From NCBI RefSeq assembly GCF_009923995.1, contig NZ_RFSK01000028.1, forward strand, positions 1 to 64,000: a DNA stretch of 64,000 nt. Direction: 5' to 3'. The stretch is from Janthinobacterium sp. (GTDB lineage: Bacteria; Pseudomonadota; Gammaproteobacteria; Burkholderiales; Burkholderiaceae_D). The notes beneath the pieces are model-generated. The model was given only the letters and a program-made list of their open reading frames with translations, did not search any database and was not told where the DNA came from. This document shows, in pieces, positions 1 through 64,000 of this stretch (its first letter is position 1; each line of letters begins with the position of its first letter). A program made the translations under genes and the position numbers.

Positions 1-80
1 GGGGCGGCAAATTTTTCTCTGCTGACATAGACCTTCTTTACGATAGACGCGTGCGCGACACGGCGCGACAGGGCGCTATT

Positions 81-1073
81 TTAAGCCAGCAAGGTTCGCC
101 TGAGCACATCGGCCTGCTCGCGCGCCTGGCGCGCCCGGGCGCCGTACTCGCTGGCCGCGCCCGGATGCAGCCAGGCATGTGCCTTGGCGGCCAGGTCCAG
201 GTACAGTCTTTCCTTTTCCTGCAAGGCCCGCACGGCGGCCCAGATGGCCGCTTCCGCCTTGTCGTGCTGCACTTCGCCGAGGATTTTCGCCGTGAAACCG
301 TGCCCCGTATGGCAGCGGAAGCGCTGCGGCTGCTGGCCGTGCAATTCCCATAGCGTGCCCTGGCATTCCGGGCAGGTAAACGTCGATGGCGAGGCGATCT
401 TTTCCAGTTGTTCCATGTTTCCCACTCCCCGGGCAAAACGGTTTTCCATGGCGATCCAGTGGGGCGCAGGCTGCTGCGGCTGGGCCGGCTGGGCCGATGC
501 CGGCTTGCCGCTGGCCAGCGCCAGCAGGGCCGGCGCGATCTGCGCCACCGGCAGGCGCCAGTCCACGTCCACATGGTCGATGGCGCTTTGCGGCATCGAT
601 GGCGCCACGGCCTCCGACGGCTCCTGCACCAGCACCTTGCCGCCGCAGGCCTTGATGGCTTGCAGGCCCGCCGTGCCGTCGTCCAGGTAGCCGCTGAGGA
701 TCACGCCCACGACCTTGCGCCCATACGCGGCCGCCGCGCTGCGGAACAGGGGATCGATGGCGGGACGCGTGTGGTTTTCCTTCGGTCCCCGCGTCAGTTC
801 GATGCAGGGCTGGCCGGCCGCGCTGACGACCAGCATGTGCCGGTCCGGTGGCGCCAGCAGGATGCGCCCGGGCCGCACGGGCTCGCGCTCCTCGGCAAAG
901 CGCACGGGCAAGGCGGAAGTCTTGCCGAGGATCTCGGGCAAGACGCTATGGCGCGCCCCCAGGTGCGCGACGGCCAGCACGGGGGCCGGCATGCTGGCGG
1001 GCAGCGCGGAAAAAATGGCGGACAAGGCTTCCATGCCGCCCACGGAAGCACCGATGAGTATCAACACCTCCAT
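81..1073 (-). CDS. Stand-alone CheB-type methylesterase with C-terminal Cys/His domain
   Basis: A 330-residue protein that begins directly with a CheB methylesterase fold and has no receiver domain. The GASVGG nucleophile motif (Ser10), a candidate catalytic His37 and the LDDGT segment carrying the catalytic Asp (131/132) are all visible, as is the ILLAPPDRHM segment typical of CheB. CheB removes methyl groups from, or deamidates, glutamates on chemoreceptors in the cytoplasm. After about residue 200 a second region carries CPEC and CHTGH motifs that look like a small zinc-binding module, followed by a helical tail. The ATG at 1073 is preceded by a GGGG-rich stretch that could serve as ribosome binding site. 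No other chemotaxis gene is adjacent, so it is an orphan CheB homologue whose substrate and control are unknown. Confidence 0.85.
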   Translation of the reverse strand: MEVLILIGASVGGMEALSAIFSALPASMPAPVLAVAHLGARHSVLPEILGKTSALPVRFAEEREPVRPGRILLAPPDRHMLVVSAAGQPCIELTRGPKENHTRPAIDPLFRSAAAAYGRKVVGVILSGYLDDGTAGLQAIKACGGKVLVQEPSEAVAPSMPQSAIDHVDVDWRLPVAQIAPALLALASGKPASAQPAQPQQPAPHWIAMENRFARGVGNMEQLEKIASPSTFTCPECQGTLWELHGQQPQRFRCHTGHGFTAKILGEVQHDKAEAAIWAAVRALQEKERLYLDLAAKAHAWLHPGAASEYGARARQAREQADVLRRTLLA

Positions 1074-1210
1074 GCCAGCCCCTTTCGCGCCCAGGTCCAG
1101 CAGTCATTCTGCTGTGGCTTGAAGCACGATTCCGTGCGCTGTATAACCGAGGGCACTACGACGCATCGACGCCTGGAAAAAGCGTCGCGAGCGGAAGGGA
1201 GAGGTGGCCG

Positions 1211-1246
1211 AGAAGCGCTACCGCACTCAAGTGCGGTGAGCATCGC
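1211..1246 (-). repeat. REP-like hairpin element, copy 1
   Basis: An intergenic palindromic element between the CheB-like and KfrA-like genes. Read on the minus strand it is GCGATGCTC, then a stem arm (ACCGCACT), a short turn, the complementary arm (AGTGCGGT) and a GCGCTTCT tail. A near copy occurs in plus orientation at 18401-18437, and similarity between the two continues past the core into the flanks. It is therefore part of a dispersed family and not a one-off terminator. Confidence 0.6.
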
Positions 1247-1288
1247 AAGCTACCGATACCGACGCGCAGCAGCTTCGGCCAGGCGTTC

Positions 1289-2032
1289 TCAGACCGGCGT
1301 TTTGAAGATGGGATCGACGATGAACTGCTGCGCCTTGATGCGCAGGGTGCGCTCTTCGTCCAGCTCGGCGCGCGTCTCGCCCAGCTCTTCGCGCTCCGCT
1401 TCCAGTTCCAGGCGCACCGTGGCCAGTTCCGTTTCCACGCGGGTCAGGCTTTCCAGCTTCAGCTGGGCCTGGATCAGTTCCGCGCGGGCCGCTTCGGCCG
1501 CCTCTTCCAGGCGGGGGATGCCTTCGAGCTTGAACTGTGCCTTGGCCAGGTCCATGCGCGCCTGCTCGGCCGCCTCTTCCAGGCGCGGCAAGCCTTCCAG
1601 GCGCAGCTGCGCCTTGGCCAGGTCCGTGCGGGCCTGGTTCGCCACCTGGCGCTCGCGCTCGAGTTCCTCGCGCAGGGTGGCCAGCTCGCCTGCCTGCAGG
1701 TCGAGCAATTCCTGCTGGCGTTCGTTCTCGCTAGCCAGGTCCATCAATTCCTGTTGATTGTCGTTCATCTCGGCTTCATGCGCGCTGTGGCTGGCGCTCA
1801 ACTCCTGTCCTACAAAATCGAGGATGGCCTTTTGCAGCACGGGCGACAGCTCGGCGGCAGCGGCGATCTGGCGCTGGGCGCCGGCCTTGCGGCGCTGCAG
1901 CAGCTTGCTGATGGTGCCCAGGCAGGCACCATTGCCCAGCCGCTCGCGCAAGGCGCGCACGGTGACGGCCTGGCCTTCTCCCGCCAGCGCTTCCATTGCC
2001 GCATTGATCTGTTCCGCGCTTACTTTTGCCAT
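1289..2032 (-). CDS. KfrA-like DNA-binding coiled-coil protein
   Basis: A 247-residue protein. Residues 1-50 resemble the KfrA N-terminal DNA-binding domain (helix-rich, with a VTVRALRERLG-type helix-turn-helix segment). The rest, from about residue 85, is a long charged coiled coil. Inside it are three near-perfect tandem 24-residue repeats at residues 134-157, 158-181 and 182-205, each with the pattern AR-x-(D/E)-L-x-x-AQ-x-(K/R)-LE. The ATG at 2032 (MAKVSAEQ) was chosen because it begins the conserved domain; an in-frame upstream start at 2092 would add 20 unconserved residues. KfrA proteins are known from plasmids as repressors and partition accessories. Chromosomal relatives are common in betaproteobacteria with unproven roles. 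Confidence 0.75.
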   Translation of the reverse strand: MAKVSAEQINAAMEALAGEGQAVTVRALRERLGNGACLGTISKLLQRRKAGAQRQIAAAAELSPVLQKAILDFVGQELSASHSAHEAEMNDNQQELMDLASENERQQELLDLQAGELATLREELERERQVANQARTDLAKAQLRLEGLPRLEEAAEQARMDLAKAQFKLEGIPRLEEAAEAARAELIQAQLKLESLTRVETELATVRLELEAEREELGETRAELDEERTLRIKAQQFIVDPIFKTPV

Positions 2033-2182
2033 GTCGTCCACTCTTGAATGTTGCTCAGGGTCATCTGGGACTATCTTTCCCAGGGGCATCATCTTATGCC
2101 AGCGGCGGCAAAGCGTAAAGTATTTCTCAATAGAAATTGCAATTGCACAACGGAATCGCGTGCAAGCATGCGGCCCGGCGCC

Positions 2183-2800
2183 TCATTCTTCGAGCAGGCC
2201 GTTTTCGGTCAGCATGTCCTGCACCAGTTCCAGGCGCAGCACGGGATTGTCCTGGCTCAGCAGGAGCTGTTTCTGCATGGCGCTCAGCGACAGCAGTTCG
2301 CACCAGCGGTTCGCCACCCAGCCGCACTCATCGAGCCGGTAAGGCGGCTGCAGCGGCATCTGCTCGGGCGGGATCTTTTGTTCCTGCAAGGTGCGTATCA
2401 GCGCGCCCAGCGCATCGGCCACGTTCTGCTGTTCCTGCGGGATGGGAATGATCTTATCGGGCGGCAAGGTTTCAATCCGCGCCGTCCACAAGCCGTGTTT
2501 CAGCTGTTCGCTGGCCACGATGTGAAAGCGCTGCTGGCCCATGCATTTGATTTGCAGCAAGCCGGACAGGGGCGCGGCCCAGTCGATGACGCGCGCCAGG
2601 GTGCCCACGGGGGCCAGGGTTTCCCGCTGGCCCGGCTTGCGCACTTCCGTGCCGTCCAGCAGCTGCACCACGCCGAAGGGCTGCTCGCCCATGATGCACT
2701 GGCGTATCATGTCCAGGTAGCGCACCTCAAAGATCTGCAGGGGCAGATAGCCATCGGGATACAGCACCGTATTGAGCGGGAACAAAGGTATCGAGGTCAT
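2183..2800 (-). CDS. LON substrate-binding domain protein
   Basis: A 205-residue protein that matches the stand-alone N-terminal domain of Lon protease. It starts with the characteristic IPLFPLNTVLYP strand and has the PLQIFEVRYLDM helix soon after. No AAA+ or Ser-Lys protease region follows. In Lon this domain recognises substrates. The single-domain proteins are widespread in proteobacteria and their function is largely unassigned. It lies in the same direction as the RNA helicase gene that ends downstream at 2868, but the order on the minus strand (helicase first, then this gene, 67 bases apart) allows co-transcription. Confidence 0.85.
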   Translation of the reverse strand: MTSIPLFPLNTVLYPDGYLPLQIFEVRYLDMIRQCIMGEQPFGVVQLLDGTEVRKPGQRETLAPVGTLARVIDWAAPLSGLLQIKCMGQQRFHIVASEQLKHGLWTARIETLPPDKIIPIPQEQQNVADALGALIRTLQEQKIPPEQMPLQPPYRLDECGWVANRWCELLSLSAMQKQLLLSQDNPVLRLELVQDMLTENGLLEE

Positions 2801-2867
2801 AGGCGCATGATGGCACGAATGGCATATCCGTGCAGCGCGCCTTGCCCTGCCTGGCCAGCGTTCCCGC

Positions 2868-4106
2868 TTACTTGTAGAAGCGGCGTTTTTTCGCCCGCTC
2901 GGCCGCCTTCGGCGCCAGCACTTTGACGACCTTTTTCTGGATGGTGCCGCCGGCGGACGTGCCCGGCACGCGGTGCTCCGCCTCGAAGCCCCCTTCCTCG
3001 CTGCGTTTCAGGGTTTGCCGGGTCAGCGCTTCCACGGCCGACAGCAATTCCACTTCATCGGCGCAGACGAGGGAAATCGCCTCGCCCGAGGCGCCCGCGC
3101 GGCCCGTGCGGCCGATGCGGTGAATGTAATCTTCCGCGACCGTCGGCAAGTCGAAATTGACGACGACGGGCAGCTGGTCGATGTCCAGGCCGCGGGCAGC
3201 CACGTCGGTGGCCACCAGCACCTGCACCTCGGCCGATTTGAAACGGGCCAGTGCACGCAGGCGGTTCGGCTGCGTCTTGTCGCCGTGGATGGAGTCGGCG
3301 CGCACGCCCTGCTCCAGCAAGGTGTTGACCAGTTGTTCCACGCCTTTGCGCGTCTTGACGAAGACCAGCACCTGGCCCCAGCGCTTTTTCTTCAGCAGGT
3401 GCAGGAACAGTTCCGGCTTGCGCTTCTTGTCGCACACGATGACGGATTGCTTCACGGCCTTCACCGTGCTGTTGCGCGCGCTCACCTCCACCGAGACGGG
3501 GTCCTTCAGCATGGTCTTGGCCATGGCGCGGATGGCGTCCGAGAAGGTGGCCGAGAACAGCAGGGTCTGGCGCTGCTTGGGCATGCTCATCAGCAACAAG
3601 TCCAGCTCGCGCTCGAAGCCCAGGTCCAGCATGCGGTCGGCCTCGTCCAGCACCAGGGTCTGCACCTGCTCGAACTTGACGGCGCCCTGCGTCTGCAAGT
3701 CCAGCAAGCGGCCCGGCGTGGCCACCAGCACGTCCAGGCCCTTGCGCAGCTTGCTGATCTGCGGCTCGATGGGCACGCCGCCATAGGCGACAAAGCTGCG
3801 CAGCGGCAAGTTGCCGCCATAGCTGCGGAAGCTGGCATAGACCTGTTCGGCCAGTTCGCGCGTGGGCACGAGCACGAGCACGCGCACGCACTGGGGCGCC
3901 ACCACGCCTTCCAGGGTCAGGCGCTGCAGCAGGGGCACGGCAAAGCCGGCCGTCTTGCCCGTGCCCGTCTGCGCGGCGGCCATCAAATCGCGGCCCGCCA
4001 GCACGGCCGGAATGGCTTGCGCCTGCACGGGCGTGGGCTGGGCATAGCCGAGCTCATCAAGTTTGCGGACGAGGGGATCGATCAGGCCGAGGGAGGAAAA
4101 CGTCAT
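2868..4106 (-). CDS. rhlE: DEAD-box RNA helicase, RhlE type
   Basis: A 412-residue ATP-dependent RNA helicase. All core motifs are visible: a Q-motif region before PTPVQAQAIP, Walker A AQTGTGKT, DEAD inside VLDEADRMLD, SAT, and the C-terminal HRIGRTGRAG motif VI. The tail is short and basic and ends KKRRFYK. Proteins of this group unwind RNA duplexes in ribosome assembly and RNA turnover. The start at 4106 (MTFSSLGL) matches the family's usual beginning. A longer GTG frame from 4145 is possible, and neither start has a strong ribosome binding site. The assignment to RhlE over other DEAD-box subfamilies rests on the N-terminus and short tail. Confidence 0.88.
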   Translation of the reverse strand: MTFSSLGLIDPLVRKLDELGYAQPTPVQAQAIPAVLAGRDLMAAAQTGTGKTAGFAVPLLQRLTLEGVVAPQCVRVLVLVPTRELAEQVYASFRSYGGNLPLRSFVAYGGVPIEPQISKLRKGLDVLVATPGRLLDLQTQGAVKFEQVQTLVLDEADRMLDLGFERELDLLLMSMPKQRQTLLFSATFSDAIRAMAKTMLKDPVSVEVSARNSTVKAVKQSVIVCDKKRKPELFLHLLKKKRWGQVLVFVKTRKGVEQLVNTLLEQGVRADSIHGDKTQPNRLRALARFKSAEVQVLVATDVAARGLDIDQLPVVVNFDLPTVAEDYIHRIGRTGRAGASGEAISLVCADEVELLSAVEALTRQTLKRSEEGGFEAEHRVPGTSAGGTIQKKVVKVLAPKAAERAKKRRFYK

Positions 4107-4225
4107 GGGAAAGGCAATCTTGGCAAAGGAAAAGGCGGCGCACACGGACGGGCCCTGCGCGCGATTGCCGAGATTATAGGCCAGCGGGGCTGCCGGCCAC
4201 GGTTTTCACCGATAAAACGTGTCCG

Positions 4226-6448
4226 TCAGAACTTCATTTCCATCGTGGCGCGCGCCTGCGGCGAGCTGGGCGAAATGCTGTTGCGGATGATGGTACCGCT
4301 GGGGTCCGTATAACTGCTGCTGCTTTCAAAATCCTGCGCCAGCAGGTTCGACATGGCCAGGCGCAGCTGGTTCTTCGCATCGAATTTCCACAGCGCATAG
4401 ATGTCGAGGTCGCGCCGCGGCGTCGTATAGGCGCTCTGGCGCTCGGTGATGCGCACGGGGCCGCCGTTGCGGAAATTGAAGCTGCCGCCCGTCGTCAGCA
4501 TGCCATCGGGGGTCTTGTAGTCGAGGCCAAAGTTGCCGCTGACGGGGGTTTGCTGGTCGAGCCGGTTATTCGGCCCCGGTACCTGGTCCACCTGCGACCA
4601 GTTGCGGCTGATGCTGGCGCGCAAGTCCAGCGCGGGCACGGGCGCGGCCAGCACGGCGCGCAGGGGGAACTTCGCTTCCAGCTCTACCGTCTGCGTATTC
4701 GCGCGGCCGTCGTTGACGGGCGTGGAGACCCAGCGGTCATTGATGAACAGCAAGCCCTGGCGCGTGTAGCCGTCGATGCGGCGGGCCGAGGCGCGGGCGC
4801 TGAGCAAGGCGCCTTCCGCCCAGTAATGCTCGTACGAGGCATCGATGCCCAGCGCCAGCTCCGGCTTCAGGTTCGGATTGCCCTCGCGGTCGGGCTCGCT
4901 CTGGCTATTGTTCGTGGACAGGCTGCGGCGCGGAATCAGATTGCCCGTCTGCGGCGCCTTGTAGGTGCGCGTGAGGGCCAGGCGCACCTGGTCGCCCTTG
5001 GTATCGGGCAACTTCCACAGGGTTTGCAGCAGCGGGCTCCAGACGCTGCTGCGCTGCTGCACGGCATCGAAGCTGTCGCCATCGCTGCGCGTGTCGATGC
5101 CTTCCCAGCGCACGCCCGCATACATGGACCAGCGCGGCGTGATTTCCCACTCGTCCTGCGCATACAGGGCCAGGCGCTTGATGTCGGCGTTGTAATCCTC
5201 GTCGCTGTTGACGGGCGGGCGGCCGCCAGGCAGGGCCAGCTCGCGCTGCCAGCGGTCTTCCTCGCGCCGCGTGAAGGCGCCGTCCCAGCCCATGGACAAG
5301 GCATGGCCAGGGACCCAGGGCGCCGAATACTTGCCCGTCGAAGACAGTCCCCGCTCCGACGCTTCCACCCGCACGGTGCGGTCCAGCGCCAGCCCCACGC
5401 CGTCGATGTCGCCCACGGGGCGGCCATCGGCCGTGCTGCCGCTGCCCGATGCGCCGAACTTGAGTTCGAGCTTGGCGCCCCCTTCCAGCTTGTGCACCCA
5501 GGTCAGGTCGGCACGCCCGTAACGGAAGTCATTGTCATTCTGGCTATCGGTGGTATCGTAATCGGGGCGCATGCCCAGCTCGGTTTCACTGCGGCTGTGG
5601 CTGCGGTTTTCGCTGCGCCCCGCACTGAGGAAAAACTGCGCCGTCAGGGTGTCGCCGCCGGCCAGCGTCCAGTTCAGCCTGGGCGACAGGTTGACGCCCT
5701 GGGAGCGGCCGTCGCCCGTGCCATTCACACGGCGCAGCAAGCTCTGCGCGCCATCGGGCAAATAGGCGAGATCCATGCCCGGATTGTCGTAGTGGTAATC
5801 GAAGCGGTACAGCGCGCCTGCCAGCGAATACGAAAAATTACCGTCGCGGTCGGACAACTGCACATTCAAGGTCGGCGAGAAACTCACATTGCTGCCCTGC
5901 ACGCCCAGCTTCACTTCGCGCTGCGCCGTCTTGACGGCCTTCTTCAGCACCACGTTGATGGTGCCGGCGATCGACTGCGTGCTGTATTCGGCGCTGGCCG
6001 CGTGCAGGATTTCGATGCGCTCGATGACGTCGGGCGACAGGGTATCGAGCGAAAAGCCGGCCGGCGCCCGTTCGCCATTGAGGAGGATCTGCGTGTAGCC
6101 GCTGCCCAGGCCCCGCATGCGGATCTCGCCGCCCGAACGTCCCGCCGCGCCGGAAACCGTAATGCCGGGCAGGCGCTTGAGCACGTCGGTGACATTCGTG
6201 TCGCCATACTTGAGGATTTCCTCGCTGCTGACGATCATCTTGCTGGCCGTATCATCGCGGCGCGGATCATAGCCGCTGCCCTTGACTTCCACCGTCTGCA
6301 TGGCGGGCGCCGCAGGCTTTTCCGCCTTCGGCGGCGTGGCGGCGACGGGATCGGCGGCGGATGCTTCGGATTGCTGGGCCTGGACATGGCAGGCAAACAG
6401 GACGGCGGAGGCAACAACGGTGAGGCGCAGGGTACGGCGTGGCATCAT
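4226..6448 (-). CDS. TonB-dependent outer-membrane receptor
   Basis: A 740-residue outer-membrane receptor. A signal peptide runs from MMPRRTLRLTVVASAVLFA to a likely cleavage after HVQA. A plug domain follows, with LKRLPGITV, the MRGLG segment, and the VIERIEIL...YSTQSIAGTINV stretch typical of plugs. The rest is a beta-barrel ending in an aromatic residue (MEMKF), as expected for BAM-dependent insertion. Such receptors import siderophores, vitamins or sugars with energy from TonB-ExbBD. No Fur box, regulator or periplasmic binding protein lies next to it, so the ligand cannot be named. Two adjacent ATG codons (6448 and 6445) can both serve as start. Confidence 0.9.
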   Translation of the reverse strand: MMPRRTLRLTVVASAVLFACHVQAQQSEASAADPVAATPPKAEKPAAPAMQTVEVKGSGYDPRRDDTASKMIVSSEEILKYGDTNVTDVLKRLPGITVSGAAGRSGGEIRMRGLGSGYTQILLNGERAPAGFSLDTLSPDVIERIEILHAASAEYSTQSIAGTINVVLKKAVKTAQREVKLGVQGSNVSFSPTLNVQLSDRDGNFSYSLAGALYRFDYHYDNPGMDLAYLPDGAQSLLRRVNGTGDGRSQGVNLSPRLNWTLAGGDTLTAQFFLSAGRSENRSHSRSETELGMRPDYDTTDSQNDNDFRYGRADLTWVHKLEGGAKLELKFGASGSGSTADGRPVGDIDGVGLALDRTVRVEASERGLSSTGKYSAPWVPGHALSMGWDGAFTRREEDRWQRELALPGGRPPVNSDEDYNADIKRLALYAQDEWEITPRWSMYAGVRWEGIDTRSDGDSFDAVQQRSSVWSPLLQTLWKLPDTKGDQVRLALTRTYKAPQTGNLIPRRSLSTNNSQSEPDREGNPNLKPELALGIDASYEHYWAEGALLSARASARRIDGYTRQGLLFINDRWVSTPVNDGRANTQTVELEAKFPLRAVLAAPVPALDLRASISRNWSQVDQVPGPNNRLDQQTPVSGNFGLDYKTPDGMLTTGGSFNFRNGGPVRITERQSAYTTPRRDLDIYALWKFDAKNQLRLAMSNLLAQDFESSSSYTDPSGTIIRNSISPSSPQARATMEMKF

Positions 6449-6636
6449 GACTGGGCTGAAAAAGTTGGCTGAATAAAAATGGCTAAATGCTAAAAAACAG
6501 GCAGCCGTATTTTGCGGCAATTTTGCTCTTATGGCACAGTTTCTCGAAAATATTTCCTATAGCAAATTAAATTCGGTGCAAGCCCAGGAAAGCCACCGTG
6601 CCGCGCAGCCCGTATCATTGCGCGCCACATCGCCGC

Positions 6637-6642
6637 TATAAT
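6637..6642 (+). promoter_or_regulatory. Candidate -10 box for psd
   Basis: A perfect TATAAT lies 45 bases upstream of the GTG start of psd, inside the divergent gap with the TonB receptor gene. No convincing -35 hexamer at 16-18 bases was found, so this is a weak promoter call based on position and sequence only. Confidence 0.35.
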
Positions 6643-6687
6643 GCGTTTTCATCATTGTTCCCATCCCCCCGTCAAAGGCTTCCCATC

Positions 6688-7536
6688 GTGTCTGACCGTC
6701 TTGCCGTCCTGCCCCAATATCTGCTTCCCAAGGGAGCGTTGACCAACTTCGCCGGCCGCATCGCCGGCGCCAAGGGCGGCGCCATGACCACCCGGTTGAT
6801 CCGCTGGTTCGTCGGTCGCTACAACGTCAACATGGATGAGGCGCTGGACCCGGACATCACGCACTACGCCAGCTTCAACGACTTTTTCACGCGCGCCCTG
6901 CGCCCCGATGCCCGTCCCCTCGCCAAGGCCGACTACGTCTGCCCCGTCGATGGCCGCATCAGCCAGTTCGGCACGATCGACAAGGACCAGATCTTCCAGG
7001 CCAAGGGCCACCACTTCAGCACCACGGCCCTGGTGGGCGGCGACGCGGCCCTGGCGGCCCGGTTCGAACACGGCAGCTTCGCCAACCTGTACCTGAGCCC
7101 GCGCGACTACCACCGCATCCACATGCCGTGCGACGGCCGCCTGACGCGCATGATCTATGTGCCCGGTGAACTGTTCTCCGTCAACCCGACGACGGCGCGC
7201 GGCATTCCCGGCCTGTTCGCCCGCAACGAACGCGTCGTCTGCGTCTTCGACACAGCCAATGGCCCCTTCGTCATGACCTTGGTCGGCGCCACCATCGTCG
7301 GCAGCATGGCCACCGTCTGGCACGGCGTCGTCAACCCGCCCCGCACGGGCCAGGTGCGCGACTGGAGCTATGCGAACGACAATGTCGTGCTGAAACAGGG
7401 CGAAGAACTGGGCCGCTTCCTGCTCGGCTCCACCGTCGTCATGCTGTTCCCGAAAGACACCGTGACATTCAATGGCGGCTGGCAGCCGGCCGGCCCCGTG
7501 CAGCTGGGCGAAGTCATGGGCAACCTGCCCAAGTAA
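6688..7536 (+). CDS. psd: Phosphatidylserine decarboxylase proenzyme
   Basis: A 282-residue enzyme that converts phosphatidylserine to phosphatidylethanolamine at the inner membrane. The LGST self-cleavage motif is present at residues 246-249; Ser248 becomes the pyruvoyl cofactor of the small alpha chain. Other family hallmarks are the F(N/S)xFFxR segment (NDFFTRAL), CPVDGRI, and YLSPRDYHRIHMP with its histidines. The GTG at 6688 is chosen because the protein then begins as usual for the family. The upstream frame back to 6598 is unconserved and overlaps the -10 candidate. The length is normal for a bacterial Psd. It is convergent with the LysR gene downstream, with only 17 bases between them. 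Confidence 0.95.
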   Translation: MSDRLAVLPQYLLPKGALTNFAGRIAGAKGGAMTTRLIRWFVGRYNVNMDEALDPDITHYASFNDFFTRALRPDARPLAKADYVCPVDGRISQFGTIDKDQIFQAKGHHFSTTALVGGDAALAARFEHGSFANLYLSPRDYHRIHMPCDGRLTRMIYVPGELFSVNPTTARGIPGLFARNERVVCVFDTANGPFVMTLVGATIVGSMATVWHGVVNPPRTGQVRDWSYANDNVVLKQGEELGRFLLGSTVVMLFPKDTVTFNGGWQPAGPVQLGEVMGNLPK

Positions 7537-7553
7537 AGTATCCTGACGCGCGC

Positions 7554-8459
7554 CTACACGGGCGCGTCCGTCCGGTACATTTCTTCCATCAAGTCCAGGA
7601 ACGCCCGCGTCTTGGCCGGCATCAGGCGCCGGCCGGGAAACACGGCCCAGCCCGTGACCAGCGGGAAACTCCATTCCGGCAGCACCCGCACCAGCTCCCC
7701 CGTCGCCACGTAGGCCTTGGCAAAGCGGTCCGTGCTGGCCGCGATGCCCACGCCCGTGCAGGCCATGCGCACCAGCAATTCCGGAGAATTCGCCAGCAGG
7801 CGCACGGGCAAGTCGCGCTCCCACGTCGTCTTGCCGCGGATCAAAGTCCAGTGCACGAGACCATGCACGGAACGTGGCAGGCTGAGCAAATCATGGCCAT
7901 ATAAATCGTCGGGATGCTCGGGCAAGCCGTGCACGCTCGTGTATTGCGGCGAGGCATACAGCGCCAGGGTGCTGAAGGCCACGCGGCGCGCGGCCAGGCT
8001 GGCGTCGTCGGGCAGGTTGCCCATGCGGATGGCCAGGTCGAAGTTCTCTTCCAGCAAATCCACGCGGCGCGCCGACAAGTCCAGTTCCAGCGAAATGGCC
8101 GGATAGCGGCGCACGAACTCGGCCAGCACCTGGCGCATCAGGGTATCGCCGAAGTCGGCCGGCATGGAAATGCGCAGCAGGCCGCTCGGTCCCGCCTGGC
8201 GGTGCTGCGCCAGCGCGCCGGCCGCCTCCGTTTCTTCCACCACCTTGCGCGCATGCTCGAGCAGGCTGGCGCCAAATTCCGTCAGCGCCAGCTTGCGCGT
8301 GGTGCGCAGCAGCAGCCGTTCGCCCAGCCGCGCTTCCAGCTGCGAGATGCGCCGCGACAGGGTCGACTTGGGCAAGTCCACGCGCACGGCGGCGCGCGAG
8401 AAACTGCCGCATTCGACGACGCGGGCAAACAGCAGCAAATCTCCGGGATCGATATCCAT
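7554..8459 (-). CDS. LysR-family transcriptional regulator
   Basis: A 301-residue regulator. It has an N-terminal winged helix-turn-helix (residues about 5-62, including FSRAAVRVDLPKSTLSRRI and LEARLGERLL) and a C-terminal effector-binding domain of the CrgA/AaeR-like subgroup, which keeps the EENFDLAIRMG segment. It is transcribed away from the azoreductase gene across a 125-base gap. This is the classical arrangement in which a LysR protein controls the divergent operon, here azoR-pirin. The inducer is not predictable from sequence. Confidence 0.92.
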   Translation of the reverse strand: MDIDPGDLLLFARVVECGSFSRAAVRVDLPKSTLSRRISQLEARLGERLLLRTTRKLALTEFGASLLEHARKVVEETEAAGALAQHRQAGPSGLLRISMPADFGDTLMRQVLAEFVRRYPAISLELDLSARRVDLLEENFDLAIRMGNLPDDASLAARRVAFSTLALYASPQYTSVHGLPEHPDDLYGHDLLSLPRSVHGLVHWTLIRGKTTWERDLPVRLLANSPELLVRMACTGVGIAASTDRFAKAYVATGELVRVLPEWSFPLVTGWAVFPGRRLMPAKTRAFLDLMEEMYRTDAPV

Positions 8460-8584
8460 ATCCTTACCTTTACACTCGATTGTTCCACTGATGGATTAAT
8501 GTTATCCATTTTAACGGCTTCCGCATCGATTTTGGAATTGCTATAGTTCATCCATCGCAAGACACCTCACAACGGAGAAACAAG
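8460..8584. promoter_or_regulatory. Divergent LysR-azoR control region
   Basis: A 125-base AT-richer gap between the divergent LysR and azoreductase genes. It contains a TATAGT hexamer near 8542 that could be the -10 box of azoR, and an ACAACGGAGAAACA ribosome binding stretch just before the azoR start. Dyads of the T-N11-A type, expected for LysR sites, cannot be assigned with confidence by eye. Confidence 0.4.
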
Positions 8585-9184
8585 ATGAACATCCTGCAAA
8601 TCAATTCCAGCGCCCGCAGCACCGGTTCCGCCTCGACCCGCTTGGCCGATGCCATCGTTGCCCGCGTGCAAGCAGCCAACCCTGAAGCCACCCTGGCACG
8701 CCGCGACCTGGCCGCCGAACCGCATCCTGTGCTCGACGAGCCGACTCTGCAGGCGCTGTTCACGCCAGCCGACCAGCGCACGCCGGAACAGGCAGCCCGC
8801 ATCGCCCTGGACGACGCCCTGATTGCCCAGGTACAAGCGGCCGACGTCATCGTCATCGGCGCGCCCATGTACAACTTCGGCATCACCGTGCAGCTGAAGA
8901 GCTGGTTCGACGCGATTGCCCGCGCCAACGTCACCTTCAAGTACACGGAAACCGGCCCCGTGGGCCTGTTGACCGGCAAGAAAGTCTACGTGGGCCTGTC
9001 CCGCGGCGGCCTGCACCGCGATAGCGCGCACGACAGCCAGGTGCCTTACCTGAACACCATGTTCGGTTTCCTGGGCATGACGGACGTGCAATACGTGTAT
9101 TCCGAAGGCATGGGCATGGGTCCGGAAGCCGTGGCCAAGGCGCAAGCCCAGGCGGACGCCGAGATCAACGCGATTCTGGTGTAA
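8585..9184 (+). CDS. azoR: FMN-dependent NADH:quinone/azo reductase
   Basis: A 199-residue flavodoxin-fold oxidoreductase of the AzoR family. It begins [12 protein letters not shown], the FMN phosphate-binding loop, and carries [18 protein letters not shown], the family signature that contacts FMN. These cytoplasmic dimers reduce quinones by two electrons and will also cleave azo dyes, so the usual physiological role is resistance to electrophilic quinone stress. A GGAGAAACA ribosome binding site precedes the ATG. The pirin gene follows 57 bases later on the same strand, and the LysR gene is divergent. Together they suggest a small stress-responsive operon. Confidence 0.93.
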
Positions 9185-9241
9185 TCCCCAGCAGTGAAAG
9201 GGACGGCGCACTGGCGCCGCCCTGGCCTAGAGGAGAGAACA

Positions 9242-10117
9242 ATGAGCGATACCACCGCTGTCAACAAGCCACGCGCCGTCGAGCGCGTGATCGCCGGCCA
9301 GGCCGTCATGGATGGCGCCGGCGTGAAGATCAACCGCGTGCTGACGCAGCAGCTGCAGCGCCGGCTCGACCCGTTTTTGATGCTGGACAACTTCGCCAGC
9401 GACCAGCCGAACGATTACATCGCCGGCTTCCCCGAGCATCCGCACCGCGGTTTCGAGACGGTGTCGTACATGATCACGGGCCGCATGCGCCACAAGGACA
9501 GCGCGGGCCATGAAGGCTTGCTGACGTCGGGCGGCGTGCAATGGATGACGGCCGGCAGCGGCGTGATCCACTCGGAAATGCCGGAACAGGAAGAAGGCGT
9601 GATGGAAGGTTTCCAGTTGTGGCTGAACCTGCCCGCGCGCGACAAGATGCGCACGCCGTGGTACCGCGATTTCACGAGCGAGGAAATCCCCCGCTACACG
9701 ACGGACGGGGGCGTGGCCGTGCAAGTGATCGCCGGCGCCAGCCATGGCGTGACGGGTGCCGTGCAGCGCGAGCTGACGGAGCCGCTGTACCTCGATATCG
9801 ATTTGCCGGCGGGCAGCAGTTTCGAGCAGCCCTTGCCGGAAGGCCATAACGCCTTCCTGTACACCTTCCGCGGCGAAGTGCAGGTGGACGGCAAGGCCGT
9901 GCCTGCCCTGCGCATGGCCATCTTCGCCAACACGCCGGGCAGCGACGGCGTGCGCATCGAGGCGCCGCAAGGCGGCCGCGTGATCCTGATCGCCGGCAAG
10001 CCGCTGAATGAACCCATCGCCCAGTACGGCCCTTTCGTCATGAATACCCAGGCGGAAGTGTTCCAGGCCGTGCAGGACTTCCGCGAAGGCAAGTTCGGCG
10101 AGACGGCGGCGCAGTAA
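9242..10117 (+). CDS. Pirin-family cupin protein
   Basis: A 291-residue bicupin. The N-terminal cupin carries the metal-binding histidines in FPEHPHRGFETVSY, and a further conserved His and Glu in SGVIHSEMPEQEEG. Pirins bind iron or another metal, and some oxidise quercetin; the natural role is unclear. The ATG at 9242 is preceded by an excellent AGAGGAGAG ribosome binding site, so the upstream in-frame codon at 9194 is rejected. Being downstream of azoR and in the same direction, it is likely part of the same oxidative or quinone-stress operon, as is common in proteobacteria. Confidence 0.92.
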   Translation: MSDTTAVNKPRAVERVIAGQAVMDGAGVKINRVLTQQLQRRLDPFLMLDNFASDQPNDYIAGFPEHPHRGFETVSYMITGRMRHKDSAGHEGLLTSGGVQWMTAGSGVIHSEMPEQEEGVMEGFQLWLNLPARDKMRTPWYRDFTSEEIPRYTTDGGVAVQVIAGASHGVTGAVQRELTEPLYLDIDLPAGSSFEQPLPEGHNAFLYTFRGEVQVDGKAVPALRMAIFANTPGSDGVRIEAPQGGRVILIAGKPLNEPIAQYGPFVMNTQAEVFQAVQDFREGKFGETAAQ

Positions 10118-10140
10118 GCGCATTGCCGCCCTGAAATAAA

Positions 10141-10171
10141 AAGCGCGCCGGGCCTGGGGCCGGGCGCGCTT
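10141..10171 (-). terminator. Rho-independent terminator between pirin and LptA-like genes
   Basis: A GC-rich hairpin with outer arms AAGCGCGCC and GGCGCGCTT and an inner GGCC pairing. On the minus strand it is followed by a T-rich run (TTTTATTT), so it best ends the LptA-like transcript. It may also stop the pirin transcript arriving from the other side. Confidence 0.7.
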
Positions 10172-10198
10172 GCCTGCCTTGCGGCAGCATGGAATGGC

Positions 10199-10639
10199 TC
10201 AGGGTACGGCGTGCTGCGCCAGCAGGCGGCCATCCGCCTCCGGCTGCGGCTGGGACGCAGCGGGCAGGCGCACCTTGCCGTCGACAAACAGGCGCTGCAG
10301 CTTTTCTTCGTAGATAATTTTCCCGCCTTCACCATCGATCCAGCCCGCGCCCTGCCCCGGCAGCTTCTTGCGCACGGTCGCCGTCTTGCCGGCGGCCGCC
10401 GTCAAGGTATAGGTCTTGAAACCGTCGGCATCGCTGTGCATGTGCAGGGTATCGCCCCGCATGTGCAGGGTTTCCGTATCCAGCCTGACATTGCCCGTCA
10501 AGGTGCTGCTGCGGCGGGCAGGGTCCATCACCGCATGCTGCGAGTGCATGACGGCATTTTCCGCCAGCACGGCCGGTTCGGCCAGGGCCGCGGCCGGAGC
10601 CAGGCTGGCGGCCAGGGCCAGTAATATCCATCGTTTCAT
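10199..10639 (-). CDS. LptA/OstA-like periplasmic protein
   Basis: A 146-residue exported protein. It starts MKRWILLALAASLAPAAALA, a clear signal peptide, preceded by a strong GGGAGGAT ribosome binding site; this favours 10639 over an upstream in-frame codon. The mature part has the repeating short beta-strand pattern of the OstA/LptA jellyroll (STLTGNVRLDTETLHMRGDTL, ending with LQRLFVDGKVRL). LptA carries lipopolysaccharide across the periplasm. True lptA normally sits beside lptB and lptC, which are absent here, so this is more likely a paralogue of unknown function than the essential LptA. Confidence 0.7.
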   Translation of the reverse strand: MKRWILLALAASLAPAAALAEPAVLAENAVMHSQHAVMDPARRSSTLTGNVRLDTETLHMRGDTLHMHSDADGFKTYTLTAAAGKTATVRKKLPGQGAGWIDGEGGKIIYEEKLQRLFVDGKVRLPAASQPQPEADGRLLAQHAVP

Positions 10640-10816
10640 CGTATCCTCCCGGTGCGCCGCCAGCACGGAGAGGCTGGCATGGCCCGGCCATTATGCAGAA
10701 CAAAGCGGCGCCAATTCTCTCCATTTCCCACCCTGCGACGGCACGGCAGCCGCGCCGGGTACATCGCCGCGCCAATTCCTTTACACTAGCGCAACTATCA
10801 TCAGCCGCTCACTGCC

Positions 10817-11764
10817 ATGCACGACACCACCGAACACGACGCCACCCACCTGCACGCGCACCGCAAAGGCGACGCCAAGCATACCCATTCGTTCGAGGGG
10901 CGCAGCCAGAGCATCCTCGCGTGGGCGCTGGGCCTGACCCTGTCGTTTGCCGGCATCGAGGTGATCGCCGGCTTCCTGTCCAATTCGCTGGCACTGATTT
11001 CCGACGCGGGCCACATGGTCACGGACGCGGCCGCGCTGGGCCTGGCCCTGCTGGCGCAGATCATCGCGCGCCGCCCGCCGTCGCCGCGCCACTCGTTCGG
11101 CTTCGGCCGCGCCGAGGCGCTGGCCGCCTTCGTCAACGGCCTGGCCATGCTGTGCGTGGTGGGCTGGATCTGCTATGAAGCCGTGCTGCGCTTTTCCGCC
11201 CCGCAAACCGTGCAAGGCGGCATGGTCTTCATCGTCGCCTTCATCGGCCTGCTGATCAACCTGGTGGTGGCGTGGGTATTGTCCAAGGACAAACAAAGCG
11301 TGAATACGCGCGCCGCCCTCGTGCACGTGATGGGCGACTTGCTCGGCTCCGTCGCCGCCATCGTCGCCGGCGCCGTGATCTACTTCACGGGCTGGATGCA
11401 GATCGACCCGCTGCTGTCCGTGCTCGTCTCCCTGCTGATCCTGAAATCGACGTTCGGCGTGCTGCGCGAGTCCTACCACTTCCTGATGGAAGGCGTGCCG
11501 CAGCATATCGACTACATCGAGGTAGGCACGGACGTGGAACAGGTGGAAGGCGTGATCGCCGTGCACGACCTGCACGTGTGGGACATGTCGCCGGGCCAGC
11601 CGGCCCTGATCGGCCACGTGGAAATCGAGCACCTGGACCACTGGCCGAAGGTCTTGCGCGCGATCAAGAAGATGTTGTTAGCCAAGCATGGCATCGACCA
11701 TATCACCCTGCAGCCGGAGACGGCTGCCATGGCGGGATTGCATGCGGGTGACAAGACGCATTAA
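10817..11764 (+). CDS. Cation diffusion facilitator (zinc-type) metal exporter
   Basis: A 315-residue inner-membrane antiporter of the CDF family with about six membrane helices. The N-terminus is rich in histidine (eight His in the first 28 residues), typical of zinc-handling members. The metal site motifs are present: SDAGHMVTD in helix 2 and HVMGDLLGS in helix 5. The cytoplasmic C-terminal domain carries VHDLHVWDMSPG, the conserved ferredoxin-like metal-binding region. It should export Zn(II), and perhaps Cd or Co, in exchange for protons. No metalloregulator gene is adjacent. The gene reads away from the LptA-like gene across a 177-base gap. Confidence 0.93.
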   Translation: MHDTTEHDATHLHAHRKGDAKHTHSFEGRSQSILAWALGLTLSFAGIEVIAGFLSNSLALISDAGHMVTDAAALGLALLAQIIARRPPSPRHSFGFGRAEALAAFVNGLAMLCVVGWICYEAVLRFSAPQTVQGGMVFIVAFIGLLINLVVAWVLSKDKQSVNTRAALVHVMGDLLGSVAAIVAGAVIYFTGWMQIDPLLSVLVSLLILKSTFGVLRESYHFLMEGVPQHIDYIEVGTDVEQVEGVIAVHDLHVWDMSPGQPALIGHVEIEHLDHWPKVLRAIKKMLLAKHGIDHITLQPETAAMAGLHAGDKTH

Positions 11765-11768
11765 AACC

Positions 11769-11795
11769 GGGGTCTGACCCGGCGGGTCAGACCCC
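11769..11795. repeat. Perfect 12-bp palindrome (GGGGTCTGACCC type)
   Basis: The arms GGGGTCTGACCC and GGGTCAGACCCC are perfectly complementary around a GGC loop. It sits in the 39-base gap between the converging CDF and relA genes. There is no T-run on either side, so it is not a standard intrinsic terminator. The shape and place fit a REP-like element, though only this one copy is in the window. Confidence 0.5.
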
Positions 11796-11803
11796 AAGAT
11801 ACG

Positions 11804-14056
11804 CTAACTTCGGCGTGCCTCCAGCACCCCGCTCACATCCTTGATCACATTCAGCGCCTTCAACAACTGCGCCGTCGAGCTGATCTCGGCCGTAAAGGTC
11901 ATGCGGGCCTGGCCCTTGGCGCTTTGGGTGTTGACGCCGATCACGTTGATCTTTTCGCGCGAAAAAATTTCGGAGATGTCGCGCAACAAGCCCTGGCGGT
12001 CGCCGGCGAGGATGAAAATATCGACCGGGTACACCGTGTCGTGCCCGCCCGTGCTGCCCCACTCCGTGAAGATGACGCGCTCGGGTGCCTTGGCGCGCAT
12101 TTCCTCGAAATTCTTGCAGGTGGCGCGGTGGATGGAGACGCCCTTGCCACGCGTCACAAACCCCACGATGCTGTCCGGCGGCGCCGGCTTGCAGCACTTG
12201 GCCAGCACCGTCATGAGGCCTTCCGTACCCACCACCAGCACGCCGGACTTGGCGCCCTGCTCCACGCTGGAAGCGCGGCTCTTGCCCACCAGTACGGCGT
12301 CTTCCGGCACCACCACTTCGCCATTGTCGTGCAGCGCCTGCTCCACGTGGCGCAGGCTGAATTCATCCTTGCCCACCGACAGGAACAGCTCGTCGACCTT
12401 GGCAAAGCCCAGCTTTTGCGCCAGCGCCTCGAGGTTGACGGCCGTCTTGCCTTCGCGCTGCAACGATTTTTCCACCAGCGCGCGGCCATGGGCCAGGGTT
12501 TCCTGCATGTCGATGGCGTGGAACCAGGCGCGGATTTTTGACCGCGTGCGCGTGCTGACGGCGTAGCCCGCGCTGAGCCAGTCGCGCGACGGCCCGGCCG
12601 TGCCCGGCGCGCCCTTGGCCGTGATGATTTCGCACGTCTGGCCATTCTTTAATTGCGTATTCAGGGGCACCATGATGCCGTCGACCTTGGCGCCGCGGCA
12701 GCGGTGGCCCACGTCCGTGTGCAGGTGATACGCAAAATCGACGGGCGTGGCGCCCACGGGCAATTCCAGCACGCGCGCCTGCGGCGTCATGACGAAGATG
12801 CGGTCATCCAGGGTGGCGGACTTGAGCTTTTCCACCCATTCGCGCTGGATTTCTTCCTGGCCCACGACGGCGTCGGCCACCTCCGTCTTCCACGCCAGCA
12901 GCTGGCGCAGCCAGGCGATCTTCTCGTCGTATTTCTGGCCGGCAAAGTTCGAACCGCCCTCTTCCTTGTAGCGCCAGTGCGCCGCCACGCCGTATTCGGC
13001 AAAGCTGTGCATTTCATTCGTGCGGATTTGCACTTCCAGCGGCCGGCCGTCCTCGGCCGTCACCACCGTGTGCAGCGACTGGTAACCGTTGGGTTTTGGC
13101 CGCGAAATGTAATCGTCGAATTCCTTCGGGATGGGGGTCCAGATATTGTGCACCACGCCCAGCACCGTGTAGCAGGTCTTCACGTCGGCGACGATGACGC
13201 GGAAGGCGCGTACGTCGTACAGGGCCGTGAAGTCCAGTTCCTTGCCGCGCATCTTGTTCCAGATGCTGTAGATATGTTTCGGGCGGCCAAACACTTCCGC
13301 CTGGATGCCGGCCGAAGCCAGCTCCGTCTGCAGGCGCAAAATGGCCGAGGATACGAAGCCCTCGCGCATCATGCGCTTTTCTTCCAGCATCTTGGCGATG
13401 CGTTTATACGCTTCCGGCTCGATGAAGCGGAAGGACAGATCTTCCAGTTCCCACTTCAGCTGCCAGATGCCGAGGCGGTTGGCCAGCGGCGCGTACAAGT
13501 CCAGCGTTTCCTTGCCGTACTCGCGCGTCATTTCGTTGAACAGTTTCAATTCAGCGAAATAGCGCAAGGTCGTCACGCACGCTGCCAGGCGCACCAGCAC
13601 GACACGCATGTCGGAGGCCATCGCCAGCAGCATCTTGCGCAGGGTTTCCACCTGGGCCACGGCTTGCTGCGCCGCATTCTTGCCCCGGCCGGCGCTGCCG
13701 CCATGCTGCGCCTGGGTCAGCGCGCGCAAGCGGATCAGCTGGCGCACGCCCGTGGCCAGGTCGCACACCTGCTTGCCGAAGCGCGGCTCGATATCGGCCG
13801 CGGTGTCCGGCTCGAGCAGGGTCAGCTCGAACATCAGGCCGGCGATGCGCGTTTCCGCATCGCTGCGCAGGAAGGCCAGGGTGGTGGCCACGCCGACGGC
13901 GAAGTCCAGCGCGGAGCGGCCGGCAAAGGTCAGCTTGTCGCCATACGCGTCGGTGGCATACGCGAGCGCGTCCAGCACGCGCGCGCTGTCCGGCGCACTC
14001 AGGCCCTCTACCAGTTGTTCCGAGGTGGCGCTATTCGGGGCCGAGATGGAAACCAT
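11804..14056 (-). CDS. relA: (p)ppGpp synthetase, RelA type with degenerate HD domain
   Basis: A 750-residue stringent-response enzyme. The synthetase domain shows GRPKHIYSIWNKM (257-269), YDVRAFRVIV (280-289) and KPNGYQSLHT. It is followed by a TGS domain from about residue 419 and a C-terminal ACT domain (about 675-745). In the N-terminal hydrolase region the catalytic His-Asp pair is replaced (MFELTLLEPDT, residues 75-85), so hydrolysis should be lost, as is known for RelA of beta- and gammaproteobacteria. It makes pppGpp/ppGpp from GTP/GDP and ATP on stalled ribosomes. RidA and an alpha/beta hydrolase lie upstream on the same strand and are probably co-transcribed. Confidence 0.95.
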   Translation of the reverse strand: MVSISAPNSATSEQLVEGLSAPDSARVLDALAYATDAYGDKLTFAGRSALDFAVGVATTLAFLRSDAETRIAGLMFELTLLEPDTAADIEPRFGKQVCDLATGVRQLIRLRALTQAQHGGSAGRGKNAAQQAVAQVETLRKMLLAMASDMRVVLVRLAACVTTLRYFAELKLFNEMTREYGKETLDLYAPLANRLGIWQLKWELEDLSFRFIEPEAYKRIAKMLEEKRMMREGFVSSAILRLQTELASAGIQAEVFGRPKHIYSIWNKMRGKELDFTALYDVRAFRVIVADVKTCYTVLGVVHNIWTPIPKEFDDYISRPKPNGYQSLHTVVTAEDGRPLEVQIRTNEMHSFAEYGVAAHWRYKEEGGSNFAGQKYDEKIAWLRQLLAWKTEVADAVVGQEEIQREWVEKLKSATLDDRIFVMTPQARVLELPVGATPVDFAYHLHTDVGHRCRGAKVDGIMVPLNTQLKNGQTCEIITAKGAPGTAGPSRDWLSAGYAVSTRTRSKIRAWFHAIDMQETLAHGRALVEKSLQREGKTAVNLEALAQKLGFAKVDELFLSVGKDEFSLRHVEQALHDNGEVVVPEDAVLVGKSRASSVEQGAKSGVLVVGTEGLMTVLAKCCKPAPPDSIVGFVTRGKGVSIHRATCKNFEEMRAKAPERVIFTEWGSTGGHDTVYPVDIFILAGDRQGLLRDISEIFSREKINVIGVNTQSAKGQARMTFTAEISSTAQLLKALNVIKDVSGVLEARRS

Positions 14057-14096
14057 GTGATACCTTATAAACTTAACAACTCAATAACTGAATGAC

Positions 14097-14447
14097 TTAG
14101 CGCTCTGCAGCGATGATGACGATTTCCACCAGGCAAGCCGGATTGGCCAGCTTGGCTTCCACCGTGGCGCGCGGCGGCGTGTGGCCGGAGGCGACCCAGT
14201 CATCCCATACTTCATTCATGCCGGCAAAATCCTTCATGTCGGCGATATAGATCTGGCAGGACAGGATGCAGGTCTTGTCGCTGCCCGCTTCCATCAGCAG
14301 GCGGTCGACGTGGCCCAGCACTTCGCGCGTCTGGCCGACGATGCCCTGCGTCGTGTCTTCCGCGATCTGGCCCGCCAGGTAGATGGTGTTGTTGTGTATG
14401 GCTACTTCGGAGAGGCGTTTGCCTACGTGCAGTCGTGTGATTTCCAT
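14097..14447 (-). CDS. RidA family reactive enamine/imine deaminase
   Basis: A 116-residue protein of the RidA/YjgF/UK114 family. It begins MEITRLHVGKRLSEVAIHNNTIYLAGQIAED and contains the IYIADMKDFAGMNEVWDDWV helix; TPPRATVEAKLANP holds the conserved arginine. Family members are trimers that hydrolyse reactive 2-aminoacrylate-type intermediates released by PLP enzymes. This is one of the divergent RidA subfamilies, so the substrate may differ. It lies between an alpha/beta hydrolase and relA with gaps of about 40 bases, indicating one transcript. Confidence 0.9.
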   Translation of the reverse strand: MEITRLHVGKRLSEVAIHNNTIYLAGQIAEDTTQGIVGQTREVLGHVDRLLMEAGSDKTCILSCQIYIADMKDFAGMNEVWDDWVASGHTPPRATVEAKLANPACLVEIVIIAAER

Positions 14448-14493
14448 GCTTTTACTTTCGGTTGTTTCAAAATCGGTACAGCGTTATTCCTGA

Positions 14494-15375
14494 TTACTTG
14501 CCCAGCAAAAACTGGCGGGCGATGGCGATCTGGTCGTCGTGGATGAAGGTGGGCGCATGGCCCACGCCGGCGATTTCCACCAGTTGCGCCTTCGGGCCGC
14601 GGCCCAGCATGCGCGTGGCCGTTTCATGCGACAGCAAATCCGATTCCGCGCCGCGCACCAGCAAGGTGGGACAGCGCACGGCATCATACGCGGCCCACAG
14701 CATGGCTTCATCGCTGGCCGCCGATTCGGGCGTGGCCGAGCGGAACGGCAGGGCCAGTCCCATATCATAGTGGCGGCGCCAATGGCCGTCCTTATCCTGG
14801 CGCAAGACATCCACCGCCAGTTTATGCCATTCGGCATCCGTGTGCGGGCCGAAGCTGGCGGACACGTCGCGCACAAACTTGGCACCCTGCTCGAACGTTT
14901 CGAAGCGCAGGTCCTGGCCGATGTAGTCGCCGATGCGCTGCAGGGCTTCAGGCGCCAGGGTCGGGCCGATGTCGTTCAGCACCAGCTTGCTGATCGGGCT
15001 GCCGGGCAGCGAGGCCAGGCCCAGGCCGATCAAGCCGCCCATCGACGTGCCGAACCAGTCCACCGTCTGGCGCTCGCCGTTGGCCAGCACGCGCGCCAGC
15101 AGGGTCACCATGTCGCTCACATACTGCGGCACGCGGTAAAACTGCGGATTGGCCAGCCAGTCCGAGCGGCCGCGTCCCACCACGTCGGGGCAGATCACGC
15201 GGTAATCGCTGGCCATGGCGCGCGCCAGGCTGTCGAAGTCGTCGGCCACGCGCGTCACGCCATGGGCGCAGACGAGCACGTTCGGATTGTCGGGCGCGCC
15301 CCACTCCTTGTACGACATGCGGTGCAGGCCCGCCGGCGAAATGCATTGCACTGACTTGATGCTGGCTTCGATCAT
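14494..15375 (-). CDS. Alpha/beta-fold hydrolase
   Basis: A 293-residue hydrolase. The nucleophile elbow GTSMGG, an oxyanion loop near CAHGVTRVADDF, and a final VGHAPTF carrying the catalytic histidine are visible. The start at 15375 (MIEASIKS) has an AAGGA ribosome binding site; the longer frame reaching 15612 runs into the promoter region of dctA and is rejected. Substrates in this family range from esters to ring-cleavage products, and nothing here decides. It is the first gene of the likely hydrolase-ridA-relA unit. Confidence 0.88.
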   Translation of the reverse strand: MIEASIKSVQCISPAGLHRMSYKEWGAPDNPNVLVCAHGVTRVADDFDSLARAMASDYRVICPDVVGRGRSDWLANPQFYRVPQYVSDMVTLLARVLANGERQTVDWFGTSMGGLIGLGLASLPGSPISKLVLNDIGPTLAPEALQRIGDYIGQDLRFETFEQGAKFVRDVSASFGPHTDAEWHKLAVDVLRQDKDGHWRRHYDMGLALPFRSATPESAASDEAMLWAAYDAVRCPTLLVRGAESDLLSHETATRMLGRGPKAQLVEIAGVGHAPTFIHDDQIAIARQFLLGK

Positions 15376-15672
15376 GCGATTCCTTATAACGCCGGACAAA
15401 ACCTGCTGCGCGCCGATTTTGTGAGGCGTCGTTATTTGGTAGTAAAAAACAAAGAAACCGGCGATTTGCCGGCTGCCCCGCGCGTGACTCTTCGGCAGTG
15501 TAGCGCAGCGCGGGCAATGCTCCAAGCGCACGGCTGAAATGCTGCGCCGCAGCACGCCCGCCATGGCGCAATACCCGATATAGCGAAAATGCATATCTGC
15601 GGTTATCCACAATTGAGCCTGCCTGCCAATGGGCGGATGATCGCAGCATCAACCCGCAAGAGGAGACCACTC

Positions 15673-16974
15673 GTGAAAAAACCATTTTATAAAATCCTGT
15701 ACGTGCAGGTGCTGTTCGCCATCGTGGCTGGCGTGCTGCTGGGGGTGTTCTACCCTTCCAACGCCGTCGACATGAAACCGCTGGGCGACGGCTTTATCAA
15801 ACTGATCAAGATGATCATCGCCCCGGTGATCTTCTGTACCGTGGTCTCCGGCATCGCCGGCATGCAGGACGTCAAGAAAATCGGCCGCGTGGGCGGCAAG
15901 GCCCTGCTGTACTTTGAAATCGTCTCCACCTTCGCGCTGGCCATCGGCCTGCTGGTGGCGAACATCCTGAAACCGGGCGCCGGCTTCAACGCCGATCCTG
16001 CCCACCTGGATGCCAAGTCGATCGCGCAATACACGCACGCCGAAGGCATGAGCACCGTCGACTTCCTGATGAATATCATCCCGAAGACCTTCGTTGACGC
16101 CTTCGCCAAGGGCGACATCCTGCAAGTGCTGCTGATCGCCATCCTGTTCGGCTTCTCGCTGTCCCTGCTGGGCGAGCGCGGCCGTCCTGTCACCAAACTG
16201 ATCGACGAACTGTCGCATGCCATCTTCGGCATGGTCAACATCATCATGAAAGTCGCTCCCATCGGCGCCTTCGGTGCGATGGCCTTCACCATCGGCAAAT
16301 ACGGCCTGGCATCGCTGATCCCGCTGGCAAAACTGATGGGTTCGTTCTACCTGACCTGCTTCCTGTTCGTCTTCGTCGTGCTGGGCGCTATCGCCAAGTA
16401 CACGGGCTTCTCCATCGGCCGCTTCCTGCTGTACATCAAGGAAGAACTGCTGATCGTGCTGGGCACGAGCTCGTCGGAATCGGCCCTGCCGGCCCTGATG
16501 AAGAAACTCGAGCGCCTGGGCTGCTCCAAGCCAGTCGTCGGCCTGGTCGTGCCTACCGGCTACTCGTTCAACCTGGACGGCACCAACATCTACATGACCA
16601 TGGCCGCCCTGTTCGTGGCACAGGCCACCAACACGGACCTGACGATCTGGCAGGAACTCACCATCCTGGGCGTGGCAATGCTGACCTCGAAAGGCGCGTC
16701 CGGCATCACGGGCGCCGGCTTCATCACCCTGGCCGCCACCCTGGCCGTGGTGCCGACCATCCCCGTGGCGGGCATGGCGCTGATCCTGGGCATCGACCGC
16801 TTCATGAGCGAATGCCGCGCGCTGACCAACTTCGTCGGCAACGGCGTGGCCACCATCGTCGTGTCGAAATGGGAAAAGGAACTGGACATGGACAAGCTGC
16901 ACAGCGAACTGGCCCATCCAACCCACCCGACCGACGACGCCTACGTCGCCCCGACGGTGAATATCGTCAAGTAA
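15673..16974 (+). CDS. dctA: C4-dicarboxylate:cation symporter DctA
   Basis: A 433-residue inner-membrane symporter of the DAACS family. It has about eight transmembrane helices, the serine-rich re-entrant loop ([13 protein letters not shown]), and the family signature around [19 protein letters not shown]. It imports succinate, fumarate and malate with protons or sodium. The GTG at 15673 is preceded by AGGAGACCAC, a good ribosome binding site, so the upstream frame from 15589 is not used. Length and ends fit DctA. A strong terminator follows. Expression in many relatives depends on DctBD and sigma-54, but no such genes are nearby. Confidence 0.95.
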
Positions 16975-17004
16975 GCAGCACCGAACAGGCTGCACCCCGG
17001 CAAG

Positions 17005-17034
17005 GCCCCGCGGAGCGATCCGCGGGGCTTTTTT
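17005..17034 (+). terminator. Rho-independent terminator after dctA
   Basis: A perfect 10-bp hairpin (arms GCCCCGCGGA and TCCGCGGGGC, loop GCGA) followed by six T residues, 30 bases past the dctA stop codon. Confidence 0.93.
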
Positions 17035-17219
17035 CATTTCCGGCGGCGATGGCGCCATCATCAACAATCAGTAAATGATGCATCAATATTTATCGTGATG
17101 ATCAATGAATGAAAAACCATTACAGTACGATCACCTGTTCGCCAGCAGGCTCGCGCATAATGACATTGCGTTAATGCAAGCCTGACAGCGAACCATCCAC
17201 CTTTTGAATGGAGTATCCC

Positions 17220-17630
17220 ATGTCCCTCACGCCCGCCTTCTACGCCACCTGGTCCCCACGCCTGCTGGGCCTGCTTCGCATCATCCTCGGCTTCCTCTAC
17301 ATCCAGCACGGCACGGCCAAGCTGTTCGGCGTGCCCCACGTCGCCATGTTCGACGGCCTGCAACTGTTTTCCCTGATGGGCGCGGCCGGCGTGCTGGAGC
17401 TGGTGGGCGGCGCCCTGCTGCTGATCGGCCTGTTCACGCGTCCCGTCGCCTTCATCCTGTCGGGCCAGATGGCCGTGGCCTATTTTCTGATGCATGCGCC
17501 AGCCGCCTTCCTGCCCATCCTGAACGGCGGCGAAATGGCCGTCATGTACTGCTTCACCTTCCTGTATCTCGCGGCGGCGGGCGGCGGCGCCTACAGCCTC
17601 GACGCCGTGCGCGGCAAGGCCGGCGCATAA
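17220..17630 (+). CDS. DoxX family membrane protein
   Basis: A 136-residue protein with four predicted membrane helices. The DoxX pattern is visible: LLRIILGFLYIQHGTAKLFG at the start, then GVLELVGGALLLIGLFTR and MAVAYFLMHAP. Family members are small inner-membrane proteins linked in various species to thiosulfate oxidation or detoxification; for this subgroup no defined reaction is known. The ATG at 17220 follows a GGAGT ribosome binding site. It stands alone between the dctA terminator and the scoB terminator, and the 185 bases upstream are AT-rich and likely carry its promoter. Confidence 0.88.
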   Translation: MSLTPAFYATWSPRLLGLLRIILGFLYIQHGTAKLFGVPHVAMFDGLQLFSLMGAAGVLELVGGALLLIGLFTRPVAFILSGQMAVAYFLMHAPAAFLPILNGGEMAVMYCFTFLYLAAAGGGAYSLDAVRGKAGA

Positions 17631-17635
17631 AAAAA

Positions 17636-17659
17636 AGGGCGGACATCGCTGTCCGCCCT
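17636..17659. terminator. Bidirectional hairpin terminator between doxX-like gene and scoB
   Basis: A perfect 10-bp stem (AGGGCGGACA / TGTCCGCCCT) with a TCGC loop. A run of A residues on its left gives a T-run for transcripts arriving on the minus strand, so it mainly ends the scoAB transcript. Confidence 0.85.
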
Positions 17660-17684
17660 GCTTCCCTGCGACACGCCGCGTGGC

Positions 17685-18335
<651 letters not shown>

Positions 18336-18400
18336 TATCATCTCCCTCAATTTTCGTGGAACGCCTGTCCAAACCTGCTGTGCGGCGCGCTTTGCGGCCG

Positions 18401-18437
18401 GCGATGCTCACCGTACTCAAGTACGGTGGCGCTTCTT
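18401..18437 (+). repeat. REP-like hairpin element, copy 2
   Basis: Located in the scoA-scoB gap. It reads GCGATGCTC, then arm ACCGTACT, a short turn, arm AGTACGGT and GCGCTTCT, matching copy 1 (1211-1246, opposite strand) with paired changes in the stem. Similarity continues downstream (GGCCAC, CCGCTCGC, TTTT-x-CCA-x-GCGT) in both copies, so the whole unit may be about 70-100 bases. Confidence 0.6.
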
Positions 18438-18492
18438 GGCCACACATCACTGCCGCTCGCTACGGTTTTGCCATGCGTAAATCTTCTATTTA

Positions 18493-19191
18493 TTAGTCGG
18501 TGCGCACGGTGCGCTGCTCGATGCGTTTTTCCGGGTGCGCGTTGACCACGATGCGGTGCACGAAGATGCTGGGGGTGTGCACCTGGTCCGGGTCGATCTC
18601 GCCCACTTCGACCAGTTTTTCCACTTCGACGATGGTGATCTTGCCGGCCATGGCCACGTTCGGGTTGAAATTGCGCGCCGTCTTGCGGTAGACCAAATTG
18701 CCCGCGCGGTCCGCCATGTAGGCTTTCACCAGCGACACGTCGGCCACGAGGCTGCGCTCCATCACGTACTGTTCGCCGTCGAATTCACGCAGTTCCTTGC
18801 CATCGGCAACGATGGTGCCCACGCCCGTCTTGGTGAAGAAGGCGGGGATGCCGGCGCCGCCGGCGCGCAGTTTTTCGGCCAGCGTGCCTTGCGGCGTGAA
18901 TTCCAGTTCCAGTTCGCCGGCCAGGTACTGGCGCGCGAATTCCTTGTTTTCACCCACGTAGGAGGCGATCATTTTCTTGATCTGGCGCGTGGTGAGCAGC
19001 TGGCCCAGGCCGAAGCCGTCCACGCCCGCGTTGTTGGAGATGGCCGTCAGGCCCGTCACGCCCGAATCGCGCAAGGCGCCGATCAGGGCTTCAGGGATGC
19101 CGCACAGGCCGAAGCCGCCGACGGCGATGGTCTGGCCATCTTGGACGATACCGGCCAGCGCCGAGGCGGCGTCAGGATAAACTTTATTCAT
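18493..19191 (-). CDS. scoA: 3-oxoacid CoA-transferase subunit A
   Basis: A 232-residue alpha subunit of the CoA-transferase. It shows the GGFGLCGIPEALI CoA-binding loop near the N-terminus and the GGAGIPAFFTKTGVGT segment typical of family I alpha subunits. The ATG at 19191 follows AGAGGGA. Paired with scoB it allows use of acetoacetate and related ketone bodies. A PAS-LuxR regulator gene starts 147 bases away on the opposite strand and could control the pair. Confidence 0.92.
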   Translation of the reverse strand: MNKVYPDAASALAGIVQDGQTIAVGGFGLCGIPEALIGALRDSGVTGLTAISNNAGVDGFGLGQLLTTRQIKKMIASYVGENKEFARQYLAGELELEFTPQGTLAEKLRAGGAGIPAFFTKTGVGTIVADGKELREFDGEQYVMERSLVADVSLVKAYMADRAGNLVYRKTARNFNPNVAMAGKITIVEVEKLVEVGEIDPDQVHTPSIFVHRIVVNAHPEKRIEQRTVRTD

Positions 19192-19337
19192 GGGTGTCCC
19201 TCTATCTTTTGTTAAGCTTTGGTCTTGAGTCCATGACTCAGGCAGCTACTCAGCATAAAATACGCGAGTGGAAAGTACAATACCGTAGAACTACCGGCGC
19301 CGTGCCGGCCATCCCCTGTGAGAGTGATACGCATCAG

Positions 19338-19904
19338 ATGAACGCCGCGTCAGCCATCGATTATGAAAGTATCTTCCTGCACGCGCCCGTGGGCATGTGC
19401 ATGTCGGAAAACCGCATCATGCGCAGCTGCAACGAGGCGCTGGCCGGCATGTTCGGCTATGCGCGCCCCGAGCTCGATGGCCAGTCCTTCGAAGTACTCT
19501 ACCCCACGCACGACGAATTCCTGCGCACGGGTGAACGCATCATTCCCATCATGAATGCCAAGGGCCGCTATTCGGACGAGCGCATCATGCGGCGCAGTAA
19601 TGGGGAATTATTCTGGTGCCACGTGACGGGCCACGCCATGCTGTCCGCGCAGCCGCTGGGAGCGGGCATCTGGACGTTCGAGGATGTCAGCGAGAAACGT
19701 CCCGTGACGGCGGAACTGACGCCGCGCGAGCGCGAAATCGCCGCGCTGCTGGTGGAAGGCAAGACGAGCAAGCTGATCGCCCGCCAGATCGACCTCAGCC
19801 CCCGCACGGTGGAAATGCACCGCGCCAAGCTGATGCGCAAGTTTGCCGCCTCGACATCATCGGAGCTGGTGCACAAGCTGGTGGGACTGCAGCTGCCGCG
19901 CTAG
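19338..19904 (+). CDS. PAS domain LuxR-type transcriptional regulator
   Basis: A 188-residue regulator. Residues about 8-120 form a PAS sensor domain (YESIFLHAPVGMCMSENRI through GELFWCHVTGHAM). The C-terminus is a LuxR/GerE helix-turn-helix (LTPREREIAALL then ARQIDLSPRTVEMHRAKL). The start at 19338 (MNAASAID) is chosen because the PAS domain begins just after it; the longer frame from 19194 runs into the divergent scoA promoter. It has no receiver domain, so it is a one-component sensor. Its position divergent from scoAB suggests control of CoA-transferase expression, but this is inference. Confidence 0.85.
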   Translation: MNAASAIDYESIFLHAPVGMCMSENRIMRSCNEALAGMFGYARPELDGQSFEVLYPTHDEFLRTGERIIPIMNAKGRYSDERIMRRSNGELFWCHVTGHAMLSAQPLGAGIWTFEDVSEKRPVTAELTPREREIAALLVEGKTSKLIARQIDLSPRTVEMHRAKLMRKFAASTSSELVHKLVGLQLPR

Positions 19905-19971
19905 GGCTGCTTTGACGCAAGACAAACCCGCAGCGTGCCGCAAAGCGCGACGCGCAGCAGCTTGTATGGCG

Positions 19972-20748
19972 TTAAAACGTGCTCATGCCGCCATCGGCGG
20001 AAATGATGGCGCCGTTGATGAAATGCGAATCCTCGCCCGCCAGCAACAGCAGCAGGCCGTCGAGGTCTTCCGGCTTGCCCGGGCGCTTATTGGGCAGCAT
20101 CTCGATCAGTTTCTTGCCCTGCTCGGTGGCAAAGTAATCCTCGTTGATTTCCGTGGAAATATAGCCGGGGCAGATGGCGTTGGTGTTGATGCCGTACTTG
20201 CCCCACTCCACGGCCATGGCGCGCGTCATGTGCACCATGCCCGCCTTGCTCATGCAATACACGCCGATCTGCGGCAGCACCTGCAAGCCCGCCATCGAGG
20301 CGATATTGATGATGCGGTGCTGTTTCTTCGGGTCGCCCTTGGCGCGCGCGATCATGCGCTTGGCCGTCTGCTGGGCCACGAAGAACGATCCGCGCAGATT
20401 GGTGTCCATCACGAAGGAGTAATCCTCGGGCGTGACGTCGACCAGGCGTTGCGTGGTGGACACACCTGAATTGTTGACGAGGATATCGATGGGGCCGGCT
20501 TCCGTTTCCGCATGCGCGATGGCCGACTTGATGCTGGCGAAGTCCGTCACGTCGAGCGACACCACGTGCGCGGCGCCGCCGTCCGCCTCGATTTCGGCGC
20601 GCAACTCCTTCAGCCGTTCGGTGCGGCGCGAGGCCAGCACGACCTGGGCGCCGGCCTGGGCCAGCACTTTCGCAAAGCGCGCGCCGAGGCCGCTCGATGC
20701 GCCGGTAATCAGGGCAATCTTGCCCTCGAAATTGACTTCTATGCCCAC
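19972..20748 (-). CDS. SDR family NAD(P)-dependent oxidoreductase
   Basis: A 258-residue classical short-chain dehydrogenase. The cofactor-binding TGASSGLG loop (15-22), NNSG, the catalytic Ser in NIASMAG, and YCMSK with Tyr and Lys are all present, followed by ICPGYISTEI. It begins with a GTG at 20748 that has an AGGAG ribosome binding site. Substrates of such enzymes include 3-hydroxyacyl groups, and closeness to scoAB and ETF-QO hints at acyl or ketone metabolism. However, sequence alone does not fix the substrate. Confidence 0.92.
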   Translation of the reverse strand: MGIEVNFEGKIALITGASSGLGARFAKVLAQAGAQVVLASRRTERLKELRAEIEADGGAAHVVSLDVTDFASIKSAIAHAETEAGPIDILVNNSGVSTTQRLVDVTPEDYSFVMDTNLRGSFFVAQQTAKRMIARAKGDPKKQHRIINIASMAGLQVLPQIGVYCMSKAGMVHMTRAMAVEWGKYGINTNAICPGYISTEINEDYFATEQGKKLIEMLPNKRPGKPEDLDGLLLLLAGEDSHFINGAIISADGGMSTF

Positions 20749-20999
20749 GAGCTACTCCTGTTTTATTTTAGATAACACTTTACGCCGTGCCTGTGGCATG
20801 CGGGCAAAATCCCCGGCGGCGCACTTGAGCCAAGTGAAACGCCATCATTACACAAAATGGCTGGATTTAGATTGCGGCGAGGGGCAATGTCACGCAAAAT
20901 GGCGCCAAAGTTGCAATCCTCGCCAAAAACAAGCACACTCGTGCTTAAATTTCTTCGAAGATTCCTCACCCACCCATTTAGTGACTATAAATCGAGACC

Positions 21000-22676
21000 A
21001 TGACACAGCCTAATAACTTAGTTGAACAGTACGGACCGCGCGAGACCATGGAGTATGACGTGGTCATCGTGGGCGGCGGCCCCGCGGGCCTGGCGGCCGC
21101 GATCCGCCTGAAGCAGCTGGCCGCTGAAAAGAACCAGGAAGTGTCCGTCTGCGTACTGGAAAAAGGCGGCGAACTGGGCGCGCACATCCTGTCGGGCGCC
21201 ATCATGGACCCGAAAGCGCTGACGGAACTGATCCCGAACTGGAAGGAGCTGGGCGCTCCCCTGAACACGGCCGTGACGGAAGACCGCATCCTGTTCCTGA
21301 CGGAAACCAAGGCCTACAAGACGCCGAACTTCGCCGTGCCGGCCTGCTTTGAAAACCACGGCAACTACATCGTCTCGCTGGGCAACGTCGTGCGCTGGAT
21401 GGGCCAGCAGGCGGAAAACCTGGGCGTGGAAATCTTCCCGGGCTTTCCTGCCGCGGAAATCCTGTACAACGACGACGGCTCCGTGAAGGGCGTGGCGACC
21501 GGCAACATGGGCGTCAAGCGCGACGGCCAGGCCGGCCCCGACTTCCAGCTGGGCATGGAATTGCACGCCAAGTACACCCTGTTCGCGGAAGGCGCGCGCG
21601 GCCACCTGGGCAAGCAGCTGATGGCCAAGTATGACTTGAACGCCGGCAAGGACCCGCAATCGTACGGCATCGGCATCAAGGAACTGTGGGAAATCGACCC
21701 TGCCCTGCACCAGCCGGGCCTGGTGATCCACTCGACGGGCTGGCCGCTGGACGCGAAAACCTACGGCGGCTCCTTCCTGTACCACCTGGAAAACAACCAG
21801 GTGATGGTCGGCTACGTCGTCGGCCTGGCCTATGAAAACCCCTACCTGTCGCCGTACGAGGAATTCCAGCGCTACAAGACGCATCCGGAAATCCGCAAGT
21901 TCTTCGAAGGCGGCAAGCGCATCTCGTACGGCGCGCGGGCGATCACGGCCGGCGGCCTGCAATCCTTGCCGAAACTGGTATTCGCGGGCGGCGCGCTGAT
22001 CGGCTGCGACGCGGGCTTCCTGAACATGAGCCGCATCAAGGGCAGCCACGCGGCCATCAAGAGCGGCATGCTGGCGGCCGAGGCGGCCTTCGGCGCGCTG
22101 GGCGAAGCGCGTCAGCACGACGAGCTGTCCAGCTACCCGGTTGCCTTTGAGCAATCCTGGCTGCACGAAGAGCTGCACGTGGCGCGCAACGTCAAGCCAT
22201 GGCTGTCGAAAGGCCTGTATCTGGGCAGCCTGATGACGGGCATCGACCAGATCATCTTCCGCGGCAAGGCGCCATGGACCCTGCACCACACGCATGGCGA
22301 CCACGAATGCCTGAAGCCGGCGGCCCAGTCGAAAGTGATCGTGTATCCGAAACCGGATGGCAAGCTGACCTTCGACAAGATGTCCTCCGTCTTCATCTCG
22401 AACACGAACCACGCGGAAGACCAGCCCATCCACCTGACCTTGAAAAACGCCAGCGTGCCCGTCGACGTCAACCTGGCCACGTACGCGGGTCCGGAAGCGC
22501 GCTACTGTCCCGCCGGCGTGTACGAGTTCGTGAAGAACGACGACGGCGCCGAGCGCCTGCAGATCAATGCGCAGAACTGCGTGCACTGCAAGACCTGCGA
22601 CATCAAGGACCCGACGCAGAACATCGTCTGGGTGACGCCGGAAGGTGGCGGCGGACCGAATTATCCGAACATGTAA
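21000..22676 (+). CDS. Electron transfer flavoprotein-ubiquinone oxidoreductase
   Basis: A 558-residue membrane-associated flavoprotein that passes electrons from reduced ETF to ubiquinone, linking fatty-acid and amino-acid oxidation to respiration. It has an N-terminal FAD-binding GGGPAGLAAAI loop (after MEYDVVIV), a middle ubiquinone-binding region, and a C-terminal 4Fe-4S ferredoxin-like segment with CPAGVYEF and CVHCKTCDIKDP. It ends GGGGPNYPNM, the usual end of the family. The length matches bacterial homologues. It is monocistronic, with a terminator directly downstream. Confidence 0.96.
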   Translation: MTQPNNLVEQYGPRETMEYDVVIVGGGPAGLAAAIRLKQLAAEKNQEVSVCVLEKGGELGAHILSGAIMDPKALTELIPNWKELGAPLNTAVTEDRILFLTETKAYKTPNFAVPACFENHGNYIVSLGNVVRWMGQQAENLGVEIFPGFPAAEILYNDDGSVKGVATGNMGVKRDGQAGPDFQLGMELHAKYTLFAEGARGHLGKQLMAKYDLNAGKDPQSYGIGIKELWEIDPALHQPGLVIHSTGWPLDAKTYGGSFLYHLENNQVMVGYVVGLAYENPYLSPYEEFQRYKTHPEIRKFFEGGKRISYGARAITAGGLQSLPKLVFAGGALIGCDAGFLNMSRIKGSHAAIKSGMLAAEAAFGALGEARQHDELSSYPVAFEQSWLHEELHVARNVKPWLSKGLYLGSLMTGIDQIIFRGKAPWTLHHTHGDHECLKPAAQSKVIVYPKPDGKLTFDKMSSVFISNTNHAEDQPIHLTLKNASVPVDVNLATYAGPEARYCPAGVYEFVKNDDGAERLQINAQNCVHCKTCDIKDPTQNIVWVTPEGGGGPNYPNM

Positions 22677-22706
22677 GAACGGCACTTCCCGCAAGGGAAA
22701 GCAGCG

Positions 22707-22743
22707 CGGCGTGGACACCGGACGGTCTCCACGCCGTTTTTTT
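22707..22743 (+). terminator. Rho-independent terminator after ETF-QO
   Basis: A 13-bp hairpin with one mismatch (arms start CGGCGTGGA and end TCCACGCCG) followed by seven T residues, 30 bases beyond the stop codon. Confidence 0.9.
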
Positions 22744-22825
22744 GCCAAAACAACCATGGTTGCCGGCAACGCCGCCCTCACGGTGGCGCGCGGCACCACA
22801 TTTCCGGGAAGTTCAGACGAAGAAG

Positions 22826-22858
22826 TTTCTCTAAAGCACTTCTTACCGTTACAATTCC
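22826..22858 (+). promoter_or_regulatory. Candidate promoter of TPR/SGNH gene (shared motif, site 1)
   Basis: The stretch TTTC, then TCTAAAGCAC and, 20 bases after the TTT, GTTACAAT-TCC closely matches the region before the OGT gene (33297-33329) in both words and spacing. A related form lies before the aminotransferase operon. This suggests one regulator or sigma factor for the modification genes. It does not fit the sigma-28 consensus spacing. Confidence 0.4.
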
Positions 22859-22893
22859 AGTCTTTCCGACTGGCACGTCCGTTCCCTGCTCCC

Positions 22894-24567
22894 ATGTGCG
22901 CCAACACCCGCCCTGCACCGCCCCGCCCTGACGCACAGCAACTGCCGCAGGCCCGGCCAGCCGTGGACGACATCGCGGCGCTCCGCGCGCGCACCATGAC
23001 GGTCTTGCAGGCTGCGGCGGACGACCAGGATGCCGCCGTGGCGGATACCCTGCATGCCGCGCTGGCGGCAGGGCCGACGGCAGCGGCGGCCAGCGCCGTG
23101 GCGGCGGGCCTGCTGCGGCAAGGCCATGCCGAACTTGCCCGCGACTGGCTGGCCACGGCACTCGGGCTGGAGCCAGACTGCCTGTCCGCCCTCCTGCTCA
23201 GGGCCTCGTGCGAGATACTGCAGGGCGAGCCATCCAGGGCGATCGCCACATACGGGCACATCATCGACAGGCATCCGTCCGACATCGAGGCGTGCATCGA
23301 GCTGGGCACACTGCTGACAAATGCACGCGACTGGGAAGGCGCCCTGCGGGCGACGCAGCTGGGCCTAGCCAGGCGGCCCGGCACGGCAGCTCTTTGCGCC
23401 CGCCGTATCGACCTGCTGCTGAGGCTGGAGCGCGACGACGACGCCCTGCAGTTTCTGCGCACGCTGCCGCCCGCCGTTTGCGCGGATCCGGCCATGGCGC
23501 ACGCCAGGGTCAGCCTGCTCAACCGCTCGGGGCAATTCGATGCCGCCCGGCAGGTGCTGGACGCCAGCGTCGCCGATACCGTTGCGCTGCGCACTTTTGA
23601 CTTGCGGCTGATCAACCAATGGCTGACCTCCTGCCTGTCCGGCGCGCAAGGCCTCGCGCACTTCCCCGCGCAGGTAGCCCGCTTTTCCGCCCACCTGAGC
23701 GATGACCGGCGCTACCAGGGCCTGCTCGCCGCCTATGCCATGATCGGCGCGTGGCTGCATGCCGACCGCGCGGAAGTCGTGCGCATTGCTGAGTTGCATG
23801 CCGACTTCGCGGACATGGCCGATATCGACGAGGATCGCGCCATGCGCGTGTTTTACCGCTACCTGCGCCAGTTGGCAGCGGCGTGTCCGGCGACGGCGGC
23901 GGATGCGTCGCGCCCCCTGGCGCTGCTGCATGTCATCGGCGAATCGCACAGTTTATCGCCCGGCAACACAGTGTTTGCATGGCAGGGACGCCAGGTGCAG
24001 GCGCGCAGCAGGTTTATCATGGGCATCCAGATGCACCACCTTGCCCAAGCGGGGCAAAATACCTACAAACAACATTTGCAGAGCCATCTCGATGCCATCG
24101 GCGAAGGTGCATTGCTGCTCACCATGGGCGAAATCGATTGCCGTCCCGTCGAAGGCATGTGGCGGGCGGCGCAGCGCGGCCACGGCCCGCTCGACGCGCT
24201 GATCGGCTCGACCGTGGCTGGCTACCTGGCCTTCCTCGACCAGGCCTTGCGCCAGCGCCCATGGCCATCCATTACGCTGCAAGGCGTGCCGGCCCCCGGC
24301 TACGACCTGACGGACCGGCGCGACCCCGGCGACAAGCGCGGTTTCCTCGACATGATAGACAGCGTCAATACCCTGCTGAAGGCAGGTGCGCAGGAGCGGC
24401 ACTGGCACTTCCTGGACGTGCATGGCGCGACTGCCGGACAGGACAGGCTGGGCAATGGCCGCTGGCACCTGGACCGCTTCCACCTGGCGCCGGCGTTCTA
24501 CCAGCAAGCCGGACACTGGCTGCTTCAGGCACCCCGGCCTGCCGGCGGGGATGGCGCACCGACATGA
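22894..24567 (+). CDS. TPR-repeat protein with C-terminal SGNH-hydrolase-like domain
   Basis: A 557-residue protein that I do not recognise as a named family. Residues about 50-330 form helical TPR-like repeats (segments such as ELARDWLATALGLEPDCLSALLL and IATYGHIIDRHPSDIEACIELG). From about residue 340 the sequence switches to an alpha/beta pattern with GESHSLSPGN (near 348), TMGEIDCR (near 411) and a final DRFHLAP in which D527 and H530 form a DxxH pair. These are the marks of an SGNH-type hydrolase or acyltransferase. The ATG at 22894 follows the conserved upstream motif, so the longer frame is not used. Its place beside the glycan island suggests it trims or acylates a glycan; this is inference. 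Confidence 0.65.
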   Translation: MCANTRPAPPRPDAQQLPQARPAVDDIAALRARTMTVLQAAADDQDAAVADTLHAALAAGPTAAAASAVAAGLLRQGHAELARDWLATALGLEPDCLSALLLRASCEILQGEPSRAIATYGHIIDRHPSDIEACIELGTLLTNARDWEGALRATQLGLARRPGTAALCARRIDLLLRLERDDDALQFLRTLPPAVCADPAMAHARVSLLNRSGQFDAARQVLDASVADTVALRTFDLRLINQWLTSCLSGAQGLAHFPAQVARFSAHLSDDRRYQGLLAAYAMIGAWLHADRAEVVRIAELHADFADMADIDEDRAMRVFYRYLRQLAAACPATAADASRPLALLHVIGESHSLSPGNTVFAWQGRQVQARSRFIMGIQMHHLAQAGQNTYKQHLQSHLDAIGEGALLLTMGEIDCRPVEGMWRAAQRGHGPLDALIGSTVAGYLAFLDQALRQRPWPSITLQGVPAPGYDLTDRRDPGDKRGFLDMIDSVNTLLKAGAQERHWHFLDVHGATAGQDRLGNGRWHLDRFHLAPAFYQQAGHWLLQAPRPAGGDGAPT

Positions 24568-24882
24568 TGCCGCCGCGCTGCCAGGCCCCCGGGGGGGAGC
24601 GGCGCAAGGCCGCAATAGGCAAAAAAACACCTTGAGAAAAAATTCCTTGTGGAAAGTTTCTTTTACCTCCACCAGCAGTTACAATCCGCTCTGGCCTACT
24701 CCATCACCGATTTTCTTATGTACGCAACCGCCCGCGCCGCACTGGAACATGCCCCTCTCTTGTTGCTGCAGAGCCACTGCGGAGCAGCGGCCCACGCGCT
24801 GCCCGCGCCCTGACGCCTCTGCCTGTATATGTCCGCGCCGGGCTGGCGGACAAGCAGAAAAAATGACCCAACAAGAGGCACT
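24568..24882. other. 315-base intergenic region before the aminotransferase operon
   Basis: No convincing gene. It holds a C6G7 palindromic core near 24586-24597 without a T-run, the candidate promoter at 24651-24687, and a possible 31-codon open frame from 24718 to 24813. That frame begins with ATG but has no ribosome binding site, so the long leader is probably untranslated. Confidence 0.5.
24651..24687 (+). promoter_or_regulatory. Candidate promoter of glycan-biosynthesis operon (shared motif, site 2)
   Basis: GGAAAGTTTC, a 19-base spacer counted from the TTT, then TTACAATCC. The right half is almost identical to sites 1 and 3, while the AAAGCA word of the other sites is missing. It lies about 195 bases before the first gene of the operon. 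Confidence 0.35.
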
Positions 24883-26049
24883 ATGATGACCGCACCGGCA
24901 AAACCAGCAACGCCGATCTATGTAACCCAGTCGCTGCTGCCAGCGCTGGAAGATTTCATTCCGTATCTGGAGGAAATCTGGAAGCACAACATTCTCACCA
25001 ATGGCGGGCCCTTCCACCACCAGCTGGAAGAAGCACTGTGCGACTATCTGGGTGTCAAGCATATTTGCCTGTTCACCAACGGCACCCTGGCATTGATCAC
25101 CGCATTGCAGGCGCTGCGCATCACCGGCGAGGTCATCACCACTCCCTATTCCTTCGTGGCGACGGCCCATTCCCTGCTGTGGAATGGCATCAAGCCGGTC
25201 TTTGTCGACATTGATCCGCTTACCTTCAACATGGACCCGGACAAGATCGAAGCGGCCATCACGCCGCAAACGACGGCCATCATGCCTGTCCATTGCTATG
25301 GGCAACCTTGCGACGTCGAGCGCATCCAGCGTATTGCCGACAACTATGGACTGAAGGTCATCTATGATGCCGCGCATGCCTTTGCCGTGCAGCACAAGGG
25401 CGCAAGCGTACTGAACCATGGAGACCTTTCGGTACTGAGTTTTCACGCCACCAAAGTCTTCAATACTTTTGAGGGTGGCGCCATCGTGTGTCCGGACGCC
25501 AAGACCAAGACGCGCATCGACCACCTGAAAAACTTCGGCATAGTCGGCGAGACCACCGTCGTGGCCCCGGGGATCAACGGCAAGATGAGCGAAATCAATG
25601 CCGCCTTCGGCCTGCTGCAGCTGAAAGGCATCGACCAGGCCTTGCAGCGGCGCGCCGAGGTGGATGCCTACTATCGCCAGCGCCTGGCGCGGGTCCCGGG
25701 CATACGCTGCCAGCCGGCAGCGGACGGCATCACCAACCACGCCTACTTTCCCGTGCTGGTCACGCCCGCCTTCCCCCTCAGCCGCGACCAGCTGTTCCAG
25801 CACCTGCGCGACAACAATATCTATGCGCGCCGCTATTTCTACCCCTTGATCAGCGATTTCCCCATGTACCGGGGAATGGCCTCGGCAGCCCCGGCCAATC
25901 TGCCGGCGGCCCGCCAGGCAGCCGAACAGATCATTTGCCTGCCGCAGTATCCGGGACTGACGTTCGAGCAGATCGATTTCATCGTCAGTCTCATCACTGA
26001 CGCGACGCATGCCATGCCGCCCGCCGCCGTAGCGGCCATCGCCGTATGA
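24883..26049 (+). CDS. DegT/DnrJ/EryC1/StrS sugar aminotransferase
   Basis: A 388-residue PLP-dependent aminotransferase that puts an amino group on a nucleotide-linked keto sugar. The PLP lysine is Lys191 in SFHATKVFNT, the cofactor Asp is in YDAAHAFA (162), and TNGTLALITAL forms the phosphate-binding region. The family makes viosamine, perosamine and similar 3- or 4-amino sugars found on O-antigens and glycosylated flagellins. Start: tandem ATG codons at 24883/24886 after CAAGAGGCAC. It is the first gene of a coupled operon, and the next gene (WbqC) starts inside its stop codon (ATGA). Confidence 0.92.
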   Translation: MMTAPAKPATPIYVTQSLLPALEDFIPYLEEIWKHNILTNGGPFHHQLEEALCDYLGVKHICLFTNGTLALITALQALRITGEVITTPYSFVATAHSLLWNGIKPVFVDIDPLTFNMDPDKIEAAITPQTTAIMPVHCYGQPCDVERIQRIADNYGLKVIYDAAHAFAVQHKGASVLNHGDLSVLSFHATKVFNTFEGGAIVCPDAKTKTRIDHLKNFGIVGETTVVAPGINGKMSEINAAFGLLQLKGIDQALQRRAEVDAYYRQRLARVPGIRCQPAADGITNHAYFPVLVTPAFPLSRDQLFQHLRDNNIYARRYFYPLISDFPMYRGMASAAPANLPAARQAAEQIICLPQYPGLTFEQIDFIVSLITDATHAMPPAAVAAIAV

Positions 26050-26744
26050 AGGTGGCCATCATGCAGCCGTACTTTTTTCCGTACATCGGCTATTTCCAGC
26101 TCATTGCGGCGGCGGACGTCTTTGTCTTGTATGACAATATTGAATACACGAAAAAAGGCTGGATCAACCGTAATAGAATGCTGCTAAATGGCAAAGATGC
26201 CATGTTTTCGCTGCCGCTCAAGAAAGACAGCGACACCCTGCACGTGCGTGAGCGCATGCTCGCCGGCGATTTCAAGGCGGCCAAGCTGCTGGCGCAGTTC
26301 GCCGGCGCCTACCGCAAGGCTCCCTATTTTGCGCACACCATGGCCTTGATCGAATCGATTCTGCAGTATGTGCCGCACAACCTGTTCGACTTCCTGCACC
26401 ACAGCCTGCGGCAGACATGCGCACACCTGGGCATAGGCACGCCGATACGGGTGTCCTCCGGCATCGCCATCGACCACGGGCTGAAAAGCCAGGACAAGGT
26501 GCTGGCCATCTGCCAGGCGCTCGCGGCCGACACCTATGTCAATGCCATCGGCGGGCAGGCACTGTATTCGACGGAGACATTCCGGCAAGCAGGCATCGAC
26601 TTGCGCTTCATCCAGTCGCAGCCGTTCAGCTACCCACAGTTCGGCTTGCCTTTCGTGCCCTGGCTCTCGATCATCGACGTGCTGATGTTTAATCCGGCCG
26701 CCAGCGTACGGCAGGCCATCGAGGACAAGTACGCACTGCTCTGA
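26046..26744 (+). CDS. WbqC family protein
   Basis: A 232-residue protein of the WbqC-like family. It begins MKVAIMQPYFFPYIGYFQLI and continues with FVLYDNIEYTKKGWINRNRM, both diagnostic. WbqC proteins are found in O-antigen and flagellin-modification clusters next to sugar aminotransferases; an acyl or aminoacyl transfer to the amino sugar has been suggested, but no general activity is established. It overlaps the aminotransferase stop codon by four bases, so translation is coupled. Its first 200 bases are visibly more AT-rich than the surrounding genes, which may reflect transfer. Confidence 0.88.
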   Translation: MKVAIMQPYFFPYIGYFQLIAAADVFVLYDNIEYTKKGWINRNRMLLNGKDAMFSLPLKKDSDTLHVRERMLAGDFKAAKLLAQFAGAYRKAPYFAHTMALIESILQYVPHNLFDFLHHSLRQTCAHLGIGTPIRVSSGIAIDHGLKSQDKVLAICQALAADTYVNAIGGQALYSTETFRQAGIDLRFIQSQPFSYPQFGLPFVPWLSIIDVLMFNPAASVRQAIEDKYALL

Positions 26745-26818
26745 CCGTGCACGGGTTCGCCCACGGCTGGCGCCAGGCGAACGCATTGCGGCGCACACTT
26801 CCCTATCCTGGACATATC

Positions 26819-27949
26819 ATGCAAACAACAGACAGCAGCAAGCGCTCCATCCTGATTTTTCCTGGCGGAACGCCCAGGTCGCTGGAATTCCTTCAAAAAT
26901 GCCTGGCGGACGGCAAGGCCGTGGTGGGCGCGTCCTCGCTGCTGCATGATCCGTCGCGCGACAAGTACCCGGCCTGGCGGCACCTGCCCTACATCACGGA
27001 CGCCAATTTTGATGCCGCCTTGCAGGACTGCATCGCCAGCGCCGGCATCGGCGGCATATACACGCCCAACCCCGTCATCTGGGACCATCTGCACCGGACG
27101 TTGCACGAACTGGCGCCCGGCGTGACGCTGCTCAACGCGTCGCCGGCAAATGCCGAACTGGCCGCCTACCGCGAGGCACGCGCGCAGGTGGCGGCTTGGC
27201 AGGCCCGGCCGCTGCAGTTCTGCACCGGGGTACCTGCCCGTCCAGGCGCCAGCGCGATCGAACTGGCCGCCCTGTTCCGCCATGCCGAACTCATACCGGG
27301 CATGTGCGACCACGAAAAAATGTTTGCCCTGGCGGAAGTCGCGCGCCATGCCGTGCGTGGCGACATCGTGGAAATCGGCAGCTGGTGGGGCAAATCCGCT
27401 TTCCTGCTGGCCTGGCTTGCACGCTGCTATCAAATCGGCAAGCTGCTGTGCGTCGATCCCTGGTCGAATGCGCACCTGGTGCAGCATGACGAAAAAGGAT
27501 TGGTGGACCAGGTTTCGGCGCAATTCGATGCCAGCGAAGCGCTGACCGTGTTCGAGATGAATCTGCTGCCCTACAGCCACGACCACGTCAACTACCTGCG
27601 CCTGCCTTCCGACGAAGGCGCACAGCACTACCGCCAGCGGCGCGAGGTCCGGACGGAGGCGTTCGGCAGCACGCACTACCACGGTGAAATTGCCTTGCTG
27701 CATATCGACGGCAATCACAGCTATGCCGCAGCCCGGTCCGACCTGGCGAGCTGGAGTCCCCTCGTCGCCGCAGGCGGCTGGATCATCGTCGATGATTATA
27801 TCTGGCCGTACGGCGATGGCCCGCAGCGTGCGGGCGACGAATTCATTGCGCAATACCGGCACGGCATCGGCACGGCGTTCGTCATGGGCAGCGCCCTGTT
27901 CCTGCAATTGTCGCGGCGCCTGGAAGACACCGATGCCACGGCACCCTGA
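26819..27949 (+). CDS. PreATP-grasp-like / class I SAM methyltransferase fusion
   Basis: A 376-residue protein with two parts. Residues 1-110 have an alternating strand-helix pattern (ILIFPGGTPRSLEFLQKCL, then YTPNPVIWDHLH) that looks like the domain preceding ATP-grasp folds. From about residue 160 a methyltransferase follows, with motif I VEIGSWWGKSAFLLAW near 184, CVDPWSN, and ALLHIDGNHSY-x-AARSDL near 294, as in the Methyltransf_24 group. The start at 26819 is the first ATG before the N-terminal strand. It probably O- or N-methylates an intermediate of the island's sugar. No standard name fits the fusion. Confidence 0.75.
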   Translation: MQTTDSSKRSILIFPGGTPRSLEFLQKCLADGKAVVGASSLLHDPSRDKYPAWRHLPYITDANFDAALQDCIASAGIGGIYTPNPVIWDHLHRTLHELAPGVTLLNASPANAELAAYREARAQVAAWQARPLQFCTGVPARPGASAIELAALFRHAELIPGMCDHEKMFALAEVARHAVRGDIVEIGSWWGKSAFLLAWLARCYQIGKLLCVDPWSNAHLVQHDEKGLVDQVSAQFDASEALTVFEMNLLPYSHDHVNYLRLPSDEGAQHYRQRREVRTEAFGSTHYHGEIALLHIDGNHSYAAARSDLASWSPLVAAGGWIIVDDYIWPYGDGPQRAGDEFIAQYRHGIGTAFVMGSALFLQLSRRLEDTDATAP

Positions 27950-27988
27950 GCAACCATGCAAGGCGGCCCCCACATTGAAAGGAAGCGC

Positions 27989-28837
27989 ATGCGCATACTG
28001 ATCGTCGGAGCGAGTTCGTCGCTGGCGCAGGCGCTGATACCCATCCTGTCGCAGTTTGCGCAGGTATTCCGCGCCGGCCGCGCGGATGGCGATATCCACC
28101 TGGACCTGAGCGACGAGCTCGACCCGCGCCAGCTGCCACCGGGCATCGACGTACTCGTCAACGCCGCCGCAAGCTTTGGCGGCACCGATCCGTCTGCCGT
28201 GTACGTGACGGAACAGGTCAATGCGCTCGGCACGCTCAAGCTGTGCCAGCTGTGCACGGCCGCGTCGATTCCCCATATGCTGCAGGTTTCCAGCATCTTC
28301 GCCAGCCTGGATGCGGCGTCGCCGTTCTACACCGCCTACTCCCTGTCCAAGCGCCATGCGGATGAATTGGCCCAGCTTTACTGCAAGAATGCCGGCCTGG
28401 CCTTGACGATCATCAAGCCCTCGCAATTCTATGGCGTCGGCCAGGCCTACCGCCAGCACCAGCCCTTCCTGTTTTCCATCATCGACAAGGTGGCGAACAA
28501 CGAAGACGTGGCCATTTACGGCCGCCGCGACGCGCGCCGCAATTTCATCCACGTGGAAGACGTCGCGCACCTGATCGCCCTGGCCATCCAACGCCGGCTG
28601 ACCGGCAGCTATGCCTGTGCCCACCCCCAGGACGTCAGCTACTCGGACATTTTCCGCGCCGCGGCCCTGGCCTTCCACAGCAGCAGCCAGCTGCATTTCG
28701 TCCCGCAGCAGCCGGACATTGCCGACAATGTCTTCCCCGCCGACGACCGCCTGTTCCGCCTGCTGGGCTACACACCGCGGATTTCCTTCGCGGCGGGGAT
28801 GGCCAGGGAAGCGGCGCACAGAAAGGGCAAGCAATGA
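27989..28837 (+). CDS. NAD(P)-dependent sugar epimerase/reductase (extended SDR)
   Basis: A 282-residue extended SDR. The Rossmann start MRILIVGASSSLAQALI, the DVLVNAAAS segment and the catalytic Tyr-x-x-x-Lys in AYSLSKRHADE are visible; IIKPSQFYGVGQ and NFIHVEDVAHLIALA are typical of nucleotide-sugar epimerases and reductases. The ATG at 27989 follows AAAGGAAG. It likely acts on a nucleotide-activated sugar in the cytoplasm, before or after the aminotransferase step. It overlaps the next gene by four bases (ATGA). Confidence 0.87.
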   Translation: MRILIVGASSSLAQALIPILSQFAQVFRAGRADGDIHLDLSDELDPRQLPPGIDVLVNAAASFGGTDPSAVYVTEQVNALGTLKLCQLCTAASIPHMLQVSSIFASLDAASPFYTAYSLSKRHADELAQLYCKNAGLALTIIKPSQFYGVGQAYRQHQPFLFSIIDKVANNEDVAIYGRRDARRNFIHVEDVAHLIALAIQRRLTGSYACAHPQDVSYSDIFRAAALAFHSSSQLHFVPQQPDIADNVFPADDRLFRLLGYTPRISFAAGMAREAAHRKGKQ

Positions 28838-29811
28838 AAACAATCCTCGTCTCCGGCGCCAGCGGCATCGTCGGCTATGGCATCCTGCGCTCCCTGAAAA
28901 AAGCCGATCCCGCGCTGCGCCTGATCGGCACCTCCATGTACCGCGACTCGGTCGCCCAGGGTTTCTGCGACGTCTTCGAACTGGCGCCGCCCACGAGCCA
29001 GGCCGGCTATCTCGACTGGCTGTGCGCCACCATCGACAAGCATCAGGTCGACCTGCTCATCCCAGGCATCGAAATCGACCTGTACCACTGGATAGAGCAT
29101 CTGGCGCAGATAGAGCGGCATGGCGCGAAGGCCGTCATGAACCAGCCCGGGCTGGTGCGCCTGTGCAAGGACAAATGGGCCTTCTACGAGACGCTGCGCG
29201 CGGCGGACATGCCATGGGCGATCGACAGCAGCCTGCATGACGGATTCGACTTCCTGGCCAGTACGTTCGGCCTGCCCTTCCTGCTGAAGCCGCGCCGCGG
29301 CTTCGGTTCCAAGGGCATCGTCAGGGTCGACAGCGCGGCCACCTTCGAGCGGCACCGCCAGGATATCGGCCCCGTGCTGATGGCCCAGCCCATCATCGGC
29401 GACGACGACAACGAATTCACGCTGGCGGCGTTCGGCGACGGCCGCGGCGGCTATCACGCCAGCATCGCGCTGCGCAGGAAGCTCTCCAGGGATGGCTTTA
29501 CGGACAAGGCCGAAGTCGTTTCTGGCGAGCAATTTAACGCTGCCCTGACTGGCCTATGCCGGCAGTTTTCGCCCGTCGGGCCGACCAATTTCCAGTTCAG
29601 GACGTGCAGCGACGGCGTCAAATTGCTGGAGATCAATCCCCGCATTTCCTCGTCTACAGCCATCCGCACCGCATTCGGCTATAACGAGAGCGCCATGGCG
29701 GCCGACTTTTTCCTGCACGGGCAGACGCCTGCCGCGCCCGCCATCCGGCGTGGCCATGCCGTCCGTTACATAGAGGAGCATATATTTTATGACGATAGCC
29801 TTCATCTCTGA
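28834..29811 (+). CDS. ATP-grasp ligase, CarB-like
   Basis: A 325-residue protein with a nucleotide-binding N-terminal domain (KTILVSGASGIVGYGILRSL) and an ATP-grasp fold: lysine in PFLLKPRRGFGSKGIV, and the metal-binding LEINPRISSSTAIR near the C-terminus, as in carbamoyl-phosphate synthase large subunits. ATP-grasp enzymes join a carboxylate to an amine through an acyl-phosphate. Next to a sugar aminotransferase, attaching an amino acid or other acid to an amino sugar is a reasonable guess. It overlaps both neighbours and is plainly translated as part of the operon. Confidence 0.85.
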   Translation: MKTILVSGASGIVGYGILRSLKKADPALRLIGTSMYRDSVAQGFCDVFELAPPTSQAGYLDWLCATIDKHQVDLLIPGIEIDLYHWIEHLAQIERHGAKAVMNQPGLVRLCKDKWAFYETLRAADMPWAIDSSLHDGFDFLASTFGLPFLLKPRRGFGSKGIVRVDSAATFERHRQDIGPVLMAQPIIGDDDNEFTLAAFGDGRGGYHASIALRRKLSRDGFTDKAEVVSGEQFNAALTGLCRQFSPVGPTNFQFRTCSDGVKLLEINPRISSSTAIRTAFGYNESAMAADFFLHGQTPAAPAIRRGHAVRYIEEHIFYDDSLHL

Positions 29812-30466
29812 CATCCACGGCAATTTTGAAGCGCTGAAGGCCGTGCTGGCGGAAATTGACCGGCTCGGCGTGGAAGCCATTTATTGTGCCGGCGACGTCG
29901 TTGGCTACTATTCGCAAGTCAACGAGTGCTGCGACATGCTGCGCGCGCGCGCCATTGCCTGCGTCATGGGCAACCACGACTGGTATATGGCGGGCGGCGG
30001 CTTCTGCCCCCGCTCGCGCAGCGTCAACGACTGCCTCGTGTACCAGCGCAAGGTGATCAGCGAGGACAATCTGGCGTGGCTGAAAACCCTGCCGCTGCAG
30101 TTGCAGGTCGGAGAGGTCCGCATGGTGCATGGCGGCTGGGGCGACCCCATCGACGAATACCTGAAGCCCAGCGCGGACTATTTCGCGCAGGTGGAGGGGC
30201 GCATCTTCGTCTCGGGCCACACCCATGTCCAGCGGCTGGAGACCTATGACGGCAAGACCTACTGCAATCCGGGTTCCGTCGGCCAGCCCCGGGATGGCGA
30301 TCCGCGCGCCGCGTTCGCCTTGTACGGGGATGGCCGTTTCACGCTGCACCGCGTGGCCTACGACATGCAGCCCGTCTTCGACCTGATGCAGGCTGCGGGC
30401 TTCAACGACTATTACTATGGCGGCTTGAAAACGGGTTCCAAGGTGCTGCGGCGCCTCGACGAGTAA
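29789..30466 (+). CDS. Calcineurin-like metallophosphoesterase
   Basis: A 225-residue phosphoesterase. All metal-binding motifs are visible: DIHGN (8-12), GDVVGYY, GNHDWY, the VHGG histidine and GHTHVQ. It belongs to the YfcE/MJ0936-like single-domain group. The start overlaps the end of the ATP-grasp gene by 23 bases. Within this island it may remove a phosphate from a sugar or sugar-phosphate intermediate, or from a nucleotide sugar; the substrate is unknown. Confidence 0.9.
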   Translation: MTIAFISDIHGNFEALKAVLAEIDRLGVEAIYCAGDVVGYYSQVNECCDMLRARAIACVMGNHDWYMAGGGFCPRSRSVNDCLVYQRKVISEDNLAWLKTLPLQLQVGEVRMVHGGWGDPIDEYLKPSADYFAQVEGRIFVSGHTHVQRLETYDGKTYCNPGSVGQPRDGDPRAAFALYGDGRFTLHRVAYDMQPVFDLMQAAGFNDYYYGGLKTGSKVLRRLDE

Positions 30467-30509
30467 ATGGCCGGTACGTGACGGCAGAATTTGGCAAAGG
30501 ATCAAGGTA

Positions 30510-31481
30510 ATGTTCAAGTGGGAAAAGATGGGGAAGCTGTTCGACCCCAAGGATCTGAATGGCGGCAGCTGGATGCATGATTTTGCCCAGTCGCCAACCG
30601 TATTGGTCGACGACGACCGCGTGCGCGTGTATTTCTGCTCCAGGCCTGCGCCCGTCGACGGTCAATACGTCAGTTACATGGCATATATCGACCTGGACAG
30701 GCACAACCTGCTGCAGGTCACCCACGTTTGCCAGGCCCCGCCGCTGGACCTGGGCGGCTATGGCACGTTCGACGAATTCGGCATCAATCCCCTCACCGTG
30801 ATTCGCGATGCGCAGCAGGTGCGCGTGTACTACGGCGGCTGGACGCGCTGCGAATCGGTGCGCTTCAACGCCGCCATCGGCATCGCCGTCAGCGACGATA
30901 ACGGCGATACCTTCCGCCGCCTGGGGCCGGGACCCGTGCTGGGCTACAGCCCCGATGAACCCTTCCTGCTGGGCAGTCCGCGCGTGCGCCAGTACGGCGG
31001 GCAATGGCATATGTGGTATGTCGCCGGCAAGGAATGGCGCGAAACGGATGGCAAGCCCGAACCCATCTATAAAATCCGCATGGCAAGCTCTGCCGACGGA
31101 ATCGAGTGGGTCACGCATGGTCGCGACCTGATCGAGGACAAGCTCGGGGAACACGAATGCCAGGCGTGCCCGGACGTCATTTTCCGTGACGGCGCCTACC
31201 ATATGTTCTTTTCCTACCGCGACATCCGCGACTACAAGGGCCCGCAGGGCGGCTATCGCATCGGCTATGCCAGCTCCACTGACCTGCTGCACTGGCAACG
31301 CAACGACGACCTTGCCGGCATGCAAGTCTCGGACGGCGGCTGGGATGGGGAAATGGTCAATTACCCGCACGTTTTCGTTGTCGATGGCACAACGTATATG
31401 GTTTATCAAGGCAATGAAATGGGACGCGCCGGCATCGGCCTGGCCAGGTTGCCGGCATCACAAGACTGGAGCGCGCGATGA
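30510..31481 (+). CDS. Glycosidase-like beta-propeller protein, paralogue 1
   Basis: A 323-residue protein with a five-bladed propeller pattern like the GH43/GH32/GH130 superfamily. It begins MFKWEKMGKLFDP and has DFAQSPTVLVDDDRVRVYF, repeated W-G and D-G turns, and DEPFLLGSPRVRQYGGQWHMWYV. Such folds act on sugars as hydrolases or phosphorylases. The second copy starts in its stop codon, and the two align from end to end, so they arose by tandem duplication. No signal peptide is present, so both work in the cytoplasm, which argues for a role in precursor handling and not polysaccharide digestion. Confidence 0.75.
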   Translation: MFKWEKMGKLFDPKDLNGGSWMHDFAQSPTVLVDDDRVRVYFCSRPAPVDGQYVSYMAYIDLDRHNLLQVTHVCQAPPLDLGGYGTFDEFGINPLTVIRDAQQVRVYYGGWTRCESVRFNAAIGIAVSDDNGDTFRRLGPGPVLGYSPDEPFLLGSPRVRQYGGQWHMWYVAGKEWRETDGKPEPIYKIRMASSADGIEWVTHGRDLIEDKLGEHECQACPDVIFRDGAYHMFFSYRDIRDYKGPQGGYRIGYASSTDLLHWQRNDDLAGMQVSDGGWDGEMVNYPHVFVVDGTTYMVYQGNEMGRAGIGLARLPASQDWSAR

Positions 31482-32485
31482 AATGGGAAAAACTGGGCAA
31501 GCTGTTCGATCCGTCCGAGCATGCATTGCCAAACAACTGCGTCGATTTTGCCCAATCGCCGCAAACGCTGGTGCTGCCGGACCGGGTACGCATCTATTTT
31601 TCGACGCGCGAACGCGACAGCACGGGCAAATACCTGAGCCATGTCGCCTTCGTGGATGTCGACCGCTCGCTGCGCAACATCATCGGCACCTCCAGCGGCA
31701 CGGTCATTCCCCTCGGCGGCCTCGGCTGTTTCGATGAACACGGCATCTTTCCGGTCAACATGGTGCGTGATGGCGAACGGGTGCTGGCCTATACCACCGG
31801 CTGGAACCGCAAGGTATCCGTCTCCGTCGACGCCAGCATCGGGCTGGCCATCAGCCACGACGATGGCTTGACGTTCCAGAAGCATGGCACGGGGCCGGTC
31901 ATGTCCGCCTCGCTGCACGAACCGTTTCTGGTGGCCGATGCCTACGTTGCGATCCATGCCGAAACGTACCATATGTGGTACATCTACGGCACGGCATGGA
32001 AAAAGTTCGACCCGGCACAGCCGCCTGACCGCGTCTACAAGATCGCCCATGCCACCTCGGCGGACGGCATCCACTGGCGGCGCGACGGCAAGGCCATCAT
32101 CGCGGACCGGCTGAACGAAGACGAATGCCAGGCGCTGCCCACGGTATTTGAACGCAACGGCTTGCATCACATGTATTTTTGCTATCGGCAAGCGCATGGT
32201 TTCCGCACGGATAGCAATAGCGCCTACCGCATCGGCTATGCCTGGTCGCGCGACATGCTGGAGTGGACGCGCGACGACAGCCTGGCCGGCATCGATGTCG
32301 CGGCGGACGGCTGGGATTCCCAAATGCAATGCTATCCGCACACCTTTGCGCTGGATGGCGAGATCTACATGCTGTACAACGGCAATGCCTTCGGCCGCGC
32401 AGGATTCGGCCTGGCCCGCCTGCTCGATGCCCCTGCGCACGCTGGCCCCCCTTCCGTTCCGACTTCCCCGGAGAATCAACCATGA
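31478..32485 (+). CDS. Glycosidase-like beta-propeller protein, paralogue 2
   Basis: A 335-residue paralogue of the preceding gene. It shares MKWEKLGKLFDP, DFAQSPQTL, the LHEPFLVADAYVAIHAETYHMWYIYG blade (compare the first copy) and the closing GRAGFGLARL. The divergence is considerable, so the two probably have distinct roles or form a heteromer. It overlaps the first copy by four bases at the start and the methyltransferase by four bases at the end. A hydrolase or phosphorylase role on sugars is inferred from fold only. Confidence 0.75.
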   Translation: MKWEKLGKLFDPSEHALPNNCVDFAQSPQTLVLPDRVRIYFSTRERDSTGKYLSHVAFVDVDRSLRNIIGTSSGTVIPLGGLGCFDEHGIFPVNMVRDGERVLAYTTGWNRKVSVSVDASIGLAISHDDGLTFQKHGTGPVMSASLHEPFLVADAYVAIHAETYHMWYIYGTAWKKFDPAQPPDRVYKIAHATSADGIHWRRDGKAIIADRLNEDECQALPTVFERNGLHHMYFCYRQAHGFRTDSNSAYRIGYAWSRDMLEWTRDDSLAGIDVAADGWDSQMQCYPHTFALDGEIYMLYNGNAFGRAGFGLARLLDAPAHAGPPSVPTSPENQP

Positions 32486-33249
32486 GTACCGCAAGAAACT
32501 ATAACCAGGAACTCGACGATTCCGCCAATCAGGCAAACGAAAAGTATTCCTACGGCTTTGATTTCGACGTCATGCACCCGTACATGATCCGCTCGTTCCT
32601 GCCCTTCTTCAAGCAGGGCAGCCTGCTCGAACTGGGGAGCTACAAGGGCGATTTCACGCGGCGTTTCCTGCCCTACTTTACCGACATCACCTGCGTGGAA
32701 GCGTCCGACGAAGCGCTGGCCGAAGCCAGGCGGCGCCTGGGCGATCGCGTGCAGTTCGTGCATTCCATGTTCGAGCACGCCACGCTGCCCCGACAATACG
32801 ACAACATCGTCCTCACGCACGTGCTGGAGCACCTCGACGATCCCGTCGCCGTGCTCAGGCGCATAGGCGAGGAATGGCTGGCGCCAGGCGGACGCCTGTT
32901 TCTCGTCTGCCCGAATGCGCATGCGCCGTCGCGCCAGATCGCCGTGAAGATGGGACTCATCAGCCACAATACGGCGGTGACCCCGGCCGAGGCGGAGCAC
33001 GGCCACCGCTGCACCTATACGCTCGACACGCTGGAACGCGATGCGGTCAGTGCCGGCTTGTCGGTAGTGCACCGTTCGGGCATCTTTTTCAAGGCGCTGG
33101 CCAATTTCCAGTGGGACAGGCTGCTGCAGACCGATATCATCTCTCCCGCCTACCTGGACGGTTGCTATCAGCTGGGCCAGCAATACCCGGACCTGTGCTC
33201 CAGCATCTTTTTGCTATGCGAATCGCCGCGCGCGGACGCCATGAGCTGA
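32482..33249 (+). CDS. Class I SAM-dependent methyltransferase
   Basis: A 255-residue methyltransferase. Motif I is LLELGSYKGDFTRRF, the acidic strand 2 end is CVEASDEAL, and VLTHVLEHLDDPVAVLRRI followed by WLAPGGRLFLVCPN is typical of the UbiE/COQ5-like Methyltransf_11/23 groups. The ATG at 32482 overlaps the previous stop and follows a GGAGAATCAACC ribosome binding site. Last gene of the coupled nine-gene run, it could O-methylate the sugar; the substrate is not known. Confidence 0.88.
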   Translation: MSTARNYNQELDDSANQANEKYSYGFDFDVMHPYMIRSFLPFFKQGSLLELGSYKGDFTRRFLPYFTDITCVEASDEALAEARRRLGDRVQFVHSMFEHATLPRQYDNIVLTHVLEHLDDPVAVLRRIGEEWLAPGGRLFLVCPNAHAPSRQIAVKMGLISHNTAVTPAEAEHGHRCTYTLDTLERDAVSAGLSVVHRSGIFFKALANFQWDRLLQTDIISPAYLDGCYQLGQQYPDLCSSIFLLCESPRADAMS

Positions 33250-33296
33250 GCGCGCAACAATCGCCGAGGCTTGCATGCCGGCAGTGGCGCGGAAAA

Positions 33297-33329
33297 TTTC
33301 CTCAAGGCATCTTTAGCGGTTAAAATCCG
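33297..33329 (+). promoter_or_regulatory. Candidate promoter of OGT gene (shared motif, site 3)
   Basis: TTTC, CTCAAGGCATC, then GGTTAAAATCC with the same 20-base distance between TTT and TTAAAAT as at site 1. It lies 28 bases before the start of the OGT gene. See site 1 for the comparison. Confidence 0.4.
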
Positions 33330-33357
33330 GGCTGGCAAAATCCTTTCATTCCTCCCC

Positions 33358-36249
33358 ATGCGCGCTACAGCCCGACCCCATTTGCCACTGCCGGCACCGG
33401 TACAACCCAGCCCTGCCCAGCAACAGGCGGCGGCGCAAGCGGATGCGGACGCCTGCCGGGCAGCGCTTGCCAGCCGTCCGGATGATGCGCAGCTGCATCA
33501 TCAACTGGCCAAGAGCCTCGTTGCACTGACACAGTACGACGCTGCAGAGGCAGCGTTCCAGCAGGCGATAGCACTGGCGCCCGGCGCCGCGCTACTGTGC
33601 GACCACGGCGAACTGCTGGCCCTGACGCAGCGCCATGCGCTGGCGATCGAGGCCTATCAGGCCGCGCTGCGGCATGAACCCGGCAATGCGGCAACCTACA
33701 ATTGCCTGGGCCTGTCCTTCCAGGCCAGCGGCCAGCTGCAGCAGGCGCTCGATGCCTACCGGAAAATGCTACACCACCTGCCGGGCAACGCCTTGGCCTA
33801 CAACAATATCGGTTCCGTCCTGCAGGCCCAGGACCAGCTGGAAGAGGCGCTGGAGCACTACCGGCAGGCCCAGCTCGCCGCGCCGTATTTTCAGTACGCC
33901 CATTTCAATGCGGGCACCTGCCTGATGCGGCTGGAACGCTTCGAGGAAGCCCAGGCCTGCTTCGTCGAAACCATCCGGCTCGACGCGGGTTTTCACCTGG
34001 CGCATATCAACCTCAGCGCCATCCAGGGCAAACTGGGCCATCTGGATGACACGATCGCGACGTGCCGGCGCGCGCTTGCCGTCAATCCGGCGTGGGCCGA
34101 CATGCATAGCAACCTGCTGTTCACCCTCAGCCACAGCGCCCAGCTCGGTCCCGCAGCCCTGTTTGCCGAGCACCGGCACTTCGGCGAACAGTTCGAGACG
34201 CCGCTGCGCGCCGCCTGGCCCCGCCATGCCAACGTGCGCGATCCCGCCCGCCGGCTGCGCGTGGGCTTTGTCTCCGCCGACCTGAACAATCATGCCGTGG
34301 CCAACTTCATTGCGCCCGTGCTGGAACACCTGGTGCATGCGGAGGGGCTGGAACTGCACATCTATTGCAACAACATCATCAACGATGCCGTGACCACGCA
34401 GTTGCGCGACGTCGTGCGCCACTGGCACGACGTGCAGGCGCTGTCGGACGAACAGCTGGCGCTGAACATCCAGGCCGACGGCATCGACATCCTCGTCGAC
34501 CTGTCCGGCCACACGGGCCACAACCGCCTGCAGACCTTTGCCCGCAAGCCTGCGCCGCTGCAGGCCACGTGGATAGGCTATCCGCTGAGCACGGGCCTGC
34601 AGTCGATGGATTACTACCTGACGGACCGCTTCTTCTCGCCCCCCGGCCTGCTCGACGAGCAGTTCACGGAAAAGCTGCTGCGCCTGCCCGCCACCGCGCC
34701 CTTCATGCCCTCGGCCGTCTCGCCGCCGGTCAGCGCCGCCCCCGCAAGCGTGCACGGCTACATCACGTTCGGCAGCTTCAACCGTCCGGGCAAGCTGAGC
34801 GCCGCCGTCATCGCGCGCTGGTCGCGGCTGCTGCGCGCCGTGCCGACGGCGAAAATGCTGCTGGCGGCCATGCCGAGCGAACAGATCAGCGATACCTTGC
34901 GCGCCGCCTTTGTCAAGGAAGGCATCGCCGCGGAACGCCTCAGTTTTCACCCGCACACCAACACGCGCGACTACCTGGCCCTGCACAGCCAGGTCGACGT
35001 CTGCCTCGATACCTCGCCCTACAACGGCGGCACCACCACCTGCCACGCGCTGTGGATGGGCGTGCCGACGCTCACCATGACGGGCCCCACCTTGCCCGGC
35101 AGGGTAGGCGCGGCCATCCTCGAGCAAGTCAGTCTGGCCGAGTTCATCGCCAGCGACGACGACGACTTCCTGCAAAAAGGCATCGCCATCGCCGGCGACC
35201 CGGCACATCTTGCGCAGCTGCGCACGGGCATGCGCGCGCGCATGAGCAACGCGCCCTCCGGCCAGCCGGCGCTGATCGCCGCTGGCCTCGACAATGCGCT
35301 GCGCGGCATGTGGCAGCGCCATTGCGCCGGCCTGCCGCCCGCCTCGTTCGACGCCGAGCCGGCGCAAAGCTCGCTGCACCAGCGCGCCACCAGCCTGCAA
35401 TCGCTGCATGACGTCAACGTCGACGCCGCCCTGCTGCTGGCCATCGAGCATCACCAGTCCAGCCGCTTCGTCGAGGCCGAAACGCTGTACCTGGCGATCA
35501 TCCACAGCCAGCCCCGCCACGTGATCGCCAACCATAATATGGGCTTGCTGGCAACGCAGCTGGGTTTCCCGCACGAAGCCCTGCCCTATTTGTCCGCGGC
35601 ACATGATGCGGCGCCGCAACAAGCGGAGTTTTGTCTTTCCTATGCACAAGGGCTGCTGCGGGCAGGCCAGGCCCGGCAGGCGCACAACGTGCTGGCGGCC
35701 GCCATCGCGCGGGGACTCGACGATGACGCATTGCCAGCCCTGCTGCAGCAGGCCGTCGTGGCCCTGACGACGCCGACGCAGGACGAGGCCGACTACGTCG
35801 TCGCCCTGTACCAAGCCGGCCAGCATGCCGAACTGGAAGCGGCCGCGCACACCCTGGTGGCGCGCTATCCGGAATCCGGCTTTGCCTGGAGCGTGCTGGG
35901 CACGGCGCTGCAGGCACAGGGCAAGGACGCGCTGGCCACCTTGCAAACGGCCGTGGCGCTGGCGCCGGACGACGCGCAGACCCACGGCAACCTGGGCAAC
36001 GCCTGGCAGGAACAGGGGCAGCACGCGCGCGCCATCGAATGCTATGCCCGGGCACTGGCCCTGGACGTCGGCTTTGCCGATGCCTACTGCAACATGGGCA
36101 GCGCCCAGGCAGCCCTGGGCCAGGCGGCCGAGGCGGCGGAAAGCTACCGCATGGCGCTGGCGCTGGAGCCGTCCCACGACCTGGCGCGGCAAAAAAACGC
36201 GGCCTTGCAGCAGGCGCAGGCGGCACTTTCCGCCAGCGCCGAAAAATAA
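33358..36249 (+). CDS. O-GlcNAc-transferase-like glycosyltransferase with flanking TPR arrays
   Basis: A 963-residue protein with TPR repeats at about residues 30-290, a GT41 (OGT/SPINDLY) catalytic region at about 299-650, and a second TPR array at about 690-955. Catalytic landmarks are LRVGFVSADLNNHAVANF (299), DLSGHTGHNRLQTFARKPAPLQ, TFGSFNRPGKLS (469) and TSPYNGGTTTCHALWMGVPT (about 551), which corresponds to the nucleotide-sugar site. GT41 enzymes transfer GlcNAc or another sugar to Ser/Thr of proteins. The ATG at 33358 is the first plausible start. It lies directly upstream of the flagellin gene, making flagellin the likely acceptor. TPRs on both sides of the catalytic core are uncommon. 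Confidence 0.85.
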   Translation: MRATARPHLPLPAPVQPSPAQQQAAAQADADACRAALASRPDDAQLHHQLAKSLVALTQYDAAEAAFQQAIALAPGAALLCDHGELLALTQRHALAIEAYQAALRHEPGNAATYNCLGLSFQASGQLQQALDAYRKMLHHLPGNALAYNNIGSVLQAQDQLEEALEHYRQAQLAAPYFQYAHFNAGTCLMRLERFEEAQACFVETIRLDAGFHLAHINLSAIQGKLGHLDDTIATCRRALAVNPAWADMHSNLLFTLSHSAQLGPAALFAEHRHFGEQFETPLRAAWPRHANVRDPARRLRVGFVSADLNNHAVANFIAPVLEHLVHAEGLELHIYCNNIINDAVTTQLRDVVRHWHDVQALSDEQLALNIQADGIDILVDLSGHTGHNRLQTFARKPAPLQATWIGYPLSTGLQSMDYYLTDRFFSPPGLLDEQFTEKLLRLPATAPFMPSAVSPPVSAAPASVHGYITFGSFNRPGKLSAAVIARWSRLLRAVPTAKMLLAAMPSEQISDTLRAAFVKEGIAAERLSFHPHTNTRDYLALHSQVDVCLDTSPYNGGTTTCHALWMGVPTLTMTGPTLPGRVGAAILEQVSLAEFIASDDDDFLQKGIAIAGDPAHLAQLRTGMRARMSNAPSGQPALIAAGLDNALRGMWQRHCAGLPPASFDAEPAQSSLHQRATSLQSLHDVNVDAALLLAIEHHQSSRFVEAETLYLAIIHSQPRHVIANHNMGLLATQLGFPHEALPYLSAAHDAAPQQAEFCLSYAQGLLRAGQARQAHNVLAAAIARGLDDDALPALLQQAVVALTTPTQDEADYVVALYQAGQHAELEAAAHTLVARYPESGFAWSVLGTALQAQGKDALATLQTAVALAPDDAQTHGNLGNAWQEQGQHARAIECYARALALDVGFADAYCNMGSAQAALGQAAEAAESYRMALALEPSHDLARQKNAALQQAQAALSASAEK

Positions 36250-36259
36250 TTTAAAAAAA

Positions 36260-36280
36260 TTCTCATAAGCATTTAATTTA
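36260..36280 (+). promoter_or_regulatory. Candidate flagellin promoter element
   Basis: AT-rich stretch with TTCTCATAAGCATTT, which resembles the CTAAAGCACTT and CTCAAGGCATC words upstream of the island genes. The flagellin leader is about 80 bases long. No exact sigma-28 (TAAA-N15-GCCGATAA) match is present. Confidence 0.35.
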
Positions 36281-36361
36281 TGTAGAGCAACGGTCGTCTT
36301 GTACTAGGGAGAGCGCAAACACTGCTGCTCCGCACCGTAACCACCTAACTGGAGCATCTTC

Positions 36362-37504
36362 ATGCTGAGCCTTCACACCAATGCAGCGGCCCTGTCCGCA
36401 CAAAATTCGATCTCGAAAACCCAATCGTCGCTGTCGACCTCGATGACCCGCCTGTCCACCGGCTTCCGCATCAACTCGGCAATGGATGACGCTGCAGGCC
36501 TGCAAATTGCAACCCGCCTGAAGGCACAAACGAGCGGCATGGCCATGGCAATGCGCAACACGCAAAACGCCACCTCGATGATCCAGACCGCCGACGGCGC
36601 GCTGAACGAAACCGTCAACATCCTGGTCCGCATGAAGGATCTGGCAACGCAAGGCGCGGATGCTTCGGCAACCGACGCTGACAAAACCGCAATGCAAGCT
36701 GAATTCGACACCCTGACGGCTGAATTGAGCAACGTTCTGGGCAACACCTCGTTCGGTGGCGCGAAACTGCTGACCAGCAAAGCAACCGCAGCACAACAAA
36801 CCAACGCCGTGACCGCCGCCGCTGCAGCCGCTTCCGCAGCAGCCACCTCGACCACCGCCCTGGCTTCGGCCAACGCCAGCTACGCTTCGGCACTGGCAGC
36901 GAATGCCTCGTCGACCCCAGCTACCGTCTCCGCCCTGGCCCTGGCCGAATCCGCGCTGACCGCAGCAAAAGCAACCGACGCAGCTGCCCAGCTGGCAAAA
37001 ACCACGACGGCCAGCTACTCCGCTGCCGCCGCCGCATCGTCGGTCGATGGCAAAATGGCAAGCGCACTGAACTTCCAGATCGGCTCGTCGACCTCGGAAA
37101 CCATGGGTCTGGACCTGTCCGGCCAACTGGGCGCGATGCACTCGGCACTGGCTAGCGCCAGCGCTGAATACAACTCGTTCGGCGCGCCGATCGCAGGTGG
37201 CGGTGCAGAACTGACCGCTGCAGGCGGCGCATCGCAAACCATCGACAAGCTGCAAGCAGCTATCGATGCAGTCGGTTCGGTACGTTCGGCACTGGGTGCA
37301 GCGGGCAACCGTCTGGACCACGTTGCCACCAACCTGGCCAACATCAGCACCAACACCCAGGCAGCAACGGGCCGTATCATGGACACCGACTTCGCGACCG
37401 AAAGCTCGAACATGACCGCTTCGCAAATGCTGCTGCAAGCTGGTACCGCAATGTTGAAACAAAGCAACAGCATGTCCTCGATGGTCATGTCCCTGCTGCA
37501 ATAA
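36362..37504 (+). CDS. fliC: Lateral-type flagellin
   Basis: A 380-residue filament protein. The conserved N-terminal D0/D1 region begins MLSLHTNAAALSAQNSI, a LafA-like start, and the C-terminal region ends MLKQSNSMSSMVMSLLQ. The centre (about residues 140-230) is an Ala/Ser/Thr-rich low-complexity stretch exposed on the filament surface, with many hydroxyl residues available for O-glycosylation. No cysteine is present. Codon choice (many CTG, GCA, ACC, TCG) suggests high expression. A GGAG ribosome binding site precedes the ATG and a strong terminator follows. It would be lafA in the lateral nomenclature. The OGT-like enzyme upstream is the natural candidate modifier. Confidence 0.95.
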   Translation: MLSLHTNAAALSAQNSISKTQSSLSTSMTRLSTGFRINSAMDDAAGLQIATRLKAQTSGMAMAMRNTQNATSMIQTADGALNETVNILVRMKDLATQGADASATDADKTAMQAEFDTLTAELSNVLGNTSFGGAKLLTSKATAAQQTNAVTAAAAAASAAATSTTALASANASYASALAANASSTPATVSALALAESALTAAKATDAAAQLAKTTTASYSAAAAASSVDGKMASALNFQIGSSTSETMGLDLSGQLGAMHSALASASAEYNSFGAPIAGGGAELTAAGGASQTIDKLQAAIDAVGSVRSALGAAGNRLDHVATNLANISTNTQAATGRIMDTDFATESSNMTASQMLLQAGTAMLKQSNSMSSMVMSLLQ

Positions 37505-37546
37505 TAGTCCCCGCGTCCTGACCTGGCTCAGGTCAGGCCGACCAGA

Positions 37547-37576
37547 GCCAACTGCGCAAGCAGTTGGCTTTTTTTT
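37547..37576 (+). terminator. Rho-independent terminator after flagellin gene
   Basis: A perfect 9-bp stem (GCCAACTGC / GCAGTTGGC) with a GCAA loop followed by eight T residues, 42 bases past the flagellin stop. Confidence 0.95.
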
Positions 37577-37599
37577 ATTCATCCCACGCGGAGCGAGCA

Positions 37600-38700
37600 A
37601 TGGCGATAGAGCGTGTGTCCGCAGGCAATCCCCTGCCCCTGATTACCCAGCGCCTCGACGTCAGCCCCGCTACGCCGATGACGCCGGGCGTGGTGCAGCC
37701 GCTGGTGCCCGTCGGCCCCTTCATGGCGCCCGCCCCCGACGCCGGCACCCTGCCCGCGCAATTGCAGCAGGCGCAGGATGGCCTGGCCGCGCTGATCAAG
37801 CCGAACGCGGATGGCGCCGGCAGCGGCGCGACGGCGCGCGACAGCAGCGCCATGCAGGTCAATCAACTGTTTTTTACGCGCCAGCTGGTGTGGCAGCCGC
37901 CCGACCCGGCGCAGCTGGCCGCTTCCTGGCGCGTGATGGTCAGGACGTATGGCGAACAGTACGCCGCGCTGCAGGAGCAGGCCCGCGGCCAGCACCTGCC
38001 GGGCAAGCTGTTCATGGCCGAACAGCAGCCGGCGCTGCTGCGCGAAGGCGCCCGGCCGCCGCTGGCCATGGATGGCGAAGCATGGCGCTTTGCCGTCTAC
38101 GGCTGGGGCGGACAGCGCCTGCTGCTACGCGTGCTGGCCAGCGACGGCGACGAGGAACATGCGCCGCGCCGGCGCCAGGCCAAGGTGGCCCTGCGCGTCG
38201 AACTGGTCATCTTCGGCATCGGCCGCGTCCTGGTGCAGATGGAGCCGGTGGCCGACGGCGTGCTGCTGGAACTGGCCGCCGATGAAGAGCCGGCCCTGCG
38301 CCACCTGCGCCTGGCCCTGCCCGCGATCGCCGACGCCGTGCGCCGCGCCGGCCTGCGCGTCGTGCGCTGCCGCCTGAACCGCCAGCTGCACGCCCAGCGC
38401 GTGCACGGCAACTATCCCATGCAGGCAGCCGCCGCCGCATTGTCGCTGCCCCTGTTCCGCGCCATGGCCGAAGTGGCGCTGCTGCTGACGCAGCCGGAAG
38501 CGGAAGCGGCCGCCGATCCCGAGACGCCCGCCCCGCCCGCGCAGCAGGAGGAAGCGCCCATCGTCTCGCGCGAAGTGGCGGCGCCGCTGGGCTATGACTA
38601 CGGCGATAACATTGATCTGCCGCAAGAGGAAGTCTTGCTGCTGGCCGGCGAACCCGAGCCGCAGCCGGACCTGCTGCCGCCCATCGACGAGCAGGATTGA
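37600..38700 (+). CDS. FliK-like hook-length control domain protein
   Basis: A 366-residue protein with no exact name. The C-terminal half (about 180-275) has the pattern of the FliK C-terminal domain: VALRVELVIFGIGRVLVQMEP, then LLELAADEEPALRHLRLALPAIADAVRRAGLRVV. This is the strand-strand-helix-strand order of Flg_hook domains. The N-terminal half is low-complexity, Pro/Ala/Gln-rich, and the tail is acidic. A separate, more standard fliK lies at 53604, so this is a second FliK-like protein. It lies between the flagellin and the convergent flhA, with terminators on both sides, so it is transcribed alone. It may act in hook-length or export switching, or be a chaperone-like accessory. Confidence 0.6.
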   Translation: MAIERVSAGNPLPLITQRLDVSPATPMTPGVVQPLVPVGPFMAPAPDAGTLPAQLQQAQDGLAALIKPNADGAGSGATARDSSAMQVNQLFFTRQLVWQPPDPAQLAASWRVMVRTYGEQYAALQEQARGQHLPGKLFMAEQQPALLREGARPPLAMDGEAWRFAVYGWGGQRLLLRVLASDGDEEHAPRRRQAKVALRVELVIFGIGRVLVQMEPVADGVLLELAADEEPALRHLRLALPAIADAVRRAGLRVVRCRLNRQLHAQRVHGNYPMQAAAAALSLPLFRAMAEVALLLTQPEAEAAADPETPAPPAQQEEAPIVSREVAAPLGYDYGDNIDLPQEEVLLLAGEPEPQPDLLPPIDEQD

Positions 38701-38708
38701 CGCAGCAT

Positions 38709-38740
38709 AAAAAAACGGCGCCCGCGGCGCCGTTTTTTTT
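38709..38740. terminator. Bidirectional terminator between FliK-like gene and flhA
   Basis: A 7-bp GC stem (CGGCGCC / GGCGCCG, loop CGC) flanked by A7 on the left and T8 on the right, so it works in both directions for the two converging transcripts. Confidence 0.93.
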
Positions 38741-38753
38741 GCTGATGCACACC

Positions 38754-40841
38754 TTACCCCACCGTGCCGATGATGCTCACTTCGCGGTTTTCCGGGATTT
38801 CGTTGTACGACAGCACATGCAGCCCCGGCGCGAACAGGCGCGCGTAGCGGGCCAGCAGCGGACGGATCTGCGGCAGCACGAGCAGCAGCGGCGGCGTCGC
38901 CTGCTGCTTCATCTGCTCGCGCGCCACCGGCATGTTCACCTGCAGCTGCGACAGCAGGTGCGGGTCGATCGGATAGTTATCCAGGGTCACCTTGCCCGCC
39001 TGGCGCGCCTGGTTCAACGATCCCAGCAACATGTTTTCCAGCTCGCCGCCCAGATTGAACGCCTGCATTTCCATCTTCTGGCCGAACAGGCCGCTGACGA
39101 TCTGGCGCCGCAGGGCGCAGCGCACTTCGGCCGCCAGCAGGATCGGGTCCTTGGTCGTCTCGGAGCTGTCGAGCAAGGTGGTGGCGATGGGCACGATATC
39201 CTTCAGGGATACGTTTTCGGCCAGCAAGACGCGGAACACGCGCAGCATCTGCGTGTGCGTCAGGGCCTTGTCCAGCGCGCCGGCGAGCTTGGGCGACAGG
39301 GCCGTCAGGCGTTCCATCATGGCCGAGACGTCTTCGTGGCGGAACAGTTCCGGCAGGTATTCGCGCACCATCTTCGACAAGTGCGTGGCGATCACGCTGG
39401 GCGCCTCGATGACCTGGTAGCCCAGGCCCAGCGCATGCGCCTTGTCGCCCGGCTCGATCCACGTGACGGGCATGCCGTAGGCCGGTTCGATGCCGGGAAT
39501 GCCGTCGAGCTGGCCATACACATTCGGCGACGGGATCGCCATCAGGCGGTCGGCCTGCACTTCCGCCTGCGCCACCACGGTGCCGGACAGCACGATCGCG
39601 TATTGCGACGGCTTCAGCGCCAGGTCGTCGCGCACGCCGATATTCGGCAACAGCAAGCCCATGGATTCGGACAGGCTCTGCCGCACGCCCTTGACGCGCT
39701 TATTCAAAGGTTCGCCCTGCGTCTTGTCCACCATGCCGACCAGCTTATAGCCCAGCATGACCATCAGCGGCTGCACGGCGGGCAGCTGCTGCCATTCCAG
39801 TTCGGCCGGCTTTTCCTCGCGCAGGGCCGCCTCGATGGCCGCCATGCCGGCCGCGTCGGGCGCCTTCACGCGCTTGGTCAGGCGCCAGGCGACGAAGCCC
39901 AGCACGGCGGCAAAGGTCATGAACATGAACCACGGCATGCCCGGGATCAAGGCCAGCGCCACCATCATGCCGGCCGCGCTGAAGATCACCGTGGGCGACG
40001 TCAGTACCTGGCCCGCCACCTGCTGCTCGAAATCGCCCGAATCGCTGATGCGCGTGACGAGGATGGCGGCGGCGGCCGACAGCAGCAGCGCGGGGATCTG
40101 CGCCACCAGGCCGTCACCGATGGTGAGCAGCGCGTACTGGCGGAAGGCATCGCCGAACGACAGGTCGTGCATCAGCGAGCCGATGGCCACGCCGCCCACC
40201 ATGTTGATGATCAGGATCAGGATACTGGCGACGGCGTCGCCCCGCACGAACTTCGAGGCGCCGTCCATGGCGCCATAGAAGTCCGCTTCGGCGGCCACGT
40301 CCTTGCGGCGCAGCTGGGCTTTTTCCTGGTTGATCAGGCCGGCGTTCAGGTCGGCGTCGATGGCCATCTGCTTGCCCGGCAAGGCGTCCAGGGTGAAGCG
40401 CGCGGACACTTCCGAGATGCGCTCGGCGCCCTTGGTGACAACGGCGAAGTTGATGATCATCAAGATCACGAAGACGACGATGCCGACGACGAAATTGCCG
40501 CCAATCACCACGTTACCGAAGGCCTCGATGACTTTACCGGCCGCGTCCGCGCCCGTGTGGCCATGCAGCAGCACCACGCGCGTGGACGCCACGTTGAGGG
40601 TCAGCCTGAGCATGGTGGTGGCCAGGATCACCGTCGGGAAGACGGAGAAGTCGAGCGGCCGCTTGGCCGAGACGCTGACGAGGATGACGATCAGTGCCAG
40701 CACGATATTGAACGTGAACAGGATATCGAGCAGCACGGGCGGCAGCGGCAGGATGATCATCGCCAGGATCACCAGCAGGAACAGCGGCGTGGCGAACTTG
40801 TGGCGGCGCATTTCGGCAACCAACCGGTTCAGGAAATTCAT
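38754..40841 (-). CDS. flhA: Flagellar export gate protein FlhA, lateral type
   Basis: A 695-residue export-gate component. The first half has about eight membrane helices including the FHIPEP-family stretch (GERISEVSARFTLDALPGKQMAIDADLNAGL); the second half is the cytoplasmic domain that docks chaperone-substrate complexes. With FlhB, FliP, FliQ and FliR it forms the type III export apparatus. The start at 40841 overlaps the flhB stop codon by four bases. It is last in the minus-strand operon fliMNPQR-flhB-flhA, the order found in Flag-2 lateral loci (lfiMNPQR-lfhBA). Confidence 0.96.
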   Translation of the reverse strand: MNFLNRLVAEMRRHKFATPLFLLVILAMIILPLPPVLLDILFTFNIVLALIVILVSVSAKRPLDFSVFPTVILATTMLRLTLNVASTRVVLLHGHTGADAAGKVIEAFGNVVIGGNFVVGIVVFVILMIINFAVVTKGAERISEVSARFTLDALPGKQMAIDADLNAGLINQEKAQLRRKDVAAEADFYGAMDGASKFVRGDAVASILILIINMVGGVAIGSLMHDLSFGDAFRQYALLTIGDGLVAQIPALLLSAAAAILVTRISDSGDFEQQVAGQVLTSPTVIFSAAGMMVALALIPGMPWFMFMTFAAVLGFVAWRLTKRVKAPDAAGMAAIEAALREEKPAELEWQQLPAVQPLMVMLGYKLVGMVDKTQGEPLNKRVKGVRQSLSESMGLLLPNIGVRDDLALKPSQYAIVLSGTVVAQAEVQADRLMAIPSPNVYGQLDGIPGIEPAYGMPVTWIEPGDKAHALGLGYQVIEAPSVIATHLSKMVREYLPELFRHEDVSAMMERLTALSPKLAGALDKALTHTQMLRVFRVLLAENVSLKDIVPIATTLLDSSETTKDPILLAAEVRCALRRQIVSGLFGQKMEMQAFNLGGELENMLLGSLNQARQAGKVTLDNYPIDPHLLSQLQVNMPVAREQMKQQATPPLLLVLPQIRPLLARYARLFAPGLHVLSYNEIPENREVSIIGTVG

Positions 40842-41977
40842 GAAGGTACTACCTCGCTCAAATGAGATGGCACGACCACCTCGGTGGGAAATGGGGGCTG
40901 GGCAGCACGCTGCCCAGAACGGAATGCTTTCAGCTGCAGGATGTAGTTCAGCACCTGCGAGACGGCCTGGTACAGCTGCACGGGAATCTGCTGCTGCACC
41001 TGGCTGGTGTTGTAGATGGCGCGCGCCAGCGGCGGCAGCTCCAGCGTTTCGATATGGTGCTCCTGCGCCACCTGGCGGATGTACAGGGCCATCTCGTCGA
41101 CGCCCTTGGCAACGACGAACGGCGCCTCGGCGCGGTCCTGGTCATACTTCAGCGCCACGGCGTAATGCTCGGGGTTGACGATCACCACGTCGGCGTCCGG
41201 CACGGTCTTGCGCACGCTGCGCCGGCCGATCTGCTGCTGCAGCTGGCGGATGCGCTGGCGCACTTCGGGCCGCCCTTCGCTGCTCTTGTGCTCTTCCTTG
41301 ACGTCCTGCTTGCTCATGCGCTGGTTGCGGGCAAAGAAAAAGGCCTGCGCCGGCACGTCGATGACGGCGAACAGCACGAACACGGCCACGAGGGCCATCA
41401 GGCCGTCGAGCATCAGGGCCGAACCGTCCAGCATGGCCTGCTGCAAGGGCCGGTGCTGCAGGTCCACGTACTGCGTCAGGCTGGAGCGGCTCACGTGCAC
41501 GAGCACCATGCCCAGCACGGCCGCCTTGGCGATGGACAGGCCGAATTCAAAGCCATGCTTGGGCGACACCAGCCGTCCCAGGTTCTTGGCCGGGCTCAGG
41601 CGCTCCATCTTCGGCATCCAGTTCTTCGTGCTGATGACCCAGCCGCCGGGGATCAAGGAGCCGAGCACGACGAACAGGGGCACGCAGAACAGGGGCACGA
41701 TCATCTTGATCAGCAGGCCCACCGAAGTGGTGAAGGCCATCGACATGGCATTGTCGAGCGCGCCCTTGCTGTCGAGCGGCATGAAGGACATGGCGAACAG
41801 CTGGCGGAAGGTGTCCAGGTAGCCGGGCAGCAGGAAGACGAACAGCTTCATGCTGATCAGGATGCCCAGCGCCGTCGACAGGTCGCGCGAGCGCACCACC
41901 TGCCCTTCCTGGCGCGACTTCTTCAGCTTTTGCTGTGACGCCTTTTCTGTCTTGTCGCCCGTGCTGCTATCGGCCAT
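40838..41977 (-). CDS. flhB: Flagellar export switch protein FlhB, NPEH variant
   Basis: A 379-residue export-apparatus protein. It starts MADSSTGDKTEKASQQKLKK, an FlhB hallmark, has four membrane segments, and a cytoplasmic domain with the autocleavage site. Instead of the usual NPTH, the site reads NPEH (268-271). The start at 41977 has a GGAAAGGTG ribosome binding site. FlhB cleavage between Asn and Pro switches export from hook to filament substrates. Substitution of Thr by Glu at this position occurs in some homologues; whether it affects cleavage here is unknown. Confidence 0.94.
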   Translation of the reverse strand: MADSSTGDKTEKASQQKLKKSRQEGQVVRSRDLSTALGILISMKLFVFLLPGYLDTFRQLFAMSFMPLDSKGALDNAMSMAFTTSVGLLIKMIVPLFCVPLFVVLGSLIPGGWVISTKNWMPKMERLSPAKNLGRLVSPKHGFEFGLSIAKAAVLGMVLVHVSRSSLTQYVDLQHRPLQQAMLDGSALMLDGLMALVAVFVLFAVIDVPAQAFFFARNQRMSKQDVKEEHKSSEGRPEVRQRIRQLQQQIGRRSVRKTVPDADVVIVNPEHYAVALKYDQDRAEAPFVVAKGVDEMALYIRQVAQEHHIETLELPPLARAIYNTSQVQQQIPVQLYQAVSQVLNYILQLKAFRSGQRAAQPPFPTEVVVPSHLSEVVPS

Positions 41978-42039
41978 GCGCCACACCTTTCCGCAGGTGC
42001 CCTGCAAGCGTGGCGAGCAAGTTCAATGCCGGGTCGAGT

Positions 42040-42075
42040 AGCGCAGCCGTGCGGAGGCACGGCGAGCACCGGATG
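42040..42075 (-). repeat. REP-like hairpin element, copy 3 (divergent)
   Basis: Inside the 128-base gap between fliR and flhB, the only sizeable gap in the minus-strand operon. On the minus strand it reads TGCTC, arm GCCGTGC, a CTCC turn, arm GCACGGC, then TGCGCT. Over 30 aligned positions it matches copy 2 at 20 sites, with stem changes that stay base-paired. Confidence 0.5.
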
Positions 42076-42105
42076 CCTGCAAGCGGACTGCGCATGGTGC
42101 GTGCG

Positions 42106-42903
42106 CTATCCATGGGCCACCCGCATCTGTTCGGCGATCATGTCGAGCACGCGATTCGTCATGGCGATATAGTGTTCGGGAATGAAGCGCACGATCTGCG
42201 CCAGCATCAGCAGGCCGAACACGGTGATCATGGAAAAGCCCAGCGAAAACAGGTTCAGCGACGGCGCCACGCGGTTCAGGAAGCCAAAGCCCAGCTGCAC
42301 CACCATGGTGGAAAACACGATCGGCAAGGCCAGCAGCATGGCGGCGGCGAAAATCCACGCCACGTTGTAGGCCACCGTCTGCAGCAGCAGCGGGGCATAG
42401 CCCTGTCCCACGGGCCAGGCCTTGAAACTGGCGCCGATCACGCCCGTCAGCACCAGGTGGCCGTCGACGGAAAAGAAAACGATCATGCACATGATGGTGA
42501 GCAAGCCCGTGATGACGTCCGACGAGGTGCCGTTCAGCGGGTCGTTCATGACGGCCATGGAAAAGCCCACCTGGCTCGACACCAGGTAGCCGAGCACGGA
42601 CATCACCGACATGGCGAAATGGAAGGCCAGGCCCAGGATGAAGCCGATGACGGCCTGTTCCAGCGTGGCGACGACGGCATGCAGCGAAAACGGATCGATC
42701 TTCAGCAGCTCCTGCGAGGCGCCCGACGCCTGCATGACGGGCAGCATGAGGATGGCCAGCACCAGCGACAGCAGGATGCGCACGGTGGCCGGCACGGCGC
42801 CGTCGCCGATCACGGGCGAGGCGCTGAGCATGGCCAGAATGCGGCAGAACGGCCACCACACGGCCAGCAGAAACGGCAGCACCTGGTTGAAAATCTGGTC
42901 CAT
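42106..42903 (-). CDS. fliR: Flagellar export apparatus protein FliR
   Basis: A 265-residue membrane protein with six predicted helices, part of the FliPQR export pore. Start MDQIFNQVLPFLLAVW at 42903, just after fliQ; the ORF extends further upstream but unconserved. Typical FliR patterns such as QVGFSMAVMNDPLNG and VRFIPEHYI are present. It lies between fliQ and flhB, in the usual order. Confidence 0.94.
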   Translation of the reverse strand: MDQIFNQVLPFLLAVWWPFCRILAMLSASPVIGDGAVPATVRILLSLVLAILMLPVMQASGASQELLKIDPFSLHAVVATLEQAVIGFILGLAFHFAMSVMSVLGYLVSSQVGFSMAVMNDPLNGTSSDVITGLLTIMCMIVFFSVDGHLVLTGVIGASFKAWPVGQGYAPLLLQTVAYNVAWIFAAAMLLALPIVFSTMVVQLGFGFLNRVAPSLNLFSLGFSMITVFGLLMLAQIVRFIPEHYIAMTNRVLDMIAEQMRVAHG

Positions 42904-42914
42904 GGCGCGCGGCG

Positions 42915-43187
42915 CTATCCGACCAGGGTGGCGGCGCGCTGAAAAATGGACACGCAATAATCCATCAGGTAGCCGGCCATCCAGCGTCCGGCCAGGATCA
43001 GGGCCAGCAGGGTGACCAGCAGGCGCGGCAGGAAACTCATGGTCTGCTCATTGATGGACGTGGCCGCCTGTACCAGCGCGACCAGCAAGCCCATGAGCAG
43101 GCCGGGCACGACGAGGATGACCACCAGCAGCATCACGACGTGCAGCGCTTCGATGATCAGGTCGACGGCGACTTCAGGGGTCAACAT
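42915..43187 (-). CDS. fliQ: Flagellar export apparatus protein FliQ
   Basis: A 90-residue two-helix membrane protein of the export pore. It begins MLTPEVAVDLIIEALHVVMLL and contains PGLLMGLLVALVQAATSINEQTMSF, the strongly conserved FliQ core. Its length is normal. It lies between fliP and fliR with short gaps. Confidence 0.95.
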   Translation of the reverse strand: MLTPEVAVDLIIEALHVVMLLVVILVVPGLLMGLLVALVQAATSINEQTMSFLPRLLVTLLALILAGRWMAGYLMDYCVSIFQRAATLVG

Positions 43188-43190
43188 GGA

Positions 43191-43961
43191 TCAATACGCC
43201 TGTATGCTGGTAACTAAAGTGTTGACGGTCAGGGTCCAGCCGTCGACGAGCACGAACAGCAGCAGCTTGAACGGCAGCGAAATGACCAGCGGCGACAGCA
43301 TCATCATGCCCATCGCCATCAGCACGGACGCCACCACCAGATCGATGATGAGGAACGGTATGAACAGCATGCACCCGATCTGGAAAGCCGTCTTGAGTTC
43401 GGACAAGACAAACGCGGCCAGCTTGACCGTGAAGCTGTGGTCCTGCGGGCGCATGGTCGACGGTTCGCCGGCCAGGTGGGCGATCTGCGCCAGGGCCGCC
43501 TTGCTCGTCTGCGCCAGCATGAAGCGCGAAATCGGCACTTCGGCGATCTTCAGGGCTTCCTGCATGCCGATCTGGTCGCGGTCGTAGGGCACGAAGGCTT
43601 CCTTCCACACCTGGTCGCCGATGGGACGCATGACGAGCAGGGTCAGGATCAGGGCGATGCCGGTGACGATGCGGTTGGGCAAGCCCTGCTGCAGGCCCAG
43701 GGCCTGGCGCAGCAGGGACAGCACGATGACGAAGCGGGTAAAGCTGGTCATCATCATGACCATCACGGGCAGCAGCCCGAGCAGGGTCATGACGACGAGG
43801 ATCTGCATCTTCACCGACAGGTCGGTCTTCGCGCCCGGCACCACGCCGGACAGCAGGTCCTGGGCGCCGGCGGCGCTGCAGCACAGCAGCAGAACGGGCA
43901 AGGCAAGCGCCGCGGCCAGCGGGCCGTGGCGCCGGGTCATACCGGGTACCGCCAGCTTCAT
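43191..43961 (-). CDS. fliP: Flagellar export apparatus protein FliP
   Basis: A 256-residue export-pore protein made as a preprotein: an N-terminal signal sequence runs to about residue 33 (ending SAAGAQ). The mature part has the FliP signatures MMTSFTRFVIVLSLLRQALG and FQIGCMLFIPFLIIDLVVASVLMAMGMMMLSP. The start codon overlaps the fliN stop (ATGA), indicating coupled translation. Confidence 0.95.
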   Translation of the reverse strand: MKLAVPGMTRRHGPLAAALALPVLLLCCSAAGAQDLLSGVVPGAKTDLSVKMQILVVMTLLGLLPVMVMMMTSFTRFVIVLSLLRQALGLQQGLPNRIVTGIALILTLLVMRPIGDQVWKEAFVPYDRDQIGMQEALKIAEVPISRFMLAQTSKAALAQIAHLAGEPSTMRPQDHSFTVKLAAFVLSELKTAFQIGCMLFIPFLIIDLVVASVLMAMGMMMLSPLVISLPFKLLLFVLVDGWTLTVNTLVTSIQAY

Positions 43962-44335
43962 GCTGTCATCAGGTCGAGATTGAGGCCGTCGAGGTCGATG
44001 ACTTTCAAGCCATAGTTTTCACCCGCCACCACCACTTCGGCGCGGCCGATGGGCGTGCCATTGACCTTGATCACCAGCGGCTCGCCGGCCAGCATGTCGA
44101 GTTCGATCACGCTTTCCGGGCCGATAGCCATCAATTCCTCCAGCGAGATGCGCGCCGAGCCCACTTCCAGCGTGAGGGTCACGGGAATCTTGCGCATCAT
44201 TTGCGGAATGTCGCGCCGCGCGCGGGTGCTGGCCACGTCGGCGACGTCGCCCTGGTCGATGATCATATCGTCGCCCAGGTCTTCCAGCAGGGTTTCGCTC
44301 TGGTTGGTATCGGTCATATTCATATTATTCGACAT
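43958..44335 (-). CDS. fliN: Flagellar motor switch protein FliN
   Basis: A 125-residue C-ring protein. The SpoA domain covers the C-terminal 80 residues (IPVTLTLEVGSARISLEELM through GEPLVIKVNGTPIGRAEVVV). The ATG at 44335 overlaps the end of fliM by 11 bases; an alternative ATG at 44323 is possible. FliN forms the base of the C-ring together with FliM. Confidence 0.93.
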   Translation of the reverse strand: MSNNMNMTDTNQSETLLEDLGDDMIIDQGDVADVASTRARRDIPQMMRKIPVTLTLEVGSARISLEELMAIGPESVIELDMLAGEPLVIKVNGTPIGRAEVVVAGENYGLKVIDLDGLNLDLMTA

Positions 44336-45200
44336 CTTCAAATGAGGTTAAACAGAGCTTGCCCTTGTGTTCGGAAACGGCTGCTGTAAATAAACGGGAA
44401 TCGTCGAGCATCACGTCCGTGCGGCTCAGGCTGACGGGAATCACGTCGCCCACGCGCAGGTCGAACAGGGCGCCCAGCTGCACCTGCTTGCTGACGAGAC
44501 GGCCTTCGAGGGTCACCTGCAGGCGCGACGCCAGCGGGCGCACGCTGCGCAGGGCTTTCTTCGCCTGCGCGCGCTCGGGCAGCAGGCCGCGCAGCACGTC
44601 GGCCATCAGGCGCTTGTCCAGCGAAAACCAGAAGCTGCCGCTCTGCCCCGCCTCGACATCGCTGAGCGAGACGGTGACGATCCAGCTGCCGCGGGCCGGA
44701 TGCACGCCCGACTGCACGGCGACCTCGGCGCTGGCATCGATGGCGCTGTTCTTGCCCAGCGCTTGCAGGTTCTTGTGGATGCGCGCGAACAGGCTGGAAA
44801 CGAGCTGTTGTCCCAGCACCACAGCCAGGCGCTCTTCCGTCGCTGTCACGCGCACGCGGGCCGGATCGGGCGGCGCGCCCTTGGCGCCAGCACTACCGTA
44901 ACGATAGTTCAGCACGCTCAAGAGTATCTGGCGCTCGAGCGTGAAGCCGGCCTGGCCGGCGGGCGTGGAGAAACTCAGCCAGCGATTCACGCTGTCTTCG
45001 CTCTCGACGCGCGACAAGGCGACGGCGTCGATCTGGAAATTGCCCCAGTAGCGGCGGCTCATGGGCTGACGCAAGGCCGCGGCCAGGTCGTCGCGCAGCT
45101 GGGCGCCGAAGACATGCAGCAAATGGACAGGACGTCCGAGCAGACAGGAATCCAGGACTTGATGGCGCGTCGTTTGATCTGTCTTGGTAATGGTTGTCAT
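44325..45200 (-). CDS. fliM: Flagellar motor switch protein FliM, lateral type without CheY motif
   Basis: A 291-residue C-ring protein. The middle domain and C-terminal SpoA domain are present (LASRLQVTLEGRLVSKQVQLGALFDLRVGDVIPVSL). The N-terminus begins MTTITKTDQTTRHQVLDSCL and lacks the LSQxEIDALL helix that binds phospho-CheY in polar-flagellar FliM. This is known for lateral FliM proteins, which drive a motor that is not switched by chemotaxis. It is first in the minus-strand operon fliMNPQR-flhBA. Confidence 0.9.
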   Translation of the reverse strand: MTTITKTDQTTRHQVLDSCLLGRPVHLLHVFGAQLRDDLAAALRQPMSRRYWGNFQIDAVALSRVESEDSVNRWLSFSTPAGQAGFTLERQILLSVLNYRYGSAGAKGAPPDPARVRVTATEERLAVVLGQQLVSSLFARIHKNLQALGKNSAIDASAEVAVQSGVHPARGSWIVTVSLSDVEAGQSGSFWFSLDKRLMADVLRGLLPERAQAKKALRSVRPLASRLQVTLEGRLVSKQVQLGALFDLRVGDVIPVSLSRTDVMLDDSRLFTAAVSEHKGKLCLTSFEDVE

Positions 45201-45274
45201 GTAGTAGTCATGTCGGTATTGCGGTGGCAGAACAAATTATACGGATCGCCCGAAATTAAATACAGCATCATCTT

Positions 45275-45295
45275 GGCCTTGCCGATGGCAAGGCC
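45275..45295. repeat. Perfect 9-bp inverted repeat upstream of fliM
   Basis: Arms GGCCTTGCC and GGCAAGGCC are exactly complementary around GAT. It is 75 bases upstream of the fliM start and overlaps the weak sigma-54-like site on the minus strand. It could be a regulator site or an RNA hairpin. Confidence 0.45.
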
Positions 45296-45667
45296 GGCAA
45301 ACGATTGCGCATCGTATCGCATGCTGCATGATTACGGTGCTGAACAATACAGGAAAAACCTAAATATTGCCATGTATCAATATTTCTTGAGCCAATCCTC
45401 TCTTTACTTTATAGTTGCCGCGAGGTAAGCTTATAGCGACAAAAATTAGATTTGCAGTGCGCCATTCCGCTTACCTGATTCCGGTTTTTATGGCAGTTTC
45501 CAGTCCCTCTTATTGCCACCTGTAGAAACTTTTATCAGCTCTATATTGGTTGTCATGGCCATGTAAATCGCGTCGGCGCGGGTTTGCTGGATTTGTTTCG
45601 ATCTGCTTGCAGCGGATGGTGTGGCAACTGATAAGACTGATGGGCCCTGGGAATCGGGCCGGGCGGG

Positions 45668-45683
45668 TGGCAGGACGATGGCC
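45668..45683 (+). promoter_or_regulatory. Candidate sigma-54 promoter of fliE operon
   Basis: TGGCAGG, four bases, TGGC matches the -24/-12 pattern with GG and GC spaced by ten bases and most other consensus positions kept. It is 68 bases before the fliE start. The second T of TTGC is G here, and no activator site could be assigned. Confidence 0.4.
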
Positions 45684-45751
45684 TTCCGCTGGCATGGCAA
45701 CACCAGTATTTCTGATTGATACGTCACCGCATATTGAAAGTAGAGGGCAAG

Positions 45752-46090
45752 ATGAGCAATGAACTCGCAGGTCTGATCAAGGCCGATCTGGCAGCACTGA
45801 GCAACGACGCGCGCGCCCTGGGCGCCAGCATCGCGCCGGCCGCCCAGTTCGGCACAGGGGAAGCCTCCGGCTTCTCGTTCGCGCAAAGCATGAAAGACGC
45901 CGTCGGCAAGGTCAACAACGATGACCGCATGGCCGCGCAGAAAATGGGCGACGTCGACAGCGGCAAGAGCGATGACCTCGTCGGTGCCATGCTGGCCAGC
46001 CAGGAAGCGAGCCTGTCCTTCTCCATGTTGATGCAGGTACGCAACAAGGTCATGGGCGCCGTCGACGAACTCATCAAACTGCCCCTGTAA
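45752..46090 (+). CDS. fliE: Flagellar MS-ring/rod junction protein FliE
   Basis: A 112-residue protein that connects the MS ring to the proximal rod. The conserved C-terminal part has ASQEASLSFSMLMQVRNKVMGAVDELIKLPL, with the family's Q(V)RNKV(M)xAYxE(I) end. A GAGGGCAAG ribosome binding site precedes the ATG at 45752. It is the first gene of the long plus-strand flagellar operon. Confidence 0.94.
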   Translation: MSNELAGLIKADLAALSNDARALGASIAPAAQFGTGEASGFSFAQSMKDAVGKVNNDDRMAAQKMGDVDSGKSDDLVGAMLASQEASLSFSMLMQVRNKVMGAVDELIKLPL

Positions 46091-46138
46091 GATCCACGCC
46101 CAGATCCACGCCCTGCCTCCCAGCGAAAGTTACTCCAA

Positions 46139-47887
46139 GTGATTACCCCCATGAAGTCCGCATTTGCGCGCTGGCGCCTTGGCGCCCAGCCCGCCATCCC
46201 GCCCGCCCTGCTGAAAAACCTGGTTCCCATCGTCGCGCTGGCCGTCGGCATCACCGCCATGGTGACCATGTATGCCTGGCGCGACCAGGCCAACTACAAG
46301 CCGGTCTTCGGCGCGCGCGAAAAAGTGGCCGTGACGGACATGATGGCGACGCTGGACGCGGAACACATCCCCTACCGTTTGCATCCGGACAGCGGCCAGG
46401 TGCTGGTGCCCGACGCCATGCTGGGCAAGGTGCGCATGCTGCTCGCCTCGAAGGGCGTGACGGCGCAGCTGCCGGCCGGCCTGGAACTGATGGACAAGAA
46501 CGACCCGCTGGGCGTGTCGCAGTTCGTGCAGGACGTGCGCTTCCGCCGCGGCCTGGAAGGCGAGCTGGCGCAAAGCATCATGACGATGGACGCCATCGCT
46601 TCGGCGCGCGTCCACCTGTCGATTGCCAAGTCCACCTCCTTCGTTGCCAGCGATGGCGACAAATCGTCCGCCTCCGTGGTGGTGGCCCTGAAACCGGGCC
46701 GCACCCTGGCGCCGGAACAGATCGCCGCCGTCATCAACATGGTGGCCGGCAGCGTCGCCAGCCTGGCGCCCACGCGCGTGAGCCTGGTCGACCAGGGCGG
46801 CAACCTGCTGTCCTCGCACGTCGACCTGAGCGATGGCTTCGACGCTTCCGCGGCCGGCAATGAAGGCGCAAAACGTTTCCAGGATGACATCCGCCGCAAC
46901 GTCACGGGCCTGCTCGGCCCCGTCATCGGCGAAGACAACTTCAAGCTCAGCGTGACGGCCGCCGTGAACAACGACCGCGTGGACGAAACGCTGGAAAAAT
47001 ACGGCGAAGCCCCGAAAGTGACGAGCGAAGCGATGCGCGAAGAGCAGGAGCGCAACCGCACCGTGGCCGGCATTCCCGGCAGCCTGTCGAACCGTCCGCC
47101 CGCCGCCGCCGTGCCCGCCCCTGCCGATGCGGCCGGCGCCGCGCCCGCCGATGGCGCGCCGAAGCCGTCCGACGACGGCACGGCCCGCAAGAACGCCACC
47201 ACGCGCCAGTACGCCTACGACCGCAGCATCACGCAGATCAAGCGCAGCCGTGGCCGCCTGGAAAAACTCAGCGTCGCCGTCGTGCTCAACAGCGCCGCCG
47301 CACCGAACCCCAAGACGGGCTGGACGCCTGCCGAACTGGGCAATATCGAAAAAATGCTGCGCAGCGGCCTGGGCATCAACGCCCAGCGCGGCGACAGCCT
47401 GAGCCTGACGGCCCTCGCCTTCCCTGCCAAGGCGCCCGTGGCCCAGTGGTGGGAAGAACGCGACACCGTCGTCGACTTCAGCAGCTGGCTGCTGTATGCG
47501 CTCGGCGCCGTGCTCGGCTACTTCCTGATCCTGCGTCCGCTGCTGCGCCTGCTGACGGCGCGCCTGGCGCCGCCCGTCCTGAAACAGCTCGATCCTGCCC
47601 CGGTCCTGGCCGGCAGCAGCACCGCCGCCGCCGGCGCGACTGGCGCGGCCGCGGCCGGTACGCCGGCCCTGGGCCTCAATGGCCTGCCGGCCCTCGAAGG
47701 TGAAGCGGCCGCGGCGGGCAGCATGCCGGTCGTGCCGCTGCTGGAAAACTATGACTTGCCGCCGCCTGGCTCGGCGGTCGACGTGATGGTCGACCACCTG
47801 AAAGTGCTGGCTGAAAAAGAACCCGAGCGTGTCGCCGAAGTCGTCAAACAATGGATGCAGAAAAATGGCCGAACTCAACAACAATAA
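46139..47887 (+). CDS. fliF: Flagellar MS-ring protein FliF
   Basis: A 582-residue inner-membrane ring protein with a membrane helix near each end (LVPIVALAVGITAMVTMYAW and FSSWLLYALGAVLGYFLILRPLL) and the YscJ/FliF periplasmic domains between them (for example VQDVRFRRGLEGELAQSI and ARVHLSIAKS). The C-terminal tail, which binds FliG, ends with EPERVAEVVKQWMQK. A GTG at 46139 and an ATG at 46151 are both possible starts; neither has a strong ribosome binding site. It is assembled with FliG. Confidence 0.94.
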   Translation: MITPMKSAFARWRLGAQPAIPPALLKNLVPIVALAVGITAMVTMYAWRDQANYKPVFGAREKVAVTDMMATLDAEHIPYRLHPDSGQVLVPDAMLGKVRMLLASKGVTAQLPAGLELMDKNDPLGVSQFVQDVRFRRGLEGELAQSIMTMDAIASARVHLSIAKSTSFVASDGDKSSASVVVALKPGRTLAPEQIAAVINMVAGSVASLAPTRVSLVDQGGNLLSSHVDLSDGFDASAAGNEGAKRFQDDIRRNVTGLLGPVIGEDNFKLSVTAAVNNDRVDETLEKYGEAPKVTSEAMREEQERNRTVAGIPGSLSNRPPAAAVPAPADAAGAAPADGAPKPSDDGTARKNATTRQYAYDRSITQIKRSRGRLEKLSVAVVLNSAAAPNPKTGWTPAELGNIEKMLRSGLGINAQRGDSLSLTALAFPAKAPVAQWWEERDTVVDFSSWLLYALGAVLGYFLILRPLLRLLTARLAPPVLKQLDPAPVLAGSSTAAAGATGAAAAGTPALGLNGLPALEGEAAAAGSMPVVPLLENYDLPPPGSAVDVMVDHLKVLAEKEPERVAEVVKQWMQKNGRTQQQ

Positions 47888-48905
47888 TTTCCCTGACGAC
47901 GCAGAAGTCGAGAACGTCAGCCTGAGTCCCGTGGAACAAGCCGCCATCGTGCTGCTGAGCATGGGCGAAGAGCAGGCCGCCAACGTGCTGCGCTGCCTGT
48001 CGCGCGAAGAATTGCTGGAAGTCACGCAAGTGATGTCGCGCATGAGCGGCATCAAGGTCGAGGCCGTGAAAACGGCCATGCAGACCTTTTTCGATGATTA
48101 CCGCCAGCAAAGCGGCGTGCACGGCGCCTCGCGCAGCTACCTGAAGCGCTCGCTGGACATGGCGCTGGGCAGCGATATCGCGAACAGCGTGCTGAACAAC
48201 ATTTACGGCGATGCCATCCGCCCCAAGATGGCACGCCTGCAGTGGGCTTCGCCGAAATGGCTGGCCGAATACATCGTCAACGAGCACGTGCAGATGCAAG
48301 CCGTGTTCCTCGCCTTCCTGCCGCCCGCGCTGGCCGGCCAGATCCTCGACGCCCTGCCCGCCGAAGGCCGCGACCTGGTCCTGCTGAACCTGGCCCGCCT
48401 GGACGAGATCGACCGCGACCTGCTGGTCGAGCTCGACGAACTCGTGGGCCGCTGCCTGGGCACGCTCGACACGCAGAGCACCAGCGTGGAAGGCATCCGC
48501 CAGGCGGCCGAGATCCTCAACCGCATGCCGGGCAACCGCGCCGCGCTCGTCGAGCTGCTGCGCGCGCACGATCCGGAGGTGGTATCCGAGATCGAACTGA
48601 GCATGTACGACTTCCTGATCCTCGCCACGCAGAGCGATGTCACGCTCACGCGCATCCTGGAAGACGTGCCGATGGAACAGTGGGCCATCGCCCTGAAGGG
48701 CGCGGAACCGTCGATCCGCGAAGCCGTGCTGAAAACCATGCCGCGCCGCCAGGCGCAGAGCTTCGAGGACATGATGCGCCGTTCCGGCCCCGTGCCGCTG
48801 TCGCGCATCGAACAGACGCGCCAGGAAATCATGGCCACCGTCAAGGGCCTCGCCGATGCGGGCGAGATCGAGGTGCAGCTGTTTGCCGAAGCGGTGATCG
48901 AATGA
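47865..48905 (+). CDS. fliG: Flagellar motor switch protein FliG
   Basis: A 346-residue C-ring protein. The N-terminal domain begins with SPVEQAAIVLLSMGEEQAANV; the C-terminal domain that interacts with MotA carries VPMEQWAIALKGAEPSIREAVLKTMPRRQAQSF, including the charged residues needed for torque. The ATG at 47865 overlaps the fliF end by 23 bases. Length matches the family. Confidence 0.95.
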   Translation: MAELNNNNFPDDAEVENVSLSPVEQAAIVLLSMGEEQAANVLRCLSREELLEVTQVMSRMSGIKVEAVKTAMQTFFDDYRQQSGVHGASRSYLKRSLDMALGSDIANSVLNNIYGDAIRPKMARLQWASPKWLAEYIVNEHVQMQAVFLAFLPPALAGQILDALPAEGRDLVLLNLARLDEIDRDLLVELDELVGRCLGTLDTQSTSVEGIRQAAEILNRMPGNRAALVELLRAHDPEVVSEIELSMYDFLILATQSDVTLTRILEDVPMEQWAIALKGAEPSIREAVLKTMPRRQAQSFEDMMRRSGPVPLSRIEQTRQEIMATVKGLADAGEIEVQLFAEAVIE

Positions 48906-49591
48906 AACACTTTCGCGCGTATCGTTTCCCGCCCCTGTCGCAATTCATCGCCGCCGGCCAGCGCGCCTCCGCCGAGGACACGGACGGCCAGTGGCAGGCG
49001 TCCGTCTCGGAAGGCTTCGAGCAGGGCCAGCGCGACGGCTACGAAGTGGGCCTCGTGCAGGGCCAGCAGGATGGCTACGATGCCGGGCGCAGCGATGGCA
49101 TCGCGCATGGCCGCGAAGAAGGCCGCAATGAAACCCTGGTGGCCCTGGACCGCCTGGCGCGCCCCGTCGACGCCATCCTGCGCGACCTGAAAAAGGTGCG
49201 CGCCGACTACCGCGCCGCGCAGCGCAAGGAAGTGGTCGACCTGGTGGCCAAGGTGGCGCGCCAGGTGATCCGCGCCGAACTGGCGCTGCAGCCCGTGCAA
49301 TTGCTGGCCCTCGTCGACGAGACCCTGGCCTCGATGCCGCCCACGCGCGAGGAAATCGACGTCTTCCTCAATCCGGAAGAACTCAAACGCATCAGCGAAC
49401 TTGATCCGAAGCGCGCCAAGCGCTGGAACCTGATCGCCGACGCCCGCCTCGACGCGGGCGAGTGCCGCATCAAGGCGGGCGACAACGAAGTCGACGCGGG
49501 CTGCCACCAGCGCCTGTCGGCCTGCATGGAACAGGTCAGCAGCCACCTGGCGCTGGCGGCCGAACACGCGGACCAGGGCGCGCCTGCATGA
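48902..49591 (+). CDS. fliH: Flagellar export ATPase regulator FliH
   Basis: A 229-residue negative regulator of FliI that links it to the C-ring. The N-terminal half has the glycine-rich repeated (A/E/Q)xxxG pattern (EGFEQGQRDGYEVGLVQG and following), known in FliH; the C-terminal part has VVDLVAKVARQVIRAEL. The ATG at 48902 overlaps the fliG stop (ATGA). The frame is open far upstream inside fliG, which is only a GC-rich shadow. Confidence 0.92.
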   Translation: MKHFRAYRFPPLSQFIAAGQRASAEDTDGQWQASVSEGFEQGQRDGYEVGLVQGQQDGYDAGRSDGIAHGREEGRNETLVALDRLARPVDAILRDLKKVRADYRAAQRKEVVDLVAKVARQVIRAELALQPVQLLALVDETLASMPPTREEIDVFLNPEELKRISELDPKRAKRWNLIADARLDAGECRIKAGDNEVDAGCHQRLSACMEQVSSHLALAAEHADQGAPA

Positions 49592-50898
49592 TCGCCGACA
49601 CGCTGCGCAGCTTCGAGATCGGCGATATTCCGGTCGCGACACCCACCGGCCGCCTGGTCGGCGCCTCCGGCCTGCTGCTGGAAAGCGCCGGCTGCCGGCT
49701 GCACACGGGCCAGCGTTGTCAAATTGAAACTGTGAATGGCGAGTGGCTCGACGCGCAAGTGGTGGGTTTCCGCGAAAAGCTGTCCTACCTGATGCCGTTC
49801 AAGAAGGCCACGGGCCTGACGACGGGCGCGCGCGTGCTGCCCCTGCCCGACAAGGCCAGCCTGCAGATCGGCCCCTCGTGGCTGGGCCGCATGGTCAATG
49901 GCCTGGGCGAGCCCATCGACGACCTGGGCCGCCTCGGCGGCGACCACATCCTGGAAGTGACGCCGCCGAAGATCAATCCCCTGAAGAAACAACCCGTGGT
50001 CGAGCCCCTGGACGTGGGCGTGCGCGCCATCAACAGCATGCTGACCCTGGGCAAGGGCCAGCGCGTGGGCCTGATGGCCGGCTCCGGCGTCGGCAAGAGC
50101 GTGCTGCTGGGCCTGATCACGCGCCAGACGGTGGCCGACGTCGTCGTCGTCGGCCTGATCGGCGAGCGGGGCCGCGAAGTGCGCGAATTCGTCGAAAAGT
50201 CGCTGGGCGCCGAAGGCTTGAAGAAAGCCGTGCTGGTGATCGCCCCGGCCGATGAATCGCCCTTGATGCGCATCATGGCCACCGAACTGTGCCATTCGAT
50301 CGCCGCCCATTACCGCGACCAGGGCAAGCACGTGCTGCTGCTCGTCGATTCGCTCACGCGCTATGCGATGGCCTTGCGCGAAGTGGCGCTGGCCCTGGGC
50401 GAGCCGCCGGCCACGCGCGGCTATCCGCCGTCCGTCTTTTCGAACCTGCCGCAGCTGGTGGAGAGCGCCGGCAACGGCGCCCACCAGGACGGCAGCATGA
50501 GCGCCATCTACACCGTGCTGGCCGAAGGCGACGACCAGCAGGACCCGGTCGTCGACACGGCGCGCGCGATTCTCGACGGCCACATCGTGCTCACGCGTGA
50601 ACTGGCCGAGCGGGGCCACTACCCCGCCATCGACATCGCCGCCTCGATCAGCCGCTGCATGGCGCAAGTCATCACGCCCGAGCACATGCAGGCGGCGCGC
50701 GCGCTGAAAGCGTCGATGGCGCGCCATGCCCGCGTGCGCGACCTGATCCCGCTGGGCGCCTACGTGCCCGGCGCCGACCCCATCACCGACCGCGCCGTGC
50801 AGCTGCATGGGCCGATCGAGGCCTTCCTGTGCCAGGGCACCAAGGAAGAGGCGCCGATGGGGCCGTGCATCGAACAACTTGAACACATCATGGCCTAG
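49588..50898 (+). CDS. fliI: Flagellar export ATPase FliI
   Basis: A 436-residue F1-beta-like ATPase that energises flagellar type III export. Walker A is GSGVGKS, Walker B is HVLLLVDSLTRYAMA, and the family pattern PPATRGYPPSVFSNLPQLVESAGN is present. It starts at 49588, overlapping the fliH stop (ATGA); the longer upstream frame lies in fliH. The length is normal. Confidence 0.96.
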   Translation: MIADTLRSFEIGDIPVATPTGRLVGASGLLLESAGCRLHTGQRCQIETVNGEWLDAQVVGFREKLSYLMPFKKATGLTTGARVLPLPDKASLQIGPSWLGRMVNGLGEPIDDLGRLGGDHILEVTPPKINPLKKQPVVEPLDVGVRAINSMLTLGKGQRVGLMAGSGVGKSVLLGLITRQTVADVVVVGLIGERGREVREFVEKSLGAEGLKKAVLVIAPADESPLMRIMATELCHSIAAHYRDQGKHVLLLVDSLTRYAMALREVALALGEPPATRGYPPSVFSNLPQLVESAGNGAHQDGSMSAIYTVLAEGDDQQDPVVDTARAILDGHIVLTRELAERGHYPAIDIAASISRCMAQVITPEHMQAARALKASMARHARVRDLIPLGAYVPGADPITDRAVQLHGPIEAFLCQGTKEEAPMGPCIEQLEHIMA

Positions 50899-50906
50899 GA
50901 GTATTT

Positions 50907-51344
50907 GTGAGCGACGCGCATACCATCCGCAACCTGACCACGCTGGTCGGCCTGCGCAGCACCGAGGTGGAACGCCTGCAAGGCGAAATGGCGGCACAGA
51001 CGGCCGTGCGCGAGCGCTACCAGAAGAACCTGGAGCGCCTGACGGGCCTGTACACGGATAGCGGCCCCAGCGGTGCCCTGCCCCTGGCCCTGTCCGTCAA
51101 CTGCGGCAACTTCAAGCAGGCCGTCATGCAGATGGCCGACCAGCACCGTACCGACCTGCACCTGCACGAGGCCAACATGGCCATCTCGCAGCGCGCCCTG
51201 AACACGGCCTGGGCCAAGCGCGAAGTGCTGGACCAGGTGCTGACGCAAAAACAGAAGCATGTTGCAAATGAGCAACAACGAGTGGATGCCAAGCGGCAGG
51301 ATGAACTGGCAACGCAATTCTGGTTCCGCGGGCAGGTAAAATAA
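50907..51344 (+). CDS. fliJ: Flagellar export chaperone FliJ
   Basis: A 145-residue coiled-coil protein that stimulates the FliI ring. Sequence similarity is weak, as usual for FliJ, but the position after fliI, the length and the heptad-rich charged helices (LRSTEVERLQGEMAAQTAVRERYQKNLERL) support the call. It starts with GTG at 50907 after a TAGGAGTA ribosome binding site. Confidence 0.8.
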   Translation: MSDAHTIRNLTTLVGLRSTEVERLQGEMAAQTAVRERYQKNLERLTGLYTDSGPSGALPLALSVNCGNFKQAVMQMADQHRTDLHLHEANMAISQRALNTAWAKREVLDQVLTQKQKHVANEQQRVDAKRQDELATQFWFRGQVK

Positions 51345-51430
51345 TGTTTTGCAGAAATAATTTCAGAAAAGTGGATATTTGGTCGCCTTGTCATTGGGTA
51401 TATCCTGCATGCTAATTTTAGGAGTTTGAC

Positions 51431-52846
51431 ATGGCCCTTTCCACCAACGCTACGAATACATACGATCCGACGGCATCCGCCCAGGCATTGACCGACAAGT
51501 ACACGGCCGACCTGCAGGCCCGCATCACCGCCCAGACCAAGGCGGCTGCAGCGACGACGGCCGGCCTGGCGAACCTGAAGATGGCCTTGACCACCTTCAG
51601 CTCCAGCCTGTTGACCATGACCACCGGCAAGACCATGCTGGTGCAGGGTGCCACGCTGAGCAATACGGCCGTGGGCACTGCCACCGCCTCGTCAACGGCC
51701 GCGGCAGGCACGTATTCCGTGTTCGTGGAAAAAATTGCCACCAATAACCAAATTTCGCTGGGCGGCCTGACCGGCACGCCCGTCCCCGCCGACGGCGATG
51801 GCACCCTGAAGATCAAGCTGGCCAACAACACCGATTTCACCGTGGACCTGAGCAAGGCCAATACGGATGCCGACACGAGCACCCTGTCGGCCAAGGAAAT
51901 CGCCGCCGCCATCAATGCCGAGCCGAAAAACAACTCGCGCGTAACGGCGTCCGTCATCACCATCGGCGGCATCGCCCAGCTCGTGCTGACGTCGAACGTC
52001 AGCGGCGAGGAAGGCGCGCTGTCGCTCGATACGAGCGCGATGGCCGCCGGCACGCTCAAGGATGCCCTCGATACCACCCCCAAGCAGCTGGTCACGGCCC
52101 AGGATGCCATCATGTGGGTGGGCGGCAAGCCTGCCGATCCGCTCGACACCAGCAACCGGGTGAAGCAGTCCTCGAATACCTTCAGCAACATCGAAGGCGT
52201 GAAGATGACCTTTACCAAGGCGCAGGCGAGCGGCGATGCGCCGATCACCCTGACCGTGGCGCTGGACACGGCCGCTACCACCACCAATGCGCAGAGCTTT
52301 GTCACCGCCTACAACAAGCTCAAGGCAACCCTGGATGCCCTCACCGACCCGGGCGATCCCGCCTCGTCGAAGGCTGCCGGCGTGTTTTCCACCGACAGCG
52401 GCGTGCGCGTGCTGCGCGATCAGCTGGTGCGCACCCTGCGCGAAACGGCCACGGGCGCCCTGGCCACCTTCGGCATCACGGCGCAACGCAACGGCACCCT
52501 GGCGCTCGATGCCACCAAGCTGGAAGCGGCCCTGAAAACCAATCCTGGCGGCCTGGACAAGGCAATCGGCAGCAGCACGGCCGGCACCTCGAGCGGCATC
52601 GCCGGCAAGCTGGACAAGTTCATCCAGACCTGGACCACCACCAATGGCCAGCTGTCGCAGCGCGAAACCTCGGCGGCCAAGCTGCAAAAGTCGCTCGACG
52701 AACGCCAGACCAAGTTCGAAGCCGACTACACGGCCATGTACAACCGCTACAAGGCGCAATTTACCCAACTGCAATCCTTGCAGGCGCGCATGTCGCAAAC
52801 GACGGATATGTTCGATGCCCTGTTCGGCAGCGACAAGACTAAATAG
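51431..52846 (+). CDS. fliD: Flagellar filament cap protein FliD
   Basis: A 471-residue capping protein that guides flagellin assembly (lafB in lateral nomenclature). The C-terminal part has the FliD pattern TWTTTNGQLSQRETSAAKLQKSLDERQTKFEADYTAMYNRYKAQFTQL followed by SQTTDMFDALFG. The N-terminus starts MALSTNATNTYDPTASAQAL, shorter than in polar FliD. The ATG at 51431 follows TTTTAGGAGTTTGAC. It has an 86-base upstream gap, the longest inside this operon before the fliD group, and may carry an extra promoter. Confidence 0.9.
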   Translation: MALSTNATNTYDPTASAQALTDKYTADLQARITAQTKAAAATTAGLANLKMALTTFSSSLLTMTTGKTMLVQGATLSNTAVGTATASSTAAAGTYSVFVEKIATNNQISLGGLTGTPVPADGDGTLKIKLANNTDFTVDLSKANTDADTSTLSAKEIAAAINAEPKNNSRVTASVITIGGIAQLVLTSNVSGEEGALSLDTSAMAAGTLKDALDTTPKQLVTAQDAIMWVGGKPADPLDTSNRVKQSSNTFSNIEGVKMTFTKAQASGDAPITLTVALDTAATTTNAQSFVTAYNKLKATLDALTDPGDPASSKAAGVFSTDSGVRVLRDQLVRTLRETATGALATFGITAQRNGTLALDATKLEAALKTNPGGLDKAIGSSTAGTSSGIAGKLDKFIQTWTTTNGQLSQRETSAAKLQKSLDERQTKFEADYTAMYNRYKAQFTQLQSLQARMSQTTDMFDALFGSDKTK

Positions 52847-52907
52847 AGGCAGTCGCCGTCCGTGCGCGGACCCTGCCAGCAACACCCAGCTTTTAGAGTG
52901 AGAAAAA

Positions 52908-53297
52908 ATGATGAATCAAGATGCATACAGTAATTACCACGCCGTCAACCTGGATGCGCAGACGTCGCGCGCCACCCCAGTCGAACTGGTCTTGCTGCTC
53001 ACCGACGGCTTGCTGGAAGAACTGGCGCGCGCGCGCGGACATATCGTCGGCAAGCGCTACGAACAAAAGGCCATCAGCCTGGACAAATGCACGGAAATCA
53101 TCAATGGCCTGTCGAGCTCGCTCGATTTCGAGAATGGCGGCGAGGTCGTGGCCAACCTGGGCCGCCTGTACGAATATTGCACGGGCCGCCTGTACATGGC
53201 CGGCATCACCCTCGACCCTGCCCTCATCGATGAAGTGACGACCTTGTTGACGACCATCAAGCAAGGCTGGCTCGGCGTCCAGGCCAAGAATGGATAG
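52908..53297 (+). CDS. fliS: Flagellin-specific chaperone FliS
   Basis: A 129-residue four-helix chaperone that binds the flagellin C-terminus (lafC). FliS features are AYSNYHAVNLDAQTSRATPVELVLLLTDGLLEELARARGHI and LDFENGGEVVANLGRLYEYCTGRLYMA. Tandem ATG codons at 52908/52911 follow GAGTGAGAAAA. It overlaps the next gene. Confidence 0.92.
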   Translation: MMNQDAYSNYHAVNLDAQTSRATPVELVLLLTDGLLEELARARGHIVGKRYEQKAISLDKCTEIINGLSSSLDFENGGEVVANLGRLYEYCTGRLYMAGITLDPALIDEVTTLLTTIKQGWLGVQAKNG

Positions 53298-53607
53298 GAC
53301 ACCGGCCTTGCAGCAACTGACGCGCGAACTGCACGCCGCCGCCGGCCAGCAGGACTGGAACGCGCTCGAGCAGCTGGAACGCAAGCTGGCGCAGCAATTG
53401 CCCCTGCTGGCGGGCCAGGGCGCGCTCAGCGACAGCGAACACACCGCCCTGCTCACCCTGCGCCGCGTGCATGGGCAGGCATTGCAAATCTGCATCAACG
53501 AAAAACAGCGCCTGGGCCTGCACATGGGCGAGATACACTCGAAACAGGAAGGCTGGGTTGCATATGCGCTGGAAAGCGATATGTACCAGGATGGAAATCA
53601 AGCATGA
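53290..53607 (+). CDS. fliT: FliT-like flagellar chaperone
   Basis: A 105-residue helical protein in the place of fliT/lafD, between fliS and fliK. FliT chaperones FliD and regulates export. Sequence similarity is weak, but length, helical content (LERKLAQQLPLLAG) and position support it. It overlaps fliS by eight bases and fliK by four. Confidence 0.65.
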   Translation: MDRTPALQQLTRELHAAAGQQDWNALEQLERKLAQQLPLLAGQGALSDSEHTALLTLRRVHGQALQICINEKQRLGLHMGEIHSKQEGWVAYALESDMYQDGNQA

Positions 53608-54833
53608 ACATCAGTTTTAACATGACAGCCACCATGGCCGCCCCTACTCCAGCCGGCGCCGGCGCGAATGCCGGCGCCGGCATCATTGCTGGCGCGGCAG
53701 TCAATCCGCCGGCCGATGCCGCCACCAGCGCGCCGCCTGACCTGCCCGCCCAGTACGCGGCGCTGCCGTCGGGCTTGCCGCTGTTCGCGCAGGCGCTGGG
53801 CGTGGCCATGAATGACGCGGCGACGGCCCTGCCGCCGCCGGCCGGCACCGAGACCGACGCCCCTGTTAAACCGGCCGAGGCCGTCGACAGTGTTCCGGCT
53901 GACATCGCCCAGGCCGGCGCCACGCCCGATGCCGGGCTGGCCGCCATGGCGCCGCCCCTGATGCCGCCGACGGCCATGCCCGTGCCGCCGGCCCTGCCGG
54001 CCGCCACGCCGGCACCGGACGGCAGCGCGGCGGACGCGGAAGCGGCCGCGCCGCGCCTCGCCGTCATTTCCACACAACAAATCAGCGTGCAGCAGAATCC
54101 CGCCCTGAACATCAGCCTGCATCCGGCCGCCGTGACGCTCAATGCACCGGCGGCACCGGGTCGCGACGCGCGCGAGCCGCTGGCGGCCGCGTTTCCGGCG
54201 CCCTCCGCCGACGGCGACGCCGGCGCAGGCAAGACGGCCGCTGCCGCCGCGCCGGCCGCCATGACCGCGGCGCTCGCCGGGCGCGACGCCGAACGGCCGG
54301 CCACGCCTGTCGCGCCGGCCGCGACCGGCGTAAGCCTGACGGGCACGCTGGCCAGTGCGACGACGGCGGCCCCGGCCGGCGATACCGTCAAGCTCAGCGG
54401 CCCTGCCCAGCAATGGCAGGAACCGCTGCGCGAAGCGCTGGGCGAGCGCCTGCAGACGCAGATCGGACGCAACAGCGAGCACGCGACGATCCGCCTCGAG
54501 CCGCCGATGCTGGGACGCATCGACATTTCCATCCGCCACGCGGCCGGCACGCTGCAGGTCAACGTCACGGCGTCGAACCCGGAAGTGCTGCGCCAGCTGC
54601 AGGGCATCGGCGACAACATGCGCAACGACCTGGCGCAGCGCCAGTACACCGAGGTGGCCGTGAACATCGGCGCCACCCCGCGCAGCCCCGCCGCCCAGGC
54701 CTTCGCCGAGGGCGATGCGCGCGGCCAGCGTCAGCCGGGCCGCCAGGATGACGATGCGGAACCGGGACGCGCCCTGTCCGACGGCAGCACTGCCCCCACC
54801 ACTTACGCCATGCATGAGCGAGAGACTGCCTGA
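53604..54833 (+). CDS. fliK: Flagellar hook-length control protein FliK
   Basis: A 409-residue protein exported to measure hook length (lafE). The long N-terminal part is Ala/Pro/Gly-rich and disordered. The C-terminal domain (about 270-360) has WQEPLREALGERLQTQIGRNSEHATIRLEPPMLGRIDISI and LQVNVTASNPEVLRQLQ, typical of FliK. Start ATG at 53604 overlaps the FliT-like stop (ATGA). It is followed directly by fliL. Confidence 0.9.
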   Translation: MNISFNMTATMAAPTPAGAGANAGAGIIAGAAVNPPADAATSAPPDLPAQYAALPSGLPLFAQALGVAMNDAATALPPPAGTETDAPVKPAEAVDSVPADIAQAGATPDAGLAAMAPPLMPPTAMPVPPALPAATPAPDGSAADAEAAAPRLAVISTQQISVQQNPALNISLHPAAVTLNAPAAPGRDAREPLAAAFPAPSADGDAGAGKTAAAAAPAAMTAALAGRDAERPATPVAPAATGVSLTGTLASATTAAPAGDTVKLSGPAQQWQEPLREALGERLQTQIGRNSEHATIRLEPPMLGRIDISIRHAAGTLQVNVTASNPEVLRQLQGIGDNMRNDLAQRQYTEVAVNIGATPRSPAAQAFAEGDARGQRQPGRQDDDAEPGRALSDGSTAPTTYAMHERETA

Positions 54834-55309
54834 TGAATATGAAAATGAAACTGATCGCCGGCTTCATCGCCGTGGCCGTGCTGGCCGCCGGCGCGGCCGG
54901 TGGCGCCATGTGGTACCTGGCCAAGCCGGTCGCCGGCCATGCCGATGCCGCCGAAGCGAAAGCCCCGCCGCCGCCCGCCACAGGCAAGAAGGCGCGCAAG
55001 TTCATCACGCTCGACAAGGTCATCGTGATGCTGCGCCGCGGCCCCGGCGACACGGACACGCACTACCTGTCGGCCGACCTGGTGATCGCCACCACGGAAG
55101 AAAAGGAAAAGCTGACCAAGGACCACCTGCCCCTGATGCGCTCGATCGCCGTCAGCACCCTGTCGAGCTTCCCGGTGGACAAGGCACAGACCATGACCGT
55201 GGAACAGTATGCGGAACAGATCAACAAGGCCTTCAATGTCAGCTATGAGCGCGAACAGATGGAAAAGCCCTTCACCGAAGTCATGGTGGGCAAGCTGATC
55301 ATTGAATAA
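54833..55309 (+). CDS. fliL: Flagellar basal-body-associated protein FliL
   Basis: A 158-residue single-pass membrane protein that supports stator function (lafF). A membrane helix lies at residues about 5-25 (LIAGFIAVAVLAAGAAGGAMWYL); the periplasmic part has FITLDKVIVMLRR and the C-terminal half of the FliL domain. The start overlaps the fliK stop (TGATG). Confidence 0.88.
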   Translation: MNMKMKLIAGFIAVAVLAAGAAGGAMWYLAKPVAGHADAAEAKAPPPPATGKKARKFITLDKVIVMLRRGPGDTDTHYLSADLVIATTEEKEKLTKDHLPLMRSIAVSTLSSFPVDKAQTMTVEQYAEQINKAFNVSYEREQMEKPFTEVMVGKLIIE

Positions 55310-55342
55310 GCCGACACGCCAGCCGACCTAGTGGGAGATCCC

Positions 55343-56086
55343 GTGGCCTATGTAGAGCAATACCAGGAAGCGTACGGCGCCGGCGAATATGCGGCCGCCA
55401 GCGCTTGCGCGGCCGTGCTCAGCGTTGCTGAAGAGCAACAACATCTGGTGGCGTACGCACCGCTGGTCAAGCGCATCGTGCGCCAGCTCAATTCGCAGGT
55501 GTCGGGCGCCATCGACCGCGACGACATGGAACAGATCGGCCTGATGGGCCTGCTCGAAGCCTTGCGCCGCTACGGCGTGCCGGACCAGTCCTTCGGCAGC
55601 TATGCCAGCCTGCGCATCCGCGGCGCCATCCTCGACGAATTGCGGCGCCAGGACTGGCGCCCGCGCGCCGTGCGCCAGGAAAGCCACCGCCTGCGCGACA
55701 GCGTGCGCGCCCTGACCCGGCGCCTGGGGCGCGAGCCGCAGGAAGGGGAAATCATGGCCGCCCTGAAGCTGACGCCGGAAGCCTACCAGGAGTACCAGCT
55801 GGCGGAAAACGCCGAGCTGATCGCCAGTTTCGACGAAGTGCTGCAGGAAAGCCTGGGACAGGCCGACAGCGCACCGAGTCCGGAAGAGCAATTGATGGTG
55901 CGGCGCAGCCTGGAGCAGGCCCTGCGCGCGCTGGACGAGCGCGAACAGCGCGTGGTGCAGATGTATTACGAATTCGAACTGAGCTATAAGGAAATTGCCG
56001 CCGTGCTGGACCTGAGCGACGCCCGCGTCTGCCAGCTGAACAAGACGGCACTGGGCAAGATGAAAGCCATGCTGCAAGACGCATGA
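55343..56086 (+). CDS. fliA: Flagellar sigma factor FliA (LafS-like)
   Basis: A 247-residue sigma-28 factor. Region 2 is QHLVAYAPLVKRIVRQLNSQVSGAIDRDDMEQIGLMGLLEAL; region 3 has GREPQEGEIMAAL; region 4 is LDEREQRVVQMYYEFELSYKEIAAVLDLSDARVCQLNKTALGKM. The GTG at 55343 follows GGGAGATCCC and is preferred over the GTG at 55331, which has no ribosome binding site. It should drive late genes such as flagellin, held in check by FlgM, encoded four genes downstream. Confidence 0.93.
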   Translation: MAYVEQYQEAYGAGEYAAASACAAVLSVAEEQQHLVAYAPLVKRIVRQLNSQVSGAIDRDDMEQIGLMGLLEALRRYGVPDQSFGSYASLRIRGAILDELRRQDWRPRAVRQESHRLRDSVRALTRRLGREPQEGEIMAALKLTPEAYQEYQLAENAELIASFDEVLQESLGQADSAPSPEEQLMVRRSLEQALRALDEREQRVVQMYYEFELSYKEIAAVLDLSDARVCQLNKTALGKMKAMLQDA

Positions 56087-56155
56087 GAATTAAGCAATAG
56101 TTTCAGCAAGATCCATCAAATTGACGCAGCACAATGACGCAGAAAGGCAGTTGAC

Positions 56156-57070
56156 ATGGTAATTATCGGTATCTTAATCGTGATGGGGTGTGTATTCGGA
56201 GGCTTCGCCCTGATGGGCGGCACCGTCCACGCGATCTGGCAACCGGTCGAGTTGATCATCATCATCGGCGCCGCCGTTGGCGCCCTGGTGCTGGGCAACC
56301 CCAAGCATGTACTCGGTGAAATGCTGCACCAGATGCGCAAGATCGTTACGCACAAGAAACAAGGCTCGGAATTCCAGCGCCAGTTGCTGCTGCTGATGTA
56401 TGAACTGCTGCAGACGGCCGCCGGCGGCCTGAAGGCCCTCGACGCCCACGTCGAGGCGCCGCGCGAGAGCGCCCTGTTCCAGCGCTATCCGCTGGTGCTG
56501 GAAGAGCCGAAACTGCTGGCCTTCATCGTCGACAACTTCCGTTTGATGGCGATGGGCAAGATCAACGCGCACGAGCTCGAAGGCGTGCTGGAGCAGGAAC
56601 TGGAAGCCATCCACGACGAATTGCTGCAACCGTCGAAGTCCTTGCACAAGATCGCCGAAGCCATGCCCGGCTTCGGCATCCTGGCGGCCGTGCTCGGCAT
56701 CGTGATGGCCATGAATTCCGTGGCAGACGGTGCCGATGCGGCGGAAATCTCGGAAAAAGTGGGTGCCGCCATGGTCGGCACCTTCATCGGCATCTTCTTC
56801 TGCTACGGCGTGCTCGATCCGATGTGCAACATGATGAAACAGCTGGTGGGCGAGGAAGGCTCGACCATGGAATGCGTGAAAGTCGTGCTCGTCACGCACG
56901 TGGCCGGCAAACCGCCCCTGCTGGCCATCGATGCGGGCCGCCGCCTGGTGCAGCTGAACATCAAGCCGAGCTTCGCGCAGCTGGAAAGCTGGATCAATGC
57001 GCTGGAAGATGGCGGCGCGGAACAAGAGCAAGGCCAAGGCCGGGGAGGCCGCCGTGCTAAAGCCGCATGA
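56156..57070 (+). CDS. motA: Flagellar stator protein MotA (LafT-like)
   Basis: A 304-residue four-helix stator component. The MotA signatures LEAIHDELLQPSKSLHKIAEAMPGFGILAAVLGIVMAM and GAAMVGTFIGIFFCYGVLDPM are clear. It begins MVIIGILIVMGCVFGGFALMGG after AAAGGCAGTTGAC. Lateral motors in some species use sodium or protons; the sequence alone does not decide. It overlaps motB. Confidence 0.94.
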   Translation: MVIIGILIVMGCVFGGFALMGGTVHAIWQPVELIIIIGAAVGALVLGNPKHVLGEMLHQMRKIVTHKKQGSEFQRQLLLLMYELLQTAAGGLKALDAHVEAPRESALFQRYPLVLEEPKLLAFIVDNFRLMAMGKINAHELEGVLEQELEAIHDELLQPSKSLHKIAEAMPGFGILAAVLGIVMAMNSVADGADAAEISEKVGAAMVGTFIGIFFCYGVLDPMCNMMKQLVGEEGSTMECVKVVLVTHVAGKPPLLAIDAGRRLVQLNIKPSFAQLESWINALEDGGAEQEQGQGRGGRRAKAA

Positions 57071-58058
57071 GAAACATGAACAGGCCATCATCAAGCGCTC
57101 CGGACGCAAGCATGACGACGATGCCCACGGCGGCGCCTGGAAAGTGGCGTTCGCCGACTTTTGCCTGGCCCTGCTGTCGCTGTTCCTCGTGCTGTGGCTG
57201 ATGGCCGCGCGTGAGCAGCAGGCGATGAAGGAAATCATGATGGACGCGACGGCGGGCAGCCGCCAGGGCGAAGGCCAGGGCGTCATGCCGGAACAGAAAG
57301 GCGGTCCGCGCGGCAGCCTGATCGAGCGATTCCCCATGCCCCGCAAGGGCACGGGCGACACGCGCACGGAAGGCAAGCAGTCGCAGGACGGCAAGGCCGG
57401 TACGGCCCCGCCCAACCAGACCAAGGTCAGCTACCAGTCGCCGGAAGACTTGCTGGCCCTGTCGCGCGCGCTCGACAAGCTCAGCGATGAAGCAGGGCTG
57501 AAAAGCAACCTGCAATCCGTGATCACGCCCTACGGCCTGCGCGTCATGCTGCACGATACGGACAAGCAAGGCATGTTCGTGCGCGGCAGCGCCGTGCCGA
57601 CGGACCGCTTCCGCAAGCTGCTGCGCCAGATGGGCCCGGTCTTTGCCCAGATGGAGAACCAGATGCTGATCGTCGGCCATACCGACTCGATGCAATACGC
57701 CAATACCGGCTATGAAGGCTATTCCAACTGGACCCTGTCGGCCAACCGCGCCATGTCGGCACGGGCGCAATTGTTGATCGGCAGCATGAGTCCGGAAAGC
57801 GTGCTGCAAGTGGTGGGCATGGCCGACCGCGCGCCGCTGGACGTGAAAAATGCCAGTGCCGGCATCAACCGCCGCATCGAACTGTTAATATTGACGCGTG
57901 GCCAGGCCGACAGCATCGCCGCCATGTTCGGCATGGCCGGGCAAAAGGTGCAGGGCGACGAGCTGCAAGTGGGTGAACCGGACGCGGGAACCTTGCAACG
58001 CCTGCGCGACAAGCTGGGCTTGCCCGCAAAGAAAGAACGGGATGAGCATGCAAATTAA
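57054..58058 (+). CDS. motB: Flagellar stator protein MotB (LafU-like)
   Basis: A 334-residue stator component. The membrane helix AWKVAFADFCLALLSLFLVLWLMAA contains the ion-carrying aspartate (Asp35 in FADF). The C-terminal OmpA-like domain (LIVGHTDSMQYAN..., ASAGINRRIELLIL) binds peptidoglycan. The GTG at 57054 has a perfect GGGGAGG ribosome binding site and gives the short N-terminus usual for MotB; earlier ATG codons at 56997 and 57009 are possible but would overlap motA far more. It is typical of lateral LafU. Confidence 0.9.
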   Translation: MLKPHEKHEQAIIKRSGRKHDDDAHGGAWKVAFADFCLALLSLFLVLWLMAAREQQAMKEIMMDATAGSRQGEGQGVMPEQKGGPRGSLIERFPMPRKGTGDTRTEGKQSQDGKAGTAPPNQTKVSYQSPEDLLALSRALDKLSDEAGLKSNLQSVITPYGLRVMLHDTDKQGMFVRGSAVPTDRFRKLLRQMGPVFAQMENQMLIVGHTDSMQYANTGYEGYSNWTLSANRAMSARAQLLIGSMSPESVLQVVGMADRAPLDVKNASAGINRRIELLILTRGQADSIAAMFGMAGQKVQGDELQVGEPDAGTLQRLRDKLGLPAKKERDEHAN

Positions 58059-58074
58059 GGGCAAGGGACAACGA

Positions 58075-58365
58075 ATGAAAATCTCCTCCGGCAATACGGG
58101 CGCCACCGTGCGCAGCGGCGCCGTGGCGCCCGCCGAGGCGATCGCCGAGAACGGGGCTGCGGGCGCCGCCATGGCCGGCTCGTCGGCCGGGGCGGAACTG
58201 CAGTCGGCCGTGCTGCAGCCGGCCATGGCCGCCCTGCGCGCCATGCCCGAGATCGACCACGACAGGGTCGCCATGCTGCGCGACGCGCTGGCCAAGGGCG
58301 AACTGCCGTTCGACCCGTCGAAGCTGGCGGGCCTGATCCAGCGCTTCCACGGCGGTGAATCGTGA
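58075..58365 (+). CDS. flgM: Anti-sigma-28 factor FlgM
   Basis: A 96-residue anti-sigma factor that binds FliA until it is exported through the finished hook. The C-terminal sigma-binding region is DHDRVAMLRDALAKGELPFDPSKLAGLIQRF. The ATG at 58075 has GGGACAACGA upstream; two earlier in-frame ATG codons (58042 and 58048) would overlap motB. It overlaps flgN by four bases (GTGA). Confidence 0.88.
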   Translation: MKISSGNTGATVRSGAVAPAEAIAENGAAGAAMAGSSAGAELQSAVLQPAMAALRAMPEIDHDRVAMLRDALAKGELPFDPSKLAGLIQRFHGGES

Positions 58366-58802
58366 CCGCGCCGCGCAAGGGCATCACGCGCCAGGAAGCC
58401 GTGCGCCGCGTGCTGCAGGGCATCGCCGACGATCATCAAGGCTATGCGGCCCTGCTGGCCTTGCTGGAAGAACAATTCCACGCCACCTTGCGCCATCAGA
58501 ACGCGCAGCTGGCGGCGCTGGCCGACCAGGTCATCGCCGCCGTCGAGTCGCTCGATGCGCGCCGGCGCCAGCGCGTCAGCCTCGTCACTGCCCTGCTGGG
58601 GCCGGAAGGCGACATGCCGAAATTATTTGCATTGCTGCCGGAAGACGCGCGCGCCACGGCGCAGCGCGACTGGACCGCGCTGGAACAGATGGTGCTCGAA
58701 TGCAAGCGCCTGAATGCCCGCAACAGCGAATTATTAACAGAACAATACAGCATCATGCAGCGCGTGCTGCATGGCGAGGAAGATACGTATGCGCCAGGCT
58801 GA
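58362..58802 (+). CDS. flgN: Flagellar chaperone FlgN
   Basis: A 146-residue helical chaperone for the hook-filament junction proteins FlgK and FlgL. Weak sequence similarity, but the FlgN pattern of a long helix pair (LLALLEEQFHATLRHQNAQL) and its place directly after flgM are diagnostic. It starts with GTG inside the flgM stop. Confidence 0.82.
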   Translation: MTAPRKGITRQEAVRRVLQGIADDHQGYAALLALLEEQFHATLRHQNAQLAALADQVIAAVESLDARRRQRVSLVTALLGPEGDMPKLFALLPEDARATAQRDWTALEQMVLECKRLNARNSELLTEQYSIMQRVLHGEEDTYAPG

Positions 58803-59541
58803 TTTCCCGACCCTCCGCGCCACGGCGGCGACGCCATCGACGATGGCCGCCACGCCGGTGCAAAGCAATATGCGCGCTACCGATGCCACGGGTTCCGGCG
58901 GCAGCTTCGGCAGCGTGTTCCGGCAGGTACAGGGCGAAGTGGCCCGCTTCATCGAACAGGGCGGCGGCAGCGCCACCACCCTGAATCCGCAAGGCCGCGC
59001 CTACCTGGAGCAGAGCCAGCCCGTAAACGTGCTGGGCAGCATCAACCAGGGCGGCGAGATCGGCGAAGTGCAGCAGCAGTTCCTTGCCTCGATCAAGCCG
59101 TGGACGGAAGAAACGGGCGCGCGCCTGGGCGTGGCGCCGGAAATCGTCGCCGCCCACGCGGCGCTGGAATCGGGCTGGGGCCAGCGCCCCCTGCGCCAGG
59201 GCACGGGGGCCGACACGAATAATCTGTTCGGCATCAAGGCAAGCGGCAAATGGCAGGGCGACGTGGCCAGCAACGTCACCACCGAATACGAGGCGGGCAG
59301 CGGCACGGCGCTGAAGAAGACGGAACGCTTCCGCAGCTACCCGGACCAGGCCAGCGCCTTCCGCGACTATGCGCAAGTGCTGCTGGACAATCCCCGCTAC
59401 CGCGCCGCCCTGAACACGGGCAGCGACGCGGGCGCCTTCGCGCAAGGCCTGGCGCGCGGCGGCTATGCCACCGATCCCCATTACGCCGCCAAGCTGACCC
59501 AGCTGGCGACGCGCCTGCAGCGCACGGCCGCCGCCGAGTAA
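58789..59541 (+). CDS. Peptidoglycan hydrolase with FlgJ-type glucosaminidase domain
   Basis: A 250-residue protein. Residues about 95-245 form the FlgJ C-terminal muramidase/glucosaminidase domain (PEIVAAHAALESGWGQRP with the catalytic Glu, NNLFGIKASGKWQG, FRSYPDQASAFRDYAQVL). The N-terminal 90 residues lack the rod-capping domain of classical FlgJ and are Ala/Gly/Ser-rich. The ATG at 58789 follows GAGGAAG and overlaps the end of flgN. It should open the murein layer for the rod. Its position beside flgMN and not after flgI is unusual. Confidence 0.85.
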   Translation: MRQADFPTLRATAATPSTMAATPVQSNMRATDATGSGGSFGSVFRQVQGEVARFIEQGGGSATTLNPQGRAYLEQSQPVNVLGSINQGGEIGEVQQQFLASIKPWTEETGARLGVAPEIVAAHAALESGWGQRPLRQGTGADTNNLFGIKASGKWQGDVASNVTTEYEAGSGTALKKTERFRSYPDQASAFRDYAQVLLDNPRYRAALNTGSDAGAFAQGLARGGYATDPHYAAKLTQLATRLQRTAAAE

Positions 59542-59546
59542 TTCCC

Positions 59547-60308
59547 TTACCGGCCGGGAATCTCGGCCGGTTCCACCACGTCCTCATCGACCACCCTGGC
59601 CCGTATCACCGTGCCGCTGGCGGCGTTGCGCACGCGAATCACCTGCCCCAGCGCGCCCGGGTCCATGGCTTCGCCGGCCATGCTCACTTCCACCTGCTCC
59701 TTGCGCGCGACGATGCTGACGGCACTGCCCCGCTTGACCAGCACGGGCGCGGCCAGCTGGCCCTGGCGCAGCACTTCGCCCGCGCGCAGGCTGCGTCGGC
59801 TCGTCAGGCCCACGGCATCGGCCGGCGCAGCAATGCTGTCCGGCACCATCGTCACGTCGCGCCGCGCCAGCGCCACGTCGCCTGCCTGCAGGGGCGTGTT
59901 CGCCGTCACGGGCACGCCCGTCACGACGACCTGGGCCGTGACGCTGCCGCGCACCAGCATTTCGTAACGCCAACCGTTGCTCCCAGGACACACTGCCACG
60001 AAGCGCATGCGCTGCGCCGAACGGCTGTCCGCCGTTTCGAGCGCGACAGGCGCCGCGCAGGCCGGCACGGGGCGCGTGCTTTTCACCACGGCGACCTGGA
60101 ACTGCGGTTCCTGCAGTCCGGCCGCGGCGGCCTGCTGCGCCAATTGCTCGCGCGCCAATTGTTCCGCACGCGAAAATATATTGTCGGCTGGCAATTCTGC
60201 GCGTCCTGCACTACTATATAGGCTGGTCAGTAAAAATAGGCCCGGGAGCAGTATGTGAGGATGTGGCAGCTTGTTTCGGATCATGGAAATACTGTTGAAA
60301 TGAATCAT
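59547..60308 (-). CDS. flgA: Flagellar P-ring assembly chaperone FlgA
   Basis: A 253-residue periplasmic chaperone for FlgI. An N-terminal hydrophobic segment (HILLPGLFLLTSLYSSAGRA) is a signal peptide. The C-terminal SAF-like domain has VPVTANTPLQAGDVALARRDVTMVP and ends GTVIRARVVDEDVVE. The ATG at 60308 follows TAAGG. It is divergent from flgB, as in lateral and polar clusters. Confidence 0.88.
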   Translation of the reverse strand: MIHFNSISMIRNKLPHPHILLPGLFLLTSLYSSAGRAELPADNIFSRAEQLAREQLAQQAAAAGLQEPQFQVAVVKSTRPVPACAAPVALETADSRSAQRMRFVAVCPGSNGWRYEMLVRGSVTAQVVVTGVPVTANTPLQAGDVALARRDVTMVPDSIAAPADAVGLTSRRSLRAGEVLRQGQLAAPVLVKRGSAVSIVARKEQVEVSMAGEAMDPGALGQVIRVRNAASGTVIRARVVDEDVVEPAEIPGR

Positions 60309-60448
60309 TGCTAACCTTAATCAAAGATACTGAAGCGGCATGACCTTACCATGCGTCAACATGACCAGGCTGGGATTTTACCTCTGCAGTCACTATTTTC
60401 TAGCCCGAACCGCAAAAAGCACGATCGAATTCAATACAAAGGATGACC
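60309..60448. promoter_or_regulatory. Divergent flgA-flgB control region
   Basis: A 140-base AT-rich gap between the divergent flgA and flgB starts. It holds the flgB ribosome binding site AAAGGA. No clear -24/-12 site was found; a GG...GC pair near 60371-60390 has the wrong spacing. Confidence 0.4.
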
Positions 60449-60811
60449 ATGGGGATTAATTTCAAGGATGCGCTTGGCGTGCATGCCGATGCACTGGCGC
60501 TGCGTGCCGACCGTACCCGCGTGCTGGCGGCCAACATTGCCAATGAAAACACGCCCGGCTTCCAGGCCATGGACATGGATTTCGGCAGCGCCCTGCAGCA
60601 ACTGCAGGACAACGAAGCCGGCCTGCTGTCGACCGATGACGATGCCAGCGCCCTGTACCGCGTACCCTACCACCCCAGCCGCGACGGCAACACCGTCGAA
60701 ATCGGCGTCGAACAGGCGGCCTTCTCGCAGAATGCCACCGATTTCCAGACCAGCCTCACTTTCGTCAACATGAAACTGAAGGGTCTGGCCAAGGCCATTT
60801 CCGGACAATAA
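60449..60811 (+). CDS. flgB: Flagellar rod protein FlgB
   Basis: A 120-residue proximal rod protein. N-terminal rod motif in MGINFKDALGVHADALALRADRTRVLAANIANENTPGF (the ANIANxxTPG pattern) and a C-terminal helix with FQTSLTFVNMKLKGLAKAI. ATG at 60449 preferred over 60443 because AAAGGA is then well spaced. First gene of flgBCDEF. Confidence 0.94.
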   Translation: MGINFKDALGVHADALALRADRTRVLAANIANENTPGFQAMDMDFGSALQQLQDNEAGLLSTDDDASALYRVPYHPSRDGNTVEIGVEQAAFSQNATDFQTSLTFVNMKLKGLAKAISGQ

Positions 60812-60819
60812 GGACCAGC

Positions 60820-61236
60820 ATGAGCTTCCAGGATATTTCCAAGATCGCCGGTTCGGCGATGGCGGCGCAGACCGTGCGCCTCAATACCATCGCCAGCAAC
60901 CTGGCCAATGCCGATTCCGTTGCCGGTTCCGAAGGCGAAACCTACCGCGCGCGCAAGCCCGTGTTTTCCGCCGTGATGGATGGCCCTGGCGCCAGCGGCG
61001 CGGGCGGCCGCGTGCAGGTGCTCGACGTGGTGCAGAGCGATGAACCGCTGCGCAAGGTCTACGAGCCGGGCCACCCGATGGCCAATGCCGATGGCATGGT
61101 GTTCTACCCCAACGTCAATCAGGTGGCCGAGATGACCGACATGATGTCGGCCTCGCGCGCGTTTGAAACGAACGTCGAAGTTCTGGGCCGCATCAAGTCG
61201 ATGCAGCAATCGCTCCTCAAATTAGGTGAAGCATAA
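60820..61236 (+). CDS. flgC: Flagellar rod protein FlgC
   Basis: A 138-residue proximal rod protein. It has FQDISKIAGSAMAAQTVRLNTIASNLANADSVAGSEGETYRARKPVF and the C-terminal helix NQVAEMTDMMSASRAFETNVEVLGRIKSMQQSLLKLGE typical of FlgC. It is close behind flgB, with a short gap and AAGGA ribosome binding site. Confidence 0.95.
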   Translation: MSFQDISKIAGSAMAAQTVRLNTIASNLANADSVAGSEGETYRARKPVFSAVMDGPGASGAGGRVQVLDVVQSDEPLRKVYEPGHPMANADGMVFYPNVNQVAEMTDMMSASRAFETNVEVLGRIKSMQQSLLKLGEA

Positions 61237-61239
61237 GTC

Positions 61240-61896
61240 ATGGAAACCACTCTCTTTACAAATAACAACAGCAGCGGCTCGGGCAGTTCCAGCAATGCCG
61301 TGGCATCGCAAAACAATGCCACCCAGGACATGTTCACCAAGCTGCTGGTGGCGCAGATCAAGAACCAGGACCCGCTCTCGCCGACCGACCCGAGCCAGTT
61401 CGTCAACCAGCTGACGCAGCAGGCGCAGACGGAAGCGATGCAGAACCTGTCCGCGCTGACGAGCGCCAATGCCAGCGTGCTGCAAACCATGCAGGTGCTG
61501 GCACTGGGCGCGCAGGTGGGTTCGGAAGTGATGGTCAACAGCACCACCGTGCAACTCGACAGCAGCAAGGTCAACGGCAGCATTTCGCTGGCGGCCAACA
61601 GCAGCAGCACGACGGTGACCCTGAAGGGCGCCGACGACAAGGAATACAAGATCGAACTGGGCGCCAAGGCGGCCGGCAGCGTGGCCTTCACCATCGATCC
61701 CGTGGCACTGGGCTTGCCGGCAGGCACGTACACCATGGATGTCACCACCAGCAGCGCCGAAAAACCGACGGTCGATATCGCTGGCAAGCTCAACAGTGTT
61801 CGCCTGTCCGCCACGGGCAGCATGATACTCAGCGTCGCCAACCTGGGCGAGATCAACCCCGGCGCCATTACCGGCTTTAACGGCAAGACCAGCTGA
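61240..61896 (+). CDS. flgD: Hook cap protein FlgD
   Basis: A 218-residue hook assembly scaffold. The conserved N-terminal FlgD part is DMFTKLLVAQIKNQDPLSPTDPSQFVNQLTQQAQTEAMQNL, followed by a FlgD Ig-like middle domain. It starts three bases after the flgC stop. It caps the growing hook and is discarded later. Confidence 0.94.
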   Translation: METTLFTNNNSSGSGSSSNAVASQNNATQDMFTKLLVAQIKNQDPLSPTDPSQFVNQLTQQAQTEAMQNLSALTSANASVLQTMQVLALGAQVGSEVMVNSTTVQLDSSKVNGSISLAANSSSTTVTLKGADDKEYKIELGAKAAGSVAFTIDPVALGLPAGTYTMDVTTSSAEKPTVDIAGKLNSVRLSATGSMILSVANLGEINPGAITGFNGKTS

Positions 61897-61956
61897 TACA
61901 GCCATCCCCCCTGCTTCCTGACCAATTAATCCTGTCCTTCATTTAAGGAAACGACC

Positions 61957-63213
61957 ATGAGTTTCGACATCGCACTGTCCGGCATCCAGGCCATCAACCA
62001 GCAGCTGAACACCAGCAGTAACAATATCGCCAATGCCGGCACCTACGGTTTCCGCAGCAGCCGCGCCAACTTCTCGTCCATGTATGCGGGTGCGCGCGCC
62101 ACGGGCGTGGAAGTCGGTTCGGTGACCCAGAGCATGTCGCTCAATGGCGGCGTGCTCAACACGGGCCGCACGCTCGACGCGGCCATCGACGGCCGTGGCT
62201 ACTTCGTCAGCCGCGATGCGCAGAACACCCTCACGTACAGCCGGGTTGGTATCTTCTCGGCAAGCAACAGCGGCTACCTGACGGACTCGAACGGCAAGCT
62301 GGTGCAAGGCTATGCCACCGTTCCCGGCCTCAATACCCTGGGCCCGATGGGCGACATCAAGATTCCTACCGGCCAGATTCCTGCCAAGGCATCGGAAAAA
62401 TTGACGTACACGGGCAACCTGTCCTCGGACTGGGTCGCCAAGACCATTCCTTTCGACAAGGGCAACCTGCAAAGCTACAACGCCGTCAAGGGCTCGGTGG
62501 TGTATGACTCGCTGGGCGCCAAGCACCCCTTGAACCAGTACTTCATCAAGACGGACGACAATACGGTCAAGATCGAATACTTGCTGGACGACAAGCCACT
62601 CGCGGCGCCGGCCACGGCGACGATCCTGAAATTCGGCACGAATGGCCAGCTCGAATCGATCAATGGCGCGACGGCCACGAACATCCCCGTGCCGCCGGCC
62701 GTCAAGCCCGCCGACTGGAAGCCGATCTTCGCCACCGTCAGCATGGGCGCGACGATTGCCGGCGCCGATGCGCTGGCCTTCGCCGTCGACTACAACGACA
62801 CCACCCAGTACGCCGGCGAAGCGACGACCTCGATCAACAAGGCCGACGGCTATGCCTCGGGCACCTACACGGGCGTGGAACTGGCGGACGACGGCTCGCT
62901 GGTGGCCAAGTACACCAACGGCGAAAAGCAGAATATCGGCACCATTGCCCTGGCGACCTTCGCCGACGAAGGCGCGCTGACGGCCGTCAACGATACCAGC
63001 TGGATCGCCTCGACCGGTTCGGGCACGCCGCTGTACGAGCGTCCTGGCGTGGGCATGGCCGGCAAACTGGCCACGAGCTCGCTGGAACAGTCGAACGTCG
63101 ACATCACCACCGAACTGGTGGGCCTGATGACGTCGCAGCGCAACTATCAGGCGAACTCGAAGGTCATCTCGACCGAGAGCGCCATGCTGCAATCGCTGAT
63201 GCAAGCGCTGTAA
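61957..63213 (+). CDS. flgE: Flagellar hook protein FlgE
   Basis: A 418-residue hook subunit. The N-terminal region (FDIALSGIQAINQQLNTSSNNIANAGTYGFRSSRANFSSMYA) and the C-terminal FlgE/F/G motif (GLMTSQRNYQANSKVISTESAMLQSLMQAL) are present. It has normal length for a short-type hook protein. AAGGAAACGACC precedes the ATG. Confidence 0.95.
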   Translation: MSFDIALSGIQAINQQLNTSSNNIANAGTYGFRSSRANFSSMYAGARATGVEVGSVTQSMSLNGGVLNTGRTLDAAIDGRGYFVSRDAQNTLTYSRVGIFSASNSGYLTDSNGKLVQGYATVPGLNTLGPMGDIKIPTGQIPAKASEKLTYTGNLSSDWVAKTIPFDKGNLQSYNAVKGSVVYDSLGAKHPLNQYFIKTDDNTVKIEYLLDDKPLAAPATATILKFGTNGQLESINGATATNIPVPPAVKPADWKPIFATVSMGATIAGADALAFAVDYNDTTQYAGEATTSINKADGYASGTYTGVELADDGSLVAKYTNGEKQNIGTIALATFADEGALTAVNDTSWIASTGSGTPLYERPGVGMAGKLATSSLEQSNVDITTELVGLMTSQRNYQANSKVISTESAMLQSLMQAL

Positions 63214-63239
63214 TCGCCACGACGCAAGGGTAAAGCAAA

Positions 63240-63968
63240 ATGGATGCGCTGATTTATACGGCCATGAGCGGGGCCGACCGGGCCCTGCGGGCACAGCAGG
63301 TACACGCCAACAACCTGGCCAACATCGAGACGGGCGGCTTCCGCGCCAACCTCGAGGTGTCGACCGCCCAGCCGCTGCAGAACGGCTACGGCTACGACGA
63401 CCGCCACATGACGCAGACGCAGTCGAGCGCCGTCGGCACGCGCACGGGCGCCATCAAGGAAACGGGCCGCGAGCTCGACGTGGCCATCACGGGCAACGGC
63501 TTTCTCGCGGTGCAATGGCAGAACGGCGAAGCCTACACGCGCGCCGGCGCCATGGACCTCGATGAAACGGGCGCCCTGACCATCAACGGCCGGCCCGTGC
63601 TGGGCGAAGGCGGTCCCATCACGATTCCCGAGCACACCAGCCTGGCTATCGGCGCCGATGGCACGATTTCCATCCAGGTGCCGGGTACGGCGCAGATGCA
63701 GACCGTCGACAAGCTCAAGCTGGTCAACGCGGAAGCGGGCGAACTGACGAAGAACGAGGCGGGCCTGATCGTGGCGCGCAGCGGCGAAGACTTGCAGGCC
63801 GATCCCACGGTACGCGTGCGCGACCGCCACCTGGAAGGCAGCAACGTCTCGGCCGTGGAGGAAATGGTCGCCACCATGAGCCTGAACCGCAGTTTCGAGA
63901 TGCAGATGAAAGTGTTCAAGGCCAGCGATTCCATGACGGAATCGGGTAACCGCCTGCTGGGTGCTTAA
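63240..63968 (+). CDS. flgF: Flagellar rod protein FlgF
   Basis: A 242-residue proximal rod protein. It begins MDALIYTAMSGADRALRAQQVHANNLANIETGGFRANL (the NNLANxxTxGF motif) and ends with the FlgF/G C-terminal helix VEEMVATMSLNRSFEMQMKVFKASDSMTESGNRLLGA. It is followed by an intergenic stretch at the window end in which an AGGAGT ribosome binding site announces the next gene, expected to be flgG. Confidence 0.94.
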   Translation: MDALIYTAMSGADRALRAQQVHANNLANIETGGFRANLEVSTAQPLQNGYGYDDRHMTQTQSSAVGTRTGAIKETGRELDVAITGNGFLAVQWQNGEAYTRAGAMDLDETGALTINGRPVLGEGGPITIPEHTSLAIGADGTISIQVPGTAQMQTVDKLKLVNAEAGELTKNEAGLIVARSGEDLQADPTVRVRDRHLEGSNVSAVEEMVATMSLNRSFEMQMKVFKASDSMTESGNRLLGA

Positions 63969-64000
63969 GCCCAACGCCAATCAAATTACGAGGAGTAAAC
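63969..64000 (+). other. Window end with ribosome binding site of the next rod gene
   Basis: The last bases read ACGAGGAGTAAAC, an excellent ribosome binding site a few bases before the window end. The gene itself, expected to be flgG by flagellar gene order, lies outside the window. Confidence 0.6.

Follow-up and report, generated by a model that had tools for sequence, protein, structure and literature searches.

We propose that a 13.6-kb island in a Janthinobacterium genome belongs to a set of interchangeable flagellin-glycosylation cassettes that share one slot, fixed in place by etfQO on one side and the lateral flagellin gene on the other, and we regard this reading, with the chemistry set out below, as likely. 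Judged from its sequence, the cassette probably directs the synthesis of an unusual sugar decorated with an amino acid, and its attachment to the lateral filament. The island lies in a 64,000-nucleotide stretch of contig NZ_RFSK01000028.1, referred to here as the window. Its gene content, the slot, an empty site, the variability of the slot and the mutual exclusivity of the acyl modules are established here.

Gene content and flagellar setting of the island

The island (22677..36242) lies between the stop of etfQO (22676) and the leader of the lateral flagellin gene (36243). All of its genes are on the + strand, and from the DegT gene through MT23 adjacent genes overlap or lie no more than 75 bases apart. 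It opens with a putative accessory protein combining TPRs with a GDSL/SGNH hydrolase-like part (22894..24567, +; Pfam TPR_19 1e-9, Lipase_GDSL_2 2e-4, the latter under its cut-off), and G210 has a 53% homologue in the same place. It continues with a DegT aminotransferase of the VioA type, the candidate for dTDP-Qui4N synthesis (24883..26049, +; Pfam 1e-103; open frame from 24829, with AGAGG just before 24883), a WbqC family protein proposed to act as amino-acid ligase on the Qui4N 4-amine (26046..26744, +; Pfam 3e-68) and the SAM methyltransferase MT24 (Methyltransf_24/TylF; 26819..27949, +; Pfam 9e-18; open frame from the GTG at 26747). A trio follows: an epimerase/dehydratase-like SDR, the usual ATP-grasp partner (27956..28837, +; Pfam 9e-23; in 16/18 of the ATP-grasp loci described below), an ATP-grasp ligase that may cap the amino acid where other cassettes use a GNAT (28834..29811, +; Pfam ATPgrasp_Ter 1.5e-10; NCBIfam PRK12767.1-1 197 bits, cut-off 218) and a calcineurin-like phosphoesterase, also an ATP-grasp partner (29789..30466, +; Pfam 1e-25; in 18/18 such loci). 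Next come PropA, a propeller of the GH43/32/130 kind (30510..31481, +; Pfam GH32N 1.7e-4, just under cut-off), its paralogue PropB (31478..32485, +; 46% identical), the SAM methyltransferase MT23 (Methyltransf_23; 32482..33249, +; Pfam 3e-19 on a longer frame) and a TPR-GT41-TPR glycosyltransferase, the candidate flagellin O-glycosyltransferase (33358..36249, +; Pfam 1.5e-47). The proposed acceptor, lateral flagellin, is encoded at 36362..37504 (+; Flagellin_N 9e-39, Flagellin_C 2e-22).

Pfam recovered every gene family that the first-pass annotation of this DNA had named, directly before the flagellin gene. That annotation had also noted the absence of a flippase, and HMMs built here gave no Wzx or GtrA match in the window slot. 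KAS III, AMP-ligase and VioB-like genes were not found in the window island by Pfam or by HMMs built here, and Rfam at gathering scores gave no match in the window. Much of the island gene order recurs in other genera.

The motif GTTA(C/A)AATCC or GTTACAATTCC, with A(G/A)TTTC 17-18 bases before it, occurs three times in the window (22848, 24678 and 33319), each time in front of one of the island genes (TPR-SGNH, DegT and GT41). Flagellin leaders in the nine genomes compared have a common AT-rich block ending in ATTTAAT; this block and the three-copy motif possibly reflect common regulation. The three-copy motif was absent from L055 at the same strictness, and a sigma-70 scan returned 2 sites compared with 3.3 in shuffles. 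A strong hairpin and T run directly 3' of the flagellin gene (37544-37571) is a likely terminator.

FlhA, FlhB, FliR and FliP are encoded downstream of the island flagellin on the opposite strand, which marks this as a flagellar locus. Elsewhere in the genome (6.18 Mb, 154 contigs), C79 encodes a second flagellin together with a FliF, a FliK and a FliD belonging to it; the eight ORFs scanned there included no sugar genes. Because of this second set, and because a LafA homologue has been named in Janthinobacterium (excerpt of PMC5773237), the label "lateral" is reasonable. Next to the lateral flagellin lies a gene (37600-38697) without a Pfam match, which we call FliK-like from its place alone. 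Ser/Thr residues are hardly enriched in the variable part of the lateral flagellin (27%, against 23% in the rest). By match count, several genomes of the genus (L170-L173, L204-L221) have 2-5 tandem lateral flagellin genes, and the window has one.

A fixed slot with variable content across the genus

The genus set comprised 40 genomes, the window's own included. The FliK-like gene (37600-38697) was found in 37/40, and the slot was read upstream of it in 35 of those 37; G092 and G218 were left out because in both this gene is close to the end of a contig. In 35/35 genomes read, etfQO lies at one end of the slot and lateral flagellin at the other. Four slots are empty, their flanks 131-225 bp apart, and 31 hold islands of 5.5-16.4 kb. 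In G168 the contiguous flanks match the window at 22477-22676 (96% of 200 bp) and from 36243 (91% of 410 bp), with the island absent and a gap of 225 bp between them. Because this empty site matches both flanks, the stretch present in the window and missing there is 22677-36242, and the range given for the island in the first-pass annotation was nearly exact.

We surveyed the slot with HMMs trained on the window's own sequences and those of its relatives. The GT41 catalytic domain was present in 31/31 islands, as was a DegT matching the VioA model, two of these matches being weak (G200 and G211, 259-264 bits versus 622-718 bits in the others). Neither Wzx (0/31) nor GtrA (0/31) was found by these models in any slot island, in keeping with the flippase-free assembly that the first-pass annotation suggested.

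Acylation genes differed among the islands. WbqC was accompanied by ATP-grasp and phosphoesterase genes in 3/31 (G000, G210, G206), by a GNAT in 3/31 (G217, G197, G212) and by neither GNAT nor ATP-grasp in 2/31 (G200, G211). An AMP-ligase was found in 4/31, KAS III in 7/31, a high-scoring hexapeptide acyltransferase in 4/31 (one with a weak KAS III match) and only a weak hexapeptide match (29-43 bits) in 6/31; none of the modelled acylation modules was found in 2/31 (G214, G219). Pfam confirmed the KAS III, ketoreductase and hexapeptide genes in one genome, G136. All six islands with a GNAT or ATP-grasp have WbqC, versus 2/25 islands with neither, and none of the 23 islands outside the eight with WbqC (8/31) has a GNAT or ATP-grasp. 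The islands of G211 and G200 (L206, L214) have a different DegT (27-28% to the O121 DegT) and a divergent WbqC. G214 carries a second set of genes beyond etfQO, outside the slot (L163 3379-5627), with GNAT type 2, an O123-like hypothetical and WbqC.

PropB is present in 5/40 genus genomes, one being a weak match with an internal stop, and in 22/195 genomes drawn from the family (own genome included). ATP-grasp and GNAT seem not to need PropA/PropB, because G206 and G212 have acyl modules without propellers. Two GT41 blocks occur in 8/31 genus islands; the window island has one, and therefore its glycan may be shorter than that of two-block islands. Among the four empty-slot genomes, GT41 was found elsewhere in two (G201, G215) and in neither of the other two.

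Sugar and glycosyltransferase genes thus stand directly at the flagellin gene in the window, and in relatives the content of the same place varies (several island kinds) or is missing (4 empty slots of 35). Because GT41 and DegT are constant, Wzx and GtrA are absent and the acylation genes in the slot differ, we read the island as one for flagellin glycosylation whose acyl modules can be exchanged, probably around a Qui4N (viosamine) core.

Mutually exclusive acyl modules outside the genus

Scanning named genomes yielded 396 candidate stretches and 316 confirmed PropB relatives. We analysed the best 80 by similarity to PropB, Janthinobacterium sp. FT58W among them; because of this choice, and because some contigs are short, the proportions apply to these 80 alone. 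The loci are mostly from Pseudomonadota and Bacteroidota, with some records labelled as other phyla. Among these best 80 of 316, PropA was found in 78, WbqC in 74, MT23 or a distant paralogue in 74 and DegT in 68.

The loci carried GNAT type 1 (46), GNAT type 2 (7), ATP-grasp with phosphoesterase (18), a second, longer ATP-grasp (4) or none of these modules (5, two of which have an AMP-ligase match), and no locus of the best 80 of 316 carried two. If GNAT type 1 and ATP-grasp were independent, the probability of seeing them never coincide would be 6e-9, a value that, like the Fisher/hypergeometric values, ignores relatedness. The GNAT mostly lies between PropB and MT23, and the ATP-grasp trio lies between WbqC and PropA; correspondingly, the PropB-MT23 gap is below 150 bases in 16/18 ATP-grasp loci and the WbqC-PropA gap is below 150 bases in 40/44 GNAT type 1 loci having both genes. 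Because GNAT and ATP-grasp co-occur in 0/80 loci, ATP-grasp with its phosphatase would be an alternative to N-acetylation. The second ATP-grasp type has a C-terminal extension (L041 8764-10050) with weak sub-threshold similarity to HAD phosphatases, as if ATP-grasp were again coupled with a phosphatase. Its assignment as a HAD-like domain was dropped, as the Pfam matches were sub-threshold only (0.014-0.14).

A flagellin or FliD match was present in 10/80 loci, and all ten have a GT41 catalytic domain, compared with 8 of the 70 loci without such a match (one weak). The modules of the ten flagellar loci were GNAT type 1 in five, ATP-grasp in four and the second ATP-grasp in one. Wzx was found in 13/80 loci, none with GT41, and GtrA-type genes in 12/80, one locus having both and one GtrA locus having GT41 (best 80 of 316). 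The cassette itself is widespread, and the novelty suggested in the first-pass annotation was to that extent overstated. Because GT41 accompanies 10/10 flagellar loci and 0/13 Wzx loci, we view the sugar cassette as a general building block of which every flagellar copy sampled has a GT41.

On a PropB tree made by a quick method (12/78 inner branches starred), the modules are clustered: their labels take 14 changes when "none" is counted among them (shuffled mean 32.2) and 9 when it is left out. For flagellar context 7 changes are required, so cassettes switched context more than once, in a count of changes that does not distinguish gain from loss.

The sugar core and the proposed role of WbqC

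Sequence comparison points to Qui4N (viosamine) as the most likely sugar of the island. The window DegT shares 64% identity with an E. coli protein that carries the annotation VioA, scores 718 bits against a VioA HMM for which it was itself among the four building sequences, and has the PLP-lysine motif SFHATK. At the 30 E. coli DNA matches to DegT that were listed (of 133), the annotation is vioA. An RmlB is encoded at C133 (498.6 bits, curated cut-off 365.1), and the RmlB product is the usual Qui4N precursor. The DegTs of Bacteroidota cassettes are only 38-62% identical, which counts against our main reading.

E. coli O-antigen loci were reached through DegT; an E. coli DNA search using WbqC gave no match. 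In O121, rfbB, rfbA, DegT, WbqC and GNAT genes are consecutive, and an O123-type locus has WbqC with DegT and GNAT and no ATP-grasp. The O121 structure, as cited in a review, contains Qui4N with N-acetylglycyl (excerpt of PMC3210612). In O7, O39, O49 and one O116-type locus, vioA is accompanied by an acyltransferase that is either VioB-like or unspecified, and WbqC is not annotated within 4.5 kb of vioA; a second O116-type locus has vioA and no annotated acyltransferase. The E. coli plasmid pLAU-OXA3 (L142 4417-13291) carries a Qui4N-type sugar cluster flanked by transposases, with epimerase, dehydratase, rfbA, flippase-like, DegT, GNAT, deaminase-like PLP enzyme, ATP-grasp and glycosyltransferase genes.

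WbqC matches PF08889 with 230 bits (cut-off 21.3), a family called functionally uncharacterised in print (excerpt of PMC5532660). Its structural model shares the fold of BshC (4wbd) over 224/232 WbqC residues, with the catalytic core of BshC covered; Foldseek alone gave an E value of only 2e-3 for this pair. BshC couples cysteine to GlcN-malate (excerpt of PMC5372718). No BshC profile match was present among the six Pfam families matched by 15 WbqCs (E up to 10, HMMER filters on), and a WbqC profile searched against the PDB returned no BshC chain at E up to 10. Because of the BshC-like model and the parallel with E. coli O121, we propose WbqC as an amino-acid ligase; going by model and analogy, the amino-acid step fits WbqC better than ATP-grasp. 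The first-pass annotation had predicted an aminoacylated, methylated amino sugar. Context supports that prediction, which can now be refined to Qui4N, with WbqC the better candidate for the amino-acid step. Literature searches joining WbqC with flagellin glycosylation found nothing, most text matches to "WbqC" being an unrelated use of the letters, and those joining Qui4N with flagellin glycosylation gave nothing on this system by title.

The glycosyltransferase and the propellers

The island GT41 gene is the only one in the genome. Its product matches Glyco_transf_41 with 162.5 bits (cut-off 25), carries TPRs before and after the catalytic domain and finds SPINDLY as its best PDB match (2e-107). 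Read from the alignment, it keeps SPINDLY residues D491, H495, K665, Y744 and T748 and has Ala at S496 (numbering from an excerpt of PMC9715652); it carries D308, H312 and K479. In Caulobacter, the soluble TPR-glycosyltransferase FlmG suffices to O-glycosylate flagellin, to which its TPR part binds (excerpt of PMC7591256). The link to flagellin through GT41 that had been suggested at first is supported by context, GT41 being present in 31/31 slot islands and 10/10 flagellar loci. No Janthinobacterium flagellin glycan appeared by title among the literature matches listed.

A dTDP-sugar donor for this enzyme counts against our main reading. Known GT41 donors are UDP-GlcNAc and GDP-fucose, and we know of no GT41 that uses a dTDP-sugar. 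Several results given above also weigh against that reading: the small Ser/Thr difference within the flagellin, the GT41 genes outside the slot in G201 and G215, WbqC with neither GNAT nor ATP-grasp in G200 and G211, the second O116-type locus, the 5/80 loci lacking every module, and the failure of sequence profiles to connect WbqC with BshC. To these comes the lack of propellers and MT23 in O121.

The propellers match GH32N weakly (PropA 21.7 bits, PropB 26.0 bits, cut-off 22.1). PropB stays below the Glyco_hydro_130 gathering score (18.6 bits, cut-off 26), and PropA was unlisted for that family. Both are predicted from models to have the five-bladed propeller fold of GH130. Profile alignments to GH130 and GH117 were shifted by whole blades, and for that reason we assigned no catalytic residue. 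The propellers and MT23 are absent from the E. coli O121 locus, and the O123-type "hypothetical" (324 aa, propeller-sized) had no BLAST match to PropA/PropB at 1e-3.

Alternative readings and the proposed pathway

The wide occurrence of the cassette bears on the alternative that the island sugar serves a surface polysaccharide (O-antigen or capsule), with the adjacency to flagellin incidental and the GT41 modifying another protein. The propeller cassettes beside Wzx or GtrA-type genes would agree with this, as would the place of WbqC in E. coli O-antigen clusters. However, Wzx and GtrA are lacking throughout the slot islands, GT41 never accompanies Wzx in the 80 loci (one GtrA locus does have it), and the slot is tied to lateral flagellin in every genome read; we consider a polysaccharide role very unlikely. 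It is also quite improbable that the island yields a simple N-acyl Qui4N like that of Pseudomonas syringae, with WbqC and ATP-grasp serving a linker or second sugar. Modified viosamine on flagellin has been described (excerpt of PMC3927599), and the seven other slot islands with a VioS-kind KAS III (by Pfam in one) have the same DegT, but the window island contains no KAS III, AMP-ligase or VioB-like gene.

That ATP-grasp is the amino-acid ligase, with WbqC doing another step, we hold to be rather unlikely. ATP-grasp enzymes commonly form amide bonds, and pLAU-OXA3 has DegT, GNAT and ATP-grasp together with no WbqC, a combination that counts against our main reading. Against this stand the O121 and O123-type loci, which have WbqC, DegT and GNAT without ATP-grasp, the former with an amino acid in its structure; the 46 GNAT type 1 loci, which have neither of the ATP-grasp kinds searched; and the predicted BshC fold of WbqC.

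We thus retain the reading of a flagellin-glycosylation cassette, for which we infer all steps of the chemistry, and the modification of flagellin itself, as follows. RmlB from elsewhere in the genome (presumably with RmlA) would supply dTDP-4-keto-6-deoxyglucose, which the VioA-type DegT, by its similarity, would convert to dTDP-Qui4N. WbqC may then couple an amino acid to the Qui4N 4-amine, as its BshC-like fold and the O121 parallel suggest. Module exclusivity points to capping of this amino acid with a second acid by ATP-grasp, phosphatase and SDR, in place of the acetyl cap put on by GNAT elsewhere. The product would be methylated by the two methyltransferases, with the propellers in a tailoring or scaffold role. 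On the precedent of FlmG, the soluble TPR-GT41 would transfer the finished sugar from the nucleotide to lateral-flagellin Ser/Thr in the cytoplasm, before export. A bolder version, possible and still doubtful, is that WbqC is a BshC-like ligase whose work ATP-grasp continues into a peptide-like chain on Qui4N, giving a peptidyl sugar on flagellin; that PropA/PropB are a new GH130-fold tailoring class; and that the genus swaps cassettes to change its flagellar "glycotype".

Significance and comparison with known systems

Within the reach of these searches, three points are new: a slot that exchanges its content and is empty in some genomes, acyl modules that exclude one another, and the argument that WbqC acts as an amino-acid ligase. 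The mutually exclusive modules, seemingly on one sugar core, are a natural experiment that offers a testable function for WbqC. Our data suggest that the genus varies its lateral-flagellar coat by single-site cassette exchange, with empty sites as natural controls, and questions of phage receptors, host recognition and motility become directly testable through such exchange. If true, the flagellar "glycotype" is swapped at one locus much as O-antigens are.

Islands for flagellin glycosylation that contain GT41 and DegT (De Maayer and Cowan 2016, excerpt of PMC4875605) and acylated viosamine on flagellin (excerpt of PMC3927599) are already known, and the first-pass view that this is not a described flagellin-glycosylation system went too far. 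The Enterobacteriaceae islands resemble ours in being hypervariable and in having SPINDLY-kind GT41, DegT aminotransferases and methyltransferases; the available text of PMC4875605 names no WbqC, ATP-grasp or propellers, whereas the window island has all three. Ours differ further in their etfQO/lateral-flagellin slot, in a betaproteobacterium, and in a near-constant VioA-type DegT.

The viosamine island of P. syringae likewise has VioA and puts N-acylated and methylated Qui4N on flagellin (excerpt of PMC3927599). There, KAS III, reductase, ACP and VioB give a hydroxybutyryl group, on a rhamnose stem, whereas the window island has WbqC and ATP-grasp and lacks acyl genes of the VioB/VioS kind. 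E. coli O121 shares the order of DegT (58%) and WbqC (40%) and a Qui4N with an amino acid, but belongs to LPS with Wzx/Wzy, has GNAT in place of ATP-grasp and lacks propellers and GT41. BshC, the bacillithiol synthase, is similar in fold and in joining an amino acid to an amino sugar (excerpt of PMC5372718); it differs in having no Pfam or profile match with WbqC and a chain of 540 residues versus 232. Caulobacter FlmG uses pseudaminic acid (excerpt of PMC7591256), and its likeness to the island GT41 is that of a soluble TPR-glycosyltransferase.
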